From Paenibacillus terricola (GTDB lineage: Bacteria; Bacillota; Bacilli; Paenibacillales; Paenibacillaceae): a stretch of 64,000 nt of DNA. The stretch is taken from positions 1,178,001-1,242,000 of the forward strand of contig NZ_JACXZA010000001.1 in the NCBI RefSeq assembly GCF_014779765.1, read 5' to 3'. A program made the translations under genes and the position numbers. Below the pieces are notes generated by a model, which saw nothing but the letters and a program-made list of their open reading frames with translations, was not told where the DNA came from and searched no databases. Positions within the stretch are counted from its first letter, which is position 1, and each line of letters starts with the position of its first letter. This document shows positions 1-64,000 of this stretch, one piece after another.

Positions 1-1078
1 ATCCTCCGTAACTTATGAATGGCAGCGTAACCCCGGTAATCGGGATTGCGCCGATAACACCGCCGATGTTAATGAAGGCTTGTACACCAATAAGACCAAC
101 GATGCCCGTCCCAACTATCGTTCCGTACACATCCGGGCAGCGAAGAGCGACGATAAGACCGCGCCACAAGAAGAGAAGATAGATGAGCAGGAAGACGACA
201 CTGCCGATAAAGCCGAATTCTTCCCCGATAATGGCAAAAATAAAGTCGTTGTACGGGAACGGAAGATAGTCGAGCTTCTGCACGCTCTGCCCAAATCCTG
301 CGCCAGTCAAGCCGCCGTGGCCCAATGCGCCTAACGAACGGACGAGGTGGAAGCCGGCTCCTTGCGCATTCTCAAGCGGGTGCAGATAGGAAGTGAAACG
401 GTATAGCCGATACGCCGAACCTTTAGGATTGATCATCGCGGATACGGATAAGAATAATCCCGCTGCAACCGCGGCTACAACTCCGGCAGACATCAGCTGC
501 TTGAAGTTAGCGCCGCCTCCAACCATCATGATGGCGGCTGCAGTTGCGATGATGAGACAGCCCCCGAGATCGGGCTGCGCCATAATGAGACCGCAGACAA
601 GGCCGAGAATAATAAATACCGGCAGCAGACCTCGACGGAAATCTCGGAACTGCTCGCCTTTCTTCGCTATCAGCCTGCCTAAATATAAAATAAGTCCGAG
701 CTTGGCGAATTCGGTAGGTTGTATGCCGAAGCCCCCGATATAGAGCCAGCTGCGGGCTCCGTGCATTTCTGTCGCGATATACGGCACAACTGCCAGCAAT
801 CCGATGGATCCTGCAGCGTACAGCATGCCGATTCCCTTCTGAAAAGACAGATAAGGCATGTTCATCAATATGAACATGCCGATCATCCCGAAGAATGCGA
901 ACATGATCTGACGCTTCGTGAAATAGAGCGCGTCATAGTTGTAACGCGAGTCCGCAACCGCAATATTGGAGCTTGAGCTGAACACCATGACGAGACCAAA
1001 GCCGACAAGCAGCAAAATGAGCACAAGCAGTAAAAAATCAGGCCGCCCTTTTGATATGGATCCCGTCTTTGATTTCAT
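1..1078 (-). CDS. ftsW: Septal peptidoglycan glycosyltransferase FtsW (SEDS family), C-terminus cut by the window edge
   Basis: The reverse strand is open from an ATG at 1078 to the window edge (359 codons). The product is a polytopic membrane protein of the SEDS family, which polymerises lipid II at the division septum with a partner class B PBP. It begins with a basic tail (MKSKTGSISKGRPD) and a first hydrophobic segment ending in VFSSSS. Family hallmarks include GARSWLYIGGFGIQPTEFAKL, AQPDLGG, PFPYNDFIFAIIGEEFGFIG and, at the very edge, LPFISYGG. Perhaps 30-50 residues are missing. An AAAGGG seven bases before the ATG supports the start. It follows yugN by 11 bases, so the two are probably co-transcribed. 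FtsW is favoured over RodA because of the PFPYNDFIFA-type loop; a sporulation paralogue (SpoVE) cannot be excluded. Confidence 0.9.
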   Translation of the reverse strand, partial: MKSKTGSISKGRPDFLLLVLILLLVGFGLVMVFSSSSNIAVADSRYNYDALYFTKRQIMFAFFGMIGMFILMNMPYLSFQKGIGMLYAAGSIGLLAVVPYIATEMHGARSWLYIGGFGIQPTEFAKLGLILYLGRLIAKKGEQFRDFRRGLLPVFIILGLVCGLIMAQPDLGGCLIIATAAAIMMVGGGANFKQLMSAGVVAAVAAGLFLSVSAMINPKGSAYRLYRFTSYLHPLENAQGAGFHLVRSLGALGHGGLTGAGFGQSVQKLDYLPFPYNDFIFAIIGEEFGFIGSVVFLLIYLLFLWRGLIVALRCPDVYGTIVGTGIVGLIGVQAFINIGGVIGAIPITGVTLPFISYGG

Positions 1079-1089
1079 GAGGACGCCCT

Positions 1090-1434
1090 TTATGCAAGCA
1101 GTGCGCGAAGCTGCTGCAGACGCTGGTTCGCGATATTCAAGATTTGGCTAGGCACTGGCGATTCATAATCCAGACCATGCGGGAAAGTAGCACGACCGAT
1201 ATAAACATCGTCGAGCGACAGAACAGTATTCGGATTCTCCAGCTTGCCTTCCGTTGCATGCGTATTGATGCGCACGAAGTATGTTTCGTGGCTTGCACTA
1301 TCTTCTAGTTTCAGATCGTATGTAGCGCGCGTATATTCCCATTGCCATCTTACGAAACCGAGCTTATGCGACGATTCGTCCAGATGAGCCAGGTCGCTTG
1401 TCATGCCGTTTAATCCCGTATTCTCGATAATCAT
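1090..1434 (-). CDS. yugN: YugN-like family protein
   Basis: A 114-residue protein starting MIIENTGLNGM, with the aromatic GFVRWQWEYTRATYDL segment and the GRATFPHGLDYESPVP segment that mark the YugN-like family of Bacilli. The family has no established biochemical role. There is no signal peptide or membrane segment, so it should be cytosolic. A strong GGAGG lies ten bases before the ATG. The gene runs into ftsW 11 bases downstream and is divergent from the amidohydrolase at 1653. Confidence 0.8.
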   Translation of the reverse strand: MIIENTGLNGMTSDLAHLDESSHKLGFVRWQWEYTRATYDLKLEDSASHETYFVRINTHATEGKLENPNTVLSLDDVYIGRATFPHGLDYESPVPSQILNIANQRLQQLRALLA

Positions 1435-1548
1435 TAGCAGTTGACCTCCTATAGTTCACAAAGAAAGTTGAAATGAGCTGTAAATCCTTGCACATTTCTT
1501 AGTATCCATTCTTAACTCATGATAGTATGTTTCACCTTTGTACGCAAG

Positions 1549-1595
1549 CCTTCCGGCAGTCAAATGAATTTGTTCTATGACTACCTTGCGGAAGG
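1549..1595. repeat. Imperfect inverted repeat in the yugN/amidohydrolase divergent region
   Basis: CCTTCCG followed by AGTCA (1549-1562) faces TGACT and CGGAAGG (1578-1595). The arms lie between the divergent genes and just upstream of a TACAAT hexamer at 1605-1610. This could be an operator or a transcribed hairpin; the function is unknown. Confidence 0.35.
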
Positions 1596-1652
1596 TCATT
1601 CTGTTACAATTAATAATTAATCAGGACTGCATTAAGGATAGGAGGGATCAGG

Positions 1653-2834
1653 ATGAATAAACATTGGGATCCTGCGGACGAGTTGAAGAGCGCCTACCCG
1701 GAAATGGTGGAATGGCGCCGATATTTGCATCGGCATCCTGAGCTCTCGTTTCAGGAGGAACGAACCTCTGCATGGATTGCGGACAAGCTTCGTTCGTTCG
1801 GCTGCAAGGTGACTGAGCGGGTAGGCGGTTATGGCGTGGCAGCAGACATTGAAGGCGCGGAGAGCGGACCTTGCATAGCGCTTCGGGCGGATATAGATGC
1901 GCTGCCCATTCAAGATTTGAAGTCGTGCGAATATGCATCGACTGTACCGGGCGTCATGCATGCCTGCGGCCATGATGGACATACATCAACTTTATTAACT
2001 ATAGCTAGATTGTACGCAGCCAATCGCCAAGAATGGCGGGGTTCGAGAAGACTGATCTTCCAACCGGCAGAAGAGTTATGTCCTGGCGGGGCGGCAGCGA
2101 TGATTCGAGATGGAGTGCTCGATGGCGTCGATGCGATTTATGGCGTGCATTTATGGACGCCTCTGCCATATGGCACCGTTGCATCGCGCGGCGGCGCTCT
2201 AATGGCGGCGCCAGACGAGTTTACCATTACGGTAAGCGGACGCGGAGGTCATGGCGGCATGCCGCATCAGACGGTCGACGCTGTCGTGACAGGCGCTTCA
2301 TTAGTAGGGGCGCTCCAGACCATTGTAAGCCGCAATGTCGATCCGATTCATCCGGCTGTCGTAACGGTTGGTTCATTCCAGGCGGGAACGACCGGCAATG
2401 TCATAGCTGAGAAAGCCGTGCTGAACGGAACCGTACGAACGTTTAATCGTGATGTTCAGAAGCTCATTAGAGAACGCATGGATTCGATTATTGCCCATAC
2501 AGCTGCGATGTTCGGCGCAAGCATTGAGTTGGACTACCGGGAAGGTTATCCTACGGTTGTGAATGATGAGGGCGAAGCCGCTCGTTTCGATGAAGTGGCA
2601 GCGCAGTTATTCGGGCCGGAAGGCGTGCAGCGGTCCGAGCTCATTATGGCTGGAGAAGATTTCTCTTATTATTTGCAGCAGAAGAAGGGATGTTTCATGT
2701 TCGTTGGAGCGGGCAATGAGGCATGCGGCGCAATCCATGCGCATCATCATCCAAGGTTTGACATTGATGAGCGGTCGATGCTCATATCCGCTAGATTGTT
2801 AATCGGTATGGCTGAACATCGGGCAGCTTTGTAA
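1653..2834 (+). CDS. M20-family metallo-amidohydrolase (N-acyl amino acid / hippurate hydrolase type)
   Basis: A 393-residue zinc hydrolase of the M20D amidohydrolase family, which cleaves N-acyl amino acids, hippurate, auxin conjugates or N-acetyl-diaminopimelate. The metal-site motifs are visible: MHACGHDGHT around residue 105, the EE pair in FQPAEELCPGG, and a C-terminal MAGEDFSYY plus HHHPRFD. The dimerisation domain is marked by GRGGHGGMPHQTVDA. Length is normal. GGAGGG six bases before the ATG fixes the start. It stands alone, divergent from yugN and closed by a terminator at 2888. The acyl substrate cannot be read from sequence. Confidence 0.88.
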   Translation: MNKHWDPADELKSAYPEMVEWRRYLHRHPELSFQEERTSAWIADKLRSFGCKVTERVGGYGVAADIEGAESGPCIALRADIDALPIQDLKSCEYASTVPGVMHACGHDGHTSTLLTIARLYAANRQEWRGSRRLIFQPAEELCPGGAAAMIRDGVLDGVDAIYGVHLWTPLPYGTVASRGGALMAAPDEFTITVSGRGGHGGMPHQTVDAVVTGASLVGALQTIVSRNVDPIHPAVVTVGSFQAGTTGNVIAEKAVLNGTVRTFNRDVQKLIRERMDSIIAHTAAMFGASIELDYREGYPTVVNDEGEAARFDEVAAQLFGPEGVQRSELIMAGEDFSYYLQQKKGCFMFVGAGNEACGAIHAHHHPRFDIDERSMLISARLLIGMAEHRAAL

Positions 2835-2887
2835 GAGATCATCGTTATTCCAACCATTTTTACGAAGCGAATATATGGTGGCAAGTT

Positions 2888-2919
2888 AAAGCAGTCGAGC
2901 GCAGCTCGGCTGCTTTTTT
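2888..2919 (+). terminator. Intrinsic terminator after the M20 amidohydrolase
   Basis: GCAGTCGAGC pairs with GCTCGGCTGC (one wobble) across a tiny loop and is followed by six T. Confidence 0.85.
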
Positions 2920-3038
2920 GTCATTCGTGAACAGGCGTTCCTAGTGAAGAGTTATGGCGAAACGATGAATTTTTACGACAATAGCTGTCGCATACACGAA
3001 TGAACTAGCCGTGAAGTGGATAAAAAGGGGAGCAGGAT

Positions 3039-3056
3039 ATGAAACTAATTGTGTAA
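3039..3056 (+). other. Five-codon leader ORF overlapping an in-frame upstream ATG of the helicase
   Basis: ATG AAA CTA ATT GTG TAA is preceded by AAAAGGGGAGCAGGAT, a good ribosome-binding site. Its TAA overlaps an ATG (TAATG, 3056-3058) that is in frame with the helicase at 3086. This could couple translation of an N-terminally extended helicase, or be fortuitous. Confidence 0.3.
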
Positions 3057-3085
3057 TGAGTCTTATGTGGAATCGGAGTGAGGTT

Positions 3086-4780
3086 ATGACGGAGTCGAGA
3101 GGGAAACCGATTATCGTTCTATCGGATCTAACGATTCTTTATGATGAACGAACAGTTGATGAGGAATGTATTCGTGAACAGCTGCCAGCATTCGCTGAGC
3201 TTGTCAAACAAGCAGGTCCTCTGCACACCTATCGCATGACGCAGTTAGCGCTATGGAACGCAGCCTCTTTAGGGACTACGTCAGATGAGGTAGTGGCCGC
3301 ATTGACGCAGAGTGCCCGCTACAACATAGCCGAGAATGTTATCCGATCGATCAAGCAAACGATGGGGCGATATGGGCGGTTAACGCTTGAAAGGTCGGCA
3401 GGCGATGAAGAGCAATTGCTGCTCAGAGGTGATGAGGCAATTATGGCTGAGGTTGCCGCCGAGCCTTCATTGAAGTCGTTGACAGATAAGCATGTTGATA
3501 GCAGTACCTTGTCTTTGCACCATGGTAGACGGGGCTCGATGAAGCAAGAGCTGCTTAGGCTTGGCTATCCCGTCATTGATGCTGCAGGTTATCGGAGCGG
3601 CGAAACATTGTCTGTCTCGCTGGCCGACACGACAAGAAGCGGCATTGCGTTCAAGCTGCGATACTATCAGGAGCGAGCGGTAGACCGCTTCTTCGAAGAC
3701 AGCCATGCAGGCGGCGGAAGCGGTGTGATCGTCCTTCCTTGCGGTGCAGGCAAGACGATGGTTGGCATTGGCGTGCTCGCACGGCTGCAATGCGCTACGT
3801 TGATCTTGACCTCGAATCTGACTTCTGTGAATCAATGGAAGAATGAGCTGTTGGATAAAACAACGATCGACAGCGAATCGATTGGCGAATACTCATCGAA
3901 ACGCAAACAAATAAGACCCATTACAATCGCAACCTACAATATGATGGCAACCAATGGGGAAGAACAGGAGTACCGCCACCTGCAGCTGTTCCGAGAGCGT
4001 GATTGGGGCTTGATCATTTATGACGAGGTGCACATGCTTCCTGCGCCAGTCTTTCGAATGACAGCCGATCTTCAGGCAACTCGGCGGCTTGGACTAACGG
4101 CAACGCTCGTACGAGAGGACGGACGGGAGCGGGATGTATTCTCGCTTATCGGTCCCAAACGATATGAACTGCCATGGAAGCAGTTGGAACATACGGGGGA
4201 TATAGCAGCGATTCATTGCGAAGAAGTGCGTGTCCCGCTGTTCGACGAACCTGCGTACTGGGACGGCAATGTACGTGCCCGCGCTCGGCTTGCGGCTGAG
4301 AACCCGAATAAAACGGCGATCGTACAACAACTGCTTTCTCGTCATCCTGGACGTTCAGCACTCGTCATCGGCGCTTATATTCGTCAACTGAAGCAGATTG
4401 CAGAAGAGCTGGGAGCGCCGCTTCTTACAGGCGAGGTCGATCAAGAGGAACGTGCGTTGTTGTATGATTCCTTCCGTCGCGGCGAGTACCCGGTACTCGT
4501 CGTATCGAAGGTTGCGAATTTCGCAGTCGATCTGCCGGATGCTTCGGTGGCAGTCCAAGTATCTGGCAGCTTTGGGTCAAGGCAGGAGGAAGCGCAGCGA
4601 ATCGGACGGCTGCTGCGTCCCAAGCGTGATCACAGCGGCGCAATCTTCTACTCCCTCGTAACGGAAGGGACGATGGAGGTTGATTATGCGCTGAAACGCC
4701 AGCGTTTTATGCTGGAGCAAGGGTATCGCTATAGCCTTACTTCTGCGGTCATGAAGGAGGAGACGGACTATGAGGCTTAA
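3086..4780 (+). CDS. XPB/Rad25-like superfamily 2 DNA helicase
   Basis: A 564-residue SF2 helicase resembling the ATPase core of eukaryotic XPB and its bacterial and archaeal relatives, which open DNA during repair. The N-terminal part (KPIIVLSDLTILYD) matches the usual start of bacterial XPB proteins. Then come Walker A GAGKT (about residue 220), motif II DEVH (about 313), motif III LTATLVRED and motif VI QRIGRLLRPK near the end. The frame is open back to a GTG at 3011, but the ATG at 3086 has GGAG seven bases upstream and fits the family N-terminus. The last 11 bases overlap the next gene, which encodes the separate XPB-N-like partner. Confidence 0.88.
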   Translation: MTESRGKPIIVLSDLTILYDERTVDEECIREQLPAFAELVKQAGPLHTYRMTQLALWNAASLGTTSDEVVAALTQSARYNIAENVIRSIKQTMGRYGRLTLERSAGDEEQLLLRGDEAIMAEVAAEPSLKSLTDKHVDSSTLSLHHGRRGSMKQELLRLGYPVIDAAGYRSGETLSVSLADTTRSGIAFKLRYYQERAVDRFFEDSHAGGGSGVIVLPCGAGKTMVGIGVLARLQCATLILTSNLTSVNQWKNELLDKTTIDSESIGEYSSKRKQIRPITIATYNMMATNGEEQEYRHLQLFRERDWGLIIYDEVHMLPAPVFRMTADLQATRRLGLTATLVREDGRERDVFSLIGPKRYELPWKQLEHTGDIAAIHCEEVRVPLFDEPAYWDGNVRARARLAAENPNKTAIVQQLLSRHPGRSALVIGAYIRQLKQIAEELGAPLLTGEVDQEERALLYDSFRRGEYPVLVVSKVANFAVDLPDASVAVQVSGSFGSRQEEAQRIGRLLRPKRDHSGAIFYSLVTEGTMEVDYALKRQRFMLEQGYRYSLTSAVMKEETDYEA

Positions 4781-6743
4781 TGAGCTGCTCAAGCGGCTTC
4801 CCTCTGAAGAACTGAATCGGTTGAATCAAGCACCTATATGGGGGAGCAATCATAAGTGGCAGGATGCCGTCTTATGTCCCGATCTGCTGCGCAGCGCTGC
4901 CCACCAATTGTCGCCGCTTGCGGATCGGCTGCTGCGTTATTGGCTGCGAACAATCGGACCGCTCCCGATACAAGAAGAGCAGCTTCGCGCGCGCGCTATC
5001 CAAAAGGCTGGGCTGGCTGGCGCAGAGCTGAGAGCAGCCATTCGGGAGCTCCGAATGAACGGGCTTCTATTCGCAGTGCGCAAGTCGTGGGGCGAACAGC
5101 TGCTGTTCATGCCTGCGGACTGTTACTTGGCATGGCTGCGCGCTTTCAACTCATCTGATTCTCTTGAGGAATTGAATGATGGAATCCCTTCAGGCACTGA
5201 TGCTGGAGCTGATGGATGCAGCGTGAGCTTTGGGGATGTAGACAGGGCTGCCGTTCCTACCCCGCTAGGACGACGGCTGGTGCGCGCATATGCTGCGCTT
5301 CAACTGCTCGGACTGGAAACGACGGCGAAAGGGCTTTTTCCGAAAAAGACAGCAGCAGGTGTTGAAGCGATTGTTGCGTTACGATCAACGGAGGCATTCA
5401 GTGACCTTCGCTCCATGTATCAGGAACATTATCCGCTCGGTTTCACGATTGCTCTTGATGCCGCTTCATGGCTTGGGTTGATCGTCCACCAGGACGACGG
5501 AGAGCCGCGATGGAACTGGTCGGACGACAACCTTGGGAGGTGGCTCACAGGCGATCCTAATGTACGTGAGGCGGAGCTTCTGCGACTCTTTGCGATCCGA
5601 TATGGCTTCCGTAATTCTATTCAGGCGGCTCTGGTGTCCGGATTGTTATTGTTGAAACCGGATAAGAGTTATCCAATAAGCGAACGGATACATCCGCTGC
5701 TCGCACGATGGATTGACGGGATGTGTGCCTGCGGCTGGGCAAGCATGTCAGCGGCCTCTAATGGAGGTTGGACATTCCGCTGGCTTATTGATCCTTGGGC
5801 TGTTGCTAATGATGATGAAAGCAGAGAGTCCATTCTTGTGCTGCCGGACGGAGAGGTGATCGTTCCGCCAGGGGCATCGTTAGCAGATCGGTGGATGCTT
5901 GAACAAATCGCAGAGTGGGTACAGGACGATACGGTATCGATCTATCGATTGACCGCGCAATCTATTATGGCTGCCGCAGAACGAGGGGTTACGGATGAAC
6001 AGCTTATAACCAGCCTCCAACGCGCGTCTGGCGGTGAGCCGCTGCCTGATGAATTGCAGTATGCTATAGGACACTGGGTATCGCGGACTGGGCGTACAGC
6101 CATTGAACAAGTGCTGCTGCTGCGGTGCGACTCGAAGGAAATTGCAGATGCGGCTGCAGGGCGCGACAGCCTCGCGGGATTATTGGTTGAACGGCTGGGC
6201 GATCAGACTTTCGTGATTCGGCCTAAGGACGAGGCGGTAGTACGGCGAGAGCTGGAACGGGCGGGATGGCCGGCTTCGAAGCGTGAGGAGACGCTGCAGA
6301 CGACAGCTCCGCTATCGGCAAGCGCTAATCGTAAACGCAAACCCGAGGAGAGACGGTTTAACGTGATTGGCGCTGCTGCTCCTGTATCGTTCATTTATGA
6401 CGAGCATGCGCTTCACCTGTACGAGCTGCTTACTGCGACACAACAGCTGCCTGATGAAGCGCGTACAGAAGAAGCGCCCTCGGATTGGCCTGCTGCGTGG
6501 ACAGCCCAGCTGAGGCATTATCATCCATCGACGCGTAAGCAGATGATTGAGCAAGCTTTAGCGTGGGGTGCGCCGCTGCAGCTGCGGACAGGCGGAAGAA
6601 TCGTTGAGCTTGTCCCAGAGCGGCTAGATGATGACGTTGATTCGTGGGCGGTGGCAGGGTACTTGCGAACGGGAGAGGTATACGAGCCTGTTCGTCTGCT
6701 GCCCGATATGTGGGAAGAGATGAGGCTGATTATCCCACTGTAA
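4770..6743 (+). CDS. XPB-associated protein (helicase-associated / Ssl2 N-terminal-like domain)
   Basis: A 657-residue protein beginning MRLNELLKRLPSEELNRL and overlapping the XPB-like helicase by 11 bases. Its later part (about residues 330-480, including ESILVLPDGEVIVPPGAS and VSIYRLTAQSIMAAAERG) resembles the helicase-associated domain found in the N-terminal half of XPB/Ssl2. It has no Walker motifs of its own. Bacteria carrying this pair thus encode as two genes what eukaryotes fuse. A role in loading or regulating the upstream helicase is inferred from the overlap. The rest has leucine- and arginine-rich helical segments, probably winged-helix repeats. Confidence 0.7.
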   Translation: MRLNELLKRLPSEELNRLNQAPIWGSNHKWQDAVLCPDLLRSAAHQLSPLADRLLRYWLRTIGPLPIQEEQLRARAIQKAGLAGAELRAAIRELRMNGLLFAVRKSWGEQLLFMPADCYLAWLRAFNSSDSLEELNDGIPSGTDAGADGCSVSFGDVDRAAVPTPLGRRLVRAYAALQLLGLETTAKGLFPKKTAAGVEAIVALRSTEAFSDLRSMYQEHYPLGFTIALDAASWLGLIVHQDDGEPRWNWSDDNLGRWLTGDPNVREAELLRLFAIRYGFRNSIQAALVSGLLLLKPDKSYPISERIHPLLARWIDGMCACGWASMSAASNGGWTFRWLIDPWAVANDDESRESILVLPDGEVIVPPGASLADRWMLEQIAEWVQDDTVSIYRLTAQSIMAAAERGVTDEQLITSLQRASGGEPLPDELQYAIGHWVSRTGRTAIEQVLLLRCDSKEIADAAAGRDSLAGLLVERLGDQTFVIRPKDEAVVRRELERAGWPASKREETLQTTAPLSASANRKRKPEERRFNVIGAAAPVSFIYDEHALHLYELLTATQQLPDEARTEEAPSDWPAAWTAQLRHYHPSTRKQMIEQALAWGAPLQLRTGGRIVELVPERLDDDVDSWAVAGYLRTGEVYEPVRLLPDMWEEMRLIIPL

Positions 6744-6820
6744 GCATGCTCTATCGTTCTGTCCATCGAAATGGTATAGTAAAGAGGATCGAACATTTTT
6801 ACAGGAGAGAAGGTGTATGG

Positions 6821-7321
6821 ATGCCAACGGTTGAAGAGCGATTTGAATTGGATTCAATCTCCTATGCTGATGCTGAGTTCATGTCGGATCTAGATATGAC
6901 CGATATAGTTCTTAGGGCCTATGAATTAGGCGAGATGATTAACCAGTCGGCTGAAGTCGCCGATTATTTATATTGGAAATCCGTTGTTGATCAAGATGCC
7001 GAAGTTCAGGTTGGCGTCAAACTGCTGGAGAAGGCGAAGGAACAGTTCCAAGACTGTGAGCGGTTCGGCCGATTCCATCCGGATTATCATGCAGCCAAGG
7101 ATCGCGTTCGCGAGGCGCAAGCGCATCTGAATACATTCGAGGCAGTGCGAAGCTTCAAGGCCGCTGAACAGGTTGTAGACACCATGCTCTATGACGTATC
7201 ACGGTTGATCGCCGATTCTGTTTCCGAGACGGTGAAGGTGCCGAGCAACGATCCGAATCCAAAAGGAAGCGGATGCGGCGGCGGCGGTTCGTGCGGTTGT
7301 GGAAGCGGCGGCTGCGGATAA
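6821..7321 (+). CDS. ylbF: YlbF family protein, RNase Y specificity factor
   Basis: A 166-residue YlbF/YmcA-family protein. In B. subtilis YlbF, YmcA and YaaT form an iron-sulfur complex that directs RNase Y to mRNAs and affects competence, sporulation and biofilm formation. Residues 20-135 are helical (DMTDIVLRAYELGEMINQS, then EKAKEQFQDCERFGRFHPDY). The tail is glycine- and cysteine-rich with four cysteines (GSGCGGGGSCGCGSGGCG), a likely cluster-binding site. The start is the ATG at 6821, with AGGAGAGAAGG upstream; the frame stays open further upstream, but that part lies inside the previous gene. ylbG follows, as in Bacillus. Confidence 0.87.
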   Translation: MPTVEERFELDSISYADAEFMSDLDMTDIVLRAYELGEMINQSAEVADYLYWKSVVDQDAEVQVGVKLLEKAKEQFQDCERFGRFHPDYHAAKDRVREAQAHLNTFEAVRSFKAAEQVVDTMLYDVSRLIADSVSETVKVPSNDPNPKGSGCGGGGSCGCGSGGCG

Positions 7322-7376
7322 TCGGAAGTATCAATAACGCTCATGGGGCAGGCGGAGATAGAGGGGGAAGGTCGTC

Positions 7377-7640
7377 ATGTTGTCGGAACGTACCGGTTAT
7401 ATCATATGGGTGTCGGATTTGAAGGCGGCCCGTTCGTTGGATAAATACGGCACTGTGCATTATATGTCTAGGAAGATGCACTATGTCGTGATGTATGTGG
7501 ATGCGGATCGTGCTGAGGAAACATCGCGTAATATTGCTCGTCTTCCTTTTGTACGCAAGCTTGAGCGGTCCTACCGCAATGAACTGAAGACGGAGTATAC
7601 GAGCAAAGTGCCGGACAAGACTCGTACCTACAGTCTTTAG
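7377..7640 (+). CDS. ylbG: YlbG family protein (DUF2129)
   Basis: An 87-residue basic protein (MLSERTGYIIWVSDLKAARS; then YVDADRAEETSRNIARLPFV) matching the small YlbG/DUF2129 family, always found near ylbF in Bacilli. Its function is not established. A GGGGGAAGG a few bases upstream supports the ATG. It lies 55 bases after ylbF and is followed by a strong terminator, so ylbF and ylbG form the end of a transcription unit. Confidence 0.85.
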   Translation: MLSERTGYIIWVSDLKAARSLDKYGTVHYMSRKMHYVVMYVDADRAEETSRNIARLPFVRKLERSYRNELKTEYTSKVPDKTRTYSL

Positions 7641-7659
7641 CGTGTATAAATAACAAGAG

Positions 7660-7709
7660 AATTCTCTGCGTACCGCTGTTCCAAACGGAAGGCGCAGAGA
7701 ATTTTTTTA
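7660..7709 (+). terminator. Intrinsic terminator after ylbG
   Basis: AATTCTCTGCG (7660-7670) pairs perfectly with CGCAGAGAATT (7693-7703), followed by a T-run. Confidence 0.9.
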
Positions 7710-7889
7710 TACATTTTTAATTTTAACGAAGCGAATTATATGTGGTATACTTAATTCATAAGTAATACATTTTATAACAATATTGGCTCCGACTTATTTT
7801 TATGTTGAAATATCGACACGGAATGATAGAATGGAAGCGTGCATACTTATAGTTACAAAGGCCTGCTTCCCGGGGAGGGGTGAGTCGGG

Positions 7890-8327
7890 ATGAGAGACAA
7901 GTTAACCGAGAGATGGAGTACTTACGAACCATTTTATGTGGAATTGGCTGATAAGAAGGTCGCTGACATCGTAATTACTAATCACGCCAAGAGTCGTTGG
8001 ATGGATCGCGTTGAGAGCAGTAAGACCGGCTTCGCCGATATCGCCGAGTTTATGTGGCAATGTTTGAAGCAAGGACGTGTTGCTTCCTATTATCGCAACG
8101 AGCAGGACGTATACTTAATTGATGATGATCTCGTATTTGTCGCTGAATTCGCGGAGCTGGAGAAAGAAAAGGATTTGATTGGTAATCCACTTCATAAGAT
8201 GATTGTTGTCACGTTCTTAGGTCGGATGTCGGAGACCATTGAGCTTCGTGACTTGAAATCTTATTACTCATGGCTTCGTCATTCTCGCCGAATGACGCTG
8301 ATTAAGAACAGCAGGAAGAGAAAATAA
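7890..8327 (+). CDS. Unrecognised 145-aa protein with an HA-x-x-R motif
   Basis: A free-standing gene with a very strong ribosome-binding site (GGGGAGGGGTGA) and its own terminator. The soluble, charged product contains VITNHAKSRWMDRV at about residues 28-41, then a beta-rich part (QDVYLIDDDLVFVAEF) and MIVVTFLGR. The HAxxRxxxR start followed by a compact alpha/beta domain recalls DUF4258/RelE-like folds, but this is only a pattern resemblance and no antitoxin gene lies beside it. The C-terminus is strongly basic (RHSRRMTLIKNSRKRK), compatible with nucleic-acid binding. I cannot name it. Confidence 0.6.
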   Translation: MRDKLTERWSTYEPFYVELADKKVADIVITNHAKSRWMDRVESSKTGFADIAEFMWQCLKQGRVASYYRNEQDVYLIDDDLVFVAEFAELEKEKDLIGNPLHKMIVVTFLGRMSETIELRDLKSYYSWLRHSRRMTLIKNSRKRK

Positions 8328-8342
8328 TGAATCGGCAGTCAG

Positions 8343-8370
8343 AAGAAGCGCCCGGCGGCGCTTCTTTTTA
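8343..8370 (+). terminator. Intrinsic terminator after the 145-aa gene
   Basis: AAGAAGCGCC pairs perfectly with GGCGCTTCTT across a CGGC loop, followed by T-rich sequence. Confidence 0.9.
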
Positions 8371-8445
8371 TTTGCGGTAACCGCTGGTCGTTTGCGGTAT
8401 AATAGAAAGATATAGCCACTATCGGGAAGGCAGGAACGACGGATT

Positions 8446-9357
8446 ATGGCGTTAAACTTTCATCAATTACACATTTTCTTCACCGTAGCGGAGAAAGGCA
8501 GCTTCTCTGCCGCAGCGCAAGCGCTTCATATGACGCAGCCGGCAGTTACAATGCAGGTTCAATCGCTTGAGGATTACTTCGGCACCAAGCTGCTGCAGCG
8601 CTCGACGAAACGGATTGATTTGACCGAAGCGGGTCGCGCACTGCTTCCGTATGCGCAGCGAAGTCTCGAGTTGATTCGAGAGACGGATCAAGCGATGTCT
8701 AATTTTACGACCAAGCTCAAAGGTCGCCTGCAGTTGGGAGCGAGCTTAACGATCGGTGAATATATTTTGCCAAGGCTGCTGGGGCCATTCGGTTTGGAGT
8801 TTCCGCATATCTCGATCAGTATGAAGGTCATGAACACCGCCCAAATCATAGAAGATATTATGAATAATCAACTTAATTTCGGACTTATCGAAGCGCCGGT
8901 CAGCCATGCAGACATGCAGATGGACAAGGTTCTTAGCGATGAGCTCGTTCTTATCGTGGCGCCGAACCATCCGCTTGCATCGATGGAGAAGGTGACGTTG
9001 GCTGACGCGGTGAAGCATCCGTTCGTCGTGCGCGAGCAGGGCTCTGGTACGCGTCTCGTTATGGAGGATCAGCTGCGGAATCAGGATATTGATCCGAACT
9101 CGCTTGAAATTGTAATGGAGCTTGGTAGTACAGGAGCGGTGAAATCAGCAGTGGAGGCAGGCGTCGGCATCTCGATTGTTTCCAAATCGTCAATCAAGCA
9201 CGAAGTGGCGCTTGGATTAATACGGGTTGTCCCGCTTGCTGACGTTAACTTTAGACGGCATTTTTATTCCATTCATCTGAAATCAGCGCTGCTGCCGATA
9301 TCTGCAGTGACGTTCTTAACTTTTTTGCGGGAGAGGGATCTGAAGCAATGGTTGTAA
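8446..9357 (+). CDS. LysR-family transcriptional regulator (CysL/CbbR-like)
   Basis: A 303-residue LysR regulator. The N-terminal winged helix-turn-helix is clear (MALNFHQLHIFFTVAEKGSF, then AAAQALHMTQPAVTMQVQSLE). The remainder is a periplasmic-binding-protein-like effector domain from about residue 90, starting GRLQLGASLTIGEYILP. The sequence is of the CysL/CbbR type, but the effector cannot be told. A TATAAT (8398-8403) lies upstream without a convincing -35. It overlaps the following PHP gene by ten bases on the same strand, so the two are translated together; this is unusual for LysR genes, which are often divergent from their targets. Confidence 0.85.
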   Translation: MALNFHQLHIFFTVAEKGSFSAAAQALHMTQPAVTMQVQSLEDYFGTKLLQRSTKRIDLTEAGRALLPYAQRSLELIRETDQAMSNFTTKLKGRLQLGASLTIGEYILPRLLGPFGLEFPHISISMKVMNTAQIIEDIMNNQLNFGLIEAPVSHADMQMDKVLSDELVLIVAPNHPLASMEKVTLADAVKHPFVVREQGSGTRLVMEDQLRNQDIDPNSLEIVMELGSTGAVKSAVEAGVGISIVSKSSIKHEVALGLIRVVPLADVNFRRHFYSIHLKSALLPISAVTFLTFLRERDLKQWL

Positions 9358-10211
9358 GGGAACGGGCAGATCTTCATGCTCATTCGACAGCATCGGATGG
9401 GACGAATGCGCCGGCTGTTGTCGTTAGACTGGCGAAGGAAGCGGGATTGGCAGCTGTTGCATTAACGGATCATGATACGATGGCTGGCTGCGCGGAAGCA
9501 GTGGCAGAAGGCAGCCGCATCGGCATCCAAGTGATGCCTGGCATAGAGCTGAGTACGGCGATGAGTGGCCGAGACATTCATATTCTAGGTTACTGGTGCG
9601 ATACGAACGATGTTAAGTGGCAGGAACGGATTAAGATACAGCAGAGCTTTCGCGGCCGGCGCAATCTGATGATGATTGAGAAACTGCAAGAGCTTGGGAT
9701 TGCGATTACACTCGAAGAGGTTCTATCGATCGCCCGGCGGAACGGGAAGAAGGCGGATAGCGCCGAACAGATCGGACGGCCTCATCTTGCAGAGGCGTTG
9801 ATCGAACGAGGTGCCGTTGCGGATATGAAAGAAGCTTTCGACCGTTACCTAGGTGAACATGGTGCTGCTTATTGCAACCCGCCGAGGCCAACCCCTATAG
9901 AGGCAGTCGATTGGATTCGTGAGGCTGGAGGTGTGTGTGTAATCGCTCATCCGGGGTTGTATGGCGACGATGCAATCGTAGAAGAGATCGTCAAACATGG
10001 GGTACATGGCATTGAAGTGTATCATTCCGATCATAGCACTGAAGATGAGCAGCGGTATTCTGCTATGGCGGAACGTTACGGACTTGTGATGACTGGCGGG
10101 TCGGACTTCCACGGTGAGAAACGCGGCGTTGTGTTTCATGGCCCGCTGGGCGGCAGATCGGTAGATATAAGCGTAGTGGAACAATTGAAGCAGTTTATCA
10201 CTCGCGGGTAG
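9348..10211 (+). CDS. PHP-domain phosphoesterase (RNase AM / nucleoside 3',5'-bisphosphate phosphatase family)
   Basis: A 287-residue PHP protein of the YciV/TrpH family, whose members remove 3'-phosphate from 3',5'-bisphosphonucleotides and trim RNA 5' ends. Metal-binding motifs are all visible: DLHAHSTASDGT at the start, LTDHDTM, PGIELST, CVIAHPGLYG and GGSDFHG near the end. The ATG lies within the last codons of the LysR gene, indicating coupled expression. Its substrate 3'-phosphoadenosine 5'-phosphate comes from sulfate assimilation, which would fit a cysteine-type LysR and the sulfonate-type ATPase remnant downstream; that link is inference. Confidence 0.85.
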   Translation: MVVRERADLHAHSTASDGTNAPAVVVRLAKEAGLAAVALTDHDTMAGCAEAVAEGSRIGIQVMPGIELSTAMSGRDIHILGYWCDTNDVKWQERIKIQQSFRGRRNLMMIEKLQELGIAITLEEVLSIARRNGKKADSAEQIGRPHLAEALIERGAVADMKEAFDRYLGEHGAAYCNPPRPTPIEAVDWIREAGGVCVIAHPGLYGDDAIVEEIVKHGVHGIEVYHSDHSTEDEQRYSAMAERYGLVMTGGSDFHGEKRGVVFHGPLGGRSVDISVVEQLKQFITRG

Positions 10212-10230
10212 TGAATAATCAAATATGGGT

Positions 10231-10275
10231 AAGGGCAAGCGTTGGCTGAATAACAGGCCGCGCTTGCCTTTTTTT
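10231..10275 (+). terminator. Intrinsic terminator after the PHP gene
   Basis: GGCAAGCG (10234-10241) pairs with CGCTTGCC (10261-10268), followed by seven T. Confidence 0.9.
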
Positions 10276-10317
10276 ATTCCGAAATGGGGACGTACTCTAT
10301 AATTCATAGTTGACAGG

Positions 10318-10602
10318 TTGGAATATCGAAAGAGCGAGCCGGAAGGCGGCATACGGATCGATATTCAAGGAGCAAGTGTTCAGTTTGGCGAGCTGACTGT
10401 TCTTCAAAGATTGAATTTATCCATCCCTTCGGGGCAATTTCTAGGTGTGGTAGGCAGAAGCGGTTGCGGCAAAAGCACTCTGCTTCGGATTGCCGGCTTA
10501 GAAGCGGCGAGCCATGGATCCGTTCGATTCGATGGCGAACCAACCGGCACCTGTCGCATCGGACGGCTTTTCTATTTAACGCTGCACGATGTTAGGAATT
10601 AG
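10318..10602 (+). pseudogene. Truncated ABC transporter ATPase (SsuB/TauB-like remnant)
   Basis: A 94-codon frame (best in-frame start a TTG at 10318, no ribosome-binding site) encoding only the first third of a nitrate/sulfonate/taurine-type ABC ATPase. It shows VQFGELTVLQRLNLSIPSG, then Walker A GRSGCGKST, then LRIAGLEAASHGSVRFDGEPT. After this the family similarity stops and unrelated residues lead to TAG. The Q-loop, signature motif and Walker B are absent, so it cannot be a working ATPase. It looks like the remains of a deleted transporter operon between the PHP gene and rqcH. Confidence 0.75.
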
Positions 10603-10603
10603 G

Positions 10604-10648
10604 TGCGAAAAAAAGGATGAGCAGAGTGTAAAGCTCTGTTCATCCTTA
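10604..10648 (-). terminator. Terminator of rqcH, probably bidirectional
   Basis: AAGGATGAGCAGAG (10613-10626) pairs with CTCTGTTCATCCTT (10634-10647). On the minus strand it is followed by a run of seven T. Confidence 0.9.
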
Positions 10649-10667
10649 TTGTAGCGTTGGCGTATCG

Positions 10668-12431
10668 TTAATTCTTAATGACGGACGGCAGCGAGCGAAT
10701 ATGCTGTTCATCTGGCGTGATGAAGATTGTCTTCTGCTTGTCGTAGATGACGAAGCCCGGCTTCGCGCCATTCGGCTTACGCACGTTGCGGATCAGCGTC
10801 GTATCAACCGGCACTTGGCTGGACTCTCGCGCCTGGCTGAAGAAGGCAGCTAACATGGCTGCTTCCTGCAGCGTTGTGTCGCCGAAGCTTTCACTGCGAA
10901 TGACGACGTGGGAGCCCGGAATATCCTTCGTATGGAGCCATGTGTCGGACGAGGAGGCCAGCTTGTTCGTCAAATATTCGTTCTGCGTATTGTTCTTGCC
11001 TACGTAGATCGGAATGCCCTCTGAGGACGTATAACAGAGAAGCGAAGGTTTCGTCGGTTTCTTCTTCTTTCCGCCCTTCTTGCTGCCGCGATCACGCAAA
11101 TATTGACCTTCCACCAGCTCGTCGCGAATTTCCTGCAAATCTTGAAGTGCTGCCGTCTGCAATTGCAGCAAAACCTGCTCGAAATAAGCCGTTTCCTCTT
11201 CGGTAATCTTAATCTGCTCTTCGACAGCGAGCAGACTGTTCTTCTGCTTGTTATATTTGCGGAAATAACGCTGCGCATTATCCGATGGCGTCATGAGCGG
11301 ATCAAGCTCAATCGTAATCGGCTGCTGTTCTTCGTCATAATAGTTAATGACTTCGATTGCGGTGTCGCCTTTGCTGATCGAATGCATGTAGGCGGTTAAC
11401 AACTCGCCCAGTACGCGGTAGCGGTCGGCGCCTTTGGCTTCTTCGATCGTTTCCTTCAGCTTCTCCAGCTTGATCTTGTTCTTCGCAATCTCATTCACTA
11501 CGAATTTGAGCAAGTCAGATGCACGCTGCTTGACGGTATCGCGTTCGGCTTTGTCGCCGTAATAGGCTTCAAGGCAAGCGCTTATCGAGTCGAAGCGAGC
11601 AGCTTCGCCTTCATACCTCGTAAGCTCGGTGACAGAGAAATACGACTTGCCGCTGCGCGTTTCCGTTACGATGTTCGGCGAATAGCGGTCGGCACGGAAT
11701 GTATTCATCATCTCGTTGAACGCATGCCATAACGCGGAAGGCGTTAGAGCAGCAGCGTCTTGCACCGTTTCCGCCGCGGATGCTCGGTGTACGATCTCGC
11801 CTGCAAGAAGAGGGCTAATGCCGCCGAATGAAGCGACAAGTCGTTTGTCCGGCGCTTCAGTGCCTTCTGCCTGATCCCATGCTGCACGGAATGCCTCTTC
11901 CGTAGTTGCATGAATGGGATCAGCTTTATGCTGCTCAGGTGGCGTCGTATACGCTGCGCCAGGCATAACAACACGATAGCTGCTGAGCGCAGGCGTTACG
12001 TGATGGATGCCATCGTGAATCGTCCCCGTTGAAGGATCCAGCAGAATAATGTTGCTGTGCCGTCCCATAATTTCGATGACGATCCGTTTGAACGATAGAT
12101 CGCCCAGCTCGTCGCGTTGGCGAACGTCGATATGAATGACGCGCTCTCTGCCGGGCTGCGTAATGGATTCAATGACTGCGCCTTCGCAATATTTGCGCAT
12201 CAGCATGCAGAACATTGGCGCTTCCTGCGGATTAACGAAGGAAGCGTCCGTCCAATGCACGCGCGGATACGTTGGGTTGGCGGACAAGAGCAGCTTGCCT
12301 GGCGTTGCTCCTCCGCGAATTTGTACCACAAGATCATGCGGGGTCGGTTGATGAATTTTATGAATGCGGCTGCCTACACACGATTGAAGCTCGTGCACAA
12401 CAGCTCGAATAACGATGCCGTCCATTGACAT
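10668..12431 (-). CDS. rqcH: Ribosome quality control protein RqcH (NFACT / Rqc2 family)
   Basis: A 587-residue NFACT protein. RqcH binds stalled 50S subunits and recruits tRNA-Ala to add C-terminal alanine tails that mark nascent chains for degradation. The NFACT-N domain is at residues 1 to about 190 (MSMDGIVIRAVVHEL, APMFCMLMRKYCEGAVIE, IEIMGRHSNIILLD). It is followed by helix-hairpin-helix and coiled-coil segments (about 290-430) and the NFACT-R domain (about 450-570, with SDTWLHTKDIPGSHVVIRS). Where B. subtilis RqcH has an Asp-Arg pair this protein appears to have Glu96-Arg97. AAAGGAG lies 12 bases upstream. Divergent from the Ca-ATPase, as yloA and yloB are adjacent in B. subtilis. Confidence 0.92.
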   Translation of the reverse strand: MSMDGIVIRAVVHELQSCVGSRIHKIHQPTPHDLVVQIRGGATPGKLLLSANPTYPRVHWTDASFVNPQEAPMFCMLMRKYCEGAVIESITQPGRERVIHIDVRQRDELGDLSFKRIVIEIMGRHSNIILLDPSTGTIHDGIHHVTPALSSYRVVMPGAAYTTPPEQHKADPIHATTEEAFRAAWDQAEGTEAPDKRLVASFGGISPLLAGEIVHRASAAETVQDAAALTPSALWHAFNEMMNTFRADRYSPNIVTETRSGKSYFSVTELTRYEGEAARFDSISACLEAYYGDKAERDTVKQRASDLLKFVVNEIAKNKIKLEKLKETIEEAKGADRYRVLGELLTAYMHSISKGDTAIEVINYYDEEQQPITIELDPLMTPSDNAQRYFRKYNKQKNSLLAVEEQIKITEEETAYFEQVLLQLQTAALQDLQEIRDELVEGQYLRDRGSKKGGKKKKPTKPSLLCYTSSEGIPIYVGKNNTQNEYLTNKLASSSDTWLHTKDIPGSHVVIRSESFGDTTLQEAAMLAAFFSQARESSQVPVDTTLIRNVRKPNGAKPGFVIYDKQKTIFITPDEQHIRSLPSVIKN

Positions 12432-12614
12432 AGTAGTTGAAATCTCCTTTAGCTCTAGCGTCTTCCTCCTATCATGCCATAGTCAAGCGAAAAACTTAAG
12501 CCCTGGACTGGGATAATTTGCGGTTTGTCCGAATAGATTGGAGGCAGGAAGGCTGTCCGCCTGTGCAAAGGCATTGTTGGCGATTCGGCTTATCGCGGGA
12601 GGGAGATTATTCGC

Positions 12615-15407
12615 ATGGATCAGAACAGATGGCATCAATTGCCAACAGAGACGCTGGAGCAATCGTTAAGCTGCGATACAGCTCGCGGGTTGACAAAGGC
12701 GACAGCGGAGGAAAGGCTGAGGCAGTATGGCCACAATGAACTGTCAGAAGGGGCTCGAATTTCACCGCTGTTATTGTTTTTGAATCAATTCAAAGATTTC
12801 ATGGTGCTCGTCTTAATGGGCGCTACGCTCATTTCCGGCTTGCTCGGCGAGTTCCTTGATGCTATTACGATTGTTGCCATTATCGTGCTGAATGCTGTTC
12901 TTGGCTTCGTACAAGAGTTTCGGGCCGAGCGTTCGCTGCGTGCGCTGAAGGCACTGTCGGCACCAACAGCGAAGGTCGTTCGTGACGGAAGCACCGATAT
13001 TGTGCCTGCAAGTGAATTGGTGCCTGGCGATTTGATCATGTTGGAGAGCGGGGACCGCGTTCCTGCCGATATTCGATTCATTCAAGCGAACAGCTGTTAT
13101 GCGGAGGAGTCCGCGCTAACTGGCGAATCCGTCCCGGTTGGCAAACACGCGGATCCGATTACAGAAGAAGAACTGCCGCTGGGCGATCAGCGTAACATTG
13201 GCTTCATGGGCACGATGCTCACAGGCGGGACAGGCAAAGGGGTTGTCATCCGAACGGGGATGGACACGGAGATGGGGCGCATTGCGGACCTCATTCAGAA
13301 GACCGAAGAAATGGAAACCCCGCTTCAACGGCGGCTGGAGCAGCTTGGCAAAATATTGATTATCGTCGCAGTAGCTTTGACTATCGTCGTCGTCATCGCA
13401 GGCATCATGCATGGACAGCCTGCCTACGGCATGTTCCTCGCCGGGGTGAGCCTTGCGGTCGCGGCAATCCCGGAAGGGCTGCCTGCTATCGTTACGATCG
13501 CGCTGGCGCTCGGCGTGCAGCGGATGATCAAGCGCAAAGCAATCGTCCGCAAGCTTCCTTCCGTCGAGACATTGGGCTGTGCGTCTGTTATTTGCTCGGA
13601 TAAAACAGGTACCCTGACGCAGAACAAAATGACCGTCACAGGCATTTGGCTCAGCGGACGGGCGATCGAAATCACTGGCGAAGGATATGACCCTGTCGGC
13701 GAAGCGTACGAGCATGGCAAGCCTGTTGATCCGAAACATGACCAATCGCTTAGACGATTGCTGCAAATTGCCGCATTGTGCAACAACGCTGAGGTCGTTC
13801 GGTCTGTAGAAACAGAAGACAAGGACAACAAGCGGAAGAAAGGCGCAGAGCGCAAGGAAGAATGGCAGCTGAAGGGCGATCCTACAGAAGGCGCATTATC
13901 CGTACTCGCGTCCAAGCTGGGGATGTCTTCGAAGTCGCTTGAGCCGCTTTATAAGCGGGTGACCGAGTTCCCGTTCGACTCTGAACGCAAACGGATGTCA
14001 GTGATCGTCTCGCACCAAGGCGGCAGGCTCGTATGCGCCAAGGGTGCGCCTGATTTGCTCATGGAACAATGCGCATATGTGCTGTGGGACGACAAAGTGA
14101 TGCCGTTCACTGCCACGCTCAAGCGCAAAGTCGCAGAGGCCTCGGAGAAAATGGCAGGCTCCGCGCTGCGCGTGCTCGGCTTCGCATATCGGGACTTGCG
14201 TTCGCATGATCGCTGCGAGACGACGGAGGAAGCAGAGTCGCAGCTTGTATTTGCCGGGCTGACCGGTATGATTGATCCGCCTCGCAAAGAGGTGCGTGAA
14301 GCGATTGCGACTTGCCGCCGCGCGGGCATTAAGACAGTCATGATTACGGGCGACCATCAGCTTACTGCTGAAGCGATTGCGAACCAGCTCGGCATTATGC
14401 CGCGCGGAGGTATCGCAATGAGCGGCCGCGATCTGTCGCAGATGGATGATGAACAACTCGATCGTCTGTCAGATAACATCTATGTATATGCACGCGTCTC
14501 GCCAGAGCATAAGCTGCGTATCGTGAAGTCGCTGCAGCGGCAGGGGCATGTCGTTGCAATGACCGGTGATGGCGTCAATGACGCACCGGCGATCAAGGCA
14601 TCCGATATCGGCATTGCGATGGGCATCTCGGGAACCGACGTTTCGAAAGAAGCATCCGCGCTTATCCTAAGCGACGACAATTTTGCAACGATTGTAGCGG
14701 CGATTGAAGAGGGACGGAACATCTATGAGAATATCCGCAAATTCATCCGTTACCTGCTCGCCTCGAACGTTGGCGAGATTCTGACCATGTTCCTTGCGAT
14801 GATGGCTGGGCTGCCGCTGCCGCTTATTCCAATTCAAATCTTATGGGTGAACCTTGTAACCGATGGTCTGCCTGCCATGGCGCTTGGTGTTGATCAGGCG
14901 GAGAAAGATCTGATGAAGATGAAACCGCGGTCAGCGAGTGAAAGTATTTTTGCACGGCGGTTAGGTTGGAAAATTATTAGCCGAGGCATTCTGATCGGCG
15001 TCTGTACGCTTGGCGCCTTCTGGCTTACCTTGTCCAAAGCTCCAGGGGATGCGAGCCAGCTTGTGCTTGCGCAGACGGTCGCCTTCGCAACACTCGTGCT
15101 TGCGCAGCTCATCCATGTATTCGACTGCCGCAGCTCTCGGTCGATCTTCCATCGCAATCTGCTGCAGAACAAATATCTCGTGTTCGCTGTACTCTCTTCG
15201 CTCATCCTGATGCTGGGCGTATTGTATCTGAAGCCGCTTCAGCCGGTATTCAAGACAGTGCCGCTCGACTTCCGCGAATGGTGTCTCGTGTTTGTTGCTG
15301 CGGGCGTTCCGACCTTCGTAATGGGCATCGGCAGCGTACTCAGCTCCGGTCGGAAAAAGCCAAAAGCGAAGTGGAGCGCATCGAGCAAGCATTCTACAGC
15401 AAGATAA
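12615..15407 (+). CDS. Calcium-translocating P-type ATPase (PacL/YloB-like)
   Basis: A 930-residue P2A-type ATPase that exports Ca2+ from the cytosol at the cost of ATP. Visible motifs are the actuator TGES (in [10 protein letters not shown]), the Ca-site helix [10 protein letters not shown], the phosphorylation site [10 protein letters not shown] (Asp about residue 329), and the hinge [22 protein letters not shown]. Membrane helices lie at about 50-100, 235-300 and six at the C-terminus. Length fits the SERCA-like bacterial family. GGGAGGGAG nine bases upstream supports the ATG. The B. subtilis orthologue YloB also neighbours rqcH and contributes to spore germination and heat resistance. Confidence 0.9.
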
Positions 15408-15416
15408 TAAGCTCAC

Positions 15417-15445
15417 AGCCTCCTGCAACCTTGGCAGGAGGCTGT
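15417..15445 (+). terminator. Strong hairpin after the Ca-ATPase, terminator-like
   Basis: CAGCCTCCTGC pairs perfectly with GCAGGAGGCTG over a 7-base loop. The T-tract is weak (TTGCTGCTT), so termination efficiency is uncertain. Confidence 0.5.
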
Positions 15446-15596
15446 TGCTGCTTCATAACTTATAGCGGAATAGTGCAAATGAATGTGCAATTAGAGAATG
15501 GAGTTTCGACCTGCTTTTCCATTATGCTAGTACCAAAATGACGGTGGCTGCAACGTAAGCGGCCGCATGGATGACTTGCAGAAGGGAACGATTCAT

Positions 15597-16427
15597 ATGG
15601 AATTTGTGAAAATGCACGGACTTGGCAATGACTTTATCGTCGTCGCAGGAGAGCAGGCGCTTCCTGACAATGCATCGGAGCTGGCGATTGAGCTGTGCAA
15701 CCGATTTTTCGGAATTGGAGCAGACGGACTTGTCTATATTCTGCCAAGCGAGAAGGCGGATTTCCGCATGCGCATTATTAACTCCGACGGTTCGGAAGCC
15801 GAGCAGTGCGGCAATGCAATTCGCTGCGTATCCAAATATGTGTACGACAACAAGCTGATCGATCGCACCGATATTACAATTGAAACGCTTGGCGCTGGCG
15901 TTCAGCCGGTACAACTTAACGTGAAAGACGGCATCGTAGAGACGGTACGCGTCGACATGGGCGAACCGATTCTGAGCGGCTTGAAGGTTCCGACGACGAT
16001 TGATGCGGAGCGCGTAATCGAGCAGCGTCTCGAAGTAGAAGGTCGTACGTTCACATTCACGGCTGTTTCGATGGGCAACCCTCACTGCGTTATTTATGTG
16101 GAGGATGCCGTCAATTTCGATCTCGCGGCATGGGGACCCAAAATTGAAACTCATCCGACATTCCCGCGTAAAACAAATGTAGAGTTCGTTACGGTCAACT
16201 CGCGTTCGCACACGGATATGCGCGTATGGGAGCGAGGCGCAGGTCCAACGCTTGCGTGCGGCACCGGCGCTTGTGCAACGGCAGTATCTTCCGTACTGAA
16301 CGGTCTGACAGACCGTAACGTGACCGTTTCGCTCAAGGGCGGCGACTTGTTCATTGAATGGAACGAGGCGGACAATCACGTGTACATGACAGGACCGGCA
16401 GCAGTCGTGTTCGCAGGCCAGCTCTAA
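15597..16427 (+). CDS. dapF: Diaminopimelate epimerase
   Basis: A 276-residue DapF, which interconverts LL- and meso-diaminopimelate for lysine and peptidoglycan synthesis. It starts MEFVKMHGLGNDFIVV, the usual family N-terminus; an in-frame ATG 30 bases earlier is rejected for that reason. The two catalytic cysteines lie in EQCGNAIRC and in LACGTGACATA. AAGGGA upstream is a suitable ribosome-binding site. The gene is alone, between the Ca-ATPase and remA, where B. subtilis has yloC. Confidence 0.95.
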   Translation: MEFVKMHGLGNDFIVVAGEQALPDNASELAIELCNRFFGIGADGLVYILPSEKADFRMRIINSDGSEAEQCGNAIRCVSKYVYDNKLIDRTDITIETLGAGVQPVQLNVKDGIVETVRVDMGEPILSGLKVPTTIDAERVIEQRLEVEGRTFTFTAVSMGNPHCVIYVEDAVNFDLAAWGPKIETHPTFPRKTNVEFVTVNSRSHTDMRVWERGAGPTLACGTGACATAVSSVLNGLTDRNVTVSLKGGDLFIEWNEADNHVYMTGPAAVVFAGQL

Positions 16428-16448
16428 TTGCTACATTAATTAAGAAGT

Positions 16449-16480
16449 AAGAGTGGGATCGGGAAGCCGGTCCCACTCTT
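16449..16480 (+). terminator. Hairpin terminator after dapF
   Basis: GAGTGGGATCGG pairs with CCGGTCCCACTC (one wobble) over a GAAG tetraloop. The following sequence is not T-rich, so this may be a weak or factor-assisted terminator. Confidence 0.55.
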
Positions 16481-16637
16481 CGTGCTCTATGAATGTAAGC
16501 GGCGCTGCAGCTTGATACGAGCATAAGAGTTTGCAGATTATTCCTCATCCCGTACGAGGATGGAAAGCCGCAAATAGAGCATTTGGTCGAATTTCGTTGT
16601 TTTTCGCCGATATTCAGCCGATTTATACAAAAATAGC
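16481..16637 (+). other. Non-coding gap between dapF and the remA promoter
   Basis: No supported gene in the 425 bases between dapF and remA apart from the hairpin and promoter listed. The yicC/yloC gene that usually precedes remA is not present here in any frame. Confidence 0.6.
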
Positions 16638-16666
16638 TTGTGAGATGCATAGAAATCCTTTAAAAT
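16638..16666 (+). promoter_or_regulatory. Sigma-A promoter for remA-gmk-rpoZ
   Basis: TTGTGA and TAAAAT separated by exactly 17 bases, with remA starting about 185 bases downstream. The long leader in between holds no obvious ORF or hairpin. Confidence 0.65.
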
Positions 16667-16852
16667 AGATAAACAATGCACTTGCCATGTCGGTATGAGA
16701 GTATGAGGGCCTCTGAATTCGTCAACACTAGTGCAGGGCTCTGCCAAACCTCTCTCTATTGTCCGGCAGCCGGGACTTGCTCGTTCCGAATCTTAGCAAG
16801 CATTTTTCATACGTACGCAGTTGCATGTGAAGGACCGGAGGGGGAAGTTGAG

Positions 16853-17113
16853 ATGGCAATTAAGCTAATCAATATCGGATTCGGCAACATCGTGTCCGCC
16901 AATCGGATCATCTCGATCGTCAGTCCGGAATCGGCACCGATCAAGAGAATTATCCAAGAGGCACGGGATCGTCATATGTTGATTGATGCAACATACGGTC
17001 GCCGGACGCGTGCAGTCATCATTACGGATAGCGACCATGTTATTCTGTCTGCTGTGCAGCCAGAAACAGTGGCACATCGTCTGTCCGCCAAAGATGACGA
17101 TAATGACGAATAG
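16853..17113 (+). CDS. remA: Extracellular matrix regulatory protein RemA (DUF370)
   Basis: An 86-residue DNA-binding protein of the RemA/DUF370 family, which forms rings, wraps DNA and activates matrix and osmoprotection genes in B. subtilis. It starts [18 protein letters not shown] and includes [16 protein letters not shown] and [16 protein letters not shown], all highly conserved. GGAGGGGGAAG just upstream fixes the ATG; longer in-frame starts to 16676 lack a ribosome-binding site. It is followed 13 bases later by gmk, the conserved Bacillus order. Confidence 0.95.
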
Positions 17114-17126
17114 TACGGGGAGTCTT

Positions 17127-17744
17127 ATGAAAAGAGGATTATTAATCGTTTTGTCCGGGCCGTCCGGAGTTGGCAAAGGAACGGTGTGCGCAAGCTTGCG
17201 TCATCGTATGCCGGAGCTCGTTTATTCCGTATCTGCTACGACGCGCAGCCCACGGCAAGGCGAGATTAATGGAATCAATTATTTCTTCAAAACGCAGGAA
17301 CAATTTCAAGATATGATCGCGAATGACGCGCTGCTGGAATGGGCAGAGTATGTCGGCAATTATTACGGCACGCCTCGTGATTTTGTCGATCGGACACTTG
17401 CTTCAGGCAAAGACATTATTCTTGAAATTGAAGTGCAAGGCGCGCTTAAGGTGAAACAGAAGTTCCCTGAGGGTGTATTTGTATTCTTGATGCCTCCTTC
17501 GCTCGACGAGCTGAAGTCGCGCATTACAGGCCGCGGAACGGAGAATGCAGACGTTATCGATCACCGTATGACAGTTGCGGTTGAAGAGATGAACTTGCTT
17601 CGTCATTACGATTATGCAGTCGTTAATGACGAGATCGATGCTGCCTGCCAGCGAATCCAAAGTATCATTACTGCGGAGCACTGCCGCGCGGATCGGTTGT
17701 TGACTGAGCTGCCGCAAATGCCTGCAGCTTCAGAGAAAGCATAG
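17127..17744 (+). CDS. gmk: Guanylate kinase
   Basis: A 205-residue guanylate kinase that phosphorylates GMP to GDP. The P-loop [10 protein letters not shown] (residues 10-19), the GMP-binding segment [13 protein letters not shown] and YYGTPRD are visible. GGGGAG five bases before the ATG at 17127 decides the start; the frame is open upstream through remA. It is expressed with remA and rpoZ, the latter starting 15 bases later. Confidence 0.95.
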
Positions 17745-17759
17745 ATGAGGTGAGAGGAT

Positions 17760-17975
17760 ATGCTGTATCCATCCATTGATGAAATGATCGAGAAAGTAGA
17801 CAGCAAATACAAGCTGGTTGTAGCGGCATCCCGTCGCGCGCGTATGCTGCGTGAAGGCGCGAAGCCGGAAATTCGCAATGCGAAGTCGCACAAGCAGGTT
17901 GGCGTGGCGCTTGAAGAGATTTACCATGACATGCTCGTGGTTGAATCGGTTGAGCCTCCAGCATCCAACAAGTAA
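17760..17975 (+). CDS. rpoZ: RNA polymerase omega subunit
   Basis: A 71-residue omega subunit, which stabilises the beta-prime subunit of RNA polymerase. It contains the conserved core YKLVVAASRRARMLREG and KSHKQVGVALEEI. A GAGGTGAGAGG precedes the ATG. It lies between gmk and coaBC as in other Bacilli, but a terminator-like hairpin separates it from coaBC. Confidence 0.93.
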   Translation: MLYPSIDEMIEKVDSKYKLVVAASRRARMLREGAKPEIRNAKSHKQVGVALEEIYHDMLVVESVEPPASNK

Positions 17976-18056
17976 GATCGGCAGAGGCGAGCGAACTGCC
18001 GGGGATACCGCATGCTTAACTCGCCCTATATTGGCCGAACAGAACGGCAGAAAAGT

Positions 18057-18088
18057 GACAACCGGATTGCGGTTGTTATTTTTTTGTT
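18057..18088 (+). terminator. Intrinsic terminator or attenuator between rpoZ and coaBC
   Basis: ACAACCG pairs with CGGTTGT over a 5-base loop, followed by TATTTTTTTG. It lies immediately before the coaBC ribosome-binding site, so it may limit read-through into the large downstream operon. Confidence 0.7.
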
Positions 18089-18110
18089 TTCGGAAGGGAG
18101 CGATCTTCGG

Positions 18111-19334
18111 ATGAAAGGGAAGACGATTGTACTCGGCATCACAGGCGGCATTGCCGCATATAAAGGCGCAGCGCTGTGCAGCAAGCTGACACAGGCAGGC
18201 TTCGATGTGCACGTCATGATGACTGAGGGTGCAAGCCAGTTCATAACGCCGCTCACCCTGCAGGCGCTGTCGCGCAATCCGGTGCATACGGGCGTCTTCG
18301 ATGAGAAGGACCCGAGCGTCATTACGCACATTGATCTTGCTGATCGCGCGGATCTTATTCTTGTTGCGCCAGCAACGGCGAATACGATTGCGAAGATGGC
18401 ATACGGACTTGCTGACGACATGCTTAGCTCGACTCTGCTTGCGGCGACCTGTCCAGTTGTTGTTGCTCCAGCAATGAACGTACATATGTATGAGCATCCT
18501 GCTGTTCAGCACAACCTTCGTCTGCTTGCTGAACGCGGTGTGCGCTTCATTGAGCCGGAGACGGGTCAGCTCGCTTGCGGCTATGTGGCGAAAGGTCGTC
18601 TGGCAGAGCCGGAATCGATCGTGGCGATCGTCAGCGATATGCTTAACGAGTACGCGCGCAAGCCGCTTGCAGGGAAGAAGGTTCTCATTACAGCGGGAGG
18701 AACGGTCGAACGGCTTGATCCCGTACGTTATCTTACGAACGATTCCTCTGGCAAAATGGGGTTTGCACTCGCTGCTGCTGCTCGTGACTTCGGCGCCGAA
18801 GTAACGGTAGTCGCAGCGAAAACAACGGCGAAGGCGCCAGATGGCGTCTCGCTTGTTCGCGTTGAATCGGCTGATCAGATGCTTCAAGCGGTATTGTCGC
18901 GGTTCGAAGGGTCGGACCTTGTCATTAAGTCGGCTGCTGTTGCCGATTATCGTCCAGCTATGCGTGCAGAGTCCAAGATCAAGAAGAGCGGTGATCGCAT
19001 TATGCTCGAGCTGGTCAAAACTACGGATATTCTTCAGACGCTCGGCGAGAAGAAAACGTCGCAATATTTGATTGGTTTTGCTGCAGAGACGGGCGACTTA
19101 GATCGTTATGCGATGGATAAGTTGCAGCGCAAGCGCGCAGACCTGCTCGTTGCTAATGATGTGAGTGAGGAAGGCGCGGGTTTTAATGCCGACACTAACA
19201 TCATTCGCGTATATGACAGCGGCGGCTTGGTAGAAGCGCTGCCGATTATGTCCAAGCTCGATGCGGCCAGACGCGTATTGCTGATTGCTTCAGAACGGAT
19301 GGCACAGATGGAGGCCGGGGAGGTGCGCGAATGA
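18111..19334 (+). CDS. coaBC: Bifunctional phosphopantothenoylcysteine decarboxylase / phosphopantothenate-cysteine ligase
   Basis: A 407-residue CoaBC that makes 4'-phosphopantetheine for coenzyme A. The N-terminal flavoprotein decarboxylase half carries GITGGIAAYK, APAMNVHMYEHP and GYVAKGRLAEPE. The C-terminal ligase half starts at about residue 185 (KVLITAGGTVERLDPVRYL) and has TNDSSGKMGFALA. GGAAGGGAG ten bases upstream picks the ATG at 18111. Its stop overlaps the priA start (ATGA). Confidence 0.94.
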   Translation: MKGKTIVLGITGGIAAYKGAALCSKLTQAGFDVHVMMTEGASQFITPLTLQALSRNPVHTGVFDEKDPSVITHIDLADRADLILVAPATANTIAKMAYGLADDMLSSTLLAATCPVVVAPAMNVHMYEHPAVQHNLRLLAERGVRFIEPETGQLACGYVAKGRLAEPESIVAIVSDMLNEYARKPLAGKKVLITAGGTVERLDPVRYLTNDSSGKMGFALAAAARDFGAEVTVVAAKTTAKAPDGVSLVRVESADQMLQAVLSRFEGSDLVIKSAAVADYRPAMRAESKIKKSGDRIMLELVKTTDILQTLGEKKTSQYLIGFAAETGDLDRYAMDKLQRKRADLLVANDVSEEGAGFNADTNIIRVYDSGGLVEALPIMSKLDAARRVLLIASERMAQMEAGEVRE

Positions 19335-21856
19335 TCGCGCGCGTCATAGTAGACGTGCCGAGCCGCCAGACGGATCGGCCATTTGATTACGAAGTGCCGC
19401 AGGAGCTTCAAGGCTGGATCGAGCCTGGAAGCCGCGTAGGCGTACCATTCGCGGGACGGGTGCTGCAAGGGTTCGTCATCGCCCTTGCACCGCTGGATAC
19501 AGCGGAGGTTGATCGGTCGCGGCTGAAGCCAGTCGCTGAGCTGCTCGATCCGCTGCCGCCGCTGCGTCCTGATCTGATCGAGCTTGCCGAGTGGGTGAGC
19601 GACAAATACTGCTGCACGATGATTGCTGCGCTGCAAGCGATGCTTCCGGCTGCGCTCAAGGGCAAGGCAGAGCGGCATGTCCGCTGGAGCGAAGCATTCG
19701 AAGCGAGCGAGCCAGCCGCGGCTGATGCTGTGCTGCTGCCAGAAGGCATGCGGGAATGGTTGAAGCGAAGCGGGGCAGTGAAGCTTGATGCGCTTCGGGA
19801 TCGGTTTCCTGGGGCCGGCGAATACGTAAAAGCTGCGATCCGTCTAGGCTTGCTCGAGGAGCAGGTTGCCATTCGCGACAAGGTGAGCATCCGCAAGGTG
19901 TCGACCGTCTTCCCGCCGGATAATCCGGAAGAAGCGGAGGAAGCGATTGAACAATGGCCAGCCCGTGCCGCGAAGCAGCGAGATATTCTTGCGCACATGC
20001 TGAGCGTCGGCGCAGCTGTGCCTATGCAGCAGCTGCTCGCAGATACTGGGTCGTCGGCTTCCGTGGTGAAGGCGGTTGCGGATAAAGGCTGGTTGTCCAT
20101 TCGTGAGGTTGAGACGGAACGCGATCCTTACGCAGGCCGTACTTTTAAGAAGACAGAGCCGTTGAAGCTGACAGAAAGCCAAGCACGGGTGCTTGAACAG
20201 ATTACGGCATCCGTTCATGCTCGAGAGCCGAAGCCGTTTCTTCTGCATGGCGTAACGGGTAGTGGTAAAACAGAAGTATATTTGCAGGCGATTCAAGAAT
20301 GTCTCGATATGGAGCGTCAGGCGATCGTACTCGTTCCAGAGATATCATTAACGCCTCAGATGGTAGAGCGGTTCAAGGGGCGGTTCGGCGATGCGGTTGC
20401 TGTTCTGCACAGCCGTCTGTCGCACGGAGAGAAGTACGACGAATGGCGCAAAATCCGTGAGCGCCGCGCACAGGTAGCGGTCGGTGCCCGGTCAGCTATA
20501 TTTGCGCCATTCGAATCGATTGGCTTAATCATCATTGATGAAGAACACGAATCAAGCTATAAGCAAGAAGAAAGCCCTAAATATCATGCTCGAGATGTCG
20601 CGGTGAAGCGGGCAAGGCAGCATGGCGCTGCCGTTGTGCTCGGTTCTGCAACGCCGTCGCTTGAATCGTACGCAGCTGCGACTGCCGTTCGTTCGCCGCA
20701 CGGAAGCGGCGCTTCAGCGGCACCTGCGCTGCTATCGATGCCAGGCCGCGTTGCGGACCGCCCAATGCCGCCGGTCGAAGTCGTTGATATGCGAGGCGAG
20801 CTGCAAGCGGGCAACCGTTCGATGTTCAGCCGCAAGCTGTATGAGGCGCTAGCCGATCGGCTGGAGCGCGGGGAACAGTCGGTGCTGCTGCTTAACCGCC
20901 GCGGCTATTCGACCTTCGTCATGTGCCGTTCCTGCGGCTATACGGCGATGTGCCCGCATTGCGATATTTCGCTAACGTATCATCAGAAGACACGTTTGCT
21001 TCGTTGTCATTATTGCGGGCATTCCGAAGGTGCGCCGGCGAAATGTCCTTCATGCGAGAGCGAGCACATTCGATTCTTCGGAACGGGAACGCAGCGTGTG
21101 GAAGAAGAGCTCGTGAAGCTGTTCCCGGGCATTCGCGTCATTCGTATGGACGTCGATACTACAACGGAGAAGGGCTCCCATGAGCGATGGCTGAAGCAAT
21201 TCGGGGAGCGAAAAGCGGATGTGCTGCTTGGCACGCAGATGGTGGCGAAGGGACTGGATTTCCCATATGTTACGCTAGTCGGCGTTATTGCAGCAGATAC
21301 TTCGCTTCACCTGCCGGACTTCCGCTCGGCGGAACGAACGTTCCAGCTGTTGACGCAGGTGGCGGGTCGAGCTGGCCGGCATGAGCTTCCAGGCGAGGTT
21401 GTCATTCAATCGTATGCGCCGGAGCATTATGCGATCCAGACCGCTCAACATCATGATTATGAGTCATTCGTACGGGAAGAGTTGATGCACCGCAGAGCGA
21501 TGGGTTACCCGCCTTATTGCCGGCTTATTCTGATTACGATGTCCCATGAGCAGCTTCCGATGCTGACCGATGTTGGCGAGCGGTTCGCTCAGCGGCTGAG
21601 GGATGCGGCAGGCGCTGCAGGCGTATATGGCAGAGTGGATGGCACAAGCGGCCCGAAAGCGCTGGACGTCCTTGGGCCGGTCGCATCGCCAATTGCACGT
21701 ATGAAAGATCGCTACCGTTTTCAATGTATGATAAAATATCGTGGAAACGTCGACGCCACCGGCCTGCTTAACAAGACGCTCCAGCCTTTCCTGCAAGGGG
21801 CGGAGGGCCGCGGCGTTCAGTTCGGAATTGATGTTGATCCTCATATGATTTTATAA
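19331..21856 (+). CDS. priA: Primosomal replication restart helicase PriA
   Basis: An 841-residue PriA, which recognises stalled forks and reloads the replicative helicase. The N-terminal 3'-end-binding domain begins MIARVIVDVPSRQTDRPFDY. The helicase core has Walker A GVTGSGKTEVYLQA and motif II IIIDEEHESSYK. Four zinc-binding cysteine pairs lie around residues 535-580 (CRSCG, CPHCD, CHYCG, CPSC), and the helicase C-terminal half contains TGTQRVEEEL and QVAGRAGR. The ATGA overlap with coaBC indicates translational coupling. Alanine-rich insertions around 100-300 are unremarkable for this lineage. Confidence 0.95.
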   Translation: MIARVIVDVPSRQTDRPFDYEVPQELQGWIEPGSRVGVPFAGRVLQGFVIALAPLDTAEVDRSRLKPVAELLDPLPPLRPDLIELAEWVSDKYCCTMIAALQAMLPAALKGKAERHVRWSEAFEASEPAAADAVLLPEGMREWLKRSGAVKLDALRDRFPGAGEYVKAAIRLGLLEEQVAIRDKVSIRKVSTVFPPDNPEEAEEAIEQWPARAAKQRDILAHMLSVGAAVPMQQLLADTGSSASVVKAVADKGWLSIREVETERDPYAGRTFKKTEPLKLTESQARVLEQITASVHAREPKPFLLHGVTGSGKTEVYLQAIQECLDMERQAIVLVPEISLTPQMVERFKGRFGDAVAVLHSRLSHGEKYDEWRKIRERRAQVAVGARSAIFAPFESIGLIIIDEEHESSYKQEESPKYHARDVAVKRARQHGAAVVLGSATPSLESYAAATAVRSPHGSGASAAPALLSMPGRVADRPMPPVEVVDMRGELQAGNRSMFSRKLYEALADRLERGEQSVLLLNRRGYSTFVMCRSCGYTAMCPHCDISLTYHQKTRLLRCHYCGHSEGAPAKCPSCESEHIRFFGTGTQRVEEELVKLFPGIRVIRMDVDTTTEKGSHERWLKQFGERKADVLLGTQMVAKGLDFPYVTLVGVIAADTSLHLPDFRSAERTFQLLTQVAGRAGRHELPGEVVIQSYAPEHYAIQTAQHHDYESFVREELMHRRAMGYPPYCRLILITMSHEQLPMLTDVGERFAQRLRDAAGAAGVYGRVDGTSGPKALDVLGPVASPIARMKDRYRFQCMIKYRGNVDATGLLNKTLQPFLQGAEGRGVQFGIDVDPHMIL

Positions 21857-21937
21857 AGCGAAAACTTTGTTCGCGATCAAAAGCGTACTTTTTGAACTAC
21901 CTATACTAGTAATCATCTAAGAAAGAAGGGAACCTTA

Positions 21938-22435
21938 ATGGGTATTCGTATTATTGTAAAAGATCCAGATCCAGTTTTGCGTGAGGTTGCGAAGGAAGTA
22001 ACGAAATTTAATTCGAACCTGCACAAACTGCTTACTGATATGGCAGCAACGATGTATGACGCAGAGGGCGTAGGTCTTGCTGCGCCTCAAATCGGTATTT
22101 CGAAGCGCGTTATCGTCGTCGATGTCGGCGATGAGACTGGGCTGATCGAGATGGTTAACCCTGTTATCACATACACCGAAGGAGAACAATACGGACCGGA
22201 AGGCTGCCTCAGCATTCCGAACTTGAACGGCGATGTAAGTCGGTTCAACCGTGTCAAAGTAGCGGGTCAAGACCGTAATGGCAACCCATTTGAAGTCGAC
22301 GCTGTCGGTTATCTGGCGCGTGCGTTCCAGCACGAAGTTGACCACTTGAACGGCATTCTGTTTACCGATATTGCAGAGAATGTATTCGATATCACGAAAC
22401 AACAGCAGCAGCGCCGGCGCAAGGACGGAGAGTGA
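21938..22435 (+). CDS. def: Peptide deformylase
   Basis: A 165-residue deformylase that removes the formyl group from new protein N-termini using a metal bound by one Cys and two His. The three motifs are present: GVGLAAPQIG, EGCLSIP and QHEVDHLNG. GAAGGGAACC lies just before the ATG. It is separated from priA by 81 bases and is followed by fmt seven bases later, giving the paired formylation and deformylation genes. Confidence 0.95.
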   Translation: MGIRIIVKDPDPVLREVAKEVTKFNSNLHKLLTDMAATMYDAEGVGLAAPQIGISKRVIVVDVGDETGLIEMVNPVITYTEGEQYGPEGCLSIPNLNGDVSRFNRVKVAGQDRNGNPFEVDAVGYLARAFQHEVDHLNGILFTDIAENVFDITKQQQQRRRKDGE

Positions 22436-22442
22436 GTCTTAC

Positions 22443-23396
22443 ATGAGGATCGTGTTTATGGGGACCCCATCGTTTGCGGTCTCGTCGCTTGAACGCGTAT
22501 TGGAGAGCGGCCATGAAGTGGTCGCAGTCTTCACGCAGCCTGATCGCCCTAAGGGCAGAAAACGTGAACTGACGCCGCCTCCTGTGAAGGAAGCTGCTCT
22601 TGTCCATGGCATTCCGGTTCACCAGCCGGAGCGGATGCGTAGTAGGGAAGCGGTTAAGTTGGTTGAATCGCTGAAACCTGATCTGATCGTCACAGCTGCT
22701 TACGGACAAATTCTGCCGCGCGCTGTGCTTGATGTGCCGCCGCTTGGCTGCATTAACGTGCACGGCTCGCTGCTGCCGCATTATCGTGGCGGCGCTCCGA
22801 TTCAGCGTTCGATCATTAATGGGGAAAGCGTTACCGGCGTTACGATTATGTATATGGCGGAAGGGCTTGATACAGGTGATATGATCAGCCGTGTCGAAGT
22901 GCCGATCGAAGATTCGGATACGTCGGGCACGTTGTTCGAGAAGCTTAGTCTTGCAGGTGCGGATCTGCTAGCGCGTACACTGCCTGAGATTGAAGCGGGG
23001 AACGTTACGGCTGTAGCGCAAGCGCACGATGAAGCGACATACGCACCGAATCTGACACGCGAGGACGAGCGGATCGACTGGTCCCGCAGCGCGCGCCAAA
23101 TATTCAATCAAGTACGCGGATTGTCGCCGATGGCAGGCGCTTTCACGTTGTGGAACGGTGAGCCTTTCAAAGTGTGGCGCTGCGTCGTCGAACGTACAGA
23201 AACAGCAGCGAGCAGCGAATATGCGCCTGGAACGGTTCTATCCACTGATGGAGAAGGTATCGTTGTTCAGACTGGTGCGGGCACGCTTCGTCTGCTTGAT
23301 ATTCAACCCGCAGGCAAACGTACGATGTTGGCAGCAGAATGGCTGAAGGGTGCAAGACTTGAGCGCGGACAGCGGTTCGGCGGTGACGGACAATGA
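22443..23396 (+). CDS. fmt: Methionyl-tRNA formyltransferase
   Basis: A 317-residue Fmt, which formylates initiator Met-tRNA using 10-formyl-tetrahydrofolate. It starts MRIVFMGTPSFAVSSLERV; the frame is open to 22371 but only this start fits the family. The formyltransferase motif INVHGSLLPHYRGGAPIQ and the C-terminal OB-like domain (from about 205, RIDWSRSARQIFNQVRGL) are present. The stop overlaps the rsmB start by four bases. Confidence 0.95.
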   Translation: MRIVFMGTPSFAVSSLERVLESGHEVVAVFTQPDRPKGRKRELTPPPVKEAALVHGIPVHQPERMRSREAVKLVESLKPDLIVTAAYGQILPRAVLDVPPLGCINVHGSLLPHYRGGAPIQRSIINGESVTGVTIMYMAEGLDTGDMISRVEVPIEDSDTSGTLFEKLSLAGADLLARTLPEIEAGNVTAVAQAHDEATYAPNLTREDERIDWSRSARQIFNQVRGLSPMAGAFTLWNGEPFKVWRCVVERTETAASSEYAPGTVLSTDGEGIVVQTGAGTLRLLDIQPAGKRTMLAAEWLKGARLERGQRFGGDGQ

Positions 23397-24937
23397 GTCA
23401 GGAAAGAACGGGCGGCAGTACCGTCGGAAACGGCAATCGCCCTGCGAATAAATTTAATAAGAAATCTCGCCCGGCAGGAGCAACTGGCACTGGCGCGGGC
23501 AAGAAGCCTGGCGCCAAGCCGAATGGCGCAGCCGGTCAAGGCGGATCAGCCAAACGCCGCCCTGCAACGGCTCGCGAAGTAGCGCTCGATGTGCTCATTA
23601 AGGTAGAGCGTGAGCAAGCGTTCAGCAACCTTGTGCTGAATGCGGCGCTTCAGCATGCAGAGCTGTCCCGGCCGGATGCCGGGCTCGCCACGGAGCTCGT
23701 CTATGGGACGATTCAGCGCAAGCTGTCGCTCGATTACGCGCTTGCGGAACTGGCATCGAAAGGACTTGCGAAGCTGGAGCCGTGGGTTCTGCAGCTGCTT
23801 CGTCTTAGCGCTTATCAGATTTTGTTCCTTGACCGCGTACCCGCGCATGCAGCGGTGAATGAAGCGGTCACAATCGCGAAGCGACGTGGACATGCCGGTA
23901 TCTCAGGCATGGTGAACGGCATGCTTCGCAACCTGATCCGGCGCCGCGAGGAGCTGTCGCCGATCGCTGCGGCGGGCCAACCAGGGCTTAGCCCCGCCCG
24001 CCGCATCGCGCTCCGCCACTCGTATCCCGAGTGGCTCGCCGCCCGCTGGATCGCCGCCTATGGCGAAGCGGCGGCGGAGCGCATCTGCGCGGCCGGCAAT
24101 GAGCCGCCGCGCGCCAGCATTCGCGTCAATCCGCTTCGCGGGACGCGCGAGAATGCGATCTCGATGCTTGCAGACGCTGGCATCGAGGCGGAGGCTTCGA
24201 CGCTGTCTCCTTACGGCGTCGTCGCCCGCAGAGGCGGAAGCCTCGCGGATACGATCGGCTTCCGCGACGGCCGCTGGTCCGTGCAGGATGAGAGCTCGAT
24301 GCTCGTCGCTCAAGCTGCACAGCCGGCGGCAGGCATGACGGTGCTCGACTGTTGTGCGGCACCGGGCGGCAAATCGACCCATCTGGCCGAGCTGATGGGG
24401 AACGTTGGACGAGTCGTAGCGAATGATCTTCATCCGCATAAGCGGGCACTGATTGAGCAGCAAGCGGAACGACTTGGTCTTAGCTGCATCGAAGCGGTAA
24501 CAGGCGATGCGGCCGAGCTGGGCAGCCGATTCGCGCCATCGAGCTTCGATCTCGTGCTGCTGGATGCGCCATGCTCGGGTCTCGGTGTCGTTGCACGCAA
24601 GCCGGAGATCAAATGGACGAAGTCAGAAGAGGATATCGCGGCGATTGCATCGATTCAGCATCAACTTATCGATTCGATTGCGAATCTAGTGAAGCCTGGC
24701 GGTCGTCTAGTTTACAGTACTTGCACGATCGAGCGCGATGAGAATGAAAGGCAGATCGATCGTTTCCTCCAGCAGCATCCGGACTATGAGCTGGATACGA
24801 ATTGGCCGGACGAGCTGCTTGCTTCACTTCGCGAGGCGGGCGCTGTCGGCGCTGACTTCCGCGGCGATGTTCAATTGCTGCCAAGCCATGTTGGAAGCGA
24901 CGGTTTCTATATAGCAACGCTTCGAAGACGGGCCTAA
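23393..24937 (+). CDS. rsmB: 16S rRNA (cytosine-967-C5)-methyltransferase
   Basis: A 514-residue RsmB. Residues 1 to about 60 are a low-complexity Gly/Ala/Lys-rich extension not needed by the family. An NusB-like RNA-binding domain follows (REVALDVLIKVEREQAFS onwards), then the SAM methyltransferase with DCCAAPGGKSTHLAE, DAPCSGLGVVARKPE and the catalytic YSTCTIERDENE. Codons around 23990-24140 are markedly more GC-rich than neighbouring stretches. ATGA overlap with fmt. Confidence 0.93.
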   Translation: MSQERTGGSTVGNGNRPANKFNKKSRPAGATGTGAGKKPGAKPNGAAGQGGSAKRRPATAREVALDVLIKVEREQAFSNLVLNAALQHAELSRPDAGLATELVYGTIQRKLSLDYALAELASKGLAKLEPWVLQLLRLSAYQILFLDRVPAHAAVNEAVTIAKRRGHAGISGMVNGMLRNLIRRREELSPIAAAGQPGLSPARRIALRHSYPEWLAARWIAAYGEAAAERICAAGNEPPRASIRVNPLRGTRENAISMLADAGIEAEASTLSPYGVVARRGGSLADTIGFRDGRWSVQDESSMLVAQAAQPAAGMTVLDCCAAPGGKSTHLAELMGNVGRVVANDLHPHKRALIEQQAERLGLSCIEAVTGDAAELGSRFAPSSFDLVLLDAPCSGLGVVARKPEIKWTKSEEDIAAIASIQHQLIDSIANLVKPGGRLVYSTCTIERDENERQIDRFLQQHPDYELDTNWPDELLASLREAGAVGADFRGDVQLLPSHVGSDGFYIATLRRRA

Positions 24938-24984
24938 TTCGGCCTTTGTGGTCTGCGTTGGACGTTTGTGGTAGAATAAATCAT

Positions 24985-25020
24985 CAGCGGATGCGTGATT
25001 GACGCGTCCGCCTTATTTTA
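24985..25020 (+). terminator. Hairpin between rsmB and rlmN, weak terminator
   Basis: GCGGATGCGT (24987-24996) pairs with ACGCGTCCGC (25002-25011, one wobble), followed by TTATTTTA, just before the rlmN start. Confidence 0.5.
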
Positions 25021-25041
25021 GACGTAGGTGTGATAACGATA

Positions 25042-26112
25042 ATGGCAAAGAAAATTATTCCGCCGGAAAAGCCTGCCATATATGACTATACGCTCGAAGA
25101 GCTGCAGCAATGGATGAAGGACAACGGCGAACCAGCATTTCGTGCTGGACAATTGTTTGACTGGTTGTATGTCAAACGCGTACGGAGCTTCGAGGAGATG
25201 TCGAACCTGCCGAAGTCGCTGCGTGACAAGCTCGAATCGCATTTTGGTTTCGTTACGCTTACCGAAATTACGAAGTTCGAGTCGAAGGATGGAACGGTCA
25301 AATTTCTGTTCAATCTCCATGACAATCATGCAATCGAGACCGTTGTTATGCGGCATAACTACGGCAACAGCATTTGCGTTACGACGCAGGTCGGCTGCCG
25401 AGTCGGCTGTACGTTCTGTGCCTCGACGCTTGGCGGCCTGAAGCGGGACCTGACAGCGGGCGAGATTGTCGCACAAGTTGTATGGGCGCAGCAGCTGCTT
25501 GATGCAACTAATGAGCGTATTTCGAGTATTGTTATTATGGGAATAGGCGAGCCGTTCGAGAATTATGACGCAACGATGAATTTCTTGCGTATTATGATTC
25601 ATGAGAAGGGACTCAATATCGGTCAACGCCATATTACGGTCTCGACGAGTGGCATCGTACCGAACATTTATCGCTTCGCCGATGAGAATACGCAGATTAA
25701 CCTGGCAATTTCGATCCATGCGCCGAATGACGCGCTCCGTTCGAAGCTGATGCCGGTTAACCGCCGCTTCCCGTTCAACGATGTGATGGAGTCGCTTCGC
25801 TACTATATTGCGAAGACCGGCCGCCGCATTACGTTTGAATATGCATTGATCGGCGGCGTGAACGACCGTCCTGAGCATGCAGAAGAGCTTGCGCAAGTGC
25901 TGCAAGGCATGTTGTGCCACGTTAACCTTATCCCGGTTAACCACGTGCCTGAACGCAACTACGTGCGTACACCGCGCGACGATATATTTGAATTCCAGCG
26001 CATTCTCGAAAGGAACAAAATTAATGCGACGATCCGCAGGGAGCAGGGCCACGATATCGCGGCTGCATGCGGCCAGCTGCGGGCGAAGCATATGGAATCC
26101 ACTGCGAGGTGA
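25042..26112 (+). CDS. rlmN: Dual-specificity 23S rRNA A2503 / tRNA A37 C2-methyltransferase RlmN
   Basis: A 356-residue radical-SAM methyltransferase. The cluster motif is [10 protein letters not shown], with TTQVGC before it and [11 protein letters not shown] and [13 protein letters not shown] after it. The C-terminus carries [15 protein letters not shown] with the methyl-carrying cysteine. The ATG at 25042 ([11 protein letters not shown]) is preferred to a GTG 12 bases upstream, because GGTG is then at a usable spacing. It is followed within seven bases by the phosphatase gene. The C2-methyl product distinguishes it from Cfr, which lacks this context. Confidence 0.93.
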
Positions 26113-26118
26113 TCCGGA

Positions 26119-26883
26119 TTGATTATTGCTAACCGGACGGATATCGGACGCGTCCGACAAGTGAATGAGGACAGTCTTTGGGTTGAACAACTGCCTTCCG
26201 GCATTGTTGCTGCAGTCGTTGCAGACGGAATGGGCGGTCATCTGGCTGGCGAGGTAGCAAGCCGGATGACTGTCGATTCCCTTCAGGCAACGATTAGCGG
26301 CGCTGCTGCCGGGCTAACGAACGAGGAATGCGAAGCTCTGCTTCAGACTGCTATCAAGCAGGCGAATGAAGTCGTATACACGACAGCTTCGAGCAATGAA
26401 CAGTACAGCAATATGGGAACAACCGTTATTATTGCGCTTGTTGAAGGTGAAAGGGCAGTCATTGCCCATGTCGGCGACAGCCGCGTCTATAAAGCAAATG
26501 CAGACGGACTCGTACAGCTAACTGACGATCATACGCTAGTCAACGAACTCGTGAAGTCTGGGCAAATTACAGCAGAAGAAGCAGCTGTTCATCCTCGCCG
26601 CAATGTGATCATGCGCGCCGTTGGTACAGATCCTGAGGTAAGTGCTGATGTATCCTTTTATACGTTGTCGCCATCAGACATCCTCTTGTTATGCAGCGAC
26701 GGTTTAACCGATATGGTCAGCCATGAACAAATGGTGGAGACGCTGTTAACAGAAAGCTTGGATCTTGACGGGAAGGCGGAACGTCTCGTTTCGCTGGCGC
26801 TGCATGCAGGCGGCGATGATAATATTACCGTCGTTCTCTTGCAAGGTGACGCCAACAGAATCGAGGGGGGTACCTTACAATGA
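26119..26883 (+). CDS. prpC: PP2C-type Ser/Thr phosphatase PrpC/Stp
   Basis: A 254-residue PP2C phosphatase that removes phosphates placed by PrkC. Metal-site motifs are TDIGRVRQVNEDS, VADGMGGHLAGE, VAHVGDSRVY-like (IAHVGDSRVYKA), LCSDGLTDMV and GGDDNITVVLL. Translation starts at TTG 26119, fixed by GAGGTG seven bases upstream. ATGA overlap with the kinase gene gives a phosphatase-kinase pair in fixed ratio. Confidence 0.94.
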   Translation: MIIANRTDIGRVRQVNEDSLWVEQLPSGIVAAVVADGMGGHLAGEVASRMTVDSLQATISGAAAGLTNEECEALLQTAIKQANEVVYTTASSNEQYSNMGTTVIIALVEGERAVIAHVGDSRVYKANADGLVQLTDDHTLVNELVKSGQITAEEAAVHPRRNVIMRAVGTDPEVSADVSFYTLSPSDILLLCSDGLTDMVSHEQMVETLLTESLDLDGKAERLVSLALHAGGDDNITVVLLQGDANRIEGGTLQ

Positions 26884-29042
26884 TCGGCCATGAGCTCGGA
26901 GGACGCTACGAAATTATTTCGCGGATCGGCGGCGGCGGCATGGCGCTCGTATATAAAGCCCATGACGTTCTGCTCAACCGTAAAGTTGCGGTGAAAGTGC
27001 TTCGTCAACAATTCGTGCATGACGAGGAATTTATTCGCCGTTTCCGCCGTGAAGCGCAAGCTGCGGCCTCGCTGTCGCATCCGAACGTTGTCAGCATCTA
27101 TGATGTCGGACAGGAAGAAGATGTGCACTTCATCGTTATGGAATATGTGGAAGGCAGCAATTTGAACGAAATTATACATGAACGCGCTCCCTTGCAGCCT
27201 GAGGAAGCGGTACATATTGCTGCGCAAATCTGCGATGCGCTCGTAAGCGCGCATCAGAATCAGATCATTCATCGTGATATTAAGCCTCATAATATTCTTA
27301 TCGGCAAGAACGGCAGGGTGAAGGTGACCGACTTCGGCATCGCACGCGCCGTTACCGCATCAACGATTACGCAGACCGGTTCGGTCGTTGGCTCTGTGCA
27401 TTATTTCTCGCCAGAGCATGCGAAGGGGACAAGCACGGGGGAGAAGTCCGACCTTTATTCATTAGGCATCGTGCTGTACCAAATGCTGACCGGCAAGCTG
27501 CCATTCCACGGCGAAAGCCCGATTAGCGTTGCGCTTAAGCATTTGCAGGAGACGTTCGTGGAGCCGCGTGTCATTAACACGCTCATTCCGCAAAGCGTTG
27601 AGAACGTCATTTTGCGCGCTATGCGCAAAAATCCGGCCGAACGCTACGCATCGGCTAGCGATATGCTGCGCGATCTGGAAACGTGCATGCTGCCGGAACG
27701 GCTGCATGAGCCGAAAGTGGTATTCACGCCTATCGCTGATGATATGGACGAGACGCGTATTATGCCTGCGATTCGGCAGACCTCGGGGGCCAACCGTTCA
27801 GCGGATGACCAATCCGTTCAGTCTCGGGATCGGACCGCTGCTGGGGCTGCGTTGTCTGGTACGCAGCAGATTGAGTGGGAAGAGGATACGAAGCGCAAAG
27901 CGTGGTGGAAGCGTCCTGCAACGATGATCATTACGACGCTTGTCATTATCGCAGGACTCTATTTTGCGGTTCGGGCGGTTACTAACAGCTTGGATGTGCC
28001 TGAGGTCACCGTACCGTATGTCATCAATCATACCGAGGATGAAGCAAAGCAGATGCTTGAAGAGGCTGGCCTCGTTGTTGAAGATCCGATTGAGCGTGAA
28101 TATTCGGATGAGGTTGAAGCGGGCTATGTTTATAATCAATCCAAAGCGAACATGAAGGTCAAGAAAGGCGCGTCTATTAAGCTGTATGTCAGCAAGGGCA
28201 GCGAGCTTTCGACGATGACCAGCTATGTCGGCCAGCCAATCGCGAATGCGAAGGAAGATCTGGCAGCATTAGGCGTCGGTGACGACCGTATAACGACCAC
28301 GCAGGAGTTTAGCGACCAAGAGCCAGGTACGATTCTGTCGCAGACGCCTGAAGCGAATGCACAATTCGATCCGAAGACAGAAACGGTTCATTTTATAGTA
28401 AGTAAAGGGCAAGAAACGGTTGTCATGCCGAAGCTGGTAGGCAAGAAAGAAGCGGAAGCTAAGGTAATGCTCAGTCAGCTGGGCTTGGTGCTGAAGGATG
28501 ATAATATCGTTAGAGAACCAAGCTACGAACCTGAAGGCACCGTCATTAAGCAATTCCCATATCAAGAGGGCGAAGACGTTGGCAAAGGAGCCGAGGTATC
28601 GATTACGGTAAGCTCGGGATTGCCGAAGGATGCCCTTGAGAAGACGCTCCCGATCATGATTTCGCCGGCACAGGCAGGTACGACCAGTGAAATCAAAATT
28701 ACGTATTCGGATGCAAAAGGCGAGAATATAGTATGGGGAACTCGCAAAATTAAAGATACACAGAAATTTTCCGTCAAAGTGATTGTAGCGCCGAACAAGG
28801 ATGCCACAGTCACGGTTATTCGGGATAATCAGTTCGTCAATTCGTTTACGGTTACCTATGAAGATCAAACGCCTACGGACCAGACGGTGCCGGGTCAAGG
28901 CCAGCCGGAGACCGAGCAGCCATCGCAGCCGACTACCGGTACGGTGGGAACCGATGATCCAACCGCCACAACCAATGATCAGCCCACAACGGACACCAAC
29001 CCGCCGGATGGCGGGGATGAGGATACCCATCAACATGACTAA
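26880..29042 (+). CDS. prkC: PASTA-domain Ser/Thr protein kinase PrkC
   Basis: A 720-residue membrane kinase that senses muropeptides or peptidoglycan and signals for germination and wall homeostasis. The cytosolic kinase domain (residues 10-270) shows GGGGMALVYKA, the ATP lysine at about 39, catalytic HRDIKPHN (Asp about 133) and DFG at about 151. One membrane segment lies at about 348-367. Three PASTA repeats follow at about 373-437, 440-505 and 510-577. The last 60 residues are Thr/Pro/Gln/Asp-rich, an extracellular low-complexity tail. The end overlaps rsgA by eight bases. Confidence 0.94.
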   Translation: MIGHELGGRYEIISRIGGGGMALVYKAHDVLLNRKVAVKVLRQQFVHDEEFIRRFRREAQAAASLSHPNVVSIYDVGQEEDVHFIVMEYVEGSNLNEIIHERAPLQPEEAVHIAAQICDALVSAHQNQIIHRDIKPHNILIGKNGRVKVTDFGIARAVTASTITQTGSVVGSVHYFSPEHAKGTSTGEKSDLYSLGIVLYQMLTGKLPFHGESPISVALKHLQETFVEPRVINTLIPQSVENVILRAMRKNPAERYASASDMLRDLETCMLPERLHEPKVVFTPIADDMDETRIMPAIRQTSGANRSADDQSVQSRDRTAAGAALSGTQQIEWEEDTKRKAWWKRPATMIITTLVIIAGLYFAVRAVTNSLDVPEVTVPYVINHTEDEAKQMLEEAGLVVEDPIEREYSDEVEAGYVYNQSKANMKVKKGASIKLYVSKGSELSTMTSYVGQPIANAKEDLAALGVGDDRITTTQEFSDQEPGTILSQTPEANAQFDPKTETVHFIVSKGQETVVMPKLVGKKEAEAKVMLSQLGLVLKDDNIVREPSYEPEGTVIKQFPYQEGEDVGKGAEVSITVSSGLPKDALEKTLPIMISPAQAGTTSEIKITYSDAKGENIVWGTRKIKDTQKFSVKVIVAPNKDATVTVIRDNQFVNSFTVTYEDQTPTDQTVPGQGQPETEQPSQPTTGTVGTDDPTATTNDQPTTDTNPPDGGDEDTHQHD

Positions 29043-29961
29043 TAATAAAGAGCTGCAAGGCACGATCGTCAAAGCGCTTGCCGGCTACTACTACGTTCAG
29101 CCTGCCGATGTGCAGGCTGAACCTGTACAATGCCGTGCGCGAGGTGTTTTCAAGAAAAGAGGCGTGTCGCCGCTCGTCGGCGACCGCGTCCATTATTCGC
29201 TGACGGATAATGGAGAAGGAACGGTTGAAGAGATTTTACCGCGCGAGACGGAGCTCATTCGTCCTCCAGTCGCGAATATCGAGCTTGCAGTGCTCGTGTT
29301 CTCTGTGACGGAACCAGAGCTTAGCTTCCAACTGCTGGACAAGTTTCTTGTGCATATTGAGCATGCCGGTCTCGACACCGTCATCTGCCTAAGCAAAAGC
29401 GATCTGACGGAAGCAGAGGGCAAAGACGGCGAATCGGCCCGCGCAGCGCTTCAACGTGTAAAGAGCGTATATAAGCCGCTTGGCTATGAAATATTCGAGA
29501 CGAGTGCCAATCGTTCAGAGGGCTTCGACCGTCTTCGGGAGACGCTGAATGGACGTTTATCCGTCTTCGCCGGTCAATCCGGCGTCGGCAAGTCGTCGAT
29601 GCTTAACTCCCTTGTGCCAGGCCTGACGCTTGAGACGAATGCGATAAGCGATCGACTCGGACGCGGCAAGCACACGACTCGGCATGTCGAGCTCATTGAC
29701 ATCGGGAATAAAGGTCTCGTTGCGGATACGCCAGGCTTCAGCCAGCTTGATTTTCAAGAGCTTGGCATTGAAGACTTAGGCTACTGTTTCCGCGAGATGC
29801 GAGAGCTATCTCCAACGTGCAAGTTCAGAGGCTGTACGCATGTGCATGAGCCGGGCTGCGCCGTCCTAGAGGGGCTGGCGGCAGGTACGGTGGATGCCGG
29901 GCGGCACGCCCACTATATAACGTTTATGAATGAGATGAAAGAGAGAAAGCGGAGGTACTAA
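29035..29961 (+). CDS. rsgA: Ribosome small-subunit-dependent GTPase A
   Basis: A 308-residue circularly permuted GTPase for late 30S assembly (CpgA in Bacillus). An OB-fold lies at about residues 1-70, then LSKSDL (G4), FAGQSGVGKSSMLNSL (G1) and DTPGFSQL (G3). The C-terminal zinc site is C-x-x-C type with His (CKFRGCTHVHEPGC). The start at 29035 (MTNNKELQGTIVKALAG) lies inside the end of prkC and is preceded by GGGGATGAGGA. The upstream open frame is prkC out of phase. Confidence 0.94.
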   Translation: MTNNKELQGTIVKALAGYYYVQPADVQAEPVQCRARGVFKKRGVSPLVGDRVHYSLTDNGEGTVEEILPRETELIRPPVANIELAVLVFSVTEPELSFQLLDKFLVHIEHAGLDTVICLSKSDLTEAEGKDGESARAALQRVKSVYKPLGYEIFETSANRSEGFDRLRETLNGRLSVFAGQSGVGKSSMLNSLVPGLTLETNAISDRLGRGKHTTRHVELIDIGNKGLVADTPGFSQLDFQELGIEDLGYCFREMRELSPTCKFRGCTHVHEPGCAVLEGLAAGTVDAGRHAHYITFMNEMKERKRRY

Positions 29962-29964
29962 CGT

Positions 29965-30609
29965 ATGACTATTATTGCACCGTCGATTTTATCGGCCGAT
30001 TTTTCTAAGCTGGGGGAGGATGTTCGATCAGCCGAGCAAGCCGGCGGGGATTGGATTCACATTGATATTATGGATGGTCACTTCGTTCCGAATATTACGT
30101 TCGGTCCGCTCGTGGTCGAGTCGATTCGTTCTTACACGAAGCTGCCCTTCGACGTTCATCTGATGATCGAGAAGCCGGAGCTGTACATCGCTGCCTTTGC
30201 TAAGGCTGGCGCAGACCGGATTACGGTTCATGCAGAGGCATGCGTTCACCTTCACCGCGTTATTCATATGATTAAGGAGCTTGGTCTGCCGGCAGGTGTG
30301 GCGATCAATCCAGGTACGCCGGTATCGGCCGTTGAATCGGTGCTGGAGGATGTGGATCTCGTGCTGCTCATGACGGTTAACCCGGGCTTCGGCGGACAAT
30401 CGTTCATTCCGCAATCGGCAGCACGGCTCCGCCAACTGCGCGGCATGCTGCAGGAGCGCGGACTTACGGATATGCATGTGCAGGTAGACGGCGGCATTAA
30501 CGCTGAAACTGCAGCAATCGTACGTGAGGCAGGCGCGAATGTGCTTGTAGCAGGAAACTATGTATACGGCTCGCCGGATCGTGCAGCGGCTGTCGCATCA
30601 CTGAGGTAA
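29965..30609 (+). CDS. rpe: Ribulose-phosphate 3-epimerase
   Basis: A 214-residue TIM-barrel epimerase of the pentose phosphate pathway. It starts [20 protein letters not shown] and contains [43 protein letters not shown] and [10 protein letters not shown], the complete set of active-site motifs. It begins four bases after rsgA, and a small membrane-protein gene follows. Confidence 0.95.
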
Positions 30610-30614
30610 TCGCG

Positions 30615-30929
30615 ATGAGTAAAAAAGTGAAACCAGTCATTGACGTCGATCTTGATGAAGAGCGCAAACCGCGCACAGTCCTTATCGTTATTGCATTCAG
30701 TTTTGTTTGCGGCCTATGTCTGAGCTTGTTTGCTTCGATCTCAGGTCCGCTCAAATATTTATTTTCGCTTCTAGCGCTTATTGTCGGGATCAAAATGTTC
30801 GGTAAGCTGGATCGGGTCGGGCCGCGTATTTGGTTTGTCAGCCTGTCGATTATATGGTATTTGCTGCTTACGATCATTATTGCTTTTGTTCAGTACGCAC
30901 AGGATAATCCGCTGCCCACAAACGGTTAG
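30615..30929 (+). CDS. Small membrane protein, three predicted TM segments
   Basis: A 104-residue protein five bases after rpe, not recognised by name. A charged N-terminus (MSKKVKPVIDVDLDEERKPR) is followed by hydrophobic segments at about 21-40, 45-62 and 72-94. Its place between rpe and spoVM is where B. subtilis has thiN, but it is unrelated to thiamine pyrophosphokinase. The short spacing and continuous operon favour a real gene. Confidence 0.7.
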   Translation: MSKKVKPVIDVDLDEERKPRTVLIVIAFSFVCGLCLSLFASISGPLKYLFSLLALIVGIKMFGKLDRVGPRIWFVSLSIIWYLLLTIIIAFVQYAQDNPLPTNG

Positions 30930-31086
30930 CCTCTTGTCCGCTCTGGAATAGGACGACTAGATCATGCATAGGATGGTTACATGAACGAAGGCTCTTGAGA
31001 TGAACTGGGGTTACAAGCTTCGTGCAGCATCTATGTAGGCAGTCAGTACCACATTTCGATGAGCGCGCTTTGAGGAGGGATGGAGC

Positions 31087-31167
31087 ATGAAATTTTACAC
31101 GATCAAGCTGCCGAAATTTTTGGGCGGATTCGTCAAGGCCATCTTGAATACGTTCCAAAAAAACTAA
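31087..31167 (+). CDS. spoVM: Stage V sporulation protein M
   Basis: A 26-codon gene beginning MKFYTIKLPKFLGGFVKAIL, nearly identical to SpoVM of Bacillus. The peptide is an amphipathic helix, with the helix-breaking proline at position 9, that binds the convex forespore membrane and anchors the coat ATPase SpoIVA. GGAGGGATGGAGC lies directly upstream. The position just before rpmB is the same as in B. subtilis. A mother-cell sigma-E promoter is expected but I could not identify one confidently. Confidence 0.95.
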   Translation: MKFYTIKLPKFLGGFVKAILNTFQKN

Positions 31168-31476
31168 ATACGGCCGGCTCGGCGATAGTACGATCGTGGA
31201 ACGGTACACGAGGGGTGTTCCATCTGCGCATGCTCGGAACATGCCCTCAAGCGCCGCATGCTGCCTGATACTAACTCTGCCTAGCTGAATTCTTCCTGCT
31301 CGGGAGGACTCCTCTAGGGTTCCGATTCATGGATCTCGGAGTGGGAGAATGGCGGGACAGAGTCGTTCCTCATTTACTACGTGCTTCGAGTCGCGTGCCC
31401 CATTGGGGTACAGCTTACTTATTGTGCGTGATAGAGTGTCTTGGATCTTGGATTAGCCGACAACTAATATAATGAA
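31168..31476 (+). other. Non-coding region between spoVM and the rpmB terminator
   Basis: About 310 bases without a supported gene. It contains CTCTAGGGTTCCG near 31312-31324, which matches the conserved start of ykkC-class riboswitches, and short paired segments after it, but the remaining conserved blocks of that class are not recognisable. Confidence 0.4.
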
Positions 31477-31515
31477 TAACAAAAAGACCGCATCCCGTAG
31501 GACGCGGTCTTTCGT
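31477..31515 (-). terminator. Terminator of rpmB
   Basis: On the minus strand AAAGACCGC pairs with GCGGTCTTT, followed by TTGTTATT; the plus-strand copies are 31483-31491 and 31504-31512. Confidence 0.85.
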
Positions 31516-31537
31516 TGCTGCGAGTTATCGCAGGCTA

Positions 31538-31726
31538 TTATACGCGAGTTACTTTGCCGGATTTCAGCGCGCGAGCGCTCACCCATACGCGTTTCGGTTT
31601 GCCGTCGACGAGGATGCGCACTTTTTGTACGTTTACGCCCCAAGAGCGGCGGTTTTTGTTGTTAGCATGGGATACGTGGTTGCCCGTGCTTGGCGCTTTG
31701 CCAGTGATTGCACATTTGCGAGACAT
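31538..31726 (-). CDS. rpmB: 50S ribosomal protein L28
   Basis: A 62-residue L28 beginning [20 protein letters not shown], with the [16 protein letters not shown] core. AAGGAGGTG eight bases before the ATG is an ideal ribosome-binding site. Only one cysteine is present, so this is not the zinc-binding C+ form. It is transcribed opposite to its neighbours, as in B. subtilis, from the promoter at 31888-31917. Confidence 0.95.
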
Positions 31727-31887
31727 GGATACACCTCCTTAATTGAAGCGGAGCATACGGCTTCGCAAGCATCCGCCCACATGAGGCAGAGCAGAACAGC
31801 ATGAAAAGCATCCGCTGAAAGTCGCTTGTTATACGTCATCGAATACTGCGGCTTCCCATAAGAAGCGGCATATAAACATACCCAAGT

Positions 31888-31917
31888 ATCGTATCACAAT
31901 TTCCTTTTCCTTGTCTA
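31888..31917 (-). promoter_or_regulatory. Sigma-A promoter for rpmB
   Basis: Reading the minus strand, TAGACA and TACGAT are 18 bases apart, about 160 bases before the rpmB start. Confidence 0.6.
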
Positions 31918-32284
31918 GTCCTGAGGGGGCGCTCGCTGCGGATTCCTGGCCATTCGATACGCTATTCCTAAGAAAACGAGCGAATTAAGCCAATCTATCG
32001 CATTAGAACTAGCCGAATGTCGAAAAACATTGTAGAATGTCGTTAACACTGAGCTTTAAGTACTTACCTCTTATACTCATACTTTGAAGCTTCAAGTGTG
32101 TCAAAGGAGCTATGCTTGCACAGGTGTAGAGCCGTTCGACTCAAGGGCATTAGTCTGTCTAAGATTGGATGCGTTTACATCTACTTGAAAGTTGGAGTGG
32201 CATACGCTTCTATATCTGTATTCTTTATAGTACAATGTTGGAAAGTCCACAATAGAGATACATGAGGAAAAGGAGCGAGTTTCC
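31918..32284. other. Divergent intergenic region between rpmB and yloU
   Basis: No supported gene. It must hold the start of the yloU transcript; a TACAAT hexamer at 32231-32236 may be its -10 box, with no clear -35. Confidence 0.4.
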
Positions 32285-32644
32285 ATGCCACTGCAACTGA
32301 GCACTGAACTTGGAAAAGTGTTAATTACTGATGAATGCGTTGCCGTTATTGCAGGGTCTGCGGCATTGGAATGCTACGGTCTTGTCGGTATGGCTTCCCG
32401 CAAGCAACTGAAAGATGGAATTTCTGAACTGCTGGGAAGGGACAATTTGTCCCGAGGTGTCGAAGTGCGGCACGAGCAGGATCGCCTGCACATCGACTTG
32501 CATATAATCGTGAGCTATGGAACCAAAATATCCGAGGTTGCGCATAATATTCAAACAAAGGTCAAATATGTGCTCAATGATGTGATCGGACTTGAGGTTG
32601 ATCAAGTACAAATATTTGTGCAAGGCGTGCGGGTACTTAAGTAG
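32285..32644 (+). CDS. yloU: Asp23/Gls24 family protein YloU
   Basis: A 119-residue protein of the Asp23/Gls24 family, soluble proteins linked to envelope stress and, in Gram-positives, to fatty-acid kinase genes. It shows the VITDECVAVIAGSAALECYG start and HNIQTKVKYVLNDVIGLEV. AAAAGGAG precedes the ATG. It lies 19 bases before fakA, the conserved order. Confidence 0.92.
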   Translation: MPLQLSTELGKVLITDECVAVIAGSAALECYGLVGMASRKQLKDGISELLGRDNLSRGVEVRHEQDRLHIDLHIIVSYGTKISEVAHNIQTKVKYVLNDVIGLEVDQVQIFVQGVRVLK

Positions 32645-32663
32645 TTAGGAAGGGGAATAGTCG

Positions 32664-34466
32664 TTGAGCAAGCGCACGATTAACGGAATCGATTTTGCCC
32701 GAATGGCTGCTGCCGGGGCTGAGCTATTGAATCGGAACGCAGAGCGCGTTAACGCGTTGAATGTGTTTCCAGTACCAGACGGCGATACGGGTACGAATAT
32801 GAATTTGACGATGACATCGGGGATGAAGGAGCTGCAGGGCAAAACCTCGCCTCATCTCGGAAAGGTCGTCGAAGCGTTATCCAAAGGATTGCTGATGGGT
32901 GCCCGAGGCAACTCAGGCGTTATCCTGTCACAGCTGTTCCGCGGCTTCGCCAAATCGCTGGCCGCATCGGAGGAAGCAGGCCCTGCACAATTGGCTGCTG
33001 CACTGCAGTATGGCGTTGATATGGCCTACAAAGCAGTTGTAAAGCCAGTCGAGGGAACGATTCTGACGGTTGCTCGGGAAGCAGCGAAACATGCTGTAAC
33101 GATCTCGCGCCGGACTAATACTGCGGACGAGCTAATGCGTGAGGTTTACGAGAAAGCAAACGAGGCGCTTCAGCGTACGCCGGAGCAACTGCCGGTGCTG
33201 AAGCAGGTTGGCGTCGTCGATTCCGGCGGTCAAGGTCTTGTTTATATATACGAAGGCTTTGCGCGCGTGTTGTCCACATTGGATGCGCCGCAGCATGAAG
33301 CATCTGAAGCTTCATTCGTTACGGAAGCAGCGCTGCCGGAGGACGTCGGAATGGCCGATCGACTTCGCAGTACAGCGGCTGGACGTCCAGCTATGGGGCA
33401 TTCCGCTCAATCCCGTTTAGCGACGGAAGATATTGAGTTCTTGTACGACATGGAATTTTTTATCGATCGTAATAAGGCAGCGAAATCTGCACCCGTATTC
33501 AACGAGCAGCGTTTCAAGGACGCGCTTGCGAAGGATGGCGATTCGATTCTCGTCATTGAGAGCGATGATGTGATTAAGGTGCATGTTCATTCTCGCAAGC
33601 CCGGCGATGTGCTGAATCTGGCGCTGCCTTACGGTGAGCTAATCGATATTCACATATTGAATATGCGCGAGCAGCATCGTGATTTGTTGGGCGAAGAAGG
33701 GCATGCGGAATCAGACATCCTGCCTGATCGCGAAGCGCTTGCTGCCGCAGAAGTATTGACTGGCGGAGCTGCTCCGCAGACGACTTCGCCGGAGCAGGTG
33801 CACGAGTACGCGCCGTTCGGCATTATCGCTGTCGCAATGGGCGAAGGTATCGCCGAAATTCTGCTCGATAATAACGTCGACATTGTATTGTCGGGCGGTC
33901 AGACGATGAATCCGAGCACGGAAGATTTCGTGAAGGCCATCGAGGCGCTGCCGGCCGAACATATCTTCCTGCTGCCGAACAACGGCAACATCATTCTCGC
34001 TGCTGAGCAAGCGGCGGAGCTGGTGGGTCGCAGCGTGTCGGTTATTACGACGCGTACGGTACCGCAAGGGCTCGCTGCGGCGCTCGCATTCCGGGAAGAT
34101 GAATCGATCGAGCGGAATAGCGAGCTGATGAAACGCGCGTCCGAATCAGTACGTTCGGGTCAAGTTACGCAGGCGGTTCGCGATACGTCGATCGACGGCA
34201 TTGCGATTCGTGAAGGTGATTTTATCGGCATTCAAGAGAAAGCCATCGTCGTATCGACGTCGGATCTTAATGATGCTTGCCGCACGCTGCTTAGCGGCAT
34301 GCTTGAAGAGGGCGGCGATCTGATTACGGTGCTAACTGGCGAGGATGCAGACGCCAGTGTTACGAGCGAGCTGAAGCAATGGCTGAACTCGGAGCATCCG
34401 GATGTAGAGGTTGAAGTGCTTGAGGGCGGTCAACCGCTGTATCCTTACGTATTCGCGGTTGAATGA
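32664..34466 (+). CDS. fakA: Fatty acid kinase ATP-binding subunit FakA (YloV, DAK2 domain)
   Basis: A 600-residue protein. The N-terminal DAK2 kinase domain (residues 10-200, NVFPVPDGDTGTNMNLTM) binds ATP. A middle domain (about 250-330) and a C-terminal DegV-like or phosphatase-like domain (about 385-600, LSGGQTMNPSTEDFV) complete the architecture of FakA, which phosphorylates fatty acids held by FakB for phospholipid synthesis. Translation starts at TTG 32664 after AGGAAGGGGA. The partner-type DegV gene follows directly. Confidence 0.92.
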   Translation: MSKRTINGIDFARMAAAGAELLNRNAERVNALNVFPVPDGDTGTNMNLTMTSGMKELQGKTSPHLGKVVEALSKGLLMGARGNSGVILSQLFRGFAKSLAASEEAGPAQLAAALQYGVDMAYKAVVKPVEGTILTVAREAAKHAVTISRRTNTADELMREVYEKANEALQRTPEQLPVLKQVGVVDSGGQGLVYIYEGFARVLSTLDAPQHEASEASFVTEAALPEDVGMADRLRSTAAGRPAMGHSAQSRLATEDIEFLYDMEFFIDRNKAAKSAPVFNEQRFKDALAKDGDSILVIESDDVIKVHVHSRKPGDVLNLALPYGELIDIHILNMREQHRDLLGEEGHAESDILPDREALAAAEVLTGGAAPQTTSPEQVHEYAPFGIIAVAMGEGIAEILLDNNVDIVLSGGQTMNPSTEDFVKAIEALPAEHIFLLPNNGNIILAAEQAAELVGRSVSVITTRTVPQGLAAALAFREDESIERNSELMKRASESVRSGQVTQAVRDTSIDGIAIREGDFIGIQEKAIVVSTSDLNDACRTLLSGMLEEGGDLITVLTGEDADASVTSELKQWLNSEHPDVEVEVLEGGQPLYPYVFAVE

Positions 34467-34523
34467 CAGCGAGACTTACGGTTATGGAACACTACTAATC
34501 AGAGGAAGAAGGAGGAGGCGCGT

Positions 34524-35390
34524 ATGACAACGATTCGAATCGTGACGGACAGTACGGCAGATTTGCCTGCTGATATACGGAAGCAATTTGGGATCGAGAT
34601 GGTGCCGCTTCAGCTTTCATTTGGCGATGAGACATTTCTGGATGCGGTGACCATTGAGACGGATCAATTCTATAAGAAGCTGGCGGTATCCGACCAACTG
34701 CCGAAGTCGTCCCAGCCATCGACGATTGCGTTCAAGGAATTGTACGAGCGCATTCTGACGGAAACGCCAGATGCCCATATTATATCGATTCATCTAGCTG
34801 CTGCTCTTAGCGGCACTTATCAGTCTGCTGTCATCGGCAGCACCATGGTAGAGATTGAGGACGGCGAATCGCATATTACCGTGTTTGATTCCAAATCCGC
34901 ATCAATCGGCATCGGTGTGCTCGTTCTGAAAGCAGCAGAGATGGCGGCGGCAGGAAGCTCGAAGGAGCAGATCATTGCTGTGCTTGAACAGCTGCGCTCC
35001 GAGACGACTATTTATTTTCTCGTGGATACGCTTGAATATTTGCAGAAAGGCGGCCGAATTGGCAAGGCCTCGGCCGTCATCGGCTCCCTGCTTAACATTA
35101 AGCCGATCTTGACGCTCGACGAAGACGGCGTTGTATCCTCGATCGATAAAGTGCGTGGACAGAAGAAAGCAATGCTTCGCATCGTCGAGCTTCTTAATCA
35201 GAAGTTCAACGGTCAGGAGCCTGTTACGGTAACGTTCGCTTATGCTGAACGTATCGAAGGCGCGCAAGAAATGAATGAATTGCTGAAATCACATTTTAAC
35301 GTACAAGGCACAACGTATTACGAACTTGGCCCTGTTATCGGCACGCATGCCGGTCCAGGTACAGTAGGTCTTTTTATGCATAGGGTGTGA
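34524..35390 (+). CDS. DegV family fatty-acid-binding protein (FakB-like)
   Basis: A 288-residue DegV protein. Motifs are RIVTDSTADLPADI at the N-terminus, KSSQPSTIAFKELYE, AALSGTYQSAVIG, DSKSASIGIGV and near the end GPVIGTHAGPGTVGLF. DegV proteins bind a single fatty acid and present it to FakA, so the adjacency to fakA supports a FakB role. A GGAGGAGG lies before the ATG. In B. subtilis this slot is occupied by the serine deaminase genes. Confidence 0.9.
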   Translation: MTTIRIVTDSTADLPADIRKQFGIEMVPLQLSFGDETFLDAVTIETDQFYKKLAVSDQLPKSSQPSTIAFKELYERILTETPDAHIISIHLAAALSGTYQSAVIGSTMVEIEDGESHITVFDSKSASIGIGVLVLKAAEMAAAGSSKEQIIAVLEQLRSETTIYFLVDTLEYLQKGGRIGKASAVIGSLLNIKPILTLDEDGVVSSIDKVRGQKKAMLRIVELLNQKFNGQEPVTVTFAYAERIEGAQEMNELLKSHFNVQGTTYYELGPVIGTHAGPGTVGLFMHRV

Positions 35391-35395
35391 GAGGA

Positions 35396-37444
35396 ATGAA
35401 GCTGGATCTAATTCCGGTCCGGCAAGTTAAGGGCGTGAGCGCGCAGAAGGAAAGCGAGCTTCACGCCTTTGGCGTCCGTACGGTTGCCGATTTGCTGGAC
35501 TATTATCCGTTCCGGTACGAGGATTACCGGCTGCGGGATTTGGCGGAAGCCAAAGACGGGGAGAAAGTTACTGTTCAAGGCATTATTCGAAGTGTGCCGC
35601 TATTGGCGCGATTCGGCCGAGGCAAGGCGCGGCTGACGTGTCTAGTTGAGGTTGAGCATTTTCTAGTGAAAGCCGTTTGGTTCAATCGCGCTTTCCTGCA
35701 GGATCAATTGACGCTTGGCCGTGAGATTACGATTACTGGCAAGTGGGAAGCCCATCGTCATCAGATGACCGTCTCGGATTCGGAATTTCCGGATCGCGGT
35801 AAAGCCCGTACAGGAACGCTGCAACCGGTCTATTCGGTTGGCGGTGGACTGACGAACGCGTGGATGCGCAAGACGATTGCGCAGGCGCTGGTGCAGTTTG
35901 GCGATCTGATCGAGGAGAGCTTGCCGGCGGATATTGTGGCGAAGCATCGGCTTATGCCGCTTCGCGAGGCTATTATGCGCATTCACCAACCCGATGGGAC
36001 AGCGGAAGGGCAGGCTGCGAGGAAACGGCTCGTCTACGAGGAGTTGTTCTGGTTTCAGCTCAAGCTGCAGGCATACCGTTCGTTGCAGCGGTCGCGTTCT
36101 GAAGGAATGGCGTTCCCGATCGAAAGCGCGACGATTCGAGAGTTTGCGGCAACGCTTCCGTTCGAGCTGACAGATGCGCAGAAGAAGGTGATTAACGAGA
36201 TCACGCATGATCTTCGGCAAAAGCACAGCATGAACCGGCTGCTGCAGGGCGATGTCGGCTCCGGCAAGACGGTAGTCGCTGCTACGGCGCTGTATGCGGT
36301 AGCGAAGAACGGTCATCAAGGTGCGCTGATGGTGCCTACTGAGATTCTGGCAGAGCAGCATCTACGATCGCTGCAGCGGCTGTTTGAAGGGTCAGGCATC
36401 GAAGTGGCGCTCTTGACTGGCAGTCTGACTGCCCGCCGCCGCCGTGATGTCATTGCAGGCTTGCAAATGGGTCTTATTCATATCGCGGTTGGCACGCATG
36501 CGCTTATTCAAGATGATGTCATGTTCCGTTCGCTTGGCCTTGTTGTGACCGACGAGCAGCATCGGTTCGGCGTCAACCAGCGAAGCGTCCTGCGAAGGAA
36601 GGGCTGGAGCCCGGATGTGCTGACAATGACAGCGACGCCGATTCCGCGTACGCTCGCTATAACAGCATTCGGCGATATGGACGTATCGACGATCAAGGAG
36701 CGGCCGAAGGGGCGCAAGCCGATTAAGACGCATTGGACGAAGCCAAGCGCAATGGAGCGGGTGTTCGAGTTCATCGAGCGTGAAGTCGCGCAAGGGCGTC
36801 AAGCGTATGTCATTTGTCCGCTGATCGAAGAATCGGAGAAGCTTGATGTGCAGAATGCAATCGAGATGCATGCGACGATCGCGATGTCGCTGCCGAAGCT
36901 GAAAGTCGGTCTGCTGCATGGACGGATGACGTCTGCCGAGAAGGACGAAGCGATGCGGGCGTTCGGGGCGAATGAGACGCAGGTGCTCGTTGCGACTACT
37001 GTCGTTGAGGTCGGCGTCGATGTGCCCAATGCTACGGTGATGGTCATCATCGACGCTGAGCGCTTCGGATTGTCGCAGCTGCACCAGCTTCGCGGCCGGG
37101 TTGGCCGCGGTGAACACCAATCGCATTGTATCCTCGTTGCAGATCCGAAGTCAGAGAACGGACGCGAGCGGATGAAGGTCATGACCGAAACCGACGATGG
37201 GTTCGAGGTTGCCCGCCGTGACTTGGAGCTGCGCGGACCAGGCGATTTCTTCGGTACGAAGCAGAGCGGTGTTCCGGACTTTAAGCTGGCCGACATGGTA
37301 GCCGATTATGAGGTGTTGGAGGAAGCGAGGGACGATGCGGCAGAGCTAGCCGGTGAGGCAGATTTCTGGACGAACCCAGAGAGGGCCACAATGCGCAGCC
37401 GACTGCTGCAGGATCCGCTGTTTCAAGGCGAGAAGCTTGATTGA
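35396..37444 (+). CDS. recG: ATP-dependent DNA helicase RecG
   Basis: A 682-residue RecG that regresses stalled forks and migrates Holliday junctions. The wedge OB-domain is at about 60-150. Walker A GDVGSGKTVVA lies near residue 290, motif II is DEQH, then TATPIPRTLAIT and the arginine-finger motif QLRGRVGRGEHQS. The ATG at 35396 is chosen because AGGGTG lies eight bases upstream; a GTG nine bases earlier overlaps the degV stop. Length is normal. Confidence 0.95.
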   Translation: MKLDLIPVRQVKGVSAQKESELHAFGVRTVADLLDYYPFRYEDYRLRDLAEAKDGEKVTVQGIIRSVPLLARFGRGKARLTCLVEVEHFLVKAVWFNRAFLQDQLTLGREITITGKWEAHRHQMTVSDSEFPDRGKARTGTLQPVYSVGGGLTNAWMRKTIAQALVQFGDLIEESLPADIVAKHRLMPLREAIMRIHQPDGTAEGQAARKRLVYEELFWFQLKLQAYRSLQRSRSEGMAFPIESATIREFAATLPFELTDAQKKVINEITHDLRQKHSMNRLLQGDVGSGKTVVAATALYAVAKNGHQGALMVPTEILAEQHLRSLQRLFEGSGIEVALLTGSLTARRRRDVIAGLQMGLIHIAVGTHALIQDDVMFRSLGLVVTDEQHRFGVNQRSVLRRKGWSPDVLTMTATPIPRTLAITAFGDMDVSTIKERPKGRKPIKTHWTKPSAMERVFEFIEREVAQGRQAYVICPLIEESEKLDVQNAIEMHATIAMSLPKLKVGLLHGRMTSAEKDEAMRAFGANETQVLVATTVVEVGVDVPNATVMVIIDAERFGLSQLHQLRGRVGRGEHQSHCILVADPKSENGRERMKVMTETDDGFEVARRDLELRGPGDFFGTKQSGVPDFKLADMVADYEVLEEARDDAAELAGEADFWTNPERATMRSRLLQDPLFQGEKLD

Positions 37445-37572
37445 TGGCCCAAGCGTAGGTATAAGGTTTGTTTCACATTTGGAGAGGCAACTTCTGGGGA
37501 CGAACGGCATATGTATAAGCGATTGCCACATGCGGCGGTCGGTTGCCGTTCCGCCGGCTGGAGGTGTTTCCC

Positions 37573-37860
37573 ATGAGCTATCAGAAATTCGGTATTCGGC
37601 CCGATCTGGTCGAGCGGGTTAAATTCAAGATGAAGAACCCGGTCGTCAAGGACCGAATGAAGACAATGCTTGCGAATGTTAACAAGTACGATCTGCAAGA
37701 CCGCGCGAAGGTTCGCAAGCTTGTAAAATCAGCTGCGGCGGCGTTGTCGGAAAATTTGACGGATGCACAGGAAGATCAAATTATTACATTCATCCTGAGC
37801 CAGAAAATTGATCCGAACAACACGTTTCATCTGCTTAAGTTGTGGGCTACTTTTCGTTAG
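37573..37860 (+). CDS. spoVIF: Stage VI sporulation protein F
   Basis: A 95-residue SpoVIF homologue (MSYQKFGIRPDLVERVKFKM, then MLANVNKYDLQDRAKVRKLV and LSQKIDPNNTFHLLKLW). In B. subtilis this protein is made in the mother cell and is needed for correct coat assembly. GGAGGTG directly before the ATG decides the start over the longer frame from 37543. It is closed by a terminator. Confidence 0.88.
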   Translation: MSYQKFGIRPDLVERVKFKMKNPVVKDRMKTMLANVNKYDLQDRAKVRKLVKSAAAALSENLTDAQEDQIITFILSQKIDPNNTFHLLKLWATFR

Positions 37861-37895
37861 GACTGCCTAATCATTCTTTTATGATGATGCCACGA

Positions 37896-37930
37896 GGCAG
37901 CCCCTCCATAATGGATGGGGCTGTTTTGCT
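37896..37930 (+). terminator. Intrinsic terminator after spoVIF
   Basis: CAGCCCC (37898-37904) pairs with GGGGCTG (37917-37923), followed by TTTTGCTGTTT. Confidence 0.75.
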
Positions 37931-37942
37931 GTTTGTCTCCGT

Positions 37943-38094
37943 TTGACGAGTCATTCGACGTATGCTAAATTTGTATTGTTTAGTGGAATACTTGGAATTG
38001 TTCATTATGCAACCATACATTCCCATACAGCGCTCGCCAGTAAACTGGAGGCGTATAGCTTGGTTTGGAGAAACCATGGCTATGCGCCTTTTTG
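37943..38094 (+). ncRNA. Possible short transcript: promoter-like pair and long terminator hairpin upstream of nfrA
   Basis: TTGACG (37943-37948) and TAAATT (37966-37971) are 17 bases apart. About 75 bases later AGGCGTATAGC (38049-38059) pairs with GCTATGCGCCT (38079-38089); the inner GGTTT and AAACC extend this into a nearly 18-bp hairpin, followed by TTTTTG. No convincing ORF lies between. It could be a roughly 115-nt RNA or a regulatory leader of nfrA. Confidence 0.4.
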
Positions 38095-38135
38095 TGTTAT
38101 GCTAACGATACGTTCAGAGAGAAGGAGATGGAAAG

Positions 38136-38876
38136 ATGAACGAAACGATCGCTTTATTACAGCGCCACCGCTCCATTCGACGGTATAAGGAAGCATCGAT
38201 TCCCGAAGAGCATCTCACGCAAATTGTACGTACAGGACAGGCTGCTTCAACCTCTTCGAACATTCAAGCATATAGCGTCATTGCAGTAAAGGATCCGGTT
38301 AAGAAGCAGCGGTTGACCGAGCTGTGCGGCAGCCAGCAGTATATTATCGATTGCCCGGTATTTCTAGTCTGGTGCGCTGACTTGAACAAAACGCAGACGG
38401 CTGTCCGGCTGCATGAGGATATGGCACTGGAGACTAACGTTGAGGTGCTGCTGCTCGGTACGATCGATGCAGCTCTCGCTGCGCAGAATGCCGCTGTTGC
38501 AGCCGAATCGCTTGGTTATGGCATCGTCTACATTGGCGGTATTCGCAATAATCCGCAGCAGGTAACCGAGCTGCTTCAGCTCCCGCCGCTCGTGTACCCT
38601 GTATTCGGCATGTGTGTCGGCGTATCCGATCAGGAGCCTGACCTTCGTCCGCGACTGCCGCTGGAGGGTGTTTATCACGAAGAAGTATATCGTCAGGATG
38701 GGATCGACGATGCCATCCGCGCTTACGATGAGGTGACACGTCGTTATTATGCATCTCGCAAAGGCGGAGGGCAGCAGACAACCTGGTCACTTGAAATGTA
38801 TCGCAAATTCAACGGAAAGCCGCCGCGTGCGCATATGCATCCCTATTTGACCAGCCAAGGCTTTCAGCTGAAATAA
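38136..38876 (+). CDS. NfrA-like NADPH-dependent FMN oxidoreductase (nitroreductase family)
   Basis: A 246-residue flavoprotein of the nitroreductase family, NfrA subgroup. It starts MNETIALLQRHRSIRRYKEA, with QAASTSSNIQAYSVIAV contacting FMN and GYGIVYIGGIRNNP, VYPVFGMCVG typical of NfrA. Such enzymes reduce FMN, nitroaromatics or quinones with NADPH. GAAGGAGATGG precedes the ATG. It is monocistronic, between two strong terminators. Confidence 0.88.
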   Translation: MNETIALLQRHRSIRRYKEASIPEEHLTQIVRTGQAASTSSNIQAYSVIAVKDPVKKQRLTELCGSQQYIIDCPVFLVWCADLNKTQTAVRLHEDMALETNVEVLLLGTIDAALAAQNAAVAAESLGYGIVYIGGIRNNPQQVTELLQLPPLVYPVFGMCVGVSDQEPDLRPRLPLEGVYHEEVYRQDGIDDAIRAYDEVTRRYYASRKGGGQQTTWSLEMYRKFNGKPPRAHMHPYLTSQGFQLK

Positions 38877-38888
38877 TTAAATCAGGAC

Positions 38889-38932
38889 GAGCCCCAGCAA
38901 ACCGCCAACGGTTTGCTGGGGCTTGTTTTGTC
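38889..38932 (+). terminator. Intrinsic terminator after the NfrA-like gene
   Basis: GCCCCAGCAAACC pairs perfectly with GGTTTGCTGGGGC over six bases, followed by TTGTTTTG. Confidence 0.9.
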
Positions 38933-38997
38933 TTTGTGAGCATCGTGAGCGCCGTAACTTTCTTTTGCCATAGTTATATGGAACGCCAAGGAAGGGA

Positions 38998-39026
38998 TTG
39001 TCAGATAACGATATATCGCATAGAAT
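38998..39026 (+). promoter_or_regulatory. Sigma-A promoter of padR-ABC operon
   Basis: TTGTCA and TAGAAT separated by 17 bases. The spacer contains the first of two CGATATATCG palindromes. Confidence 0.75.
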
Positions 39027-39052
39027 AAAATCATTAACAATACGATATATCG
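39009..39052. promoter_or_regulatory. Twin palindromic operator, likely PadR-binding
   Basis: CGATATATCG occurs exactly at 39009-39018 and again at 39043-39052, 34 bases start to start. One copy lies between the -35 and -10 boxes and one just past the expected transcription start. Flanks extend the symmetry (AACGATATATCG and CGATATATCGTT). Confidence 0.7.
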
Positions 39053-39073
39053 TTAATTGGAGGCGATTGCGAC

Positions 39074-39667
39074 ATGTCATCGGTATGGCAGCAGGAAGAG
39101 CGATTGTTTTTGCATTTGGGCAATGAGCGGGAGACGAATGGTTCGGGCAGACGGTATTTCAGCCGCGGCGGCGTCAAGTATGCGCTGCTCGAACTGCTGC
39201 AGCAGGAGAATATGCATGGCTATCAGATGATGAAGGCGCTGGAAGAGCAGTCTGGCGGCACGTATAAGCCGAGCGCTGGCTCGATCTATCCGACGCTGCA
39301 GATGCTGCGGGATCAGGGCTTCGTCAATTCGTCGAAGATCGAGGGCAAGAAAGTGTTCGAGATTACAGACGAAGGGCGCGCCTATCTGCTCGAGGAACGG
39401 GACAACGAGGAGAGCGGCTCACCGGGAGAGGAACGACAGGAGCCAGGGTTTGCCGAGGAAGAAGAAGGGCGGCCAGAAGGAGTACGGCGTAACCGCCGAC
39501 TGACGCCGAAGGGCAAGGAGCTGCTCCATCTGCTGAAGGCGGCAGAGCGGGCAGCGCTTGCGGACCCGGATAAGGCACAGGCGCTGCGCACGATTTTGCA
39601 TGGCCTGCTGCTCTCCTTAAGGCATATTACGGAAGGCACGGAACAGGGAAGGGAGACGTCACATTGA
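39074..39667 (+). CDS. PadR-family transcriptional regulator
   Basis: A 197-residue PadR regulator. The winged-helix domain spans about residues 33-105: GGVKYALLELLQQENMHGYQ, KPSAGSIYPTLQMLRDQGFV and KKVFEITDEGRAYLLEE. A Glu/Gly/Arg-rich linker (about 110-145) follows, then a helical C-terminus. Such proteins usually repress their own operon and a multidrug exporter in response to a ligand, which fits the operator-embedded promoter and the ABC exporter whose start overlaps by four bases. GGAGG lies ten bases before the ATG. Confidence 0.88.
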   Translation: MSSVWQQEERLFLHLGNERETNGSGRRYFSRGGVKYALLELLQQENMHGYQMMKALEEQSGGTYKPSAGSIYPTLQMLRDQGFVNSSKIEGKKVFEITDEGRAYLLEERDNEESGSPGEERQEPGFAEEEEGRPEGVRRNRRLTPKGKELLHLLKAAERAALADPDKAQALRTILHGLLLSLRHITEGTEQGRETSH

Positions 39668-41559
39668 ACGGGCCGGGTCCGATGCATAACTCAGTCCGTC
39701 CAGGTGGCGGAATGGGTGGGATGAGACGATTCGGAACAGGCGAGAAGGTGAAGCCTGCAAGCATCTTCGGGATGTTCGTCCGTATTTTTGCCCATGTCAG
39801 GTTACAGTGGAAGGCGCTTGTCGTCTCGATCGTTTGCTTAACCGCGATTTCGCTGCTGCAGTTCGCTATCCCGCAATTGACTCGCATTACGATCGACCAT
39901 ATCATTCCGGATCAGGCCTATAGCAAGCTGTATCTCATTGCAATCGGTATTCTGGGTTCGGCTGCGCTGTTAGGTGTGCTGGGTTACTTCAGTACTTCGC
40001 TAATCGCCTCGATTGGGCAGAAGGTGCTCTACGATCTGCGCAACGACTTGTACCGTCACTTGCAGAGTATGGATGTTGCCTTCTTCGACCGTAATCGCAC
40101 TGGCGATCTCATGTCCCGCGTTACCAACGATGTTAATATTCTTCAGCAAATGATTTCGTCCAGCATGATGCAGCTGGTAACGGATTTATTCACTTTCACC
40201 GCGATAGCGCTCTATATGCTCTGGATCGACTGGCTTCTGACGCTGCTCCTGCTGGCGACATTCCCCTGCATGCTGTTCACGACTCGGCTGTTCGGCAAGC
40301 GGATGCGCGCCTCGTTCCGTACTGTGCAAGAATCGGTGGCGGATGTGAGTGACCATCTCCAGAACGCGTTGACGGGCATTCGACTCATCAAATCGTTTAC
40401 AGCGGAGCAATACGAGGAGGAACGGTTCGCCAAACGGACGCAGCGCAATATGGATGCGAACATTCAAGTCGTCCGCTTACGCGCAGCGTATGAACCGATT
40501 ATCGATTTTCTCAACTTTATCGGTTTGGCGATTGTGCTCGTATTCGGTGCATGGCTTGCCATGAAGGGGCACATGACCGTCGGTACGATTGTTGCGTTCA
40601 CGGCTTATCTGCGGCTGCTGCAAAATCCGATCCGCCACTTCAGCCGCATCATGAACACGATTCAACAAGCGGCGGCAGGCTATGAGCGGATTATGGAGAT
40701 TCTGGGTACGAAGGCGGAAGTGGTAGAGAAGCCGGATGCGGTTCGTCTGCCGCAAGTGGATGGGCGCATCGTGTTCGACAAGGTTGATTTTGCTTACAAC
40801 AATGATTCGGGCGTTCTATCCACATTTGATCTGACGCTTGAAGCGGGACAGATTACAGCACTTGTTGGTTCTTCGGGCTCCGGCAAGTCGACGATTGCTC
40901 ATTTGATCGCGAGGTTCTATGATCCGCAGGGAGGATCGATCTCGATTGACGGCTTTGATCTGAAGGCGGTTACGCTGCCTTCGCTGCGCGAGCAGATCGG
41001 GATCGTCTCGCAGGATATTATTTTGTTCAACGGCTCCATTATGGACAATATTCGATACGGCAATTTAGAAGCTTCGGATGAAGATGTGCATGCTGCAGCG
41101 GAAGCGGCGAATGCGACAGACTTCATCGCTTCGTTCCCGCAAGGCTACGAGACGATGATCGGCGAGCGCGGCGTGAAGTTGTCCGGCGGTCAGAAGCAGC
41201 GGATCTCGATCGCAAGGGCGATTCTGAAGAATCCGCGCATCATTATTCTCGACGAAGCGACCGCTTCGCTTGATACCGAGTCTGAGCAGCATATACAAGA
41301 GGCATTAGCGCAACTGCTGAAGGGCCGAACCTGTCTCGTCATTGCGCATCGGCTATCGACGATTCAGCAGGCTGACTGCATCTACGTTCTTGAGCAGGGT
41401 CAGATCGTGGAGAGCGGCAGCCATGCCGAGCTTCTCCAATTGGCTGGGCGGTACAAACAGCTCTATGAGCTGCAGTTTCCGAGGAAAGGAAACAGCGAAA
41501 GCGCCGGCACCGGCACCGCAGGGAAGAAGATTTCACATAGAGAAGCGAAGGCGTTGTGA
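39664..41559 (+). CDS. ABC exporter, fused permease-ATPase (MsbA/BmrA type)
   Basis: A 631-residue half-transporter. A Gly/Pro/Met-rich tail (1-35) precedes a six-helix type I exporter domain (about 50-340) containing FFDRNRTGDLMSRVTNDVN. The ATPase domain has Walker A VGSSGSGKST (about residue 405), Q-loop SQDIILF, signature LSGGQKQR, Walker B IIILDEATA and the H-loop IAHRLST. It should work as a homodimer, exporting a drug or lipid. Translation starts at TTG 39664, nine bases after GGAAGGGA. It is co-regulated with padR. Confidence 0.92.
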   Translation: MNGPGPMHNSVRPGGGMGGMRRFGTGEKVKPASIFGMFVRIFAHVRLQWKALVVSIVCLTAISLLQFAIPQLTRITIDHIIPDQAYSKLYLIAIGILGSAALLGVLGYFSTSLIASIGQKVLYDLRNDLYRHLQSMDVAFFDRNRTGDLMSRVTNDVNILQQMISSSMMQLVTDLFTFTAIALYMLWIDWLLTLLLLATFPCMLFTTRLFGKRMRASFRTVQESVADVSDHLQNALTGIRLIKSFTAEQYEEERFAKRTQRNMDANIQVVRLRAAYEPIIDFLNFIGLAIVLVFGAWLAMKGHMTVGTIVAFTAYLRLLQNPIRHFSRIMNTIQQAAAGYERIMEILGTKAEVVEKPDAVRLPQVDGRIVFDKVDFAYNNDSGVLSTFDLTLEAGQITALVGSSGSGKSTIAHLIARFYDPQGGSISIDGFDLKAVTLPSLREQIGIVSQDIILFNGSIMDNIRYGNLEASDEDVHAAAEAANATDFIASFPQGYETMIGERGVKLSGGQKQRISIARAILKNPRIIILDEATASLDTESEQHIQEALAQLLKGRTCLVIAHRLSTIQQADCIYVLEQGQIVESGSHAELLQLAGRYKQLYELQFPRKGNSESAGTGTAGKKISHREAKAL

Positions 41560-41604
41560 AACTAAAAACGATATGCCGCGGTTTTTTGAGCCTGTCCAGT
41601 CATT

Positions 41605-41635
41605 GAAGACGCCCGATTTTGGGCGTCTTTTTATA
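41605..41635 (+). terminator. Intrinsic terminator after the ABC exporter
   Basis: AAGACGCCC pairs perfectly with GGGCGTCTT over six bases, followed by TTTTTAT. Confidence 0.93.
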
Positions 41636-41670
41636 TGAAAACAATACTTTCAAAGGTAATTTACTAATCG

Positions 41671-41698
41671 TTGACAGATTTTCTCTCGAATTAACTAT
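41671..41698 (+). promoter_or_regulatory. Probable promoter of the xylanase gene
   Basis: A consensus TTGACA at 41671 is followed at 16-base spacing by AACTAT. The -10 is poor, which would suit an activated promoter. Confidence 0.4.
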
Positions 41699-41856
41699 CG
41701 GTAAACTTTCAATAGGGTAACGTACCGCTGGCACGATTCTCGGCTTTTGTTGCGCACAGCAAATCCAACTCAGTGATCGTGCTTTATGTTGCGAGACCAT
41801 GACGCGCTCCGTTCGGAGTGCTTAATGGAATATACATCGAAAGGAAAGGTGTGTTA

Positions 41857-45729
<3,873 letters not shown>

Positions 45730-45817
45730 ATAACAAATAACGGCAATCCATTTGTATTCAAAGATGTACCAGCCAAATGCGCTTTAAGTTATTTCACTTA
45801 TTTTTTGTTTGAAAATA

Positions 45818-45860
45818 AATAAAGCAAAGGCGGCCTCTGTTGAGGTCGCCTTTGCTTCAT
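45818..45860 (-). terminator. Convergent (bidirectional) terminator between the xylanase and SRAP genes
   Basis: AAGCAAAGGCGGCCTC pairs with GAGGTCGCCTTTGCTT (one wobble) over a 4-base loop. The minus-strand side is followed by TTTATTTATTTTC. Confidence 0.75.
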
Positions 45861-45898
45861 GTTGTTGGCCTATAAGGGGCGTGACAGCCGCAGTCTCA

Positions 45899-46576
45899 TC
45901 ATGCTTCCACTGGCTCAATTAATTCCGCGAAGTCGTTGCGGACGCTGCCGACTGCTGCAGATACTGGATAAGCTTCCATCAGCGATTCGTCGAATGGCTG
46001 GAATAGATGCTGCAGGTCAGCGGGATTAGTTATTGTGCGGTCGAGCCATAGCGGTTCATCCTCGGGACGAAGCATGACCGGCATTCGATTATGGATCGGC
46101 TCCATCAATTCGTTCGGAGAGGTCGTCAGCACGGTGCAGGTGCTCAGCTTCACGCCGTCTGCGGCAACCCAAGTCTCGTACAAGCCAGCCATGGCGAACG
46201 GCTGACGGTCGCGCATGACGATGCGCATCGGCTGCTTGGTACCGTCTTGGCGCGTCTTCCATTCATAGAAACTGTCGGCTGGGATGAGACATCGCTTGCG
46301 TCGTACGGCTTCACGGAAGGCGGGCTTGTCCGCTGCGCTTTCAGCGCGGGCGTTAAGCATCTTCGAACCAATTTTCGGATCGTCTGCCCAAGGCGGCACA
46401 AGGCCCCACTTCAGCTCGCCGAGCCGGTTCTGTTCCCCGTCATTAATAATGGCGAGCACGAGCTGGCCGGGAGCGACATTATATTGCGGCCGGTGATAAG
46501 GCACATTCGTTTGCCCAATCATGAACCGAAGCATCATTTCTTCAAGCGATACGGTTAAGGTGTAGCGTCCGCACAT
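45899..46576 (-). CDS. SOS response-associated peptidase (SRAP/HMCES/YedK family)
   Basis: A 225-residue SRAP protein, which covalently traps abasic sites in single-stranded DNA through its N-terminal cysteine. Cys2 becomes the N-terminus after Met removal (MCGRYTLT). Other site residues are Asn75 (LNARAE), Glu105 (DSFYEWK) and His162 (IHNRMPV). GGAGGAG nine bases upstream supports the ATG. No LexA box is obvious upstream. It is convergent with the xylanase gene. Confidence 0.93.
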   Translation of the reverse strand: MCGRYTLTVSLEEMMLRFMIGQTNVPYHRPQYNVAPGQLVLAIINDGEQNRLGELKWGLVPPWADDPKIGSKMLNARAESAADKPAFREAVRRKRCLIPADSFYEWKTRQDGTKQPMRIVMRDRQPFAMAGLYETWVAADGVKLSTCTVLTTSPNELMEPIHNRMPVMLRPEDEPLWLDRTITNPADLQHLFQPFDESLMEAYPVSAAVGSVRNDFAELIEPVEA

Positions 46577-46764
46577 ATTAGCGGTCTCCTCCTACGCTGG
46601 ATTTCGCAGTTCTGATCATCGTTATCGCTTATTATACATCGATTACGAGGTGTGCGCATATCGGATTGGTGTTTATAAGTGTAAAAGTTGACAAATAATA
46701 CAAACAGTACAACTGTCACAATTTGCAGCGTGTATAGATCGAAGAGTCAATCGGGAGAGGAAGG

Positions 46765-48171
46765 ATGCGCGTGACGAACGCTCACCGCCGCCGCGCTGCC
46801 CGCCTAGCACAAGGCTGCTTGGCGCGGCGTCTTGGTTCCGAAGCGGCAGCAGCAGTGCTTCGTGTGCTGCGGCTGCCAATAGACGCTGTAGCCTATGCGA
46901 TCCGCTATGCGGTCGGCAAATGGCGGGCCATGTCGGCGTCCCAAGCGATGTCGGCTTCAGCTTCTGCATTGCCGCTGGAACAATCACTGGTCGCGGCGCT
47001 TGCATCGTCGTGGCGCAAGCTAGAGCAGCAGGCCGGACTGCCGATTCCGACTGAAGCCAGCTTGAAAGCCGCTGATCGGGCGCTGTTGGACTACATTCGC
47101 GGAGAGACGGCGCGGCTTAATCGAAACAATGTAACACGCACGATGGCTTATCTAGCGATGTATGAACGGCGTCCCGAGCTGCATTGGGCGATGCTGGCGC
47201 ATATGGTGTCGCGCAATGGCGGCTGGAATATGACGGATCTGCAAGGGGAATGGCTGCCCCGGCTGCTAAGCGAGCGCAAGCGGGACGACATTTTTCTTTT
47301 TCTAGAGCGGGCTAATGCACTTATATTCGGTGATGCCTATCCGCAGCTCCTGCTGTATGAGCATAGCGTGCGCTTCCGCCGCCCTTTATTTCATTTGCTG
47401 CCGATGCTTCGGGTATCCGGCTTCATGCAGCCGGTGTGGGAGCAGTTCTGGACAACGCGCAATAGCACGGTGCTCACGGTGGCTCTAATCGTGAATGAAC
47501 AGCATTACATCGAGCGCCGACTTGTTCAGCATCCGTATTATCGGAAGCGCGTCATCGACACGTTGTTCTTCGGTGTGCAATCGTTGCTGCAGCTCAATGC
47601 CATTCTGCTGCCATACGCTCATGGGCAGAAACCGCAAGAGCTGCGGCTGGCGGGGCTTATTATCGAACGATTCAGCAGCATTCATGAACGGATCGAAATC
47701 GGCAAAAGGTTGTATGCGCTTCTGTTCGCTGTACCTCGCATCGGCGATGGAGCAGCAGCCTTTGCCCGCAGCGTACGCCATACAGGTTCACGCGCTGATT
47801 TTGCGCCGCATTTGTTCGAACGACTGCGCGAGCATCCCGCTCAAGTGCCTTATAAGGAGCGGCTGCTCGGCGGCCAACTGAAGCCCGGTGCGGAACGCCC
47901 CTACAGTCCTGCGCTGGCTGACGCTTGGCCGGATCAAGCCGTAGAACCGGCAGAGCCGGGGGATTGGTTCACGATGGCCGTCGACGTCGTCCCGTATTTC
48001 GAGCGGCTGCCGCTTCCGAATACGTTCGAGATGACGAACGAGTACGGATTTCTGCTTGATAAGCTGGAGCTTGCGGCAGCCGCATCTTTTCGTCCGGAAG
48101 AGGAAGTGGAGGAGGCTTTCAGCGAACCTGAGCTGCCGATTCAAGATCATGCGATTGACATGAGACCTTAA
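46765..48171 (+). CDS. DUF2515 family protein (YppC-like)
   Basis: A 468-residue protein resembling Bacillus YppC/DUF2515, of unknown role. An arginine- and alanine-rich N-terminus (about 1-75) is specific to this copy. The conserved body includes NRNNVTRTMAYLAMYERRPE, HMVSRNGGWNMTDLQG and FLERANALIFGDAYPQLL. No signal peptide or catalytic motif is evident. GGAGAGGAAGG precedes the ATG. Its last codons contain the -35 of the tyrS promoter. Confidence 0.75.
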   Translation: MRVTNAHRRRAARLAQGCLARRLGSEAAAAVLRVLRLPIDAVAYAIRYAVGKWRAMSASQAMSASASALPLEQSLVAALASSWRKLEQQAGLPIPTEASLKAADRALLDYIRGETARLNRNNVTRTMAYLAMYERRPELHWAMLAHMVSRNGGWNMTDLQGEWLPRLLSERKRDDIFLFLERANALIFGDAYPQLLLYEHSVRFRRPLFHLLPMLRVSGFMQPVWEQFWTTRNSTVLTVALIVNEQHYIERRLVQHPYYRKRVIDTLFFGVQSLLQLNAILLPYAHGQKPQELRLAGLIIERFSSIHERIEIGKRLYALLFAVPRIGDGAAAFARSVRHTGSRADFAPHLFERLREHPAQVPYKERLLGGQLKPGAERPYSPALADAWPDQAVEPAEPGDWFTMAVDVVPYFERLPLPNTFEMTNEYGFLLDKLELAAAASFRPEEEVEEAFSEPELPIQDHAIDMRP

Positions 48172-48184
48172 TCAATGGTATAAA
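48155..48184 (+). promoter_or_regulatory. Sigma-A promoter of the tyrS T-box transcript
   Basis: Consensus TTGACA and TATAAA separated by 18 bases; the -35 lies inside the end of the DUF2515 gene. Confidence 0.85.
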
Positions 48185-48190
48185 AAGGAC

Positions 48191-48452
48191 TGATACGTAC
48201 AAGCAACGAAGGGAATTCAGTAGCTTAAGTCAGCCTATGCATCAGAGAGCCGGCGGGTGGTGCGAGCCGGTGCATGCGCTTAATGCGAATTACGTCCTGG
48301 AGCTTCTTATGTCCGAACCCGCGTATGCGGAAGGTCAAGACGGTCGTCGACCGTTATCCGACAAGAGTGGAATATGCCCCGCGCATGTTCAACATAGGGT
48401 GGTACCGCGATGACTCGTCCCTGTCTAACTGACAGGAACGGGTCTTTTTTGC
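48191..48452 (+). promoter_or_regulatory. T-box leader (tyrosine specificity) of tyrS
   Basis: The leader has the Stem I distal elements (AGAGAGCCGGCGGGTGGTG and a pairing GAGCCGGTGCA), a probable specifier TAC (Tyr) at 48291-48293, the invariant T-box AGGGTGGTACCGCG at 48396-48409, and a terminator. Uncharged tRNA-Tyr would bind and prevent termination, raising tyrS expression. Confidence 0.92.
48412..48450 (+). terminator. T-box conditional terminator
   Basis: A 14-bp stem with one mismatch and one wobble (GACTCGT-C-CCTGTC against GACAGG-A-ACGGGTC) and a run of six T. The competing antiterminator would use the T-box bases just upstream. Confidence 0.9.
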
Positions 48453-48494
48453 GATATTCGCCAATATTAAGATGAGATGATAGAAGGGAAGATT

Positions 48495-49790
48495 ATGACC
48501 ATGACTCAACCGACTGTTAAGGGCATTGCCGCTGATTTCCTAGAGGAACTCGAATACCGCGGCCTCATTCACCAGACGACGAACCGCGAAGCATTGCTGG
48601 AGAAGATGACCAATGACCGCGTCGTCTTGTACTGCGGATTTGATCCTACAGCAGACAGCCTGCATATCGGCAGCCTGCTCCCGATTCTGATGCTTCGCCG
48701 CTTCCAGCAAGCGGGCCATAATCCAATCGCGCTGGTCGGCGGCGGTACGGGTCTGATCGGCGACCCAAGCGGTCGTTCGACGGAGCGCTCGCTCAATTCC
48801 GACGATACGGTAGCGCAGTGGACAGATAGCCTGAAGCGTCAACTGTCCCGCTTCCTCGACTTCGATGCGCAGGACAACCCTGCGAAGCTCGTGAGCAACT
48901 ACGACTGGCTCGCGCCGCTCGATATCATTACGTTCCTGCGTGACATCGGCAAGAACTTCACCGTCAACTACATGCTGGCGAAGGATTCGGTTGATTCGCG
49001 TCTGGCGAACGGCATTTCGTTCACGGAATTCAGCTACATGATTCTGCAGGCTTACGACTTCTATCGTCTGCGGACGGAGCACAACTGCGCGCTTCAAATC
49101 GGCGGCAGCGACCAGTGGGGCAATATCACGGCAGGTCTCGACCTGATCGGCAAAATGGGCGGCGGCGACGCATACGGCATTACGATGCCGCTCGTTACGA
49201 AGAGCGACGGCAAGAAGTTCGGCAAATCCGAATCCGGCGCCGTATGGCTTGATTCGACGAAAACGTCGGTCTACACGTTCTATCAATTCTGGATCAACAC
49301 GGACGACAGCGACGTTATTAAGTTCTTGAAATATTTCACATTCCTCGATCGCGCGCAGATCGCAGCGCTTGAGACGGAGCTTAACGAGCGTCCAGAGAAG
49401 CGTGCAGCGCAGCGCGAGCTCGCTCGCGAAGTAACGCGTCTCGTGCATGGCGACGCAGCAGTGGAGAGCGCAGAGCGCATCACGGAGGCGTTGTTCTCCG
49501 GCGATGTGACGAAGCTTAACGAGTCCGAGCTCGTTGAAGCGCTGGCAGGCATGCCGACAGTTGAGCATGCAGCAGGCGAAGAGCCGCTGCTGATCGACCT
49601 GCTGATCGCATCGAAGGCCGCGCCATCGAAGCGCCAAGCGCGTCAAGACATCGAGAGCGGCGCCGTGTACGTCAACGGCGAGAAAACGACGAGCATCGAA
49701 GCTGTCGTCAGCGCATCGCAGCGTCTTCACGGTCAATACGTCGTGCTGCGCCGCGGCAAGAAGAACTACTACCTGGTGCGCTTCGTTTAA
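48495..49790 (+). CDS. tyrS: Tyrosyl-tRNA synthetase
   Basis: A 431-residue class I synthetase charging tRNA-Tyr. The HIGH-type motif is ADSLHIGSL, the KMSKS-type motif is KKFGKSESG, and VGGGTGLIGDPSGRS lies between. The C-terminal S4 RNA-binding domain starts around residue 360 (SKRQARQDIESGAVYVNG). The ATG at 48495 is chosen because GAAGGGAAG precedes it; an ATG 18 bases earlier lacks a site. Expression is controlled by the T-box upstream. Confidence 0.95.
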   Translation: MTMTQPTVKGIAADFLEELEYRGLIHQTTNREALLEKMTNDRVVLYCGFDPTADSLHIGSLLPILMLRRFQQAGHNPIALVGGGTGLIGDPSGRSTERSLNSDDTVAQWTDSLKRQLSRFLDFDAQDNPAKLVSNYDWLAPLDIITFLRDIGKNFTVNYMLAKDSVDSRLANGISFTEFSYMILQAYDFYRLRTEHNCALQIGGSDQWGNITAGLDLIGKMGGGDAYGITMPLVTKSDGKKFGKSESGAVWLDSTKTSVYTFYQFWINTDDSDVIKFLKYFTFLDRAQIAALETELNERPEKRAAQRELAREVTRLVHGDAAVESAERITEALFSGDVTKLNESELVEALAGMPTVEHAAGEEPLLIDLLIASKAAPSKRQARQDIESGAVYVNGEKTTSIEAVVSASQRLHGQYVVLRRGKKNYYLVRFV

Positions 49791-49808
49791 ATTGAGCGCC
49801 ACATTTTC

Positions 49809-49847
49809 CGCAGGCTGCAGCACTGTATTCCAGCGCTGCAGCCTGCG
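49809..49847 (+). repeat. Perfect 12-bp inverted repeat after tyrS
   Basis: CGCAGGCTGCAG at 49809-49820 and CTGCAGCCTGCG at 49836-49847 would form a stable mRNA 3' hairpin just before the terminator. Confidence 0.7.
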
Positions 49848-49848
49848 T

Positions 49849-49876
49849 TCAAGCCGCCCATATGGCGGCTTTTTTG
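49849..49876 (+). terminator. Intrinsic terminator after tyrS
   Basis: AAGCCGCC pairs with GGCGGCTT over a short loop, followed by TTTTTG. Confidence 0.9.
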
Positions 49877-49928
49877 CGTCCGCGGCAGGCGTGATGTCAT
49901 ATTTTGTGAACAAAAATAGGCTGGTATA

Positions 49929-49942
49929 GGAACGCATGTTCT
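49929..49942. promoter_or_regulatory. LexA (DinR) box 1
   Basis: GGAACGCATGTTCT contains the perfect GAAC-N4-GTTC core of the Gram-positive SOS box, immediately before the TATAAT at 49946-49951. Confidence 0.85.
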
Positions 49943-49964
49943 GTATATAATATAGAGCGATAGG

Positions 49965-49978
49965 GGAACATACGTTTC
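49965..49978. promoter_or_regulatory. LexA (DinR) box 2
   Basis: GGAACATACGTTTC fits the GAACRNRYGTTYC consensus. It lies downstream of the -10, so both boxes bracket the promoter of the uvrX transcript. Confidence 0.75.
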
Positions 49979-49996
49979 TGTACAGGAGGGGTTGGA

Positions 49997-50083
49997 ATGC
50001 CGGTTGCACGGAAAGTGGCCGATGGCGGTGCACCCTGCGTCCGTGGAAGGACGTTTTGTCCGGTGAAACGCGATGGCTGTTAA
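49997..50083 (+). CDS. Possible 28-codon leader peptide overlapping uvrX
   Basis: ATG at 49997 is preceded by AGGAGGGG, the best ribosome-binding site in this transcript. The frame runs MPVARKVADGGAPCVRGRTF and on to TAA at 50081-50083, overlapping the polymerase start by 11 bases. The polymerase has only a poor site of its own, so it may be translated by coupling to this small ORF. I recognise no family. Confidence 0.4.
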   Translation: MPVARKVADGGAPCVRGRTFCPVKRDGC

Positions 50084-51338
50084 ACGTACGGTAATGCTTG
50101 CAGACTGTCAATCGTTCTATGCCAGCGTCGAGAAATCGCAAAATCCCGATTACGCAGGCAAACCAATTGTCGTTGCCGGCGACCCGGAGCGACGCTCGGG
50201 CATCGTGCTTGCCGCCTGCCCGCTCGCTAAGGCGAAGGGGGTAACGACGGCCGAACGGGTAGGGGAAGCGGTGGCGAAATGTCCGGAGCTCATCGTCGTG
50301 CGCCCGCGGATGGCGGAATATATTCGAGTGTCGCTTCAAATCTCGGATATTTACCGTTCATACACCGATCTGGTGGAGCCCTACAGCATCGACGAGCAGT
50401 TTATTGATGTGACGGGCTCCCTGCATTTATTCGGCGGCAATGTAGAAACGATGGCGCGGCACATGCAGCAGCAGGTGCTGTCGGAGACGGGCATCTACTG
50501 CCGCTTCGGCATTGCCGAGAACAAAATATTAGCGAAAACCGCATGCGACAACTTTGCGAAGAAGAATGCTTCGGGCCTCTACGTGCTGGAGAAGGAACGA
50601 CTGGCGGAATCGCTCTGGAAGCTGCCGATCAGCAAGCTGTTTATGGCGGGCAATCGGATGACTTACCATTTTCACGCGATGGGCATTGAGACGATTGGAG
50701 ACCTTGCGGCGACGCCGCTGGATCGATTAAAGCAGCTGATGCGACGCAAGTTCGGCAAAAACTCGGACATTAACGCGGAGTTATACTGGCGGATCGCGAG
50801 CGGTGTGGACGACAGTCCCGTGACGCCGGGTACGCATGAATCGCCGCCGCAGTCGATCGGGCATCAGATGACGCTGCCTCGGGATTACGGCACGCTTGAG
50901 GAGATTAAGGTCGTTGTGCTGGAGCTGACGGAGCTGGTGTGCCAGCGGTGCCGCAGCAAAGGTTTCATGGGTCAGGTCATTGCGGTCGGCTGCCAAGGGG
51001 CGGACTTCGACAGGCCGACCGGTTTCTTCCGCCAGTTCAAGATGGCAGATCCGACGAATGTGACCAACCATGTCTACCGAGAGGCAGTCCGGCTGCTGGA
51101 GCGGCATTGGGACGGCAATCCGGTCCGCAAGGTAGGCGTAACACTCGGACAATTCAGCAACAGTGAGCAGTACCAGCTGTCGCTGTTCGATGATCGGGAG
51201 CGCTTCATGGCGTTGGAGCGGGCCACAGATGCGCTGAAGGAGAAGTATGGGGATACGGTCATTATGCGCGCCGTTTCAATGACGCACGCGGGTCAAGCGC
51301 GGGATCGTTCCGGCAAAATCGGAGGTCATTACAAATGA
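50073..51338 (+). CDS. Y-family DNA polymerase, UvrX/YqjW type
   Basis: A 421-residue translesion polymerase. Catalytic acidic motifs are LADCQSFYASVE (N-terminus) and YSIDEQFIDVTG. A helix-hairpin-helix region follows near 195-230, and the little-finger domain fills about 255-360. A clamp-binding motif QLSLFDD is at about residue 370. The UvrX/YqjW subgroup is supported by the yolD-like gene that overlaps its stop. Two LexA boxes in the promoter indicate induction by DNA damage. Confidence 0.92.
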   Translation: MAVKRTVMLADCQSFYASVEKSQNPDYAGKPIVVAGDPERRSGIVLAACPLAKAKGVTTAERVGEAVAKCPELIVVRPRMAEYIRVSLQISDIYRSYTDLVEPYSIDEQFIDVTGSLHLFGGNVETMARHMQQQVLSETGIYCRFGIAENKILAKTACDNFAKKNASGLYVLEKERLAESLWKLPISKLFMAGNRMTYHFHAMGIETIGDLAATPLDRLKQLMRRKFGKNSDINAELYWRIASGVDDSPVTPGTHESPPQSIGHQMTLPRDYGTLEEIKVVVLELTELVCQRCRSKGFMGQVIAVGCQGADFDRPTGFFRQFKMADPTNVTNHVYREAVRLLERHWDGNPVRKVGVTLGQFSNSEQYQLSLFDDRERFMALERATDALKEKYGDTVIMRAVSMTHAGQARDRSGKIGGHYK

Positions 51339-51673
51339 GCAAAAAACTTCAAGGCAACGGCCTGTGGGAATCGAGCCGGATGATGCTGCCTGAGCATAAG
51401 CTGGAGTTGATCAACAGCGCCAAAGAATTGAAGCGCCGCGCACCGGTCGAGCTCGACGAGCATGAGTGGGAGCAGATAGAGCGGCTAATGACAGAGTCTT
51501 ACCAGCTGCGGCAGCCGATTGAACTGCGGATGTATCATCCTTACGAAGAGACGAAGGTGATCGGAACAGTTGACCGAATCGACAGCTACCGCGGACGGTT
51601 TATGGTGGATGGCGAGTGGTTTGAGATAAAGCAAATTGAGGGAGCTGAGAGCGAAGGCGGAGATGCGGAGTAG
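51335..51673 (+). CDS. YolD-like family protein
   Basis: A 112-residue protein of the YolD family, usually encoded next to UvrX-type polymerases and proposed to be UmuD-like partners on genomic context only. It begins MSKKLQGNGLWESSRMMLPE and contains YHPYEETKVIGTVDRID and GEWFEIKQIE. ATGA overlap with the polymerase; a terminator follows. Confidence 0.9.
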   Translation: MSKKLQGNGLWESSRMMLPEHKLELINSAKELKRRAPVELDEHEWEQIERLMTESYQLRQPIELRMYHPYEETKVIGTVDRIDSYRGRFMVDGEWFEIKQIEGAESEGGDAE

Positions 51674-51705
51674 CTCGGACGGGTTGGATAGCAAGGCAGA
51701 AGAAG

Positions 51706-51740
51706 CGGAGATAGGTGCAGAAATGCGCCTATCTCTTTTT
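51706..51740 (+). terminator. Intrinsic terminator after yolD
   Basis: GAGATAGGTGCA pairs with TGCGCCTATCTC (one wobble) over a GAAA loop, followed by five T. Confidence 0.9.
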
Positions 51741-52084
51741 ACTGAGAGGGCAGAAAGAGCAGATACACCTACGTCGAACAAAGCGCCGTCCTGCGGGAAC
51801 GTAGATGTAAATGCACATGGGTCATCGGCGTACTTCTATTCGTCATCGCTCTCTTTGAGCGGAACTATACGACCCATCTATGGTTAGGCAAGTATTTTAT
51901 GAGAAACTATATACTAATCTTTCAGTTCGGTATTCCCGCTGTCATGCTGCTGATCGGCCTTCGTCGGAGGCAAAGCGAGATGCCAAGCGCCGAGTCGGAA
52001 GCTTTTACAAAATAAACCATTATCCTGAGCAAGTTGTCCAAACCAAAACGATAGAACCACCATACTGTATTGTATCTTGAATTA
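51741..52084 (+). other. Intergenic region upstream of the 141-aa gene
   Basis: About 340 bases without a supported gene; short open frames here lack ribosome-binding sites. A TATACT at 51910-51915 could be a -10 box, but no paired -35 is clear, and a sporulation sigma promoter cannot be excluded. Confidence 0.4.
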
Positions 52085-52100
52085 CAGGAGGTGAATCGCT

Positions 52101-52526
52101 ATGGGTACTTTTTTGGATATGAGAAGTTCCATGAATGCGAATGCATCTGGCTCGATCGGTGTTAGCTTGACGACTGTTCCTCAGTTGTTCGGCATCATCG
52201 GTCTGCAAACGAAAAACGTAGCTAACCCAATCGTAACGCTTGCGGGAACGGTTGGTATTAGCGGCGGTGCGCTTGGCAATACGTTTACAATCGAAATCGT
52301 TCGCGGCGTAACAGGCGGCACGACGATCTACACGCTGCAATCGGCTATCGCGCTGGACGTGCTGAACGGCTCCAGTGAAGTTAGCTTCAACGTGCAGGAC
52401 TTGCTTGCACCTGCGGCGGCTGAAACGGTGTACAGTGCTTTTATTTCCGGCGGCCCGCTGGCTGTACTGACAGGCGCACGCAACGGCCCAGAAACATTCT
52501 ACGGCATCGCTTCGAGCTCCGTGTAA
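52101..52526 (+). CDS. Unrecognised 141-aa beta-rich protein, candidate surface/spore protein
   Basis: The product has no signal peptide or membrane helix. It is rich in Gly, Ser, Thr, Val and Ile with alternating beta-strand patterns (IVTLAGTVGISGGALGNTF, TIEIVRGVTGGTTIYTLQ, SSEVSFNVQDLLAP). Composition and size recall small exosporium or BclA-C-terminal-like beta-sandwich proteins of spores, but I cannot assign a family. AGGAGGTGA, a perfect ribosome-binding site, is eight bases before the ATG. It has its own terminator and lies directly before the glycan locus, so it could be a glycosylated acceptor; that is inference. Confidence 0.6.
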   Translation: MGTFLDMRSSMNANASGSIGVSLTTVPQLFGIIGLQTKNVANPIVTLAGTVGISGGALGNTFTIEIVRGVTGGTTIYTLQSAIALDVLNGSSEVSFNVQDLLAPAAAETVYSAFISGGPLAVLTGARNGPETFYGIASSSV

Positions 52527-52550
52527 GCTCAACACCTTCACAGCTGCAAA

Positions 52551-52582
52551 AGATATGCGTCCCTCGGGGCGCATATTTTTTT
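52551..52582 (+). terminator. Intrinsic terminator between the 141-aa gene and the glycan locus
   Basis: ATATGCG pairs with CGCATAT, extended inside by CCC/GGG-type pairs, and is followed by seven T. Confidence 0.9.
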
Positions 52583-52666
52583 GTGCATATGGGCATATGC
52601 GTCCATACAGACCATATTGGATCGGCATACGATAGCAAACAGTCTATGCATGCAAGGAGGTCTCCC

Positions 52667-53833
52667 GTGATAACGATAAGCTTGTGCATGATCGTGAAAA
52701 ACGAAGAGGGGGTGCTGGCGAGATGCCTCGATTCGGTGGCTGATCTTGTGGACGAGATCAACATCATTGACACGGGCTCGACCGATGCGACCAAAGCGAT
52801 TGCCGCACGGTACACGGACCGTATTTTCGATTTTGAATGGATTGATGATTTCGCTGCGGCACGCAATTTCGCATTCGAGCAGGCGACCTGCTCGCACATG
52901 ATGTGGTTGGATGCTGACGACATTATGCTGGAGAAGGACCGCGAGGCGTTCAAAAAGCTGGTAGCCAAAATGCCTGACGACATAGATTCGATTATTATGG
53001 AGTACCATTTAGCTTTCGATAAGGCAGGCAATCCGGCTGCTGGCGCCCGCCGCAATCGGATTGTCAGGCGAGAGAAGGGTTATCGCTGGTACAACCCGAT
53101 ACATGAATATTTGGACGTGACAGAAGGCAAAGTGTACGTCTCTGAAGTGGCGATCTCTCATGAGCGGATGGGCGATCACTCTGCGAGGAACATGGAGATT
53201 TTCAAGAAGAAGCTGCTGCAGGGAGGCGCGAAGCTCGAGAGCCGCAACCAGCTGTATTATGCCAATGAGCTTGTCGACCAGCAGATGTATACGGAGGCGG
53301 CAGAGCAATACGAGCAGTTTGTACGTAATGAGAACGAGACGGCGGAGGATCGCATGTTCGCCTACAGCAAACTGGCAGAGTGCTACCATCATCTGAATCA
53401 GAAGCAGAAGAAGATGCAGTCGCTGTTGTTAGCCTTGCAATTCGCGGTTCCAAGGGCGGATCATTGCTGCTCGATCGGATACAGCTTCGAGGAGAGAGGA
53501 CAATACGATGCGGCGGTCCATTGGTATGAGCTGGCGCTGACGCTGCCGAAACCGCAATATCATATGGGGCTGCTCAACCTCGTCTGCTGGACGTGGATGC
53601 CGCATGTTCAGCTATGCATTTGTTATGCCAAGCTGGGACAAATCGAGAACGCCTATAAGCACAATGAGAAGGCCCTTGCTTATTTGCCTGATGATGTCAA
53701 TCTGCTGGACAATAAGCTGCGGTTGGAGCAGGCGCTTGGGATCGCGCAGACGGCAGAGAACAATCAGGAGCCGATCGGGGAATCTGCACCTCAGCCCGAT
53801 GATCCGAACGGCGGAACGGAGTCCCCATGCTGA
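52667..53833 (+). CDS. Family 2 glycosyltransferase with TPR-like repeats
   Basis: A 388-residue protein. The GT-A domain (about 1-210) has ITISLCMIVKNEEGVLARCL, IIDTGSTDAT and the metal-binding MMWLDADD. TPR-like helices follow (about 205-360: NQLYYANELVDQQMYTEAAE, ERGQYDAAVHWYELAL). This architecture is common in Bacilli for enzymes decorating surface or spore proteins. Translation starts at GTG 52667, fixed by AAGGAGG six bases upstream; the longer frame from 52583 lies in the terminator. The gene overlaps the next by seven bases, starting the glycan operon. Confidence 0.88.
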   Translation: MITISLCMIVKNEEGVLARCLDSVADLVDEINIIDTGSTDATKAIAARYTDRIFDFEWIDDFAAARNFAFEQATCSHMMWLDADDIMLEKDREAFKKLVAKMPDDIDSIIMEYHLAFDKAGNPAAGARRNRIVRREKGYRWYNPIHEYLDVTEGKVYVSEVAISHERMGDHSARNMEIFKKKLLQGGAKLESRNQLYYANELVDQQMYTEAAEQYEQFVRNENETAEDRMFAYSKLAECYHHLNQKQKKMQSLLLALQFAVPRADHCCSIGYSFEERGQYDAAVHWYELALTLPKPQYHMGLLNLVCWTWMPHVQLCICYAKLGQIENAYKHNEKALAYLPDDVNLLDNKLRLEQALGIAQTAENNQEPIGESAPQPDDPNGGTESPC

Positions 53834-56124
53834 CGAGCATTATTCTAGTAACGTACAACAAGCTGGAATATACGCAGCAGTGCATCGAGAGCATCCGCCG
53901 GCATACGACGCAGGGAAGCTTCGAGATCATTGCAGTAGATAATGGATCAAGCGACGGTACGCAAGATTGGTTGGAACAACAGGATGATATCCGCTTCATT
54001 GCTAATGCGGACAACGCTGGATTTCCAAGAGCATGCAATCAGGGGTTAGAACAGGCTGTAGGAGAGCTGCTGATGCTGCTCAATAACGATACGCTCGTCA
54101 CGCCGCGTTGGCTGGACGGACTGAAGGCAGCGCTGCTGAGCGATCCGGCAATAGGCGCAGTAGGTCCTGTAACGAATGCAGCCTCTTACTTAACGAGCAT
54201 TCCGGTGCCTTATCAGGACGGAGATGCGATGGAGTCGTTCGCGGAATCGTTCAACCATTCTGATTCATCCAAATGGGAAGAGCGGCTCAAGCTGATCGGT
54301 TACTGTTTGCTTATGAAACGGGAGGCTTACGAGAAGGTCGGTCCGCTGGATGAGCGTTTCGGGATTGGGAATTACGAGGATGACGATCTGAGTTTGCGTA
54401 TATGGCTTGCTGGCTACCGCTTGCTGCTCTGCAATGATACATTCATCCATCATTACGGGAGCGTATCGTTCGGCGAGAATATGAAGCAGTTTCAAGAGCT
54501 GCTGCATGTAAATTCGGACCAGTTCATGAGCATTTGGGGGTTTCGGCCAGCTCTCGCTCTTAATATTCGCACGGACCTGCTTGGGATGGTCGAGGGCGAA
54601 TTCAAACAGAAGAACCCGCTTCGCGTAATGGAAATCGGCTGCGGCTGCGGCGGTACGCTGCTCGCGATCAAATATCGTTTTCCAGGCTCAGAGTTGTATG
54701 GGGCAGAGAGGAACGAAGCGGCTGCGCGTATTGCAGGCGCGGTCGGCATTACGGTCTTCCGTTCCGGTCGGCCGAATGAGTGGTCGATTCCCGATGGAAC
54801 GCTCGATATGGTGCTGATCGGCGATGCGCATGCGTACGCAGCATTGCCTCAGCTAATGGCAGCTGTTACGCGTAAGCTTCGTGTTGGCGGTTGGATAGCG
54901 GCAGGATATGCGAACCGACAGTTTTACCGATACAGCAACCGGATAGCGGAAGGGGAGGCGGTTGACGCCTCGCTGCTGCACACCATGAATGAAGCGGCAG
55001 CGGTTATGGCGGGAGCGGGCATCGGCGGCTTGCGGCCTGCGCTTGCATTGGAGCCGGAAGCTGAGCGAGATCAGGAAGGCATAATGACGGCTGCTCTGCG
55101 GGATATCGAGACGTCCGATAATGAGCGGATGGCTTCTTACTTCGTCCTGATGGGCCGCCGGACTACATCGATTCCGGCGAAGCAGACGAGGGATGAAGAA
55201 GCTGCGGAGCGGCCAGAACAGGAAGAACAGGAAGAACAGGAAGAACAGGAAGAACAGGAAGAACAGGAACAGACAGAGACGAAATCAGAATCAGCAGTCG
55301 TCCCTCCTGCAACTGCTGCAGGCAGCCGAGAAAGTTCACAGCAAGAAGCATCTAGCGACGCAGCTATCAAGGAACAGAATGATATCGCTTTTACGGGCGA
55401 ACGCCTAGTTGTGAATGCAGAAGTGAAAACTCAGTTCCGCGATGTATACGACGAGCATATGGTGCGTTATACAGCCGCAGCGAGATATGTGTCCAGTCTG
55501 CATGTGCTGGATGCGGCATGCGGTGCTGGTTATGGTTCGCGCATGCTGCTCGAGTCTGGTGCTGCATCGGTCATCGGCATCGACATCGATGTCGAGACGA
55601 TCCGAGCAGCACAGCGGGATTATGGCAAACCGGGCATCGTGTATATGCAAGGAGACGTGCTGCGGCTTCCGTTCGCAGATGGCACGTTCGATGCGGTTGT
55701 ATCGTTCGAGACGATTGAACATGTCGAGGACGGATATGCATGGGTGCGGGAATCGGCTCGCGTGCTTCGCTCTGGAGGACTGCTTATTGTCTCGACGCCG
55801 AATCGCGAAGTGACGAATGCATCGAATTATTGGGAAGAGGCTCCTTTTAATCCTCATCATCAGTTCGAGTACAGCATTGGCGAGCTGCTTGGCGATCTTC
55901 TGCGCGAGTATACGATTGAGGCGCTCTACGGACAGAATTGGATCGATGACTCGCAGTTTGCTGCCATGCGCTGGCTGCGGGATACGAATCAGATGACCGT
56001 AGATCGCGATGAGCAGTATCGAATTTCTTCTGCGGGCAGCGAGTTGCAGCCATTCCACCAGTTCCGCAGCGGCAAACCAATGTACATCGTTGCAATATGC
56101 CGCAAACGGCAGGGAGGCGCTTAA
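53827..56124 (+). CDS. Glycosyltransferase fused to two methyltransferase domains
   Basis: A 765-residue three-part protein. A GT2 domain (about 1-255) has SIILVTYNKLEYTQQCIESI, VDNGSSDGT and LLNNDTLVTP. A first SAM-methyltransferase-like domain (about 262-430) has RVMEIGCGCGGTLLAI. A hinge at 464-481 is six exact copies of Glu-Gln-Glu. A second methyltransferase (about 515-765) has VLDAACGAGYGSRML, GDVLRLPF and FETIEHVEDGY. It probably adds a sugar and methylates it or the chain end in one polypeptide. The second domain looks canonical; the first lacks some later motifs and may be degenerate. Confidence 0.85.
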   Translation: MLTSIILVTYNKLEYTQQCIESIRRHTTQGSFEIIAVDNGSSDGTQDWLEQQDDIRFIANADNAGFPRACNQGLEQAVGELLMLLNNDTLVTPRWLDGLKAALLSDPAIGAVGPVTNAASYLTSIPVPYQDGDAMESFAESFNHSDSSKWEERLKLIGYCLLMKREAYEKVGPLDERFGIGNYEDDDLSLRIWLAGYRLLLCNDTFIHHYGSVSFGENMKQFQELLHVNSDQFMSIWGFRPALALNIRTDLLGMVEGEFKQKNPLRVMEIGCGCGGTLLAIKYRFPGSELYGAERNEAAARIAGAVGITVFRSGRPNEWSIPDGTLDMVLIGDAHAYAALPQLMAAVTRKLRVGGWIAAGYANRQFYRYSNRIAEGEAVDASLLHTMNEAAAVMAGAGIGGLRPALALEPEAERDQEGIMTAALRDIETSDNERMASYFVLMGRRTTSIPAKQTRDEEAAERPEQEEQEEQEEQEEQEEQEQTETKSESAVVPPATAAGSRESSQQEASSDAAIKEQNDIAFTGERLVVNAEVKTQFRDVYDEHMVRYTAAARYVSSLHVLDAACGAGYGSRMLLESGAASVIGIDIDVETIRAAQRDYGKPGIVYMQGDVLRLPFADGTFDAVVSFETIEHVEDGYAWVRESARVLRSGGLLIVSTPNREVTNASNYWEEAPFNPHHQFEYSIGELLGDLLREYTIEALYGQNWIDDSQFAAMRWLRDTNQMTVDRDEQYRISSAGSELQPFHQFRSGKPMYIVAICRKRQGGA
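55216..55269 (+). repeat. Six perfect 9-bp repeats (GAACAGGAA) in the interdomain hinge
   Basis: Six identical in-frame units encode (Glu-Gln-Glu)6 between the two methyltransferase domains. Identity at the DNA level suggests recent slippage. Confidence 0.95.
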
Positions 56125-56126
56125 GC

Positions 56127-56912
56127 ATGAAGGTCGTCATATTGGCCGGCGGTCTCGGCACGCGGATCAGCGAGGAATCGCATCTTAAGCCGAAACCAAT
56201 GATTGAGATCGGCGGCAAGCCGATTTTATGGCATATTATGAAAATTTACGCGCATCAAGGGTTTACGGACTTCATCATTTGCCTCGGATATAAAGGATTC
56301 GTTGTAAAGGAGTACTTCGAGCATTACTTTCTGCATGAATCGGATGTCACATTCGACTTTCGCGGGGGCGAACGGACGGTAACGACCATTCATCGGCATC
56401 AGGCCGAGCCGTGGCGAGTGACGCTCGTAGATACGGGACTCGATACGATGACAGGCGGACGGTTGAAGCGGGCGGCTCCTTATCTAGAGGATGAAACCTT
56501 TATGCTGACCTACGGCGATGGCGTAGCGGATATCGACCTGCAGCAACTGCTTCTTCATCATCGCACGCATGGCAAGCTGGCGACGGTGACAGCGGTTCAG
56601 CCGGTCGGAAGGTTCGGCTCACTTGCGCTTGGCGCTGATCATTCCGTAGCGACGTTCGCGGAGAAGCCGCGTGGGGATGGCCATTGGGTAAGCGGCGGAT
56701 TCTTCGTGCTTGAGCCGGGTGCGTTGGAGCGAATAGACGGGGACGAAATGATGCTGGAGAAAGAGCCGCTGGAACGGCTCGCAAGCGAGGGACAGCTGAT
56801 GGCTTATCAGCATGCCGGGTATTGGCAGTCGATGGATACGATGCGAGATAGAGCGCTGCTGGAAGAGCAGTGGCGTTCGGGCAATGCGCCTTGGCGGATA
56901 TGGGGAAGTTAG
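56127..56912 (+). CDS. rfbF: Glucose-1-phosphate cytidylyltransferase
   Basis: A 261-residue nucleotidyltransferase making CDP-glucose from CTP and glucose-1-phosphate, the first step to CDP-6-deoxy sugars. It starts MKVVILAGGLGTRISEES, the pyrophosphorylase signature, followed by KPKPMIEIGGKPILWHIMK, the strongly RfbF-like CLGYKGFVVKEYF and the product-site LTYGDGVADID. GGGAGG nine bases upstream picks this ATG over the open frame before it. It pairs with rfbG immediately downstream. Confidence 0.94.
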   Translation: MKVVILAGGLGTRISEESHLKPKPMIEIGGKPILWHIMKIYAHQGFTDFIICLGYKGFVVKEYFEHYFLHESDVTFDFRGGERTVTTIHRHQAEPWRVTLVDTGLDTMTGGRLKRAAPYLEDETFMLTYGDGVADIDLQQLLLHHRTHGKLATVTAVQPVGRFGSLALGADHSVATFAEKPRGDGHWVSGGFFVLEPGALERIDGDEMMLEKEPLERLASEGQLMAYQHAGYWQSMDTMRDRALLEEQWRSGNAPWRIWGS

Positions 56913-56975
56913 GGCACTGCTTTTGTTGATGGCGATGGCAAATTGCATGCGTTAAGAAAGCTGGGAGGACAGCAG

Positions 56976-58100
56976 GTGAGCGGAGAGCAGCAGTTGTGGC
57001 AGGGCAAGCGGGTGTTAATAACCGGGCATACCGGTTTCAAAGGAACGTGGCTTGGACTATGGCTGCGCATGCTTGGCGCTGAGGTTGTCGGTTATAGTGA
57101 CGAGATGCCATCAGCGCCAGCCATGTATCGGCTATGCGGCTTTGAGCATGACATGCCGTGGGTACGCGGCGACGTACGGGACGGAGACAGATTGCAGCAG
57201 GCAGTCCGCGATGCAAAGCCGGATATCGTGTTTCATCTGGCTGCGCAGCCGCTTGTTCGGCGTTCTTACGCAGAACCTGCTGAGACGTTCGAGATCAATG
57301 TGAACGGTACGGCGAACGTGTTGAACAGTGTAAGGCTGCAGCCCTCTGTCCGCGCAGCTGTCATTGTAACGTCAGACAAATGTTATGCAGGGACCGCATC
57401 CGGAAATGGTTTCGTTGAGTCGGATCCGCTAGGAGGTATGGATCCTTACTCGGCCAGTAAAGCATGTGCGGAGCTGACGGTGGAAGCGTACCGTCATTCT
57501 TATTTCAGTGATGGCAGCGGAAACGCGTCGATAGCAACCGCGCGTGCGGGCAATGTGATTGGCGGAGGGGACTTCGCTGAAGACCGCATCGTGCCAGATA
57601 TGGTGAGGGCGGTGCAATCCGGCCAATCGATTCGGCTGCGCCGGCCTGATGCGATACGCCCTTGGCAGCATGTGCTGGAGCCCTTATCGGGCTACATGCG
57701 GCTTGCAGAGCGGCTCTATTTGAACGGCTCGAACTATGCGGAGGCTTGGAATTTCGGGCCGTCAGCCGACCAAGACATGACCGTGCAGGAGCTAGCAGGG
57801 AGGATGGCCGCCAAGCTGGGAGCACAGCCGCCGTCCGTTCCGGATGCAGGTACACCGTTGGAAGGGCCATACGAAGCGCCAGTTCTACGTCTTGACAGCA
57901 CGAAAGCGCGAATAAGGCTTGGCTGGCAGCCGGTATGGCATACGGATGAAGCCATTGATCATACGGCGTCCTGGTATGAACGATGGTTCAAGGGTGCGCC
58001 GATGCGTGAGATCGCTATGCGTCAAATCAGGCAATATGAAGCGGCGGCAGCCATGCTCCGAGCAGCAACGGAAAGCGGGGATCCGGGCGATGAACAATAA
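56976..58100 (+). CDS. rfbG: CDP-glucose 4,6-dehydratase
   Basis: A 374-residue short-chain dehydrogenase that converts CDP-glucose to CDP-4-keto-6-deoxyglucose. The NAD-binding GHTGFKGTWLGLWL and the catalytic YSASKACAE follow the RfbG pattern, as do DKCYAG, GNVIGGGDFAEDRIVPD and RPWQHVLEPLSGYM. Translation starts at GTG 56976, six bases after GGGAGGA. It overlaps the methyltransferase gene by 11 bases. Confidence 0.94.
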   Translation: MSGEQQLWQGKRVLITGHTGFKGTWLGLWLRMLGAEVVGYSDEMPSAPAMYRLCGFEHDMPWVRGDVRDGDRLQQAVRDAKPDIVFHLAAQPLVRRSYAEPAETFEINVNGTANVLNSVRLQPSVRAAVIVTSDKCYAGTASGNGFVESDPLGGMDPYSASKACAELTVEAYRHSYFSDGSGNASIATARAGNVIGGGDFAEDRIVPDMVRAVQSGQSIRLRRPDAIRPWQHVLEPLSGYMRLAERLYLNGSNYAEAWNFGPSADQDMTVQELAGRMAAKLGAQPPSVPDAGTPLEGPYEAPVLRLDSTKARIRLGWQPVWHTDEAIDHTASWYERWFKGAPMREIAMRQIRQYEAAAAMLRAATESGDPGDEQ

Positions 58101-59400
58101 AGCAGCGGATGTAGATCAATCGGGTAACCAGCAGAAGCTTACGCCGACTGATTCGACGGTGAGCGGCGTGGGGATGGCTGCGAACGACCCGGGATGCTCG
58201 GGACATAAATGCCGCGTATGCGGGGAGGGGCCGCTGGTCAGATGGGTGCATATGCCCGCGATGCCGCTGACGGAGGAGCTTCGTCCGCCGGATTACGGAG
58301 GTTCCCCTTACTTGGCTGATATTGATGTGTATCGCTGCACTGCATGCGGCATATCGCAAACGGTAGGCGAGCGTGACCTCTCTCCCTACTACGTCGATTA
58401 TGGGTATACAGTTGGTCAATCGCCATTTGCTGCGCGGTTCATGCAGCGGCTGGCGGACACGGTGCGTGACCGATTTGGACTGCAGCAAGGCTTCAAAGTA
58501 ATTGAGATCGGCTCGGGAGATGGCGCCCAGCTGGCATGCTTCCAACGTGCTGGCGCCGAAGTGTTCGGCATTGAGCCTTCTGCGGAGTTGTGCCGAGTGA
58601 GCCGTGCACGCGGCGTGCCGGTGATGGAGGCGTTGTTCATGCCGCAGACAGCGGCGCTTCTGCCAGAAGCGTTCCAGCCTGCTGATGTACTGCTCATGAC
58701 CTATACATTCGATCATCTGCCGGATCCGTCAGGTACGCTCGAGGCGGCGCGCAGAACGCTGCATCCCGGCCGCGGTCTGCTGGTGCTCGAGGTGCACGAT
58801 CTATCGCGCATTGCGGAGCGAAGAGAATATTGCTTGTTCGAGCACGAGCATTACACCTATTGGACAGCGGAAACACTCCGCTGTGCACTGGCGAACAGCG
58901 GTTTCCGGTTGCTGACAACGGAGCTGCTGCCCGAGCGTGAGCGGCGCGGCAATTCCTTGCTTATTGCAGCAGCAGTGATGGATGCCGCGCATTCGCCGGA
59001 ATCGGAAGTCGTGCTAACGGAGGCCACCACGATCGATTATGATACGTTTCAACAAGAGCTGGATCAGGGGATTGCAAGGTTGGATGCTTTCGTTGAGGAG
59101 GAAACATCGCTAGGCCGTAAAGTTGCAGGGTATGGCGGTGGCGGAAGAGGCGTCATGACGATGGCGGCTATGACTTCGGCTTGGCGTATTGCCTACGTAT
59201 GCGATGCGAATACAGGGCTGCATGGACTGCTTGCGCCTAAGTCCCGCGTGCCAATTGCTCCAATTAATCGTTTGTCGGAGGAACCGGTCGATACGCTCAT
59301 TGTGTTCAGTTATGGCTATATGACAGAAATCCGCGAAGCGGTCGAGAAGCTGTCGAACGCACCGCAACGAATCGTTTCGATGCTCGATATTTTGAAGTGA
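58090..59400 (+). CDS. Zinc-binding sugar C-methyltransferase (TylC3/NovU-like)
   Basis: A 436-residue three-domain methyltransferase. The N-terminal zinc site is C41-x-x-C44 and C83-x-x-C86 (CRVCG, CTACG). A SAM-binding core follows (about 135-260, VIEIGSGDGAQLACF, then FDHLPDPSGTL). The C-terminal domain contains KVAGYGGGGRGVMTM and FSYGYMTEIREA. Family members methylate C3 of 4-keto-6-deoxy nucleotide sugars, producing 3-C-methyl sugars. The position right after rfbF and rfbG gives it a CDP-4-keto-6-deoxy substrate. The first 35 residues are poorly conserved. Confidence 0.9.
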   Translation: MNNKAADVDQSGNQQKLTPTDSTVSGVGMAANDPGCSGHKCRVCGEGPLVRWVHMPAMPLTEELRPPDYGGSPYLADIDVYRCTACGISQTVGERDLSPYYVDYGYTVGQSPFAARFMQRLADTVRDRFGLQQGFKVIEIGSGDGAQLACFQRAGAEVFGIEPSAELCRVSRARGVPVMEALFMPQTAALLPEAFQPADVLLMTYTFDHLPDPSGTLEAARRTLHPGRGLLVLEVHDLSRIAERREYCLFEHEHYTYWTAETLRCALANSGFRLLTTELLPERERRGNSLLIAAAVMDAAHSPESEVVLTEATTIDYDTFQQELDQGIARLDAFVEEETSLGRKVAGYGGGGRGVMTMAAMTSAWRIAYVCDANTGLHGLLAPKSRVPIAPINRLSEEPVDTLIVFSYGYMTEIREAVEKLSNAPQRIVSMLDILK

Positions 59401-59410
59401 GGGGTCGTGT

Positions 59411-61387
59411 ATGGAACAGCAGCAGACGCGAGAGATGGATAGGAGAACCGAGCGTCGCACGGCAGTTGTGACGGGTGCGGCCGGTTTCATTGGTGCTGCC
59501 GTATGCCGAGAGCTGCTGAGCAAAGGATGGCAGGTCTATGCCATTATTCGACCAGGTTCAGCCGCAGCACGATTGCCGCGCGGCGAAGAAGCGCTGCAGT
59601 TGATCGAGGGTGATTTGCTGCAACCATCGAGTTGGCAAGGGCAGCTTGAAACAGCTGCGGCAGCGGGCGAACGATTCGACTGCTGGCTGCAGCTTGGCTG
59701 GGCGGGAGTTGCCGGTGCTGCTCGCAATGATGCATGGCAGACAGCGAATGTTGAGGCCGCAGCTGATTCTGTAAGGCTGGCTGCGCGTCTTGGCTGCAAC
59801 AGCTGGATTGGCGCCGGCTCGCAAGCGGAATATGGTCAGATGGAAGGCCGCGCTGATGAAGGGGCGATAGAAGCGCCAACAACAGCTTATGGACGTGCCA
59901 AGCTCACAGCAGGCAGGCAAGCGCTGGAGGAAGCGACACTCCACGGGCTGAACGGCTATTGGGTGCGCATATTCAGCGTTTACGGACCTGACGATAATGA
60001 CAATTGGCTTATTCCGGGATTAGTTCGGCAGCTAATGGCAGGTGAAAGCCCTGCGATGACGCTTGGCGAGCAGCGCTGGGACTATGTATATATCGATGAT
60101 GCAGCGGCTTCCTTCACCTTACTGGCTGAGCAATCGACAGCGGCTAGACATAAGCATCTGGCATCCACCACAGCCGCTGTATCGGAGGAGAGTCAGCATC
60201 GGGAACGCAAGCTCGGCCGCAGGCTAGACCCAGCTCCTGGCGTGTACAATCTTGGCTCTGGCGTCAGTCGAACGATTCGCGATATCGCTGAGCATGTGCG
60301 AGAAGAGGTGGCTGCACAGCTGCCTCGCGGCCTGCCGTTAGGCGTGCCGCAAGCTTCGTCTGATGATATCTCGGATCTAGAGCATTCGCATATCGAGTAC
60401 ACGCCAGACGGCAGACGGGTGCCGATTATCCGATACGGTGTAGTCCCTTATCGCGATGATCAAGTCATGATGATGGAAGCGGACACCGCCAAGCTGCAGC
60501 GCGAGACGGGCTGGCGCCCGCGAACAGCGCTCGCCGACGGGATTAAGCGAACGGTCGCTTCTTATGCGGATGCGTTGGAACAAAGTCGCAGCGTAGCGGT
60601 CAAACGGGCTATCGTGACTATGGCATATCGTTCGAATTCCTCTCACGTCGGTGCAGCGTTATCCGCCGCAGATATAATGGTAGCCCTCTACTTCCATGTG
60701 CTTCGGGTTGATCCGAATCAGCCAGATGCACCAGAGCGAGATAAACTGGTGTTCTCCAAAGCACATGCGAGTACAGCCCTCTATGCCGTGCTTGCAGAAC
60801 GGGGCTACTTTCCGAGAAATGTCCTGGACAGCTATTCGGTGGACGGCGGCCAATTGCCAGGGCACTTGGATCGTAAAGCAGCGCCCGGCATTGATGCTTC
60901 CGCCGGATCATTAGGCCATGGTCTCTCGATCGGAACGGGATTTGCGATTGCAGACCGGCAGGCAGGGCGCAGCAGTCGTACTTATGTCGTGCTCGGTGAC
61001 GGCGAATGCAATGAAGGCTCAATCTGGGAGGCTGCACTAGTAGCCTCGTCGCTTAAGCTGAATCAATTGATAGCAGTCGTCGACTGCAACGGCTGGCAAG
61101 GCTTCGATCGTACGGAGCCATTGTCGCCCTATGCCTCTCTAGCAGACAAATGGCGTGCATTCGGCTGGGAAGCCATAGAGGCTGATGGGCACGATGGGAA
61201 TGCATTAATTCATGCATTGGATCATCAGAGCGTCGAGAGCCGCCCAACTGTTGTGCTCGCTAGAACAGTGAAGGGCAATGGCGTTGACTTCATGGCGGAT
61301 ACACTCGAGTGGCATTATAAGTCGCCGAACGATGCACAGTGGCAGGCTGCGGTCGAACAGCTTGGCGGCAGGGAGGGGAAGGGATGA
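59411..61387 (+). CDS. Fusion of NAD-dependent sugar epimerase/reductase with transketolase N-terminal (TPP) subunit
   Basis: A 658-residue fusion. Residues about 15-385 are an extended short-chain dehydrogenase: AVVTGAAGFIGAAVCREL, the YGRAK catalytic pair (Tyr160, Lys164), VRIFSVYGPDDNDNW, ending TGWRPRTALADGIKRTVASY. From about residue 394 a transketolase N-half begins (SNSSHVGAALSAADIMVALY) with KLVFSKAHAS, GSLGHGLSIGTG and the thiamine-diphosphate motif GDGECNEGS (about 529) ending in VVDCN. No stop or ribosome-binding site separates the parts. The C-half is the next gene, one base later. I infer two-carbon ketol transfer to the 4-keto sugar, then reduction. Confidence 0.88.
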   Translation: MEQQQTREMDRRTERRTAVVTGAAGFIGAAVCRELLSKGWQVYAIIRPGSAAARLPRGEEALQLIEGDLLQPSSWQGQLETAAAAGERFDCWLQLGWAGVAGAARNDAWQTANVEAAADSVRLAARLGCNSWIGAGSQAEYGQMEGRADEGAIEAPTTAYGRAKLTAGRQALEEATLHGLNGYWVRIFSVYGPDDNDNWLIPGLVRQLMAGESPAMTLGEQRWDYVYIDDAAASFTLLAEQSTAARHKHLASTTAAVSEESQHRERKLGRRLDPAPGVYNLGSGVSRTIRDIAEHVREEVAAQLPRGLPLGVPQASSDDISDLEHSHIEYTPDGRRVPIIRYGVVPYRDDQVMMMEADTAKLQRETGWRPRTALADGIKRTVASYADALEQSRSVAVKRAIVTMAYRSNSSHVGAALSAADIMVALYFHVLRVDPNQPDAPERDKLVFSKAHASTALYAVLAERGYFPRNVLDSYSVDGGQLPGHLDRKAAPGIDASAGSLGHGLSIGTGFAIADRQAGRSSRTYVVLGDGECNEGSIWEAALVASSLKLNQLIAVVDCNGWQGFDRTEPLSPYASLADKWRAFGWEAIEADGHDGNALIHALDHQSVESRPTVVLARTVKGNGVDFMADTLEWHYKSPNDAQWQAAVEQLGGREGKG

Positions 61388-61388
61388 G

Positions 61389-62315
61389 ATGAGGAATGCT
61401 TTCGTACGCGAGCTGCTGAAGCGGGCAGAGACGGATGAGCGCATTTTCGTTATTACACCTGACCTTGGGTTCTCCGTCTGGGAGTCGTTCCGCGAGCGAT
61501 ATCCTTCCCGATTTCTTAATGCTGGCATCGCTGAACAAAATGCAGTGGGCATTGCCGCAGGTCTTGCGCTCGCAGGCCATATCGTCTATGTGTACAGCAT
61601 CATTCCGTTCGTGACGATGCGCGCTTATGAGCAGATTCGAGTGGACGCGGCTTACATGAACACGAACGTCCGTATTGTCGGCGTCGGTGCGGGCTTTGCC
61701 TATGGCGGTCAGGGACCGACGCATCATGGACTGGAGGACGTCGCGCTTATGCGTGCGCTGCCGAATATGACGGTATGCTGTCCGGGCGATGATATCGAAG
61801 CGCGCGAGCTGACGTCGGCAAGCTTCGACCATCAAGGTCCGATGTACATCCGACTTGGCAAGTCTGGCGAGGCACGCGTACATGAGCCGGATACGCGAAT
61901 TGCGCTTGGGGAACCGATTGAACTCATAGCGGGCTCGCAGATTGCAGTTCTCGCTTCGGGCACCGCACTCGGCCGTGCCAAGGAATGGGTGCTTCGGCTG
62001 CGTGAAGAAGCTGATCCTGTGGAGGCTGCGCTCGTGAGCGTGCCGACCGTAAAGCCGTTCCCGGCCGAAATCATCAACAAGTATGCGGGGCGAGGCATTC
62101 CTCTCGTTACCGTCGAGGAGCACAGCGTGATCGGCGGACTAGGCTCGGCTTCGGCAGAGGTGCTGGCAGAGCTTGGCGGAGGCGTTCGGCTGCGGCGATT
62201 CGGCCTGCCGGACGTATTTTGCCGGGAAGTGGGGAGTCATTCGTATTTGCTTGAGCGGTCGGGTTTTCATTATGAACGATTTCAGGACATCGTGAGAGGA
62301 GCATGCGGGCAATGA
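61389..62315 (+). CDS. Transketolase C-terminal (pyrimidine-binding) subunit
   Basis: A 308-residue transketolase C-half. Signatures are MRNAFVRELLKRAETDERIF, RFLNAGIAEQNAVGIAAGLA with the glutamate contacting thiamine diphosphate, GPTHHGLEDVALMRALPNM, then PLVTVEEHSVIGGLGSA in the last domain. Split transketolases of this kind replace or supplement the long enzyme in many anaerobes and sugar clusters. The ATG at 61389 follows the preceding stop by one base; the partner half is fused to the epimerase upstream. Four-base overlap with the next gene. Confidence 0.92.
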   Translation: MRNAFVRELLKRAETDERIFVITPDLGFSVWESFRERYPSRFLNAGIAEQNAVGIAAGLALAGHIVYVYSIIPFVTMRAYEQIRVDAAYMNTNVRIVGVGAGFAYGGQGPTHHGLEDVALMRALPNMTVCCPGDDIEARELTSASFDHQGPMYIRLGKSGEARVHEPDTRIALGEPIELIAGSQIAVLASGTALGRAKEWVLRLREEADPVEAALVSVPTVKPFPAEIINKYAGRGIPLVTVEEHSVIGGLGSASAEVLAELGGGVRLRRFGLPDVFCREVGSHSYLLERSGFHYERFQDIVRGACGQ

Positions 62316-63073
62316 CAGATTCGTTCAAGCCGATGGGGATGATCGGCAAGCATCATCGGCCGTCCGATTTCGAGGCGTACCGATTAACGGAGGAGACGTT
62401 CGAGCAGTCGCAGCTGTCCGTATTTAATAAGCTAGAGGCATTTCCGCGTTTTGCAACGAAGCGCAGTCTGGCCAAATTTCTGTGCCGCCACGAAATATTC
62501 AAGCATGTGCTCGGCGTAACAGGGAGCATCGTCGAATGCGGCGTGTTCAATGGCGGCGGGCTGTTCACATGGGCGCAGCTGTCCAACATTTATGAGCCAT
62601 CCAATCATACGCGCAAAATCATCGGCTTCGATACGTTCGCAGGTTTTCCGTCTGTATCCGAAGAGGATCAAGAGCCGGACGACGAATTCAAAGCCGGCGA
62701 TTTGAAAGGCGAGACGATTGACCAGCTGCAGCGTTCCATCGAGAAATATACGGCGGAGCGCTATTTGTCGCATATCCCGAATATGGAACTCGTGCAAGGA
62801 GATTTCATGGCGACAGCAGACGCGTATGTGGAACGGAATAAGCATCTGCTCGTCTCGCTGCTCTATCTGGATTTCGATCTATATGAGCCAACGAAGAAAG
62901 CGCTGGAAGTGTTCCTCCCAAGGATGGGCAAAGGGGCTGTCATCTGCTTCGATGAGTTGAACTGCGCTTCTTTCCCTGGCGAGACTTCCGCGCTGCTTGA
63001 GATGCTGCCGATTCGTGATTCGGCGATCCGCCGTTTTCCGACAGACCCATGGGTGTCGTATGTCATTCTGTAA
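62312..63073 (+). CDS. TylF/MycF-like class I SAM methyltransferase
   Basis: A 253-residue methyltransferase of the TylF-like group that O-methylates sugars in macrolides and surface glycans. Visible are GSIVECGVFNGGGLFTWAQL, IIGFDTFAGFPSVSEED, GDLKGETID and LLYLDFDLYEPTKKALEVF with the acidic metal-binding residues. GAGAGGAG lies ten bases before the ATG at 62312; an ATG at 62303 is too near it. ATGA overlap with the transketolase subunit shows it belongs to the same operon. Confidence 0.82.
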   Translation: MTDSFKPMGMIGKHHRPSDFEAYRLTEETFEQSQLSVFNKLEAFPRFATKRSLAKFLCRHEIFKHVLGVTGSIVECGVFNGGGLFTWAQLSNIYEPSNHTRKIIGFDTFAGFPSVSEEDQEPDDEFKAGDLKGETIDQLQRSIEKYTAERYLSHIPNMELVQGDFMATADAYVERNKHLLVSLLYLDFDLYEPTKKALEVFLPRMGKGAVICFDELNCASFPGETSALLEMLPIRDSAIRRFPTDPWVSYVIL

Positions 63074-63091
63074 GGAAACGGGGCCGGTCGG

Positions 63092-64000
63092 ATGAGCGAG
63101 GAGGAACGTAAAGAACCAGAGAGGTCAGAGGCAGAGTCAGTGGGAACGTCGTCAGAAACTTCTCAGGACAATAACAGCCCCTATCAAGGCTTCTACTTCC
63201 TTGGCGAGAACACGATCATTGAGGCAGGTTGTGCCACGCATGGACGCAAAGAAATGGCGATTGGCAGCGGTGTGTTTGTCAGGACTGGCGCATGGTTCAA
63301 TATTTGCACCGAAGTAACGGGTGATCGGCCCAAAATAATAATCGGCGACTACTGCCAGTTTAACAAAAACGTGTGTATGTCGGCGGCGAATCGGATTCTA
63401 ATCGAGCGTTTCGCGATGATTGGCCCCCAGTCCTTCATCATGGATACGCAGCATGAATACCGGCATATTGGTGTCCCGATCGCTTATCAGGGCATTACCG
63501 AAACAGAAGGCGAGACGATTATCGGCGAGAGTACGTGGGTTGGCGCGAACTGCGTAATAAGCGGTCCGGTTAAGATTGGCAGAGGCTCAGTCATCGGCGC
63601 GAACAGCGTTGTGACGCGTAATATTCCTGATTATTGTGTTGCAGCGGGAATGCCTGCCCGTGTCATCAAAATGTTCGACACTCACGCTGTCGATTGGATA
63701 TCGGTAAAAACGAAAGAGGACGTCGATGCGGTTATGCGCAGAAGGCGGGAGCGACCGGTGTTATCGATTTGCATTCCGACTTATAATCGTGCTGCTGACT
63801 TGAATCGATGTCTCCATTCGATCGTTCATCAGATTGGCGACTGTTCATTATTTGAGGTTGTCGTATCCGATAACGCATCGCCAGATGCTACCCAGCAGGT
63901 GCTGGACTCTTTTGCCAAAGCTTATCCGAATATGAATTTGCGTTATTGGCGCAATGACGACAACATCGGGGCAGAGCGAAACATTATCAAGCTGTTGGAT
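63092..64000 (+). CDS. Hexapeptide-repeat acetyltransferase fused to a family 2 glycosyltransferase, 3' end outside the window
   Basis: An open frame from ATG 63092 to the window edge (303 codons). After a charged tail (1-30), a left-handed beta-helix acyltransferase spans about 35-200 (IGDYCQFNKNVCMSAANRIL, GESTWVGANCVISGPVKIG, GSVIGANSVVTRNIP, AAGMPARVIK). From about 222 a GT2 domain begins (RPVLSICIPTYNRAADLNRC, VVSDNASPDATQ, NDDNIGAERNI) and is cut. One protein may thus transfer a sugar and O-acetylate it. AAGGAAA upstream is a modest ribosome-binding site. Confidence 0.85.
   Translation, partial: MSEEERKEPERSEAESVGTSSETSQDNNSPYQGFYFLGENTIIEAGCATHGRKEMAIGSGVFVRTGAWFNICTEVTGDRPKIIIGDYCQFNKNVCMSAANRILIERFAMIGPQSFIMDTQHEYRHIGVPIAYQGITETEGETIIGESTWVGANCVISGPVKIGRGSVIGANSVVTRNIPDYCVAAGMPARVIKMFDTHAVDWISVKTKEDVDAVMRRRRERPVLSICIPTYNRAADLNRCLHSIVHQIGDCSLFEVVVSDNASPDATQQVLDSFAKAYPNMNLRYWRNDDNIGAERNIIKLLD

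Follow-up and report, generated by a model that had tools for sequence, protein, structure and literature searches.

What does a split transketolase do in an operon for CDP-linked sugars, and why is one half of it fused to an SDR? The question is raised by the window (the whole stretch of 64,000 nucleotides analysed here), for which the original prediction proposed that the enzyme adds a two-carbon branch to a CDP-4-keto sugar.

Structure of the SDR-transketolase fusion

A single open frame (59411-61387, forward strand) encodes 658 amino acids without internal stops, comprising an extended SDR followed by the N half of a transketolase (TKN). Pfam places Epimerase at residues 19-247 (E 1.4e-31) and Transketolase_N at residues 398-651 (E 5.3e-36), and the SDR domain carries both motifs of extended SDRs, TGAAGFIG (TGxxGFIG) and YGRAK (YxxxK). 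The stop codon of the fusion ends at 61387 and the ATG of the C half (TKC) begins at 61389, leaving a one-base spacer. Transketolase_N thus lies on one chain and Transket_pyr plus Transketolase_C on the other, as in two-chain split transketolases. These observations confirm that an SDR with YxxxK runs in frame into the thiamine diphosphate (ThDP) half and that the pyrimidine-binding half is the next gene, one base away, both as originally predicted.

The possibility raised there, a stop between the two domains, is realized neither in the frame of the window nor in L044-L048, five family members that also encode the fusion stop-free. It is stop-free, too, on plasmid NZ_CP054609.1, where it shows no visible difference from that of L045 in the alignment. 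In L051 the contig terminates within the SDR, and L049 has the same genes in the same order, unfused. The fusion is kept stop-free in relatives and the same gene order occurs unfused in L049, so that it cannot be put down to chance or to a missed stop; with the frame open in six genomes, a missed stop or frameshift is ruled out as its source.

Table 1. Features of the operon and its upstream neighbour
Feature	Coordinates	Strand	Evidence
141-aa protein directly upstream of operon, without database match	52101..52526	+	tblastn
Family 2 glycosyltransferase with TPR repeats	52583..53833	+	Pfam Glycos_transf_2 + TPR; kept in L044-L048, L051
Glycosyltransferase-methyltransferase fusion	53827..56124	+	Pfam Glycos_transf_2 + Methyltransf_11
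RfbF, glucose-1-phosphate cytidylyltransferase	56097..56912	+	TIGR02623, 411 bits (cut-off 300)
RfbG, CDP-glucose 4,6-dehydratase	56943..58100	+	TIGR02622, 462 bits (cut-off 278)
C-methyltransferase-like protein (Methyltransf_13/23/14 layout)	58090..59400	+	Pfam; Methyltransf_13 under its cut-off
Extended SDR domain of fusion	59411..60565	+	Pfam Epimerase; alignment
TKN of fusion, ThDP diphosphate-binding	60581..61387	+	Pfam Transketolase_N; E. coli TktA alignment
TKC, 308 aa	61389..62315	+	Pfam Transket_pyr + Transketolase_C
TylF-type O-methyltransferase	62303..63073	+	Pfam TylF; kept in L044-L048
Hexapeptide acyltransferase-glycosyltransferase, continues past window end	63092..64000	+	Pfam Hexapep + Glycos_transf_2

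Operon context and sugar supply

The predicted CDP-sugar setting is borne out by the RfbF and RfbG equivalogs upstream of the fusion, both over cut-off (Table 1) and together indicative of a CDP-6-deoxyhexose pathway. RfbG of the operon is the sole over-cut-off TIGR02622 match in the genome. RfbH, diagnostic of the CDP-3,6-dideoxyhexose pathway, was not found in this genome, the best matches being 34-36% identical over part of the query only. A 3-deoxy substrate is therefore rejected for this genome, and the acceptor would stay 3-hydroxylated (or C-methylated), unlike the 3-deoxy acceptor in yersiniose.

The C-methyltransferase-like gene lies between those for RfbG and the fusion and has a relative in L044-L049 and L051. 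L044-L048 share with the window the whole cluster of RfbF, RfbG, C-methyltransferase-like gene, SDR-TKN and TKC. The original prediction was silent on the C-methyltransferase-like gene, whose product may modify this sugar as well, and on the missing RfbH. By tblastn, the 141-aa protein is present in all seven fused-type loci searched (L039, L044-L048, L051), across which its identity is 74-96% compared with 47-71% for the SDR domain. It has no match in Pfam or NCBIfam and none beyond chance in the PDB, and is a candidate carrier or surface protein.

Recurrence and linkage to rfb genes

Related split transketolases adjoin rfbF/rfbG(/rfbH) in several phyla. The combination occurs in several Paenibacillus, Geobacter sp. 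OR-1, a Nitrospirae MAG, an Oryzomonas MAG, Janthinobacterium, a Lachnospiraceae MAG and Methylovirgula, and in Desulfobaculum rfb genes stand beside a more distant split transketolase. Six of nine loci chosen by TKN score alone were rfb-linked. A tree built after five key columns had been masked groups 17 rows in one clade (SH-aLRT 100); 16 of them lie beside rfbF/G/H and the 17th, L071, is a contig starting inside the SDR. Outside this main clade, L138 and L093 (both Leu-469) are also rfb-linked, as is the quite different L186.

Among 295 genomes of the family, rfbG is present in 116. All 11 family genomes with a TKN of 49% identity or more carry rfbG no further than about 4 kb away, as against none of the 59 with only a more distant TKN match (up to four TKN candidates were scored per genome, and matching was by hand). 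In 105 of the 116 rfbG-bearing genomes no such transketolase half was seen beside rfbG, one (G022) being cut at a contig end, suggesting that the pathway is one of several alternatives.

It could be argued that an ordinary redundant transketolase, unchanged in function, has entered a glycan operon by chance, given how common such split enzymes are (the profile is matched at E <= 1e-85 in 265 of 348 genomes of the phylum). The family linkage just described, the recurrence across phyla and the divergence of the active site make this highly improbable. Elsewhere in the genome there are three transketolase-like places (38, 30 and 30% identical), and the operon copy is thus unlikely to serve central metabolism.

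Active site of the split transketolase

Aligned with and numbered after E. coli TktA (EcTK), TKN keeps H26, H66, H100, D155 and N185, and TKC keeps R358, S385, E411 and H473, so that the ThDP and metal residues, the activating Glu and the catalytic His are all in place. The H261 column is unaligned with TktA, and its presumed counterpart, a His at TKN position 245, is conserved in a wider alignment. TKC departs from EcTK at H461 (Gly), D469 (Gln) and R520 (Lys), three substrate-site residues of pentose-phosphate transketolases. Engineering studies treat R358, S385, D469 and R520 as determinants of acceptor specificity (PMC7661550, PMC10787763). All 17 rows of the rfb-linked clade share the change of H461 to Gly and of D469 to Gln or Ala with catalytic residues kept (TKN of L055 is incomplete). 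In a descriptive comparison, the columns that set these 17 apart from 31 enzymes with His-461 are found in part around active-site motifs.

Across 79 loci, reference sugar or glycan genes lie nearby in 28 of 30 with Gly-461, compared with 1 of 30 with His, 1 of 14 with Ser and 0 of 5 with other residues. The Ser-461 group has Leu at 469, and loss of D469 by itself is no marker of sugar linkage.

With R358 and S385 retained and position 520 still positively charged, a phosphorylated substrate still fits. This is in keeping with a different role, in which the product of the split transketolase is a sugar phosphate (e.g. a heptulose or pentose phosphate) destined for some other sugar of the glycan. 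The CDP-sugar would then not be its substrate, and reduction of the C4 ketone would fall to the SDR alone; SDRs adjoining rfbH in annotated transketolase-free clusters are indeed plausible 4-ketoreductases. We consider this role unlikely, as H461 and D469 were lost jointly in the rfb-linked clade whereas Asp-469 is kept in 30 of 31 rows having His-461, as no heptose-pathway enzyme over cut-off was found among the operon proteins scanned (nine with Pfam, six with NCBIfam), and as the transketolase genes sit amid CDP-sugar genes with the SDR fused to the transketolase itself.

Residue 469 and rfbH

Ala-469 occurs in 11 of 12 rows with rfbH (the exception, L138, has Leu) but in only 1 of 13 without it (L195), the others having Gln (11 rows) or Leu (L093). 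This count leaves out L186 (rfbH, Asn; a divergent, incomplete row), duplicates (L064, L065, L068, L045), L041 and L137 (other or partial) and L071 (contig cut), and includes the near-identical L192-L194 three times. The association is strong when kinship is ignored (Fisher p = 3e-5), but it comprises between two (starred branches) and four independent pairs, and a sign test is not significant. A strict rule equating Ala with 3-deoxy and Gln with 3-hydroxy acceptors is kept as a lead only.

A broader proposal, which we offer tentatively and at somewhat less than even odds, is that nucleotide-sugar transketolases marked by Gly-461 form a widespread class that, across many phyla, introduces branches into the keto sugars of surface glycans. 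Position 469 would read C3 of the acceptor, with Ala in enzymes whose acceptor has lost the C3 hydroxyl to RfbH and Gln in those whose acceptor has kept it, and the Leu-469 sister group would serve other NDP-sugars from dehydratase-like SDRs.

Proposed pathway

We predict, as the probable function of the operon, that a dedicated split transketolase transfers hydroxyacetyl to the CDP-sugar at its C4 ketone and that the SDR reduces the branch ketone, the outcome being a 6-deoxy sugar with a branch, destined for a surface glycan. On strong family evidence, RfbF and RfbG would supply CDP-4-keto-6-deoxy-D-glucose, which the C-methyltransferase probably methylates next to the ketone. TKN and TKC together would form a thiamine enzyme with a ketose phosphate or hydroxypyruvate as donor of the two-carbon hydroxyacetyl unit. 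Addition of this unit to the C4 ketone, suggested by gene company, phylogeny and active-site changes, would give a tertiary alcohol with a hydroxyacetyl branch. The fused SDR may then reduce the branch ketone to give a 4-C-(1,2-dihydroxyethyl) sugar, or set another carbonyl. Fusion would fix a 1:1 ratio of SDR to TKN with putative handover of the intermediate, and downstream genes may methylate, acylate and transfer the sugar.

The SDR of the fused loci is kin to that beside the transketolase in L049 and L069 (215-304 bits) and in Methylovirgula (170-213 bits). The SDR partner is not one family everywhere, belonging to another branch in L050, L052 and L053 and to a third in L066, L070 and L196. 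In the fused loci, L049, L050, L052, L053 and L069 the SDR precedes TKN, an order that would suit an SDR acting first, oxidizing or epimerizing the CDP-sugar (or its C-methylated form) so that the two-carbon unit goes to a new carbonyl and the branch to C2 or C3. In the schemes proposed for miharamycin and amipurimycin, the split transketolase acts on a ketone that an oxidoreductase has formed beforehand (PMC12247030). A C2 or C3 branch is nevertheless quite improbable here: RfbG already supplies a C4 ketone, the SDR follows TKC in L066, L070 and L196, and the substrate reported for YerE is CDP-3,6-dideoxy-4-keto-D-glucose (PMC12247030).

The original interpretation, with branching at C4, is partly supported, and that by context: a split transketolase recurs in CDP-4-keto-sugar operons of several phyla, usually with an SDR partner and with changed acceptor-specificity residues. 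As an idea, the branching of keto sugars by transketolases is not wholly new, having been put forward for Streptomyces antibiotics (PMC12247030). A literature search, with subscription journals mostly outside its scope, gave neither a split transketolase in a CDP-sugar operon nor an SDR-TKN fusion among the matches listed.

Transketolases that attack ketones are sought as catalysts for tertiary alcohols, and those so proposed were uncharacterized in vitro as of a 2025 review (PMC12247030). The operon provides a candidate enzyme whose acceptor two known enzymes can make, a residue signature for finding more such enzymes and a prediction of branched surface sugars beyond antibiotics. If the prediction is true, the SDR fusion is a natural two-step catalyst.

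Comparison with known systems

The yersiniose enzyme YerE of Yersinia pseudotuberculosis is alike in that a thiamine enzyme adds a C2 branch to the 4-ketone of a CDP-sugar, with later ketoreduction expected, but differs in being a flavoprotein of the decarboxylase superfamily that uses pyruvate and a 3-deoxy sugar substrate (PMC12247030, PMC4753412). The window, by comparison, has a split transketolase, a genome in which RfbH was not found and an expected hydroxyacetyl branch. YerE-type TPP_enzyme domains had no Pfam match among the nine operon proteins scanned, and identity as a YerE-type carboligase is thus unsupported.

AviB1/AviB2 of avilamycin and Pau11/Pau12 of paulomycin are kin to dehydrogenase E1. 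The fusion scores 124.7 bits with Transketolase_N compared with 29.4 bits with E1_dh (cut-off 22), and a dehydrogenase-E1-type branching enzyme is not supported, E1_dh not being the best Pfam family. Both pairs resemble the window system as two-protein enzymes of Gram-positive bacteria with proposed C2 branching of a keto sugar, but their proposed donor is pyruvate and their branch acetyl (PMC4753412).

Split-gene transketolases have been proposed for miharamycin, amipurimycin and 13 Streptomyces sequences, none characterized in vitro (PMC12247030). By published description they are alike in the proposed transfer of hydroxyacetyl to a keto sugar but belong to secondary metabolism, and the relevant excerpts of the review mention neither a CDP-sugar nor an SDR fusion (PMC12247030). 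By sequence, the nearest solved chains to both halves are those of the Carboxydothermus hydrogenoformans split transketolase (PDB 6yak, 6yaj; E 2.4e-66 and 1e-52), which was assayed on aldehydes (PMC7661550) and differs from the window enzyme in that His-461 and Asp-469 are both present.

The fused gene and its operon

The prediction from sequence of an SDR domain running in a single frame into the N half of a transketolase (TKN), with the C half (TKC) as the next gene, is borne out by the reading frames.

Features of the split transketolase region (window positions)
Feature	Position	Description
SDR-TKN fusion	59411-61387	658 aa, single frame; extended SDR (Epimerase aa 19-247) and thiamine half of the transketolase (Transketolase_N aa 398-651)
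TKC	61389-62315	Pyrimidine and C-terminal half; starts one base past the stop of the fusion
Glycosyltransferase	53827-56124	Fusion with methyltransferase domains, which match over two stretches; EQ-rich linker visible in translation
141-aa protein	52101-52526	Candidate glycan carrier

The operon comprises, in order, GT2-TPR, GT-methyltransferase, RfbF (glucose-1-phosphate cytidylyltransferase), RfbG (CDP-glucose 4,6-dehydratase), a C-methyltransferase-like protein, the fusion, TKC, a TylF O-methyltransferase and a hexapeptide-GT protein. RfbF and RfbG both exceed their NCBIfam cut-offs, this RfbG being the genome's only match over the RfbG cut-off, and no real RfbH, the enzyme removing the C3 hydroxyl, was found in this genome (best matches 34-36% identity over part), so the acceptor offered would be CDP-4-keto-6-deoxyglucose, possibly C-methylated. 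The 141-aa protein matched no database family; it occurs in all seven fused-type loci searched, with 74-96% identity, above that of the SDR domain.

The fusion is real and does not reflect a missed stop between the domains, as the frame is also open in five other genomes (G046, G057, G035, G003, and G096; loci L044-L048) and on the Paenibacillus cellulosilyticus plasmid NZ_CP054609.1, whose protein looks identical to that of L045. The fusion protein was matched in all six genomes examined of the window's genus; in G022 (L051) the contig ends within the SDR and the match covers the SDR part only, so that the fusion proper is seen in five of the six. Genome G140 (L049) has the gene order of the window with SDR and TKN as two genes, nine bases apart, which is likely the earlier state. 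In the L048 assembly, RfbG is split over overlapping frames (7035-8125), representing a decayed gene or a sequencing error.

Linkage to CDP-sugar genes

Among 295 genomes of the family Paenibacillaceae, in which rfbG and fusion matches were compared by hand, rfbG exceeds the cut-off in 116, and the fusion was matched at E <= 1e-60 in at least 71, with up to four candidates scored per genome. All 11 genomes with a TKN at least 49% identical, including the window's own, carry rfbG within about 4 kb, and leaving aside G022 with its SDR-only match, none of the other 59 matching genomes has a match less than 10 kb from rfbG, among the matches listed. Most genomes with rfbG (116 versus 11 linked) therefore have no such transketolase beside it. 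One of the 11, G215 (L055), has RfbF, RfbG, and TKN in overlapping frames in the assembly (3857-10201), as if broken or badly assembled, through gene decay or sequencing errors.

A scan of named genomes gave at least 579 confirmed loci, of which the best 80 were taken. The nine most similar come from Paenibacillus species, Geobacter sp. OR-1, a Nitrospirae MAG, and an Oryzomonas MAG; RfbF, RfbG, or RfbH flanks eight, while L071, the remaining one, lies on a short contig starting inside the SDR. Methylovirgula sp. HY1 has the order rfbF-rfbG-SDR-rfbH-TKN-TKC, and rfb-linked split transketolases also occur in Janthinobacterium CG3, a Lachnospiraceae MAG, and Desulfobaculum bizertense, whose enzyme is more distant. 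The plasmid locus of this last species (L186), several genes of which look incomplete, has rfbH directly followed by the transketolase halves, with an unusual motif of Asp at 461 and Asn at 469 (E. coli TktA numbering throughout). As a control that ignored gene context, nine loci were picked by TKN score alone: every new match reaching E <= 1e-106 when three phyla were sampled (six loci), and the three best Bacillota-sample loci besides the window; RfbF and RfbG are present in six (L192-L197, of which L192-L194 are near-identical) and absent in L191, L198, and L199.

With five key columns masked, a tree built from 97 TKN+TKC rows places the window within a 17-row clade (SH-aLRT 100), 16 rows of which adjoin rfb genes, and the fused lineage forms a 6-row clade inside it. 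A second tree of 54 rows including the new loci gave an 18-row clade with full support; L040, L138, L093, L192-L195, and L197 are rfb-linked and lie outside it. The fused SDR is akin to the SDRs adjoining the transketolase in L049 and L069 (215-304 bits) and in Methylovirgula (170-213 bits); five reductases of rfbH clusters lacking a transketolase score far lower (about 40-120 bits). The SDRs of L050, L052, and L053 belong to a different branch (about 50-96 bits against the fused ones), and those of L066, L070, and L196 to a third, placed after TKC.

Active-site residues

Aligned with E. coli TktA, the window enzyme retains H26, H66, H100, D155, N185, R358, S385, E411, and H473, with substitutions H461 to Gly, E468 to Gly, D469 to Gln, and R520 to Lys. 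In the E. coli enzyme, H461 and R520 bind the phosphate of the substrate, and D469 contacts the hydroxyl adjoining the acceptor carbonyl. Throughout the 17-row clade, residue 461 is Gly and residue 469 is Gln or Ala, and Asp occupies 469 in 30 of 31 rows with His at 461 (the exception, L042, has Tyr). The L042 split transketolase (Streptomyces sp. CL7 plasmid pSALBX2, 7956-9784) adjoins a DegT-type aminotransferase, NRPS genes, LysW, argC, and argB, gene content that indicates a different specialised use.

Flanks were compared for the 79 loci of the best 80 with TKC found, counting matches of at least 55 bits to sugar and glycan genes from the window and Methylovirgula. Such genes flank 28 of 30 Gly-461 loci (exceptions L085 and L136), in contrast to 1/30 with His, 1/14 with Ser, and 0/5 with other residues, a strong but uncalibrated contrast because the reference set is biased to this operon type and flank lengths are unequal. 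The Ser-461 group also carries Leu at 469, so the loss of D469 is no marker by itself. The split transketolases of L074, L075, L080, L083, L084, L102, and L113 form a separate clade, with Gly at 461 and Leu at 469, and are flanked by a dTDP-glucose-4,6-dehydratase-like SDR. In L075 and L080 this SDR lies immediately upstream of TKN and scores below the NCBIfam cut-off. The enzymes of this clade possibly perform the same chemistry on another NDP-sugar.

Residue 469 may track rfbH, a lead from alignment: it is Ala in 11 of 12 rows with rfbH (exception L138; L186 left out) and Gln in 11 of 13 without (exceptions L195 and L093), a pattern weakened by kinship (two to four independent pairs, sign test not significant). 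If residue 469 faces the carbon adjoining the ketone, Gln would contact the C3 hydroxyl that RfbH removes.

In published work on E. coli transketolase, R358, S385, D469, and R520 tune acceptor use, D469T favours nonpolar acceptors, and docking places the substrate carboxylate near R520, H461, and R358 (PMC7661550, PMC10787763).

Proposed mechanism and comparison with known systems

We infer that TKN and TKC form one enzyme resembling the two-chain transketolase of Carboxydothermus, the nearest solved chains to both by sequence. With a ketose phosphate or hydroxypyruvate as donor, this enzyme would attach a hydroxyacetyl unit at the C4 ketone of the CDP-sugar. Reduction of the branch ketone by the SDR would then give a dihydroxyethyl group, and the fusion would hold both steps together. 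The original prediction had the split transketolase add this unit to a CDP-6-deoxyhexose and the fused SDR reduce or epimerise the product; the setting among CDP-4-keto-sugar genes, conservation, linkage, and residue changes partly support that reading, and the interpretation reaches wider than was proposed.

YerE provides a precedent for C2 transfer onto a CDP-4-keto sugar (PMC12247030), and Pau7 for a dedicated branch ketoreductase, but of another family than the window SDR (PMC4753412). Among the papers listed in our literature search, none describes a CDP-sugar split transketolase or this SDR-TKN fusion. For miharamycin and amipurimycin, transketolases have been proposed to transfer the hydroxyacetyl group; 13 further split sequences are all from Streptomycetes, and none of these proposed keto-sugar enzymes is characterised in vitro (PMC12247030). 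The same review assigns YerE-like enzymes mainly to cell-surface sugars and transketolases mainly to antimicrobial natural products (PMC12247030), and an exopolysaccharide cluster of Actinoplanes is reported to include a split transketolase (PMC13390465). A split transketolase for keto-sugar branching has thus already been proposed elsewhere, and the system in the window would be a variant of that proposal.
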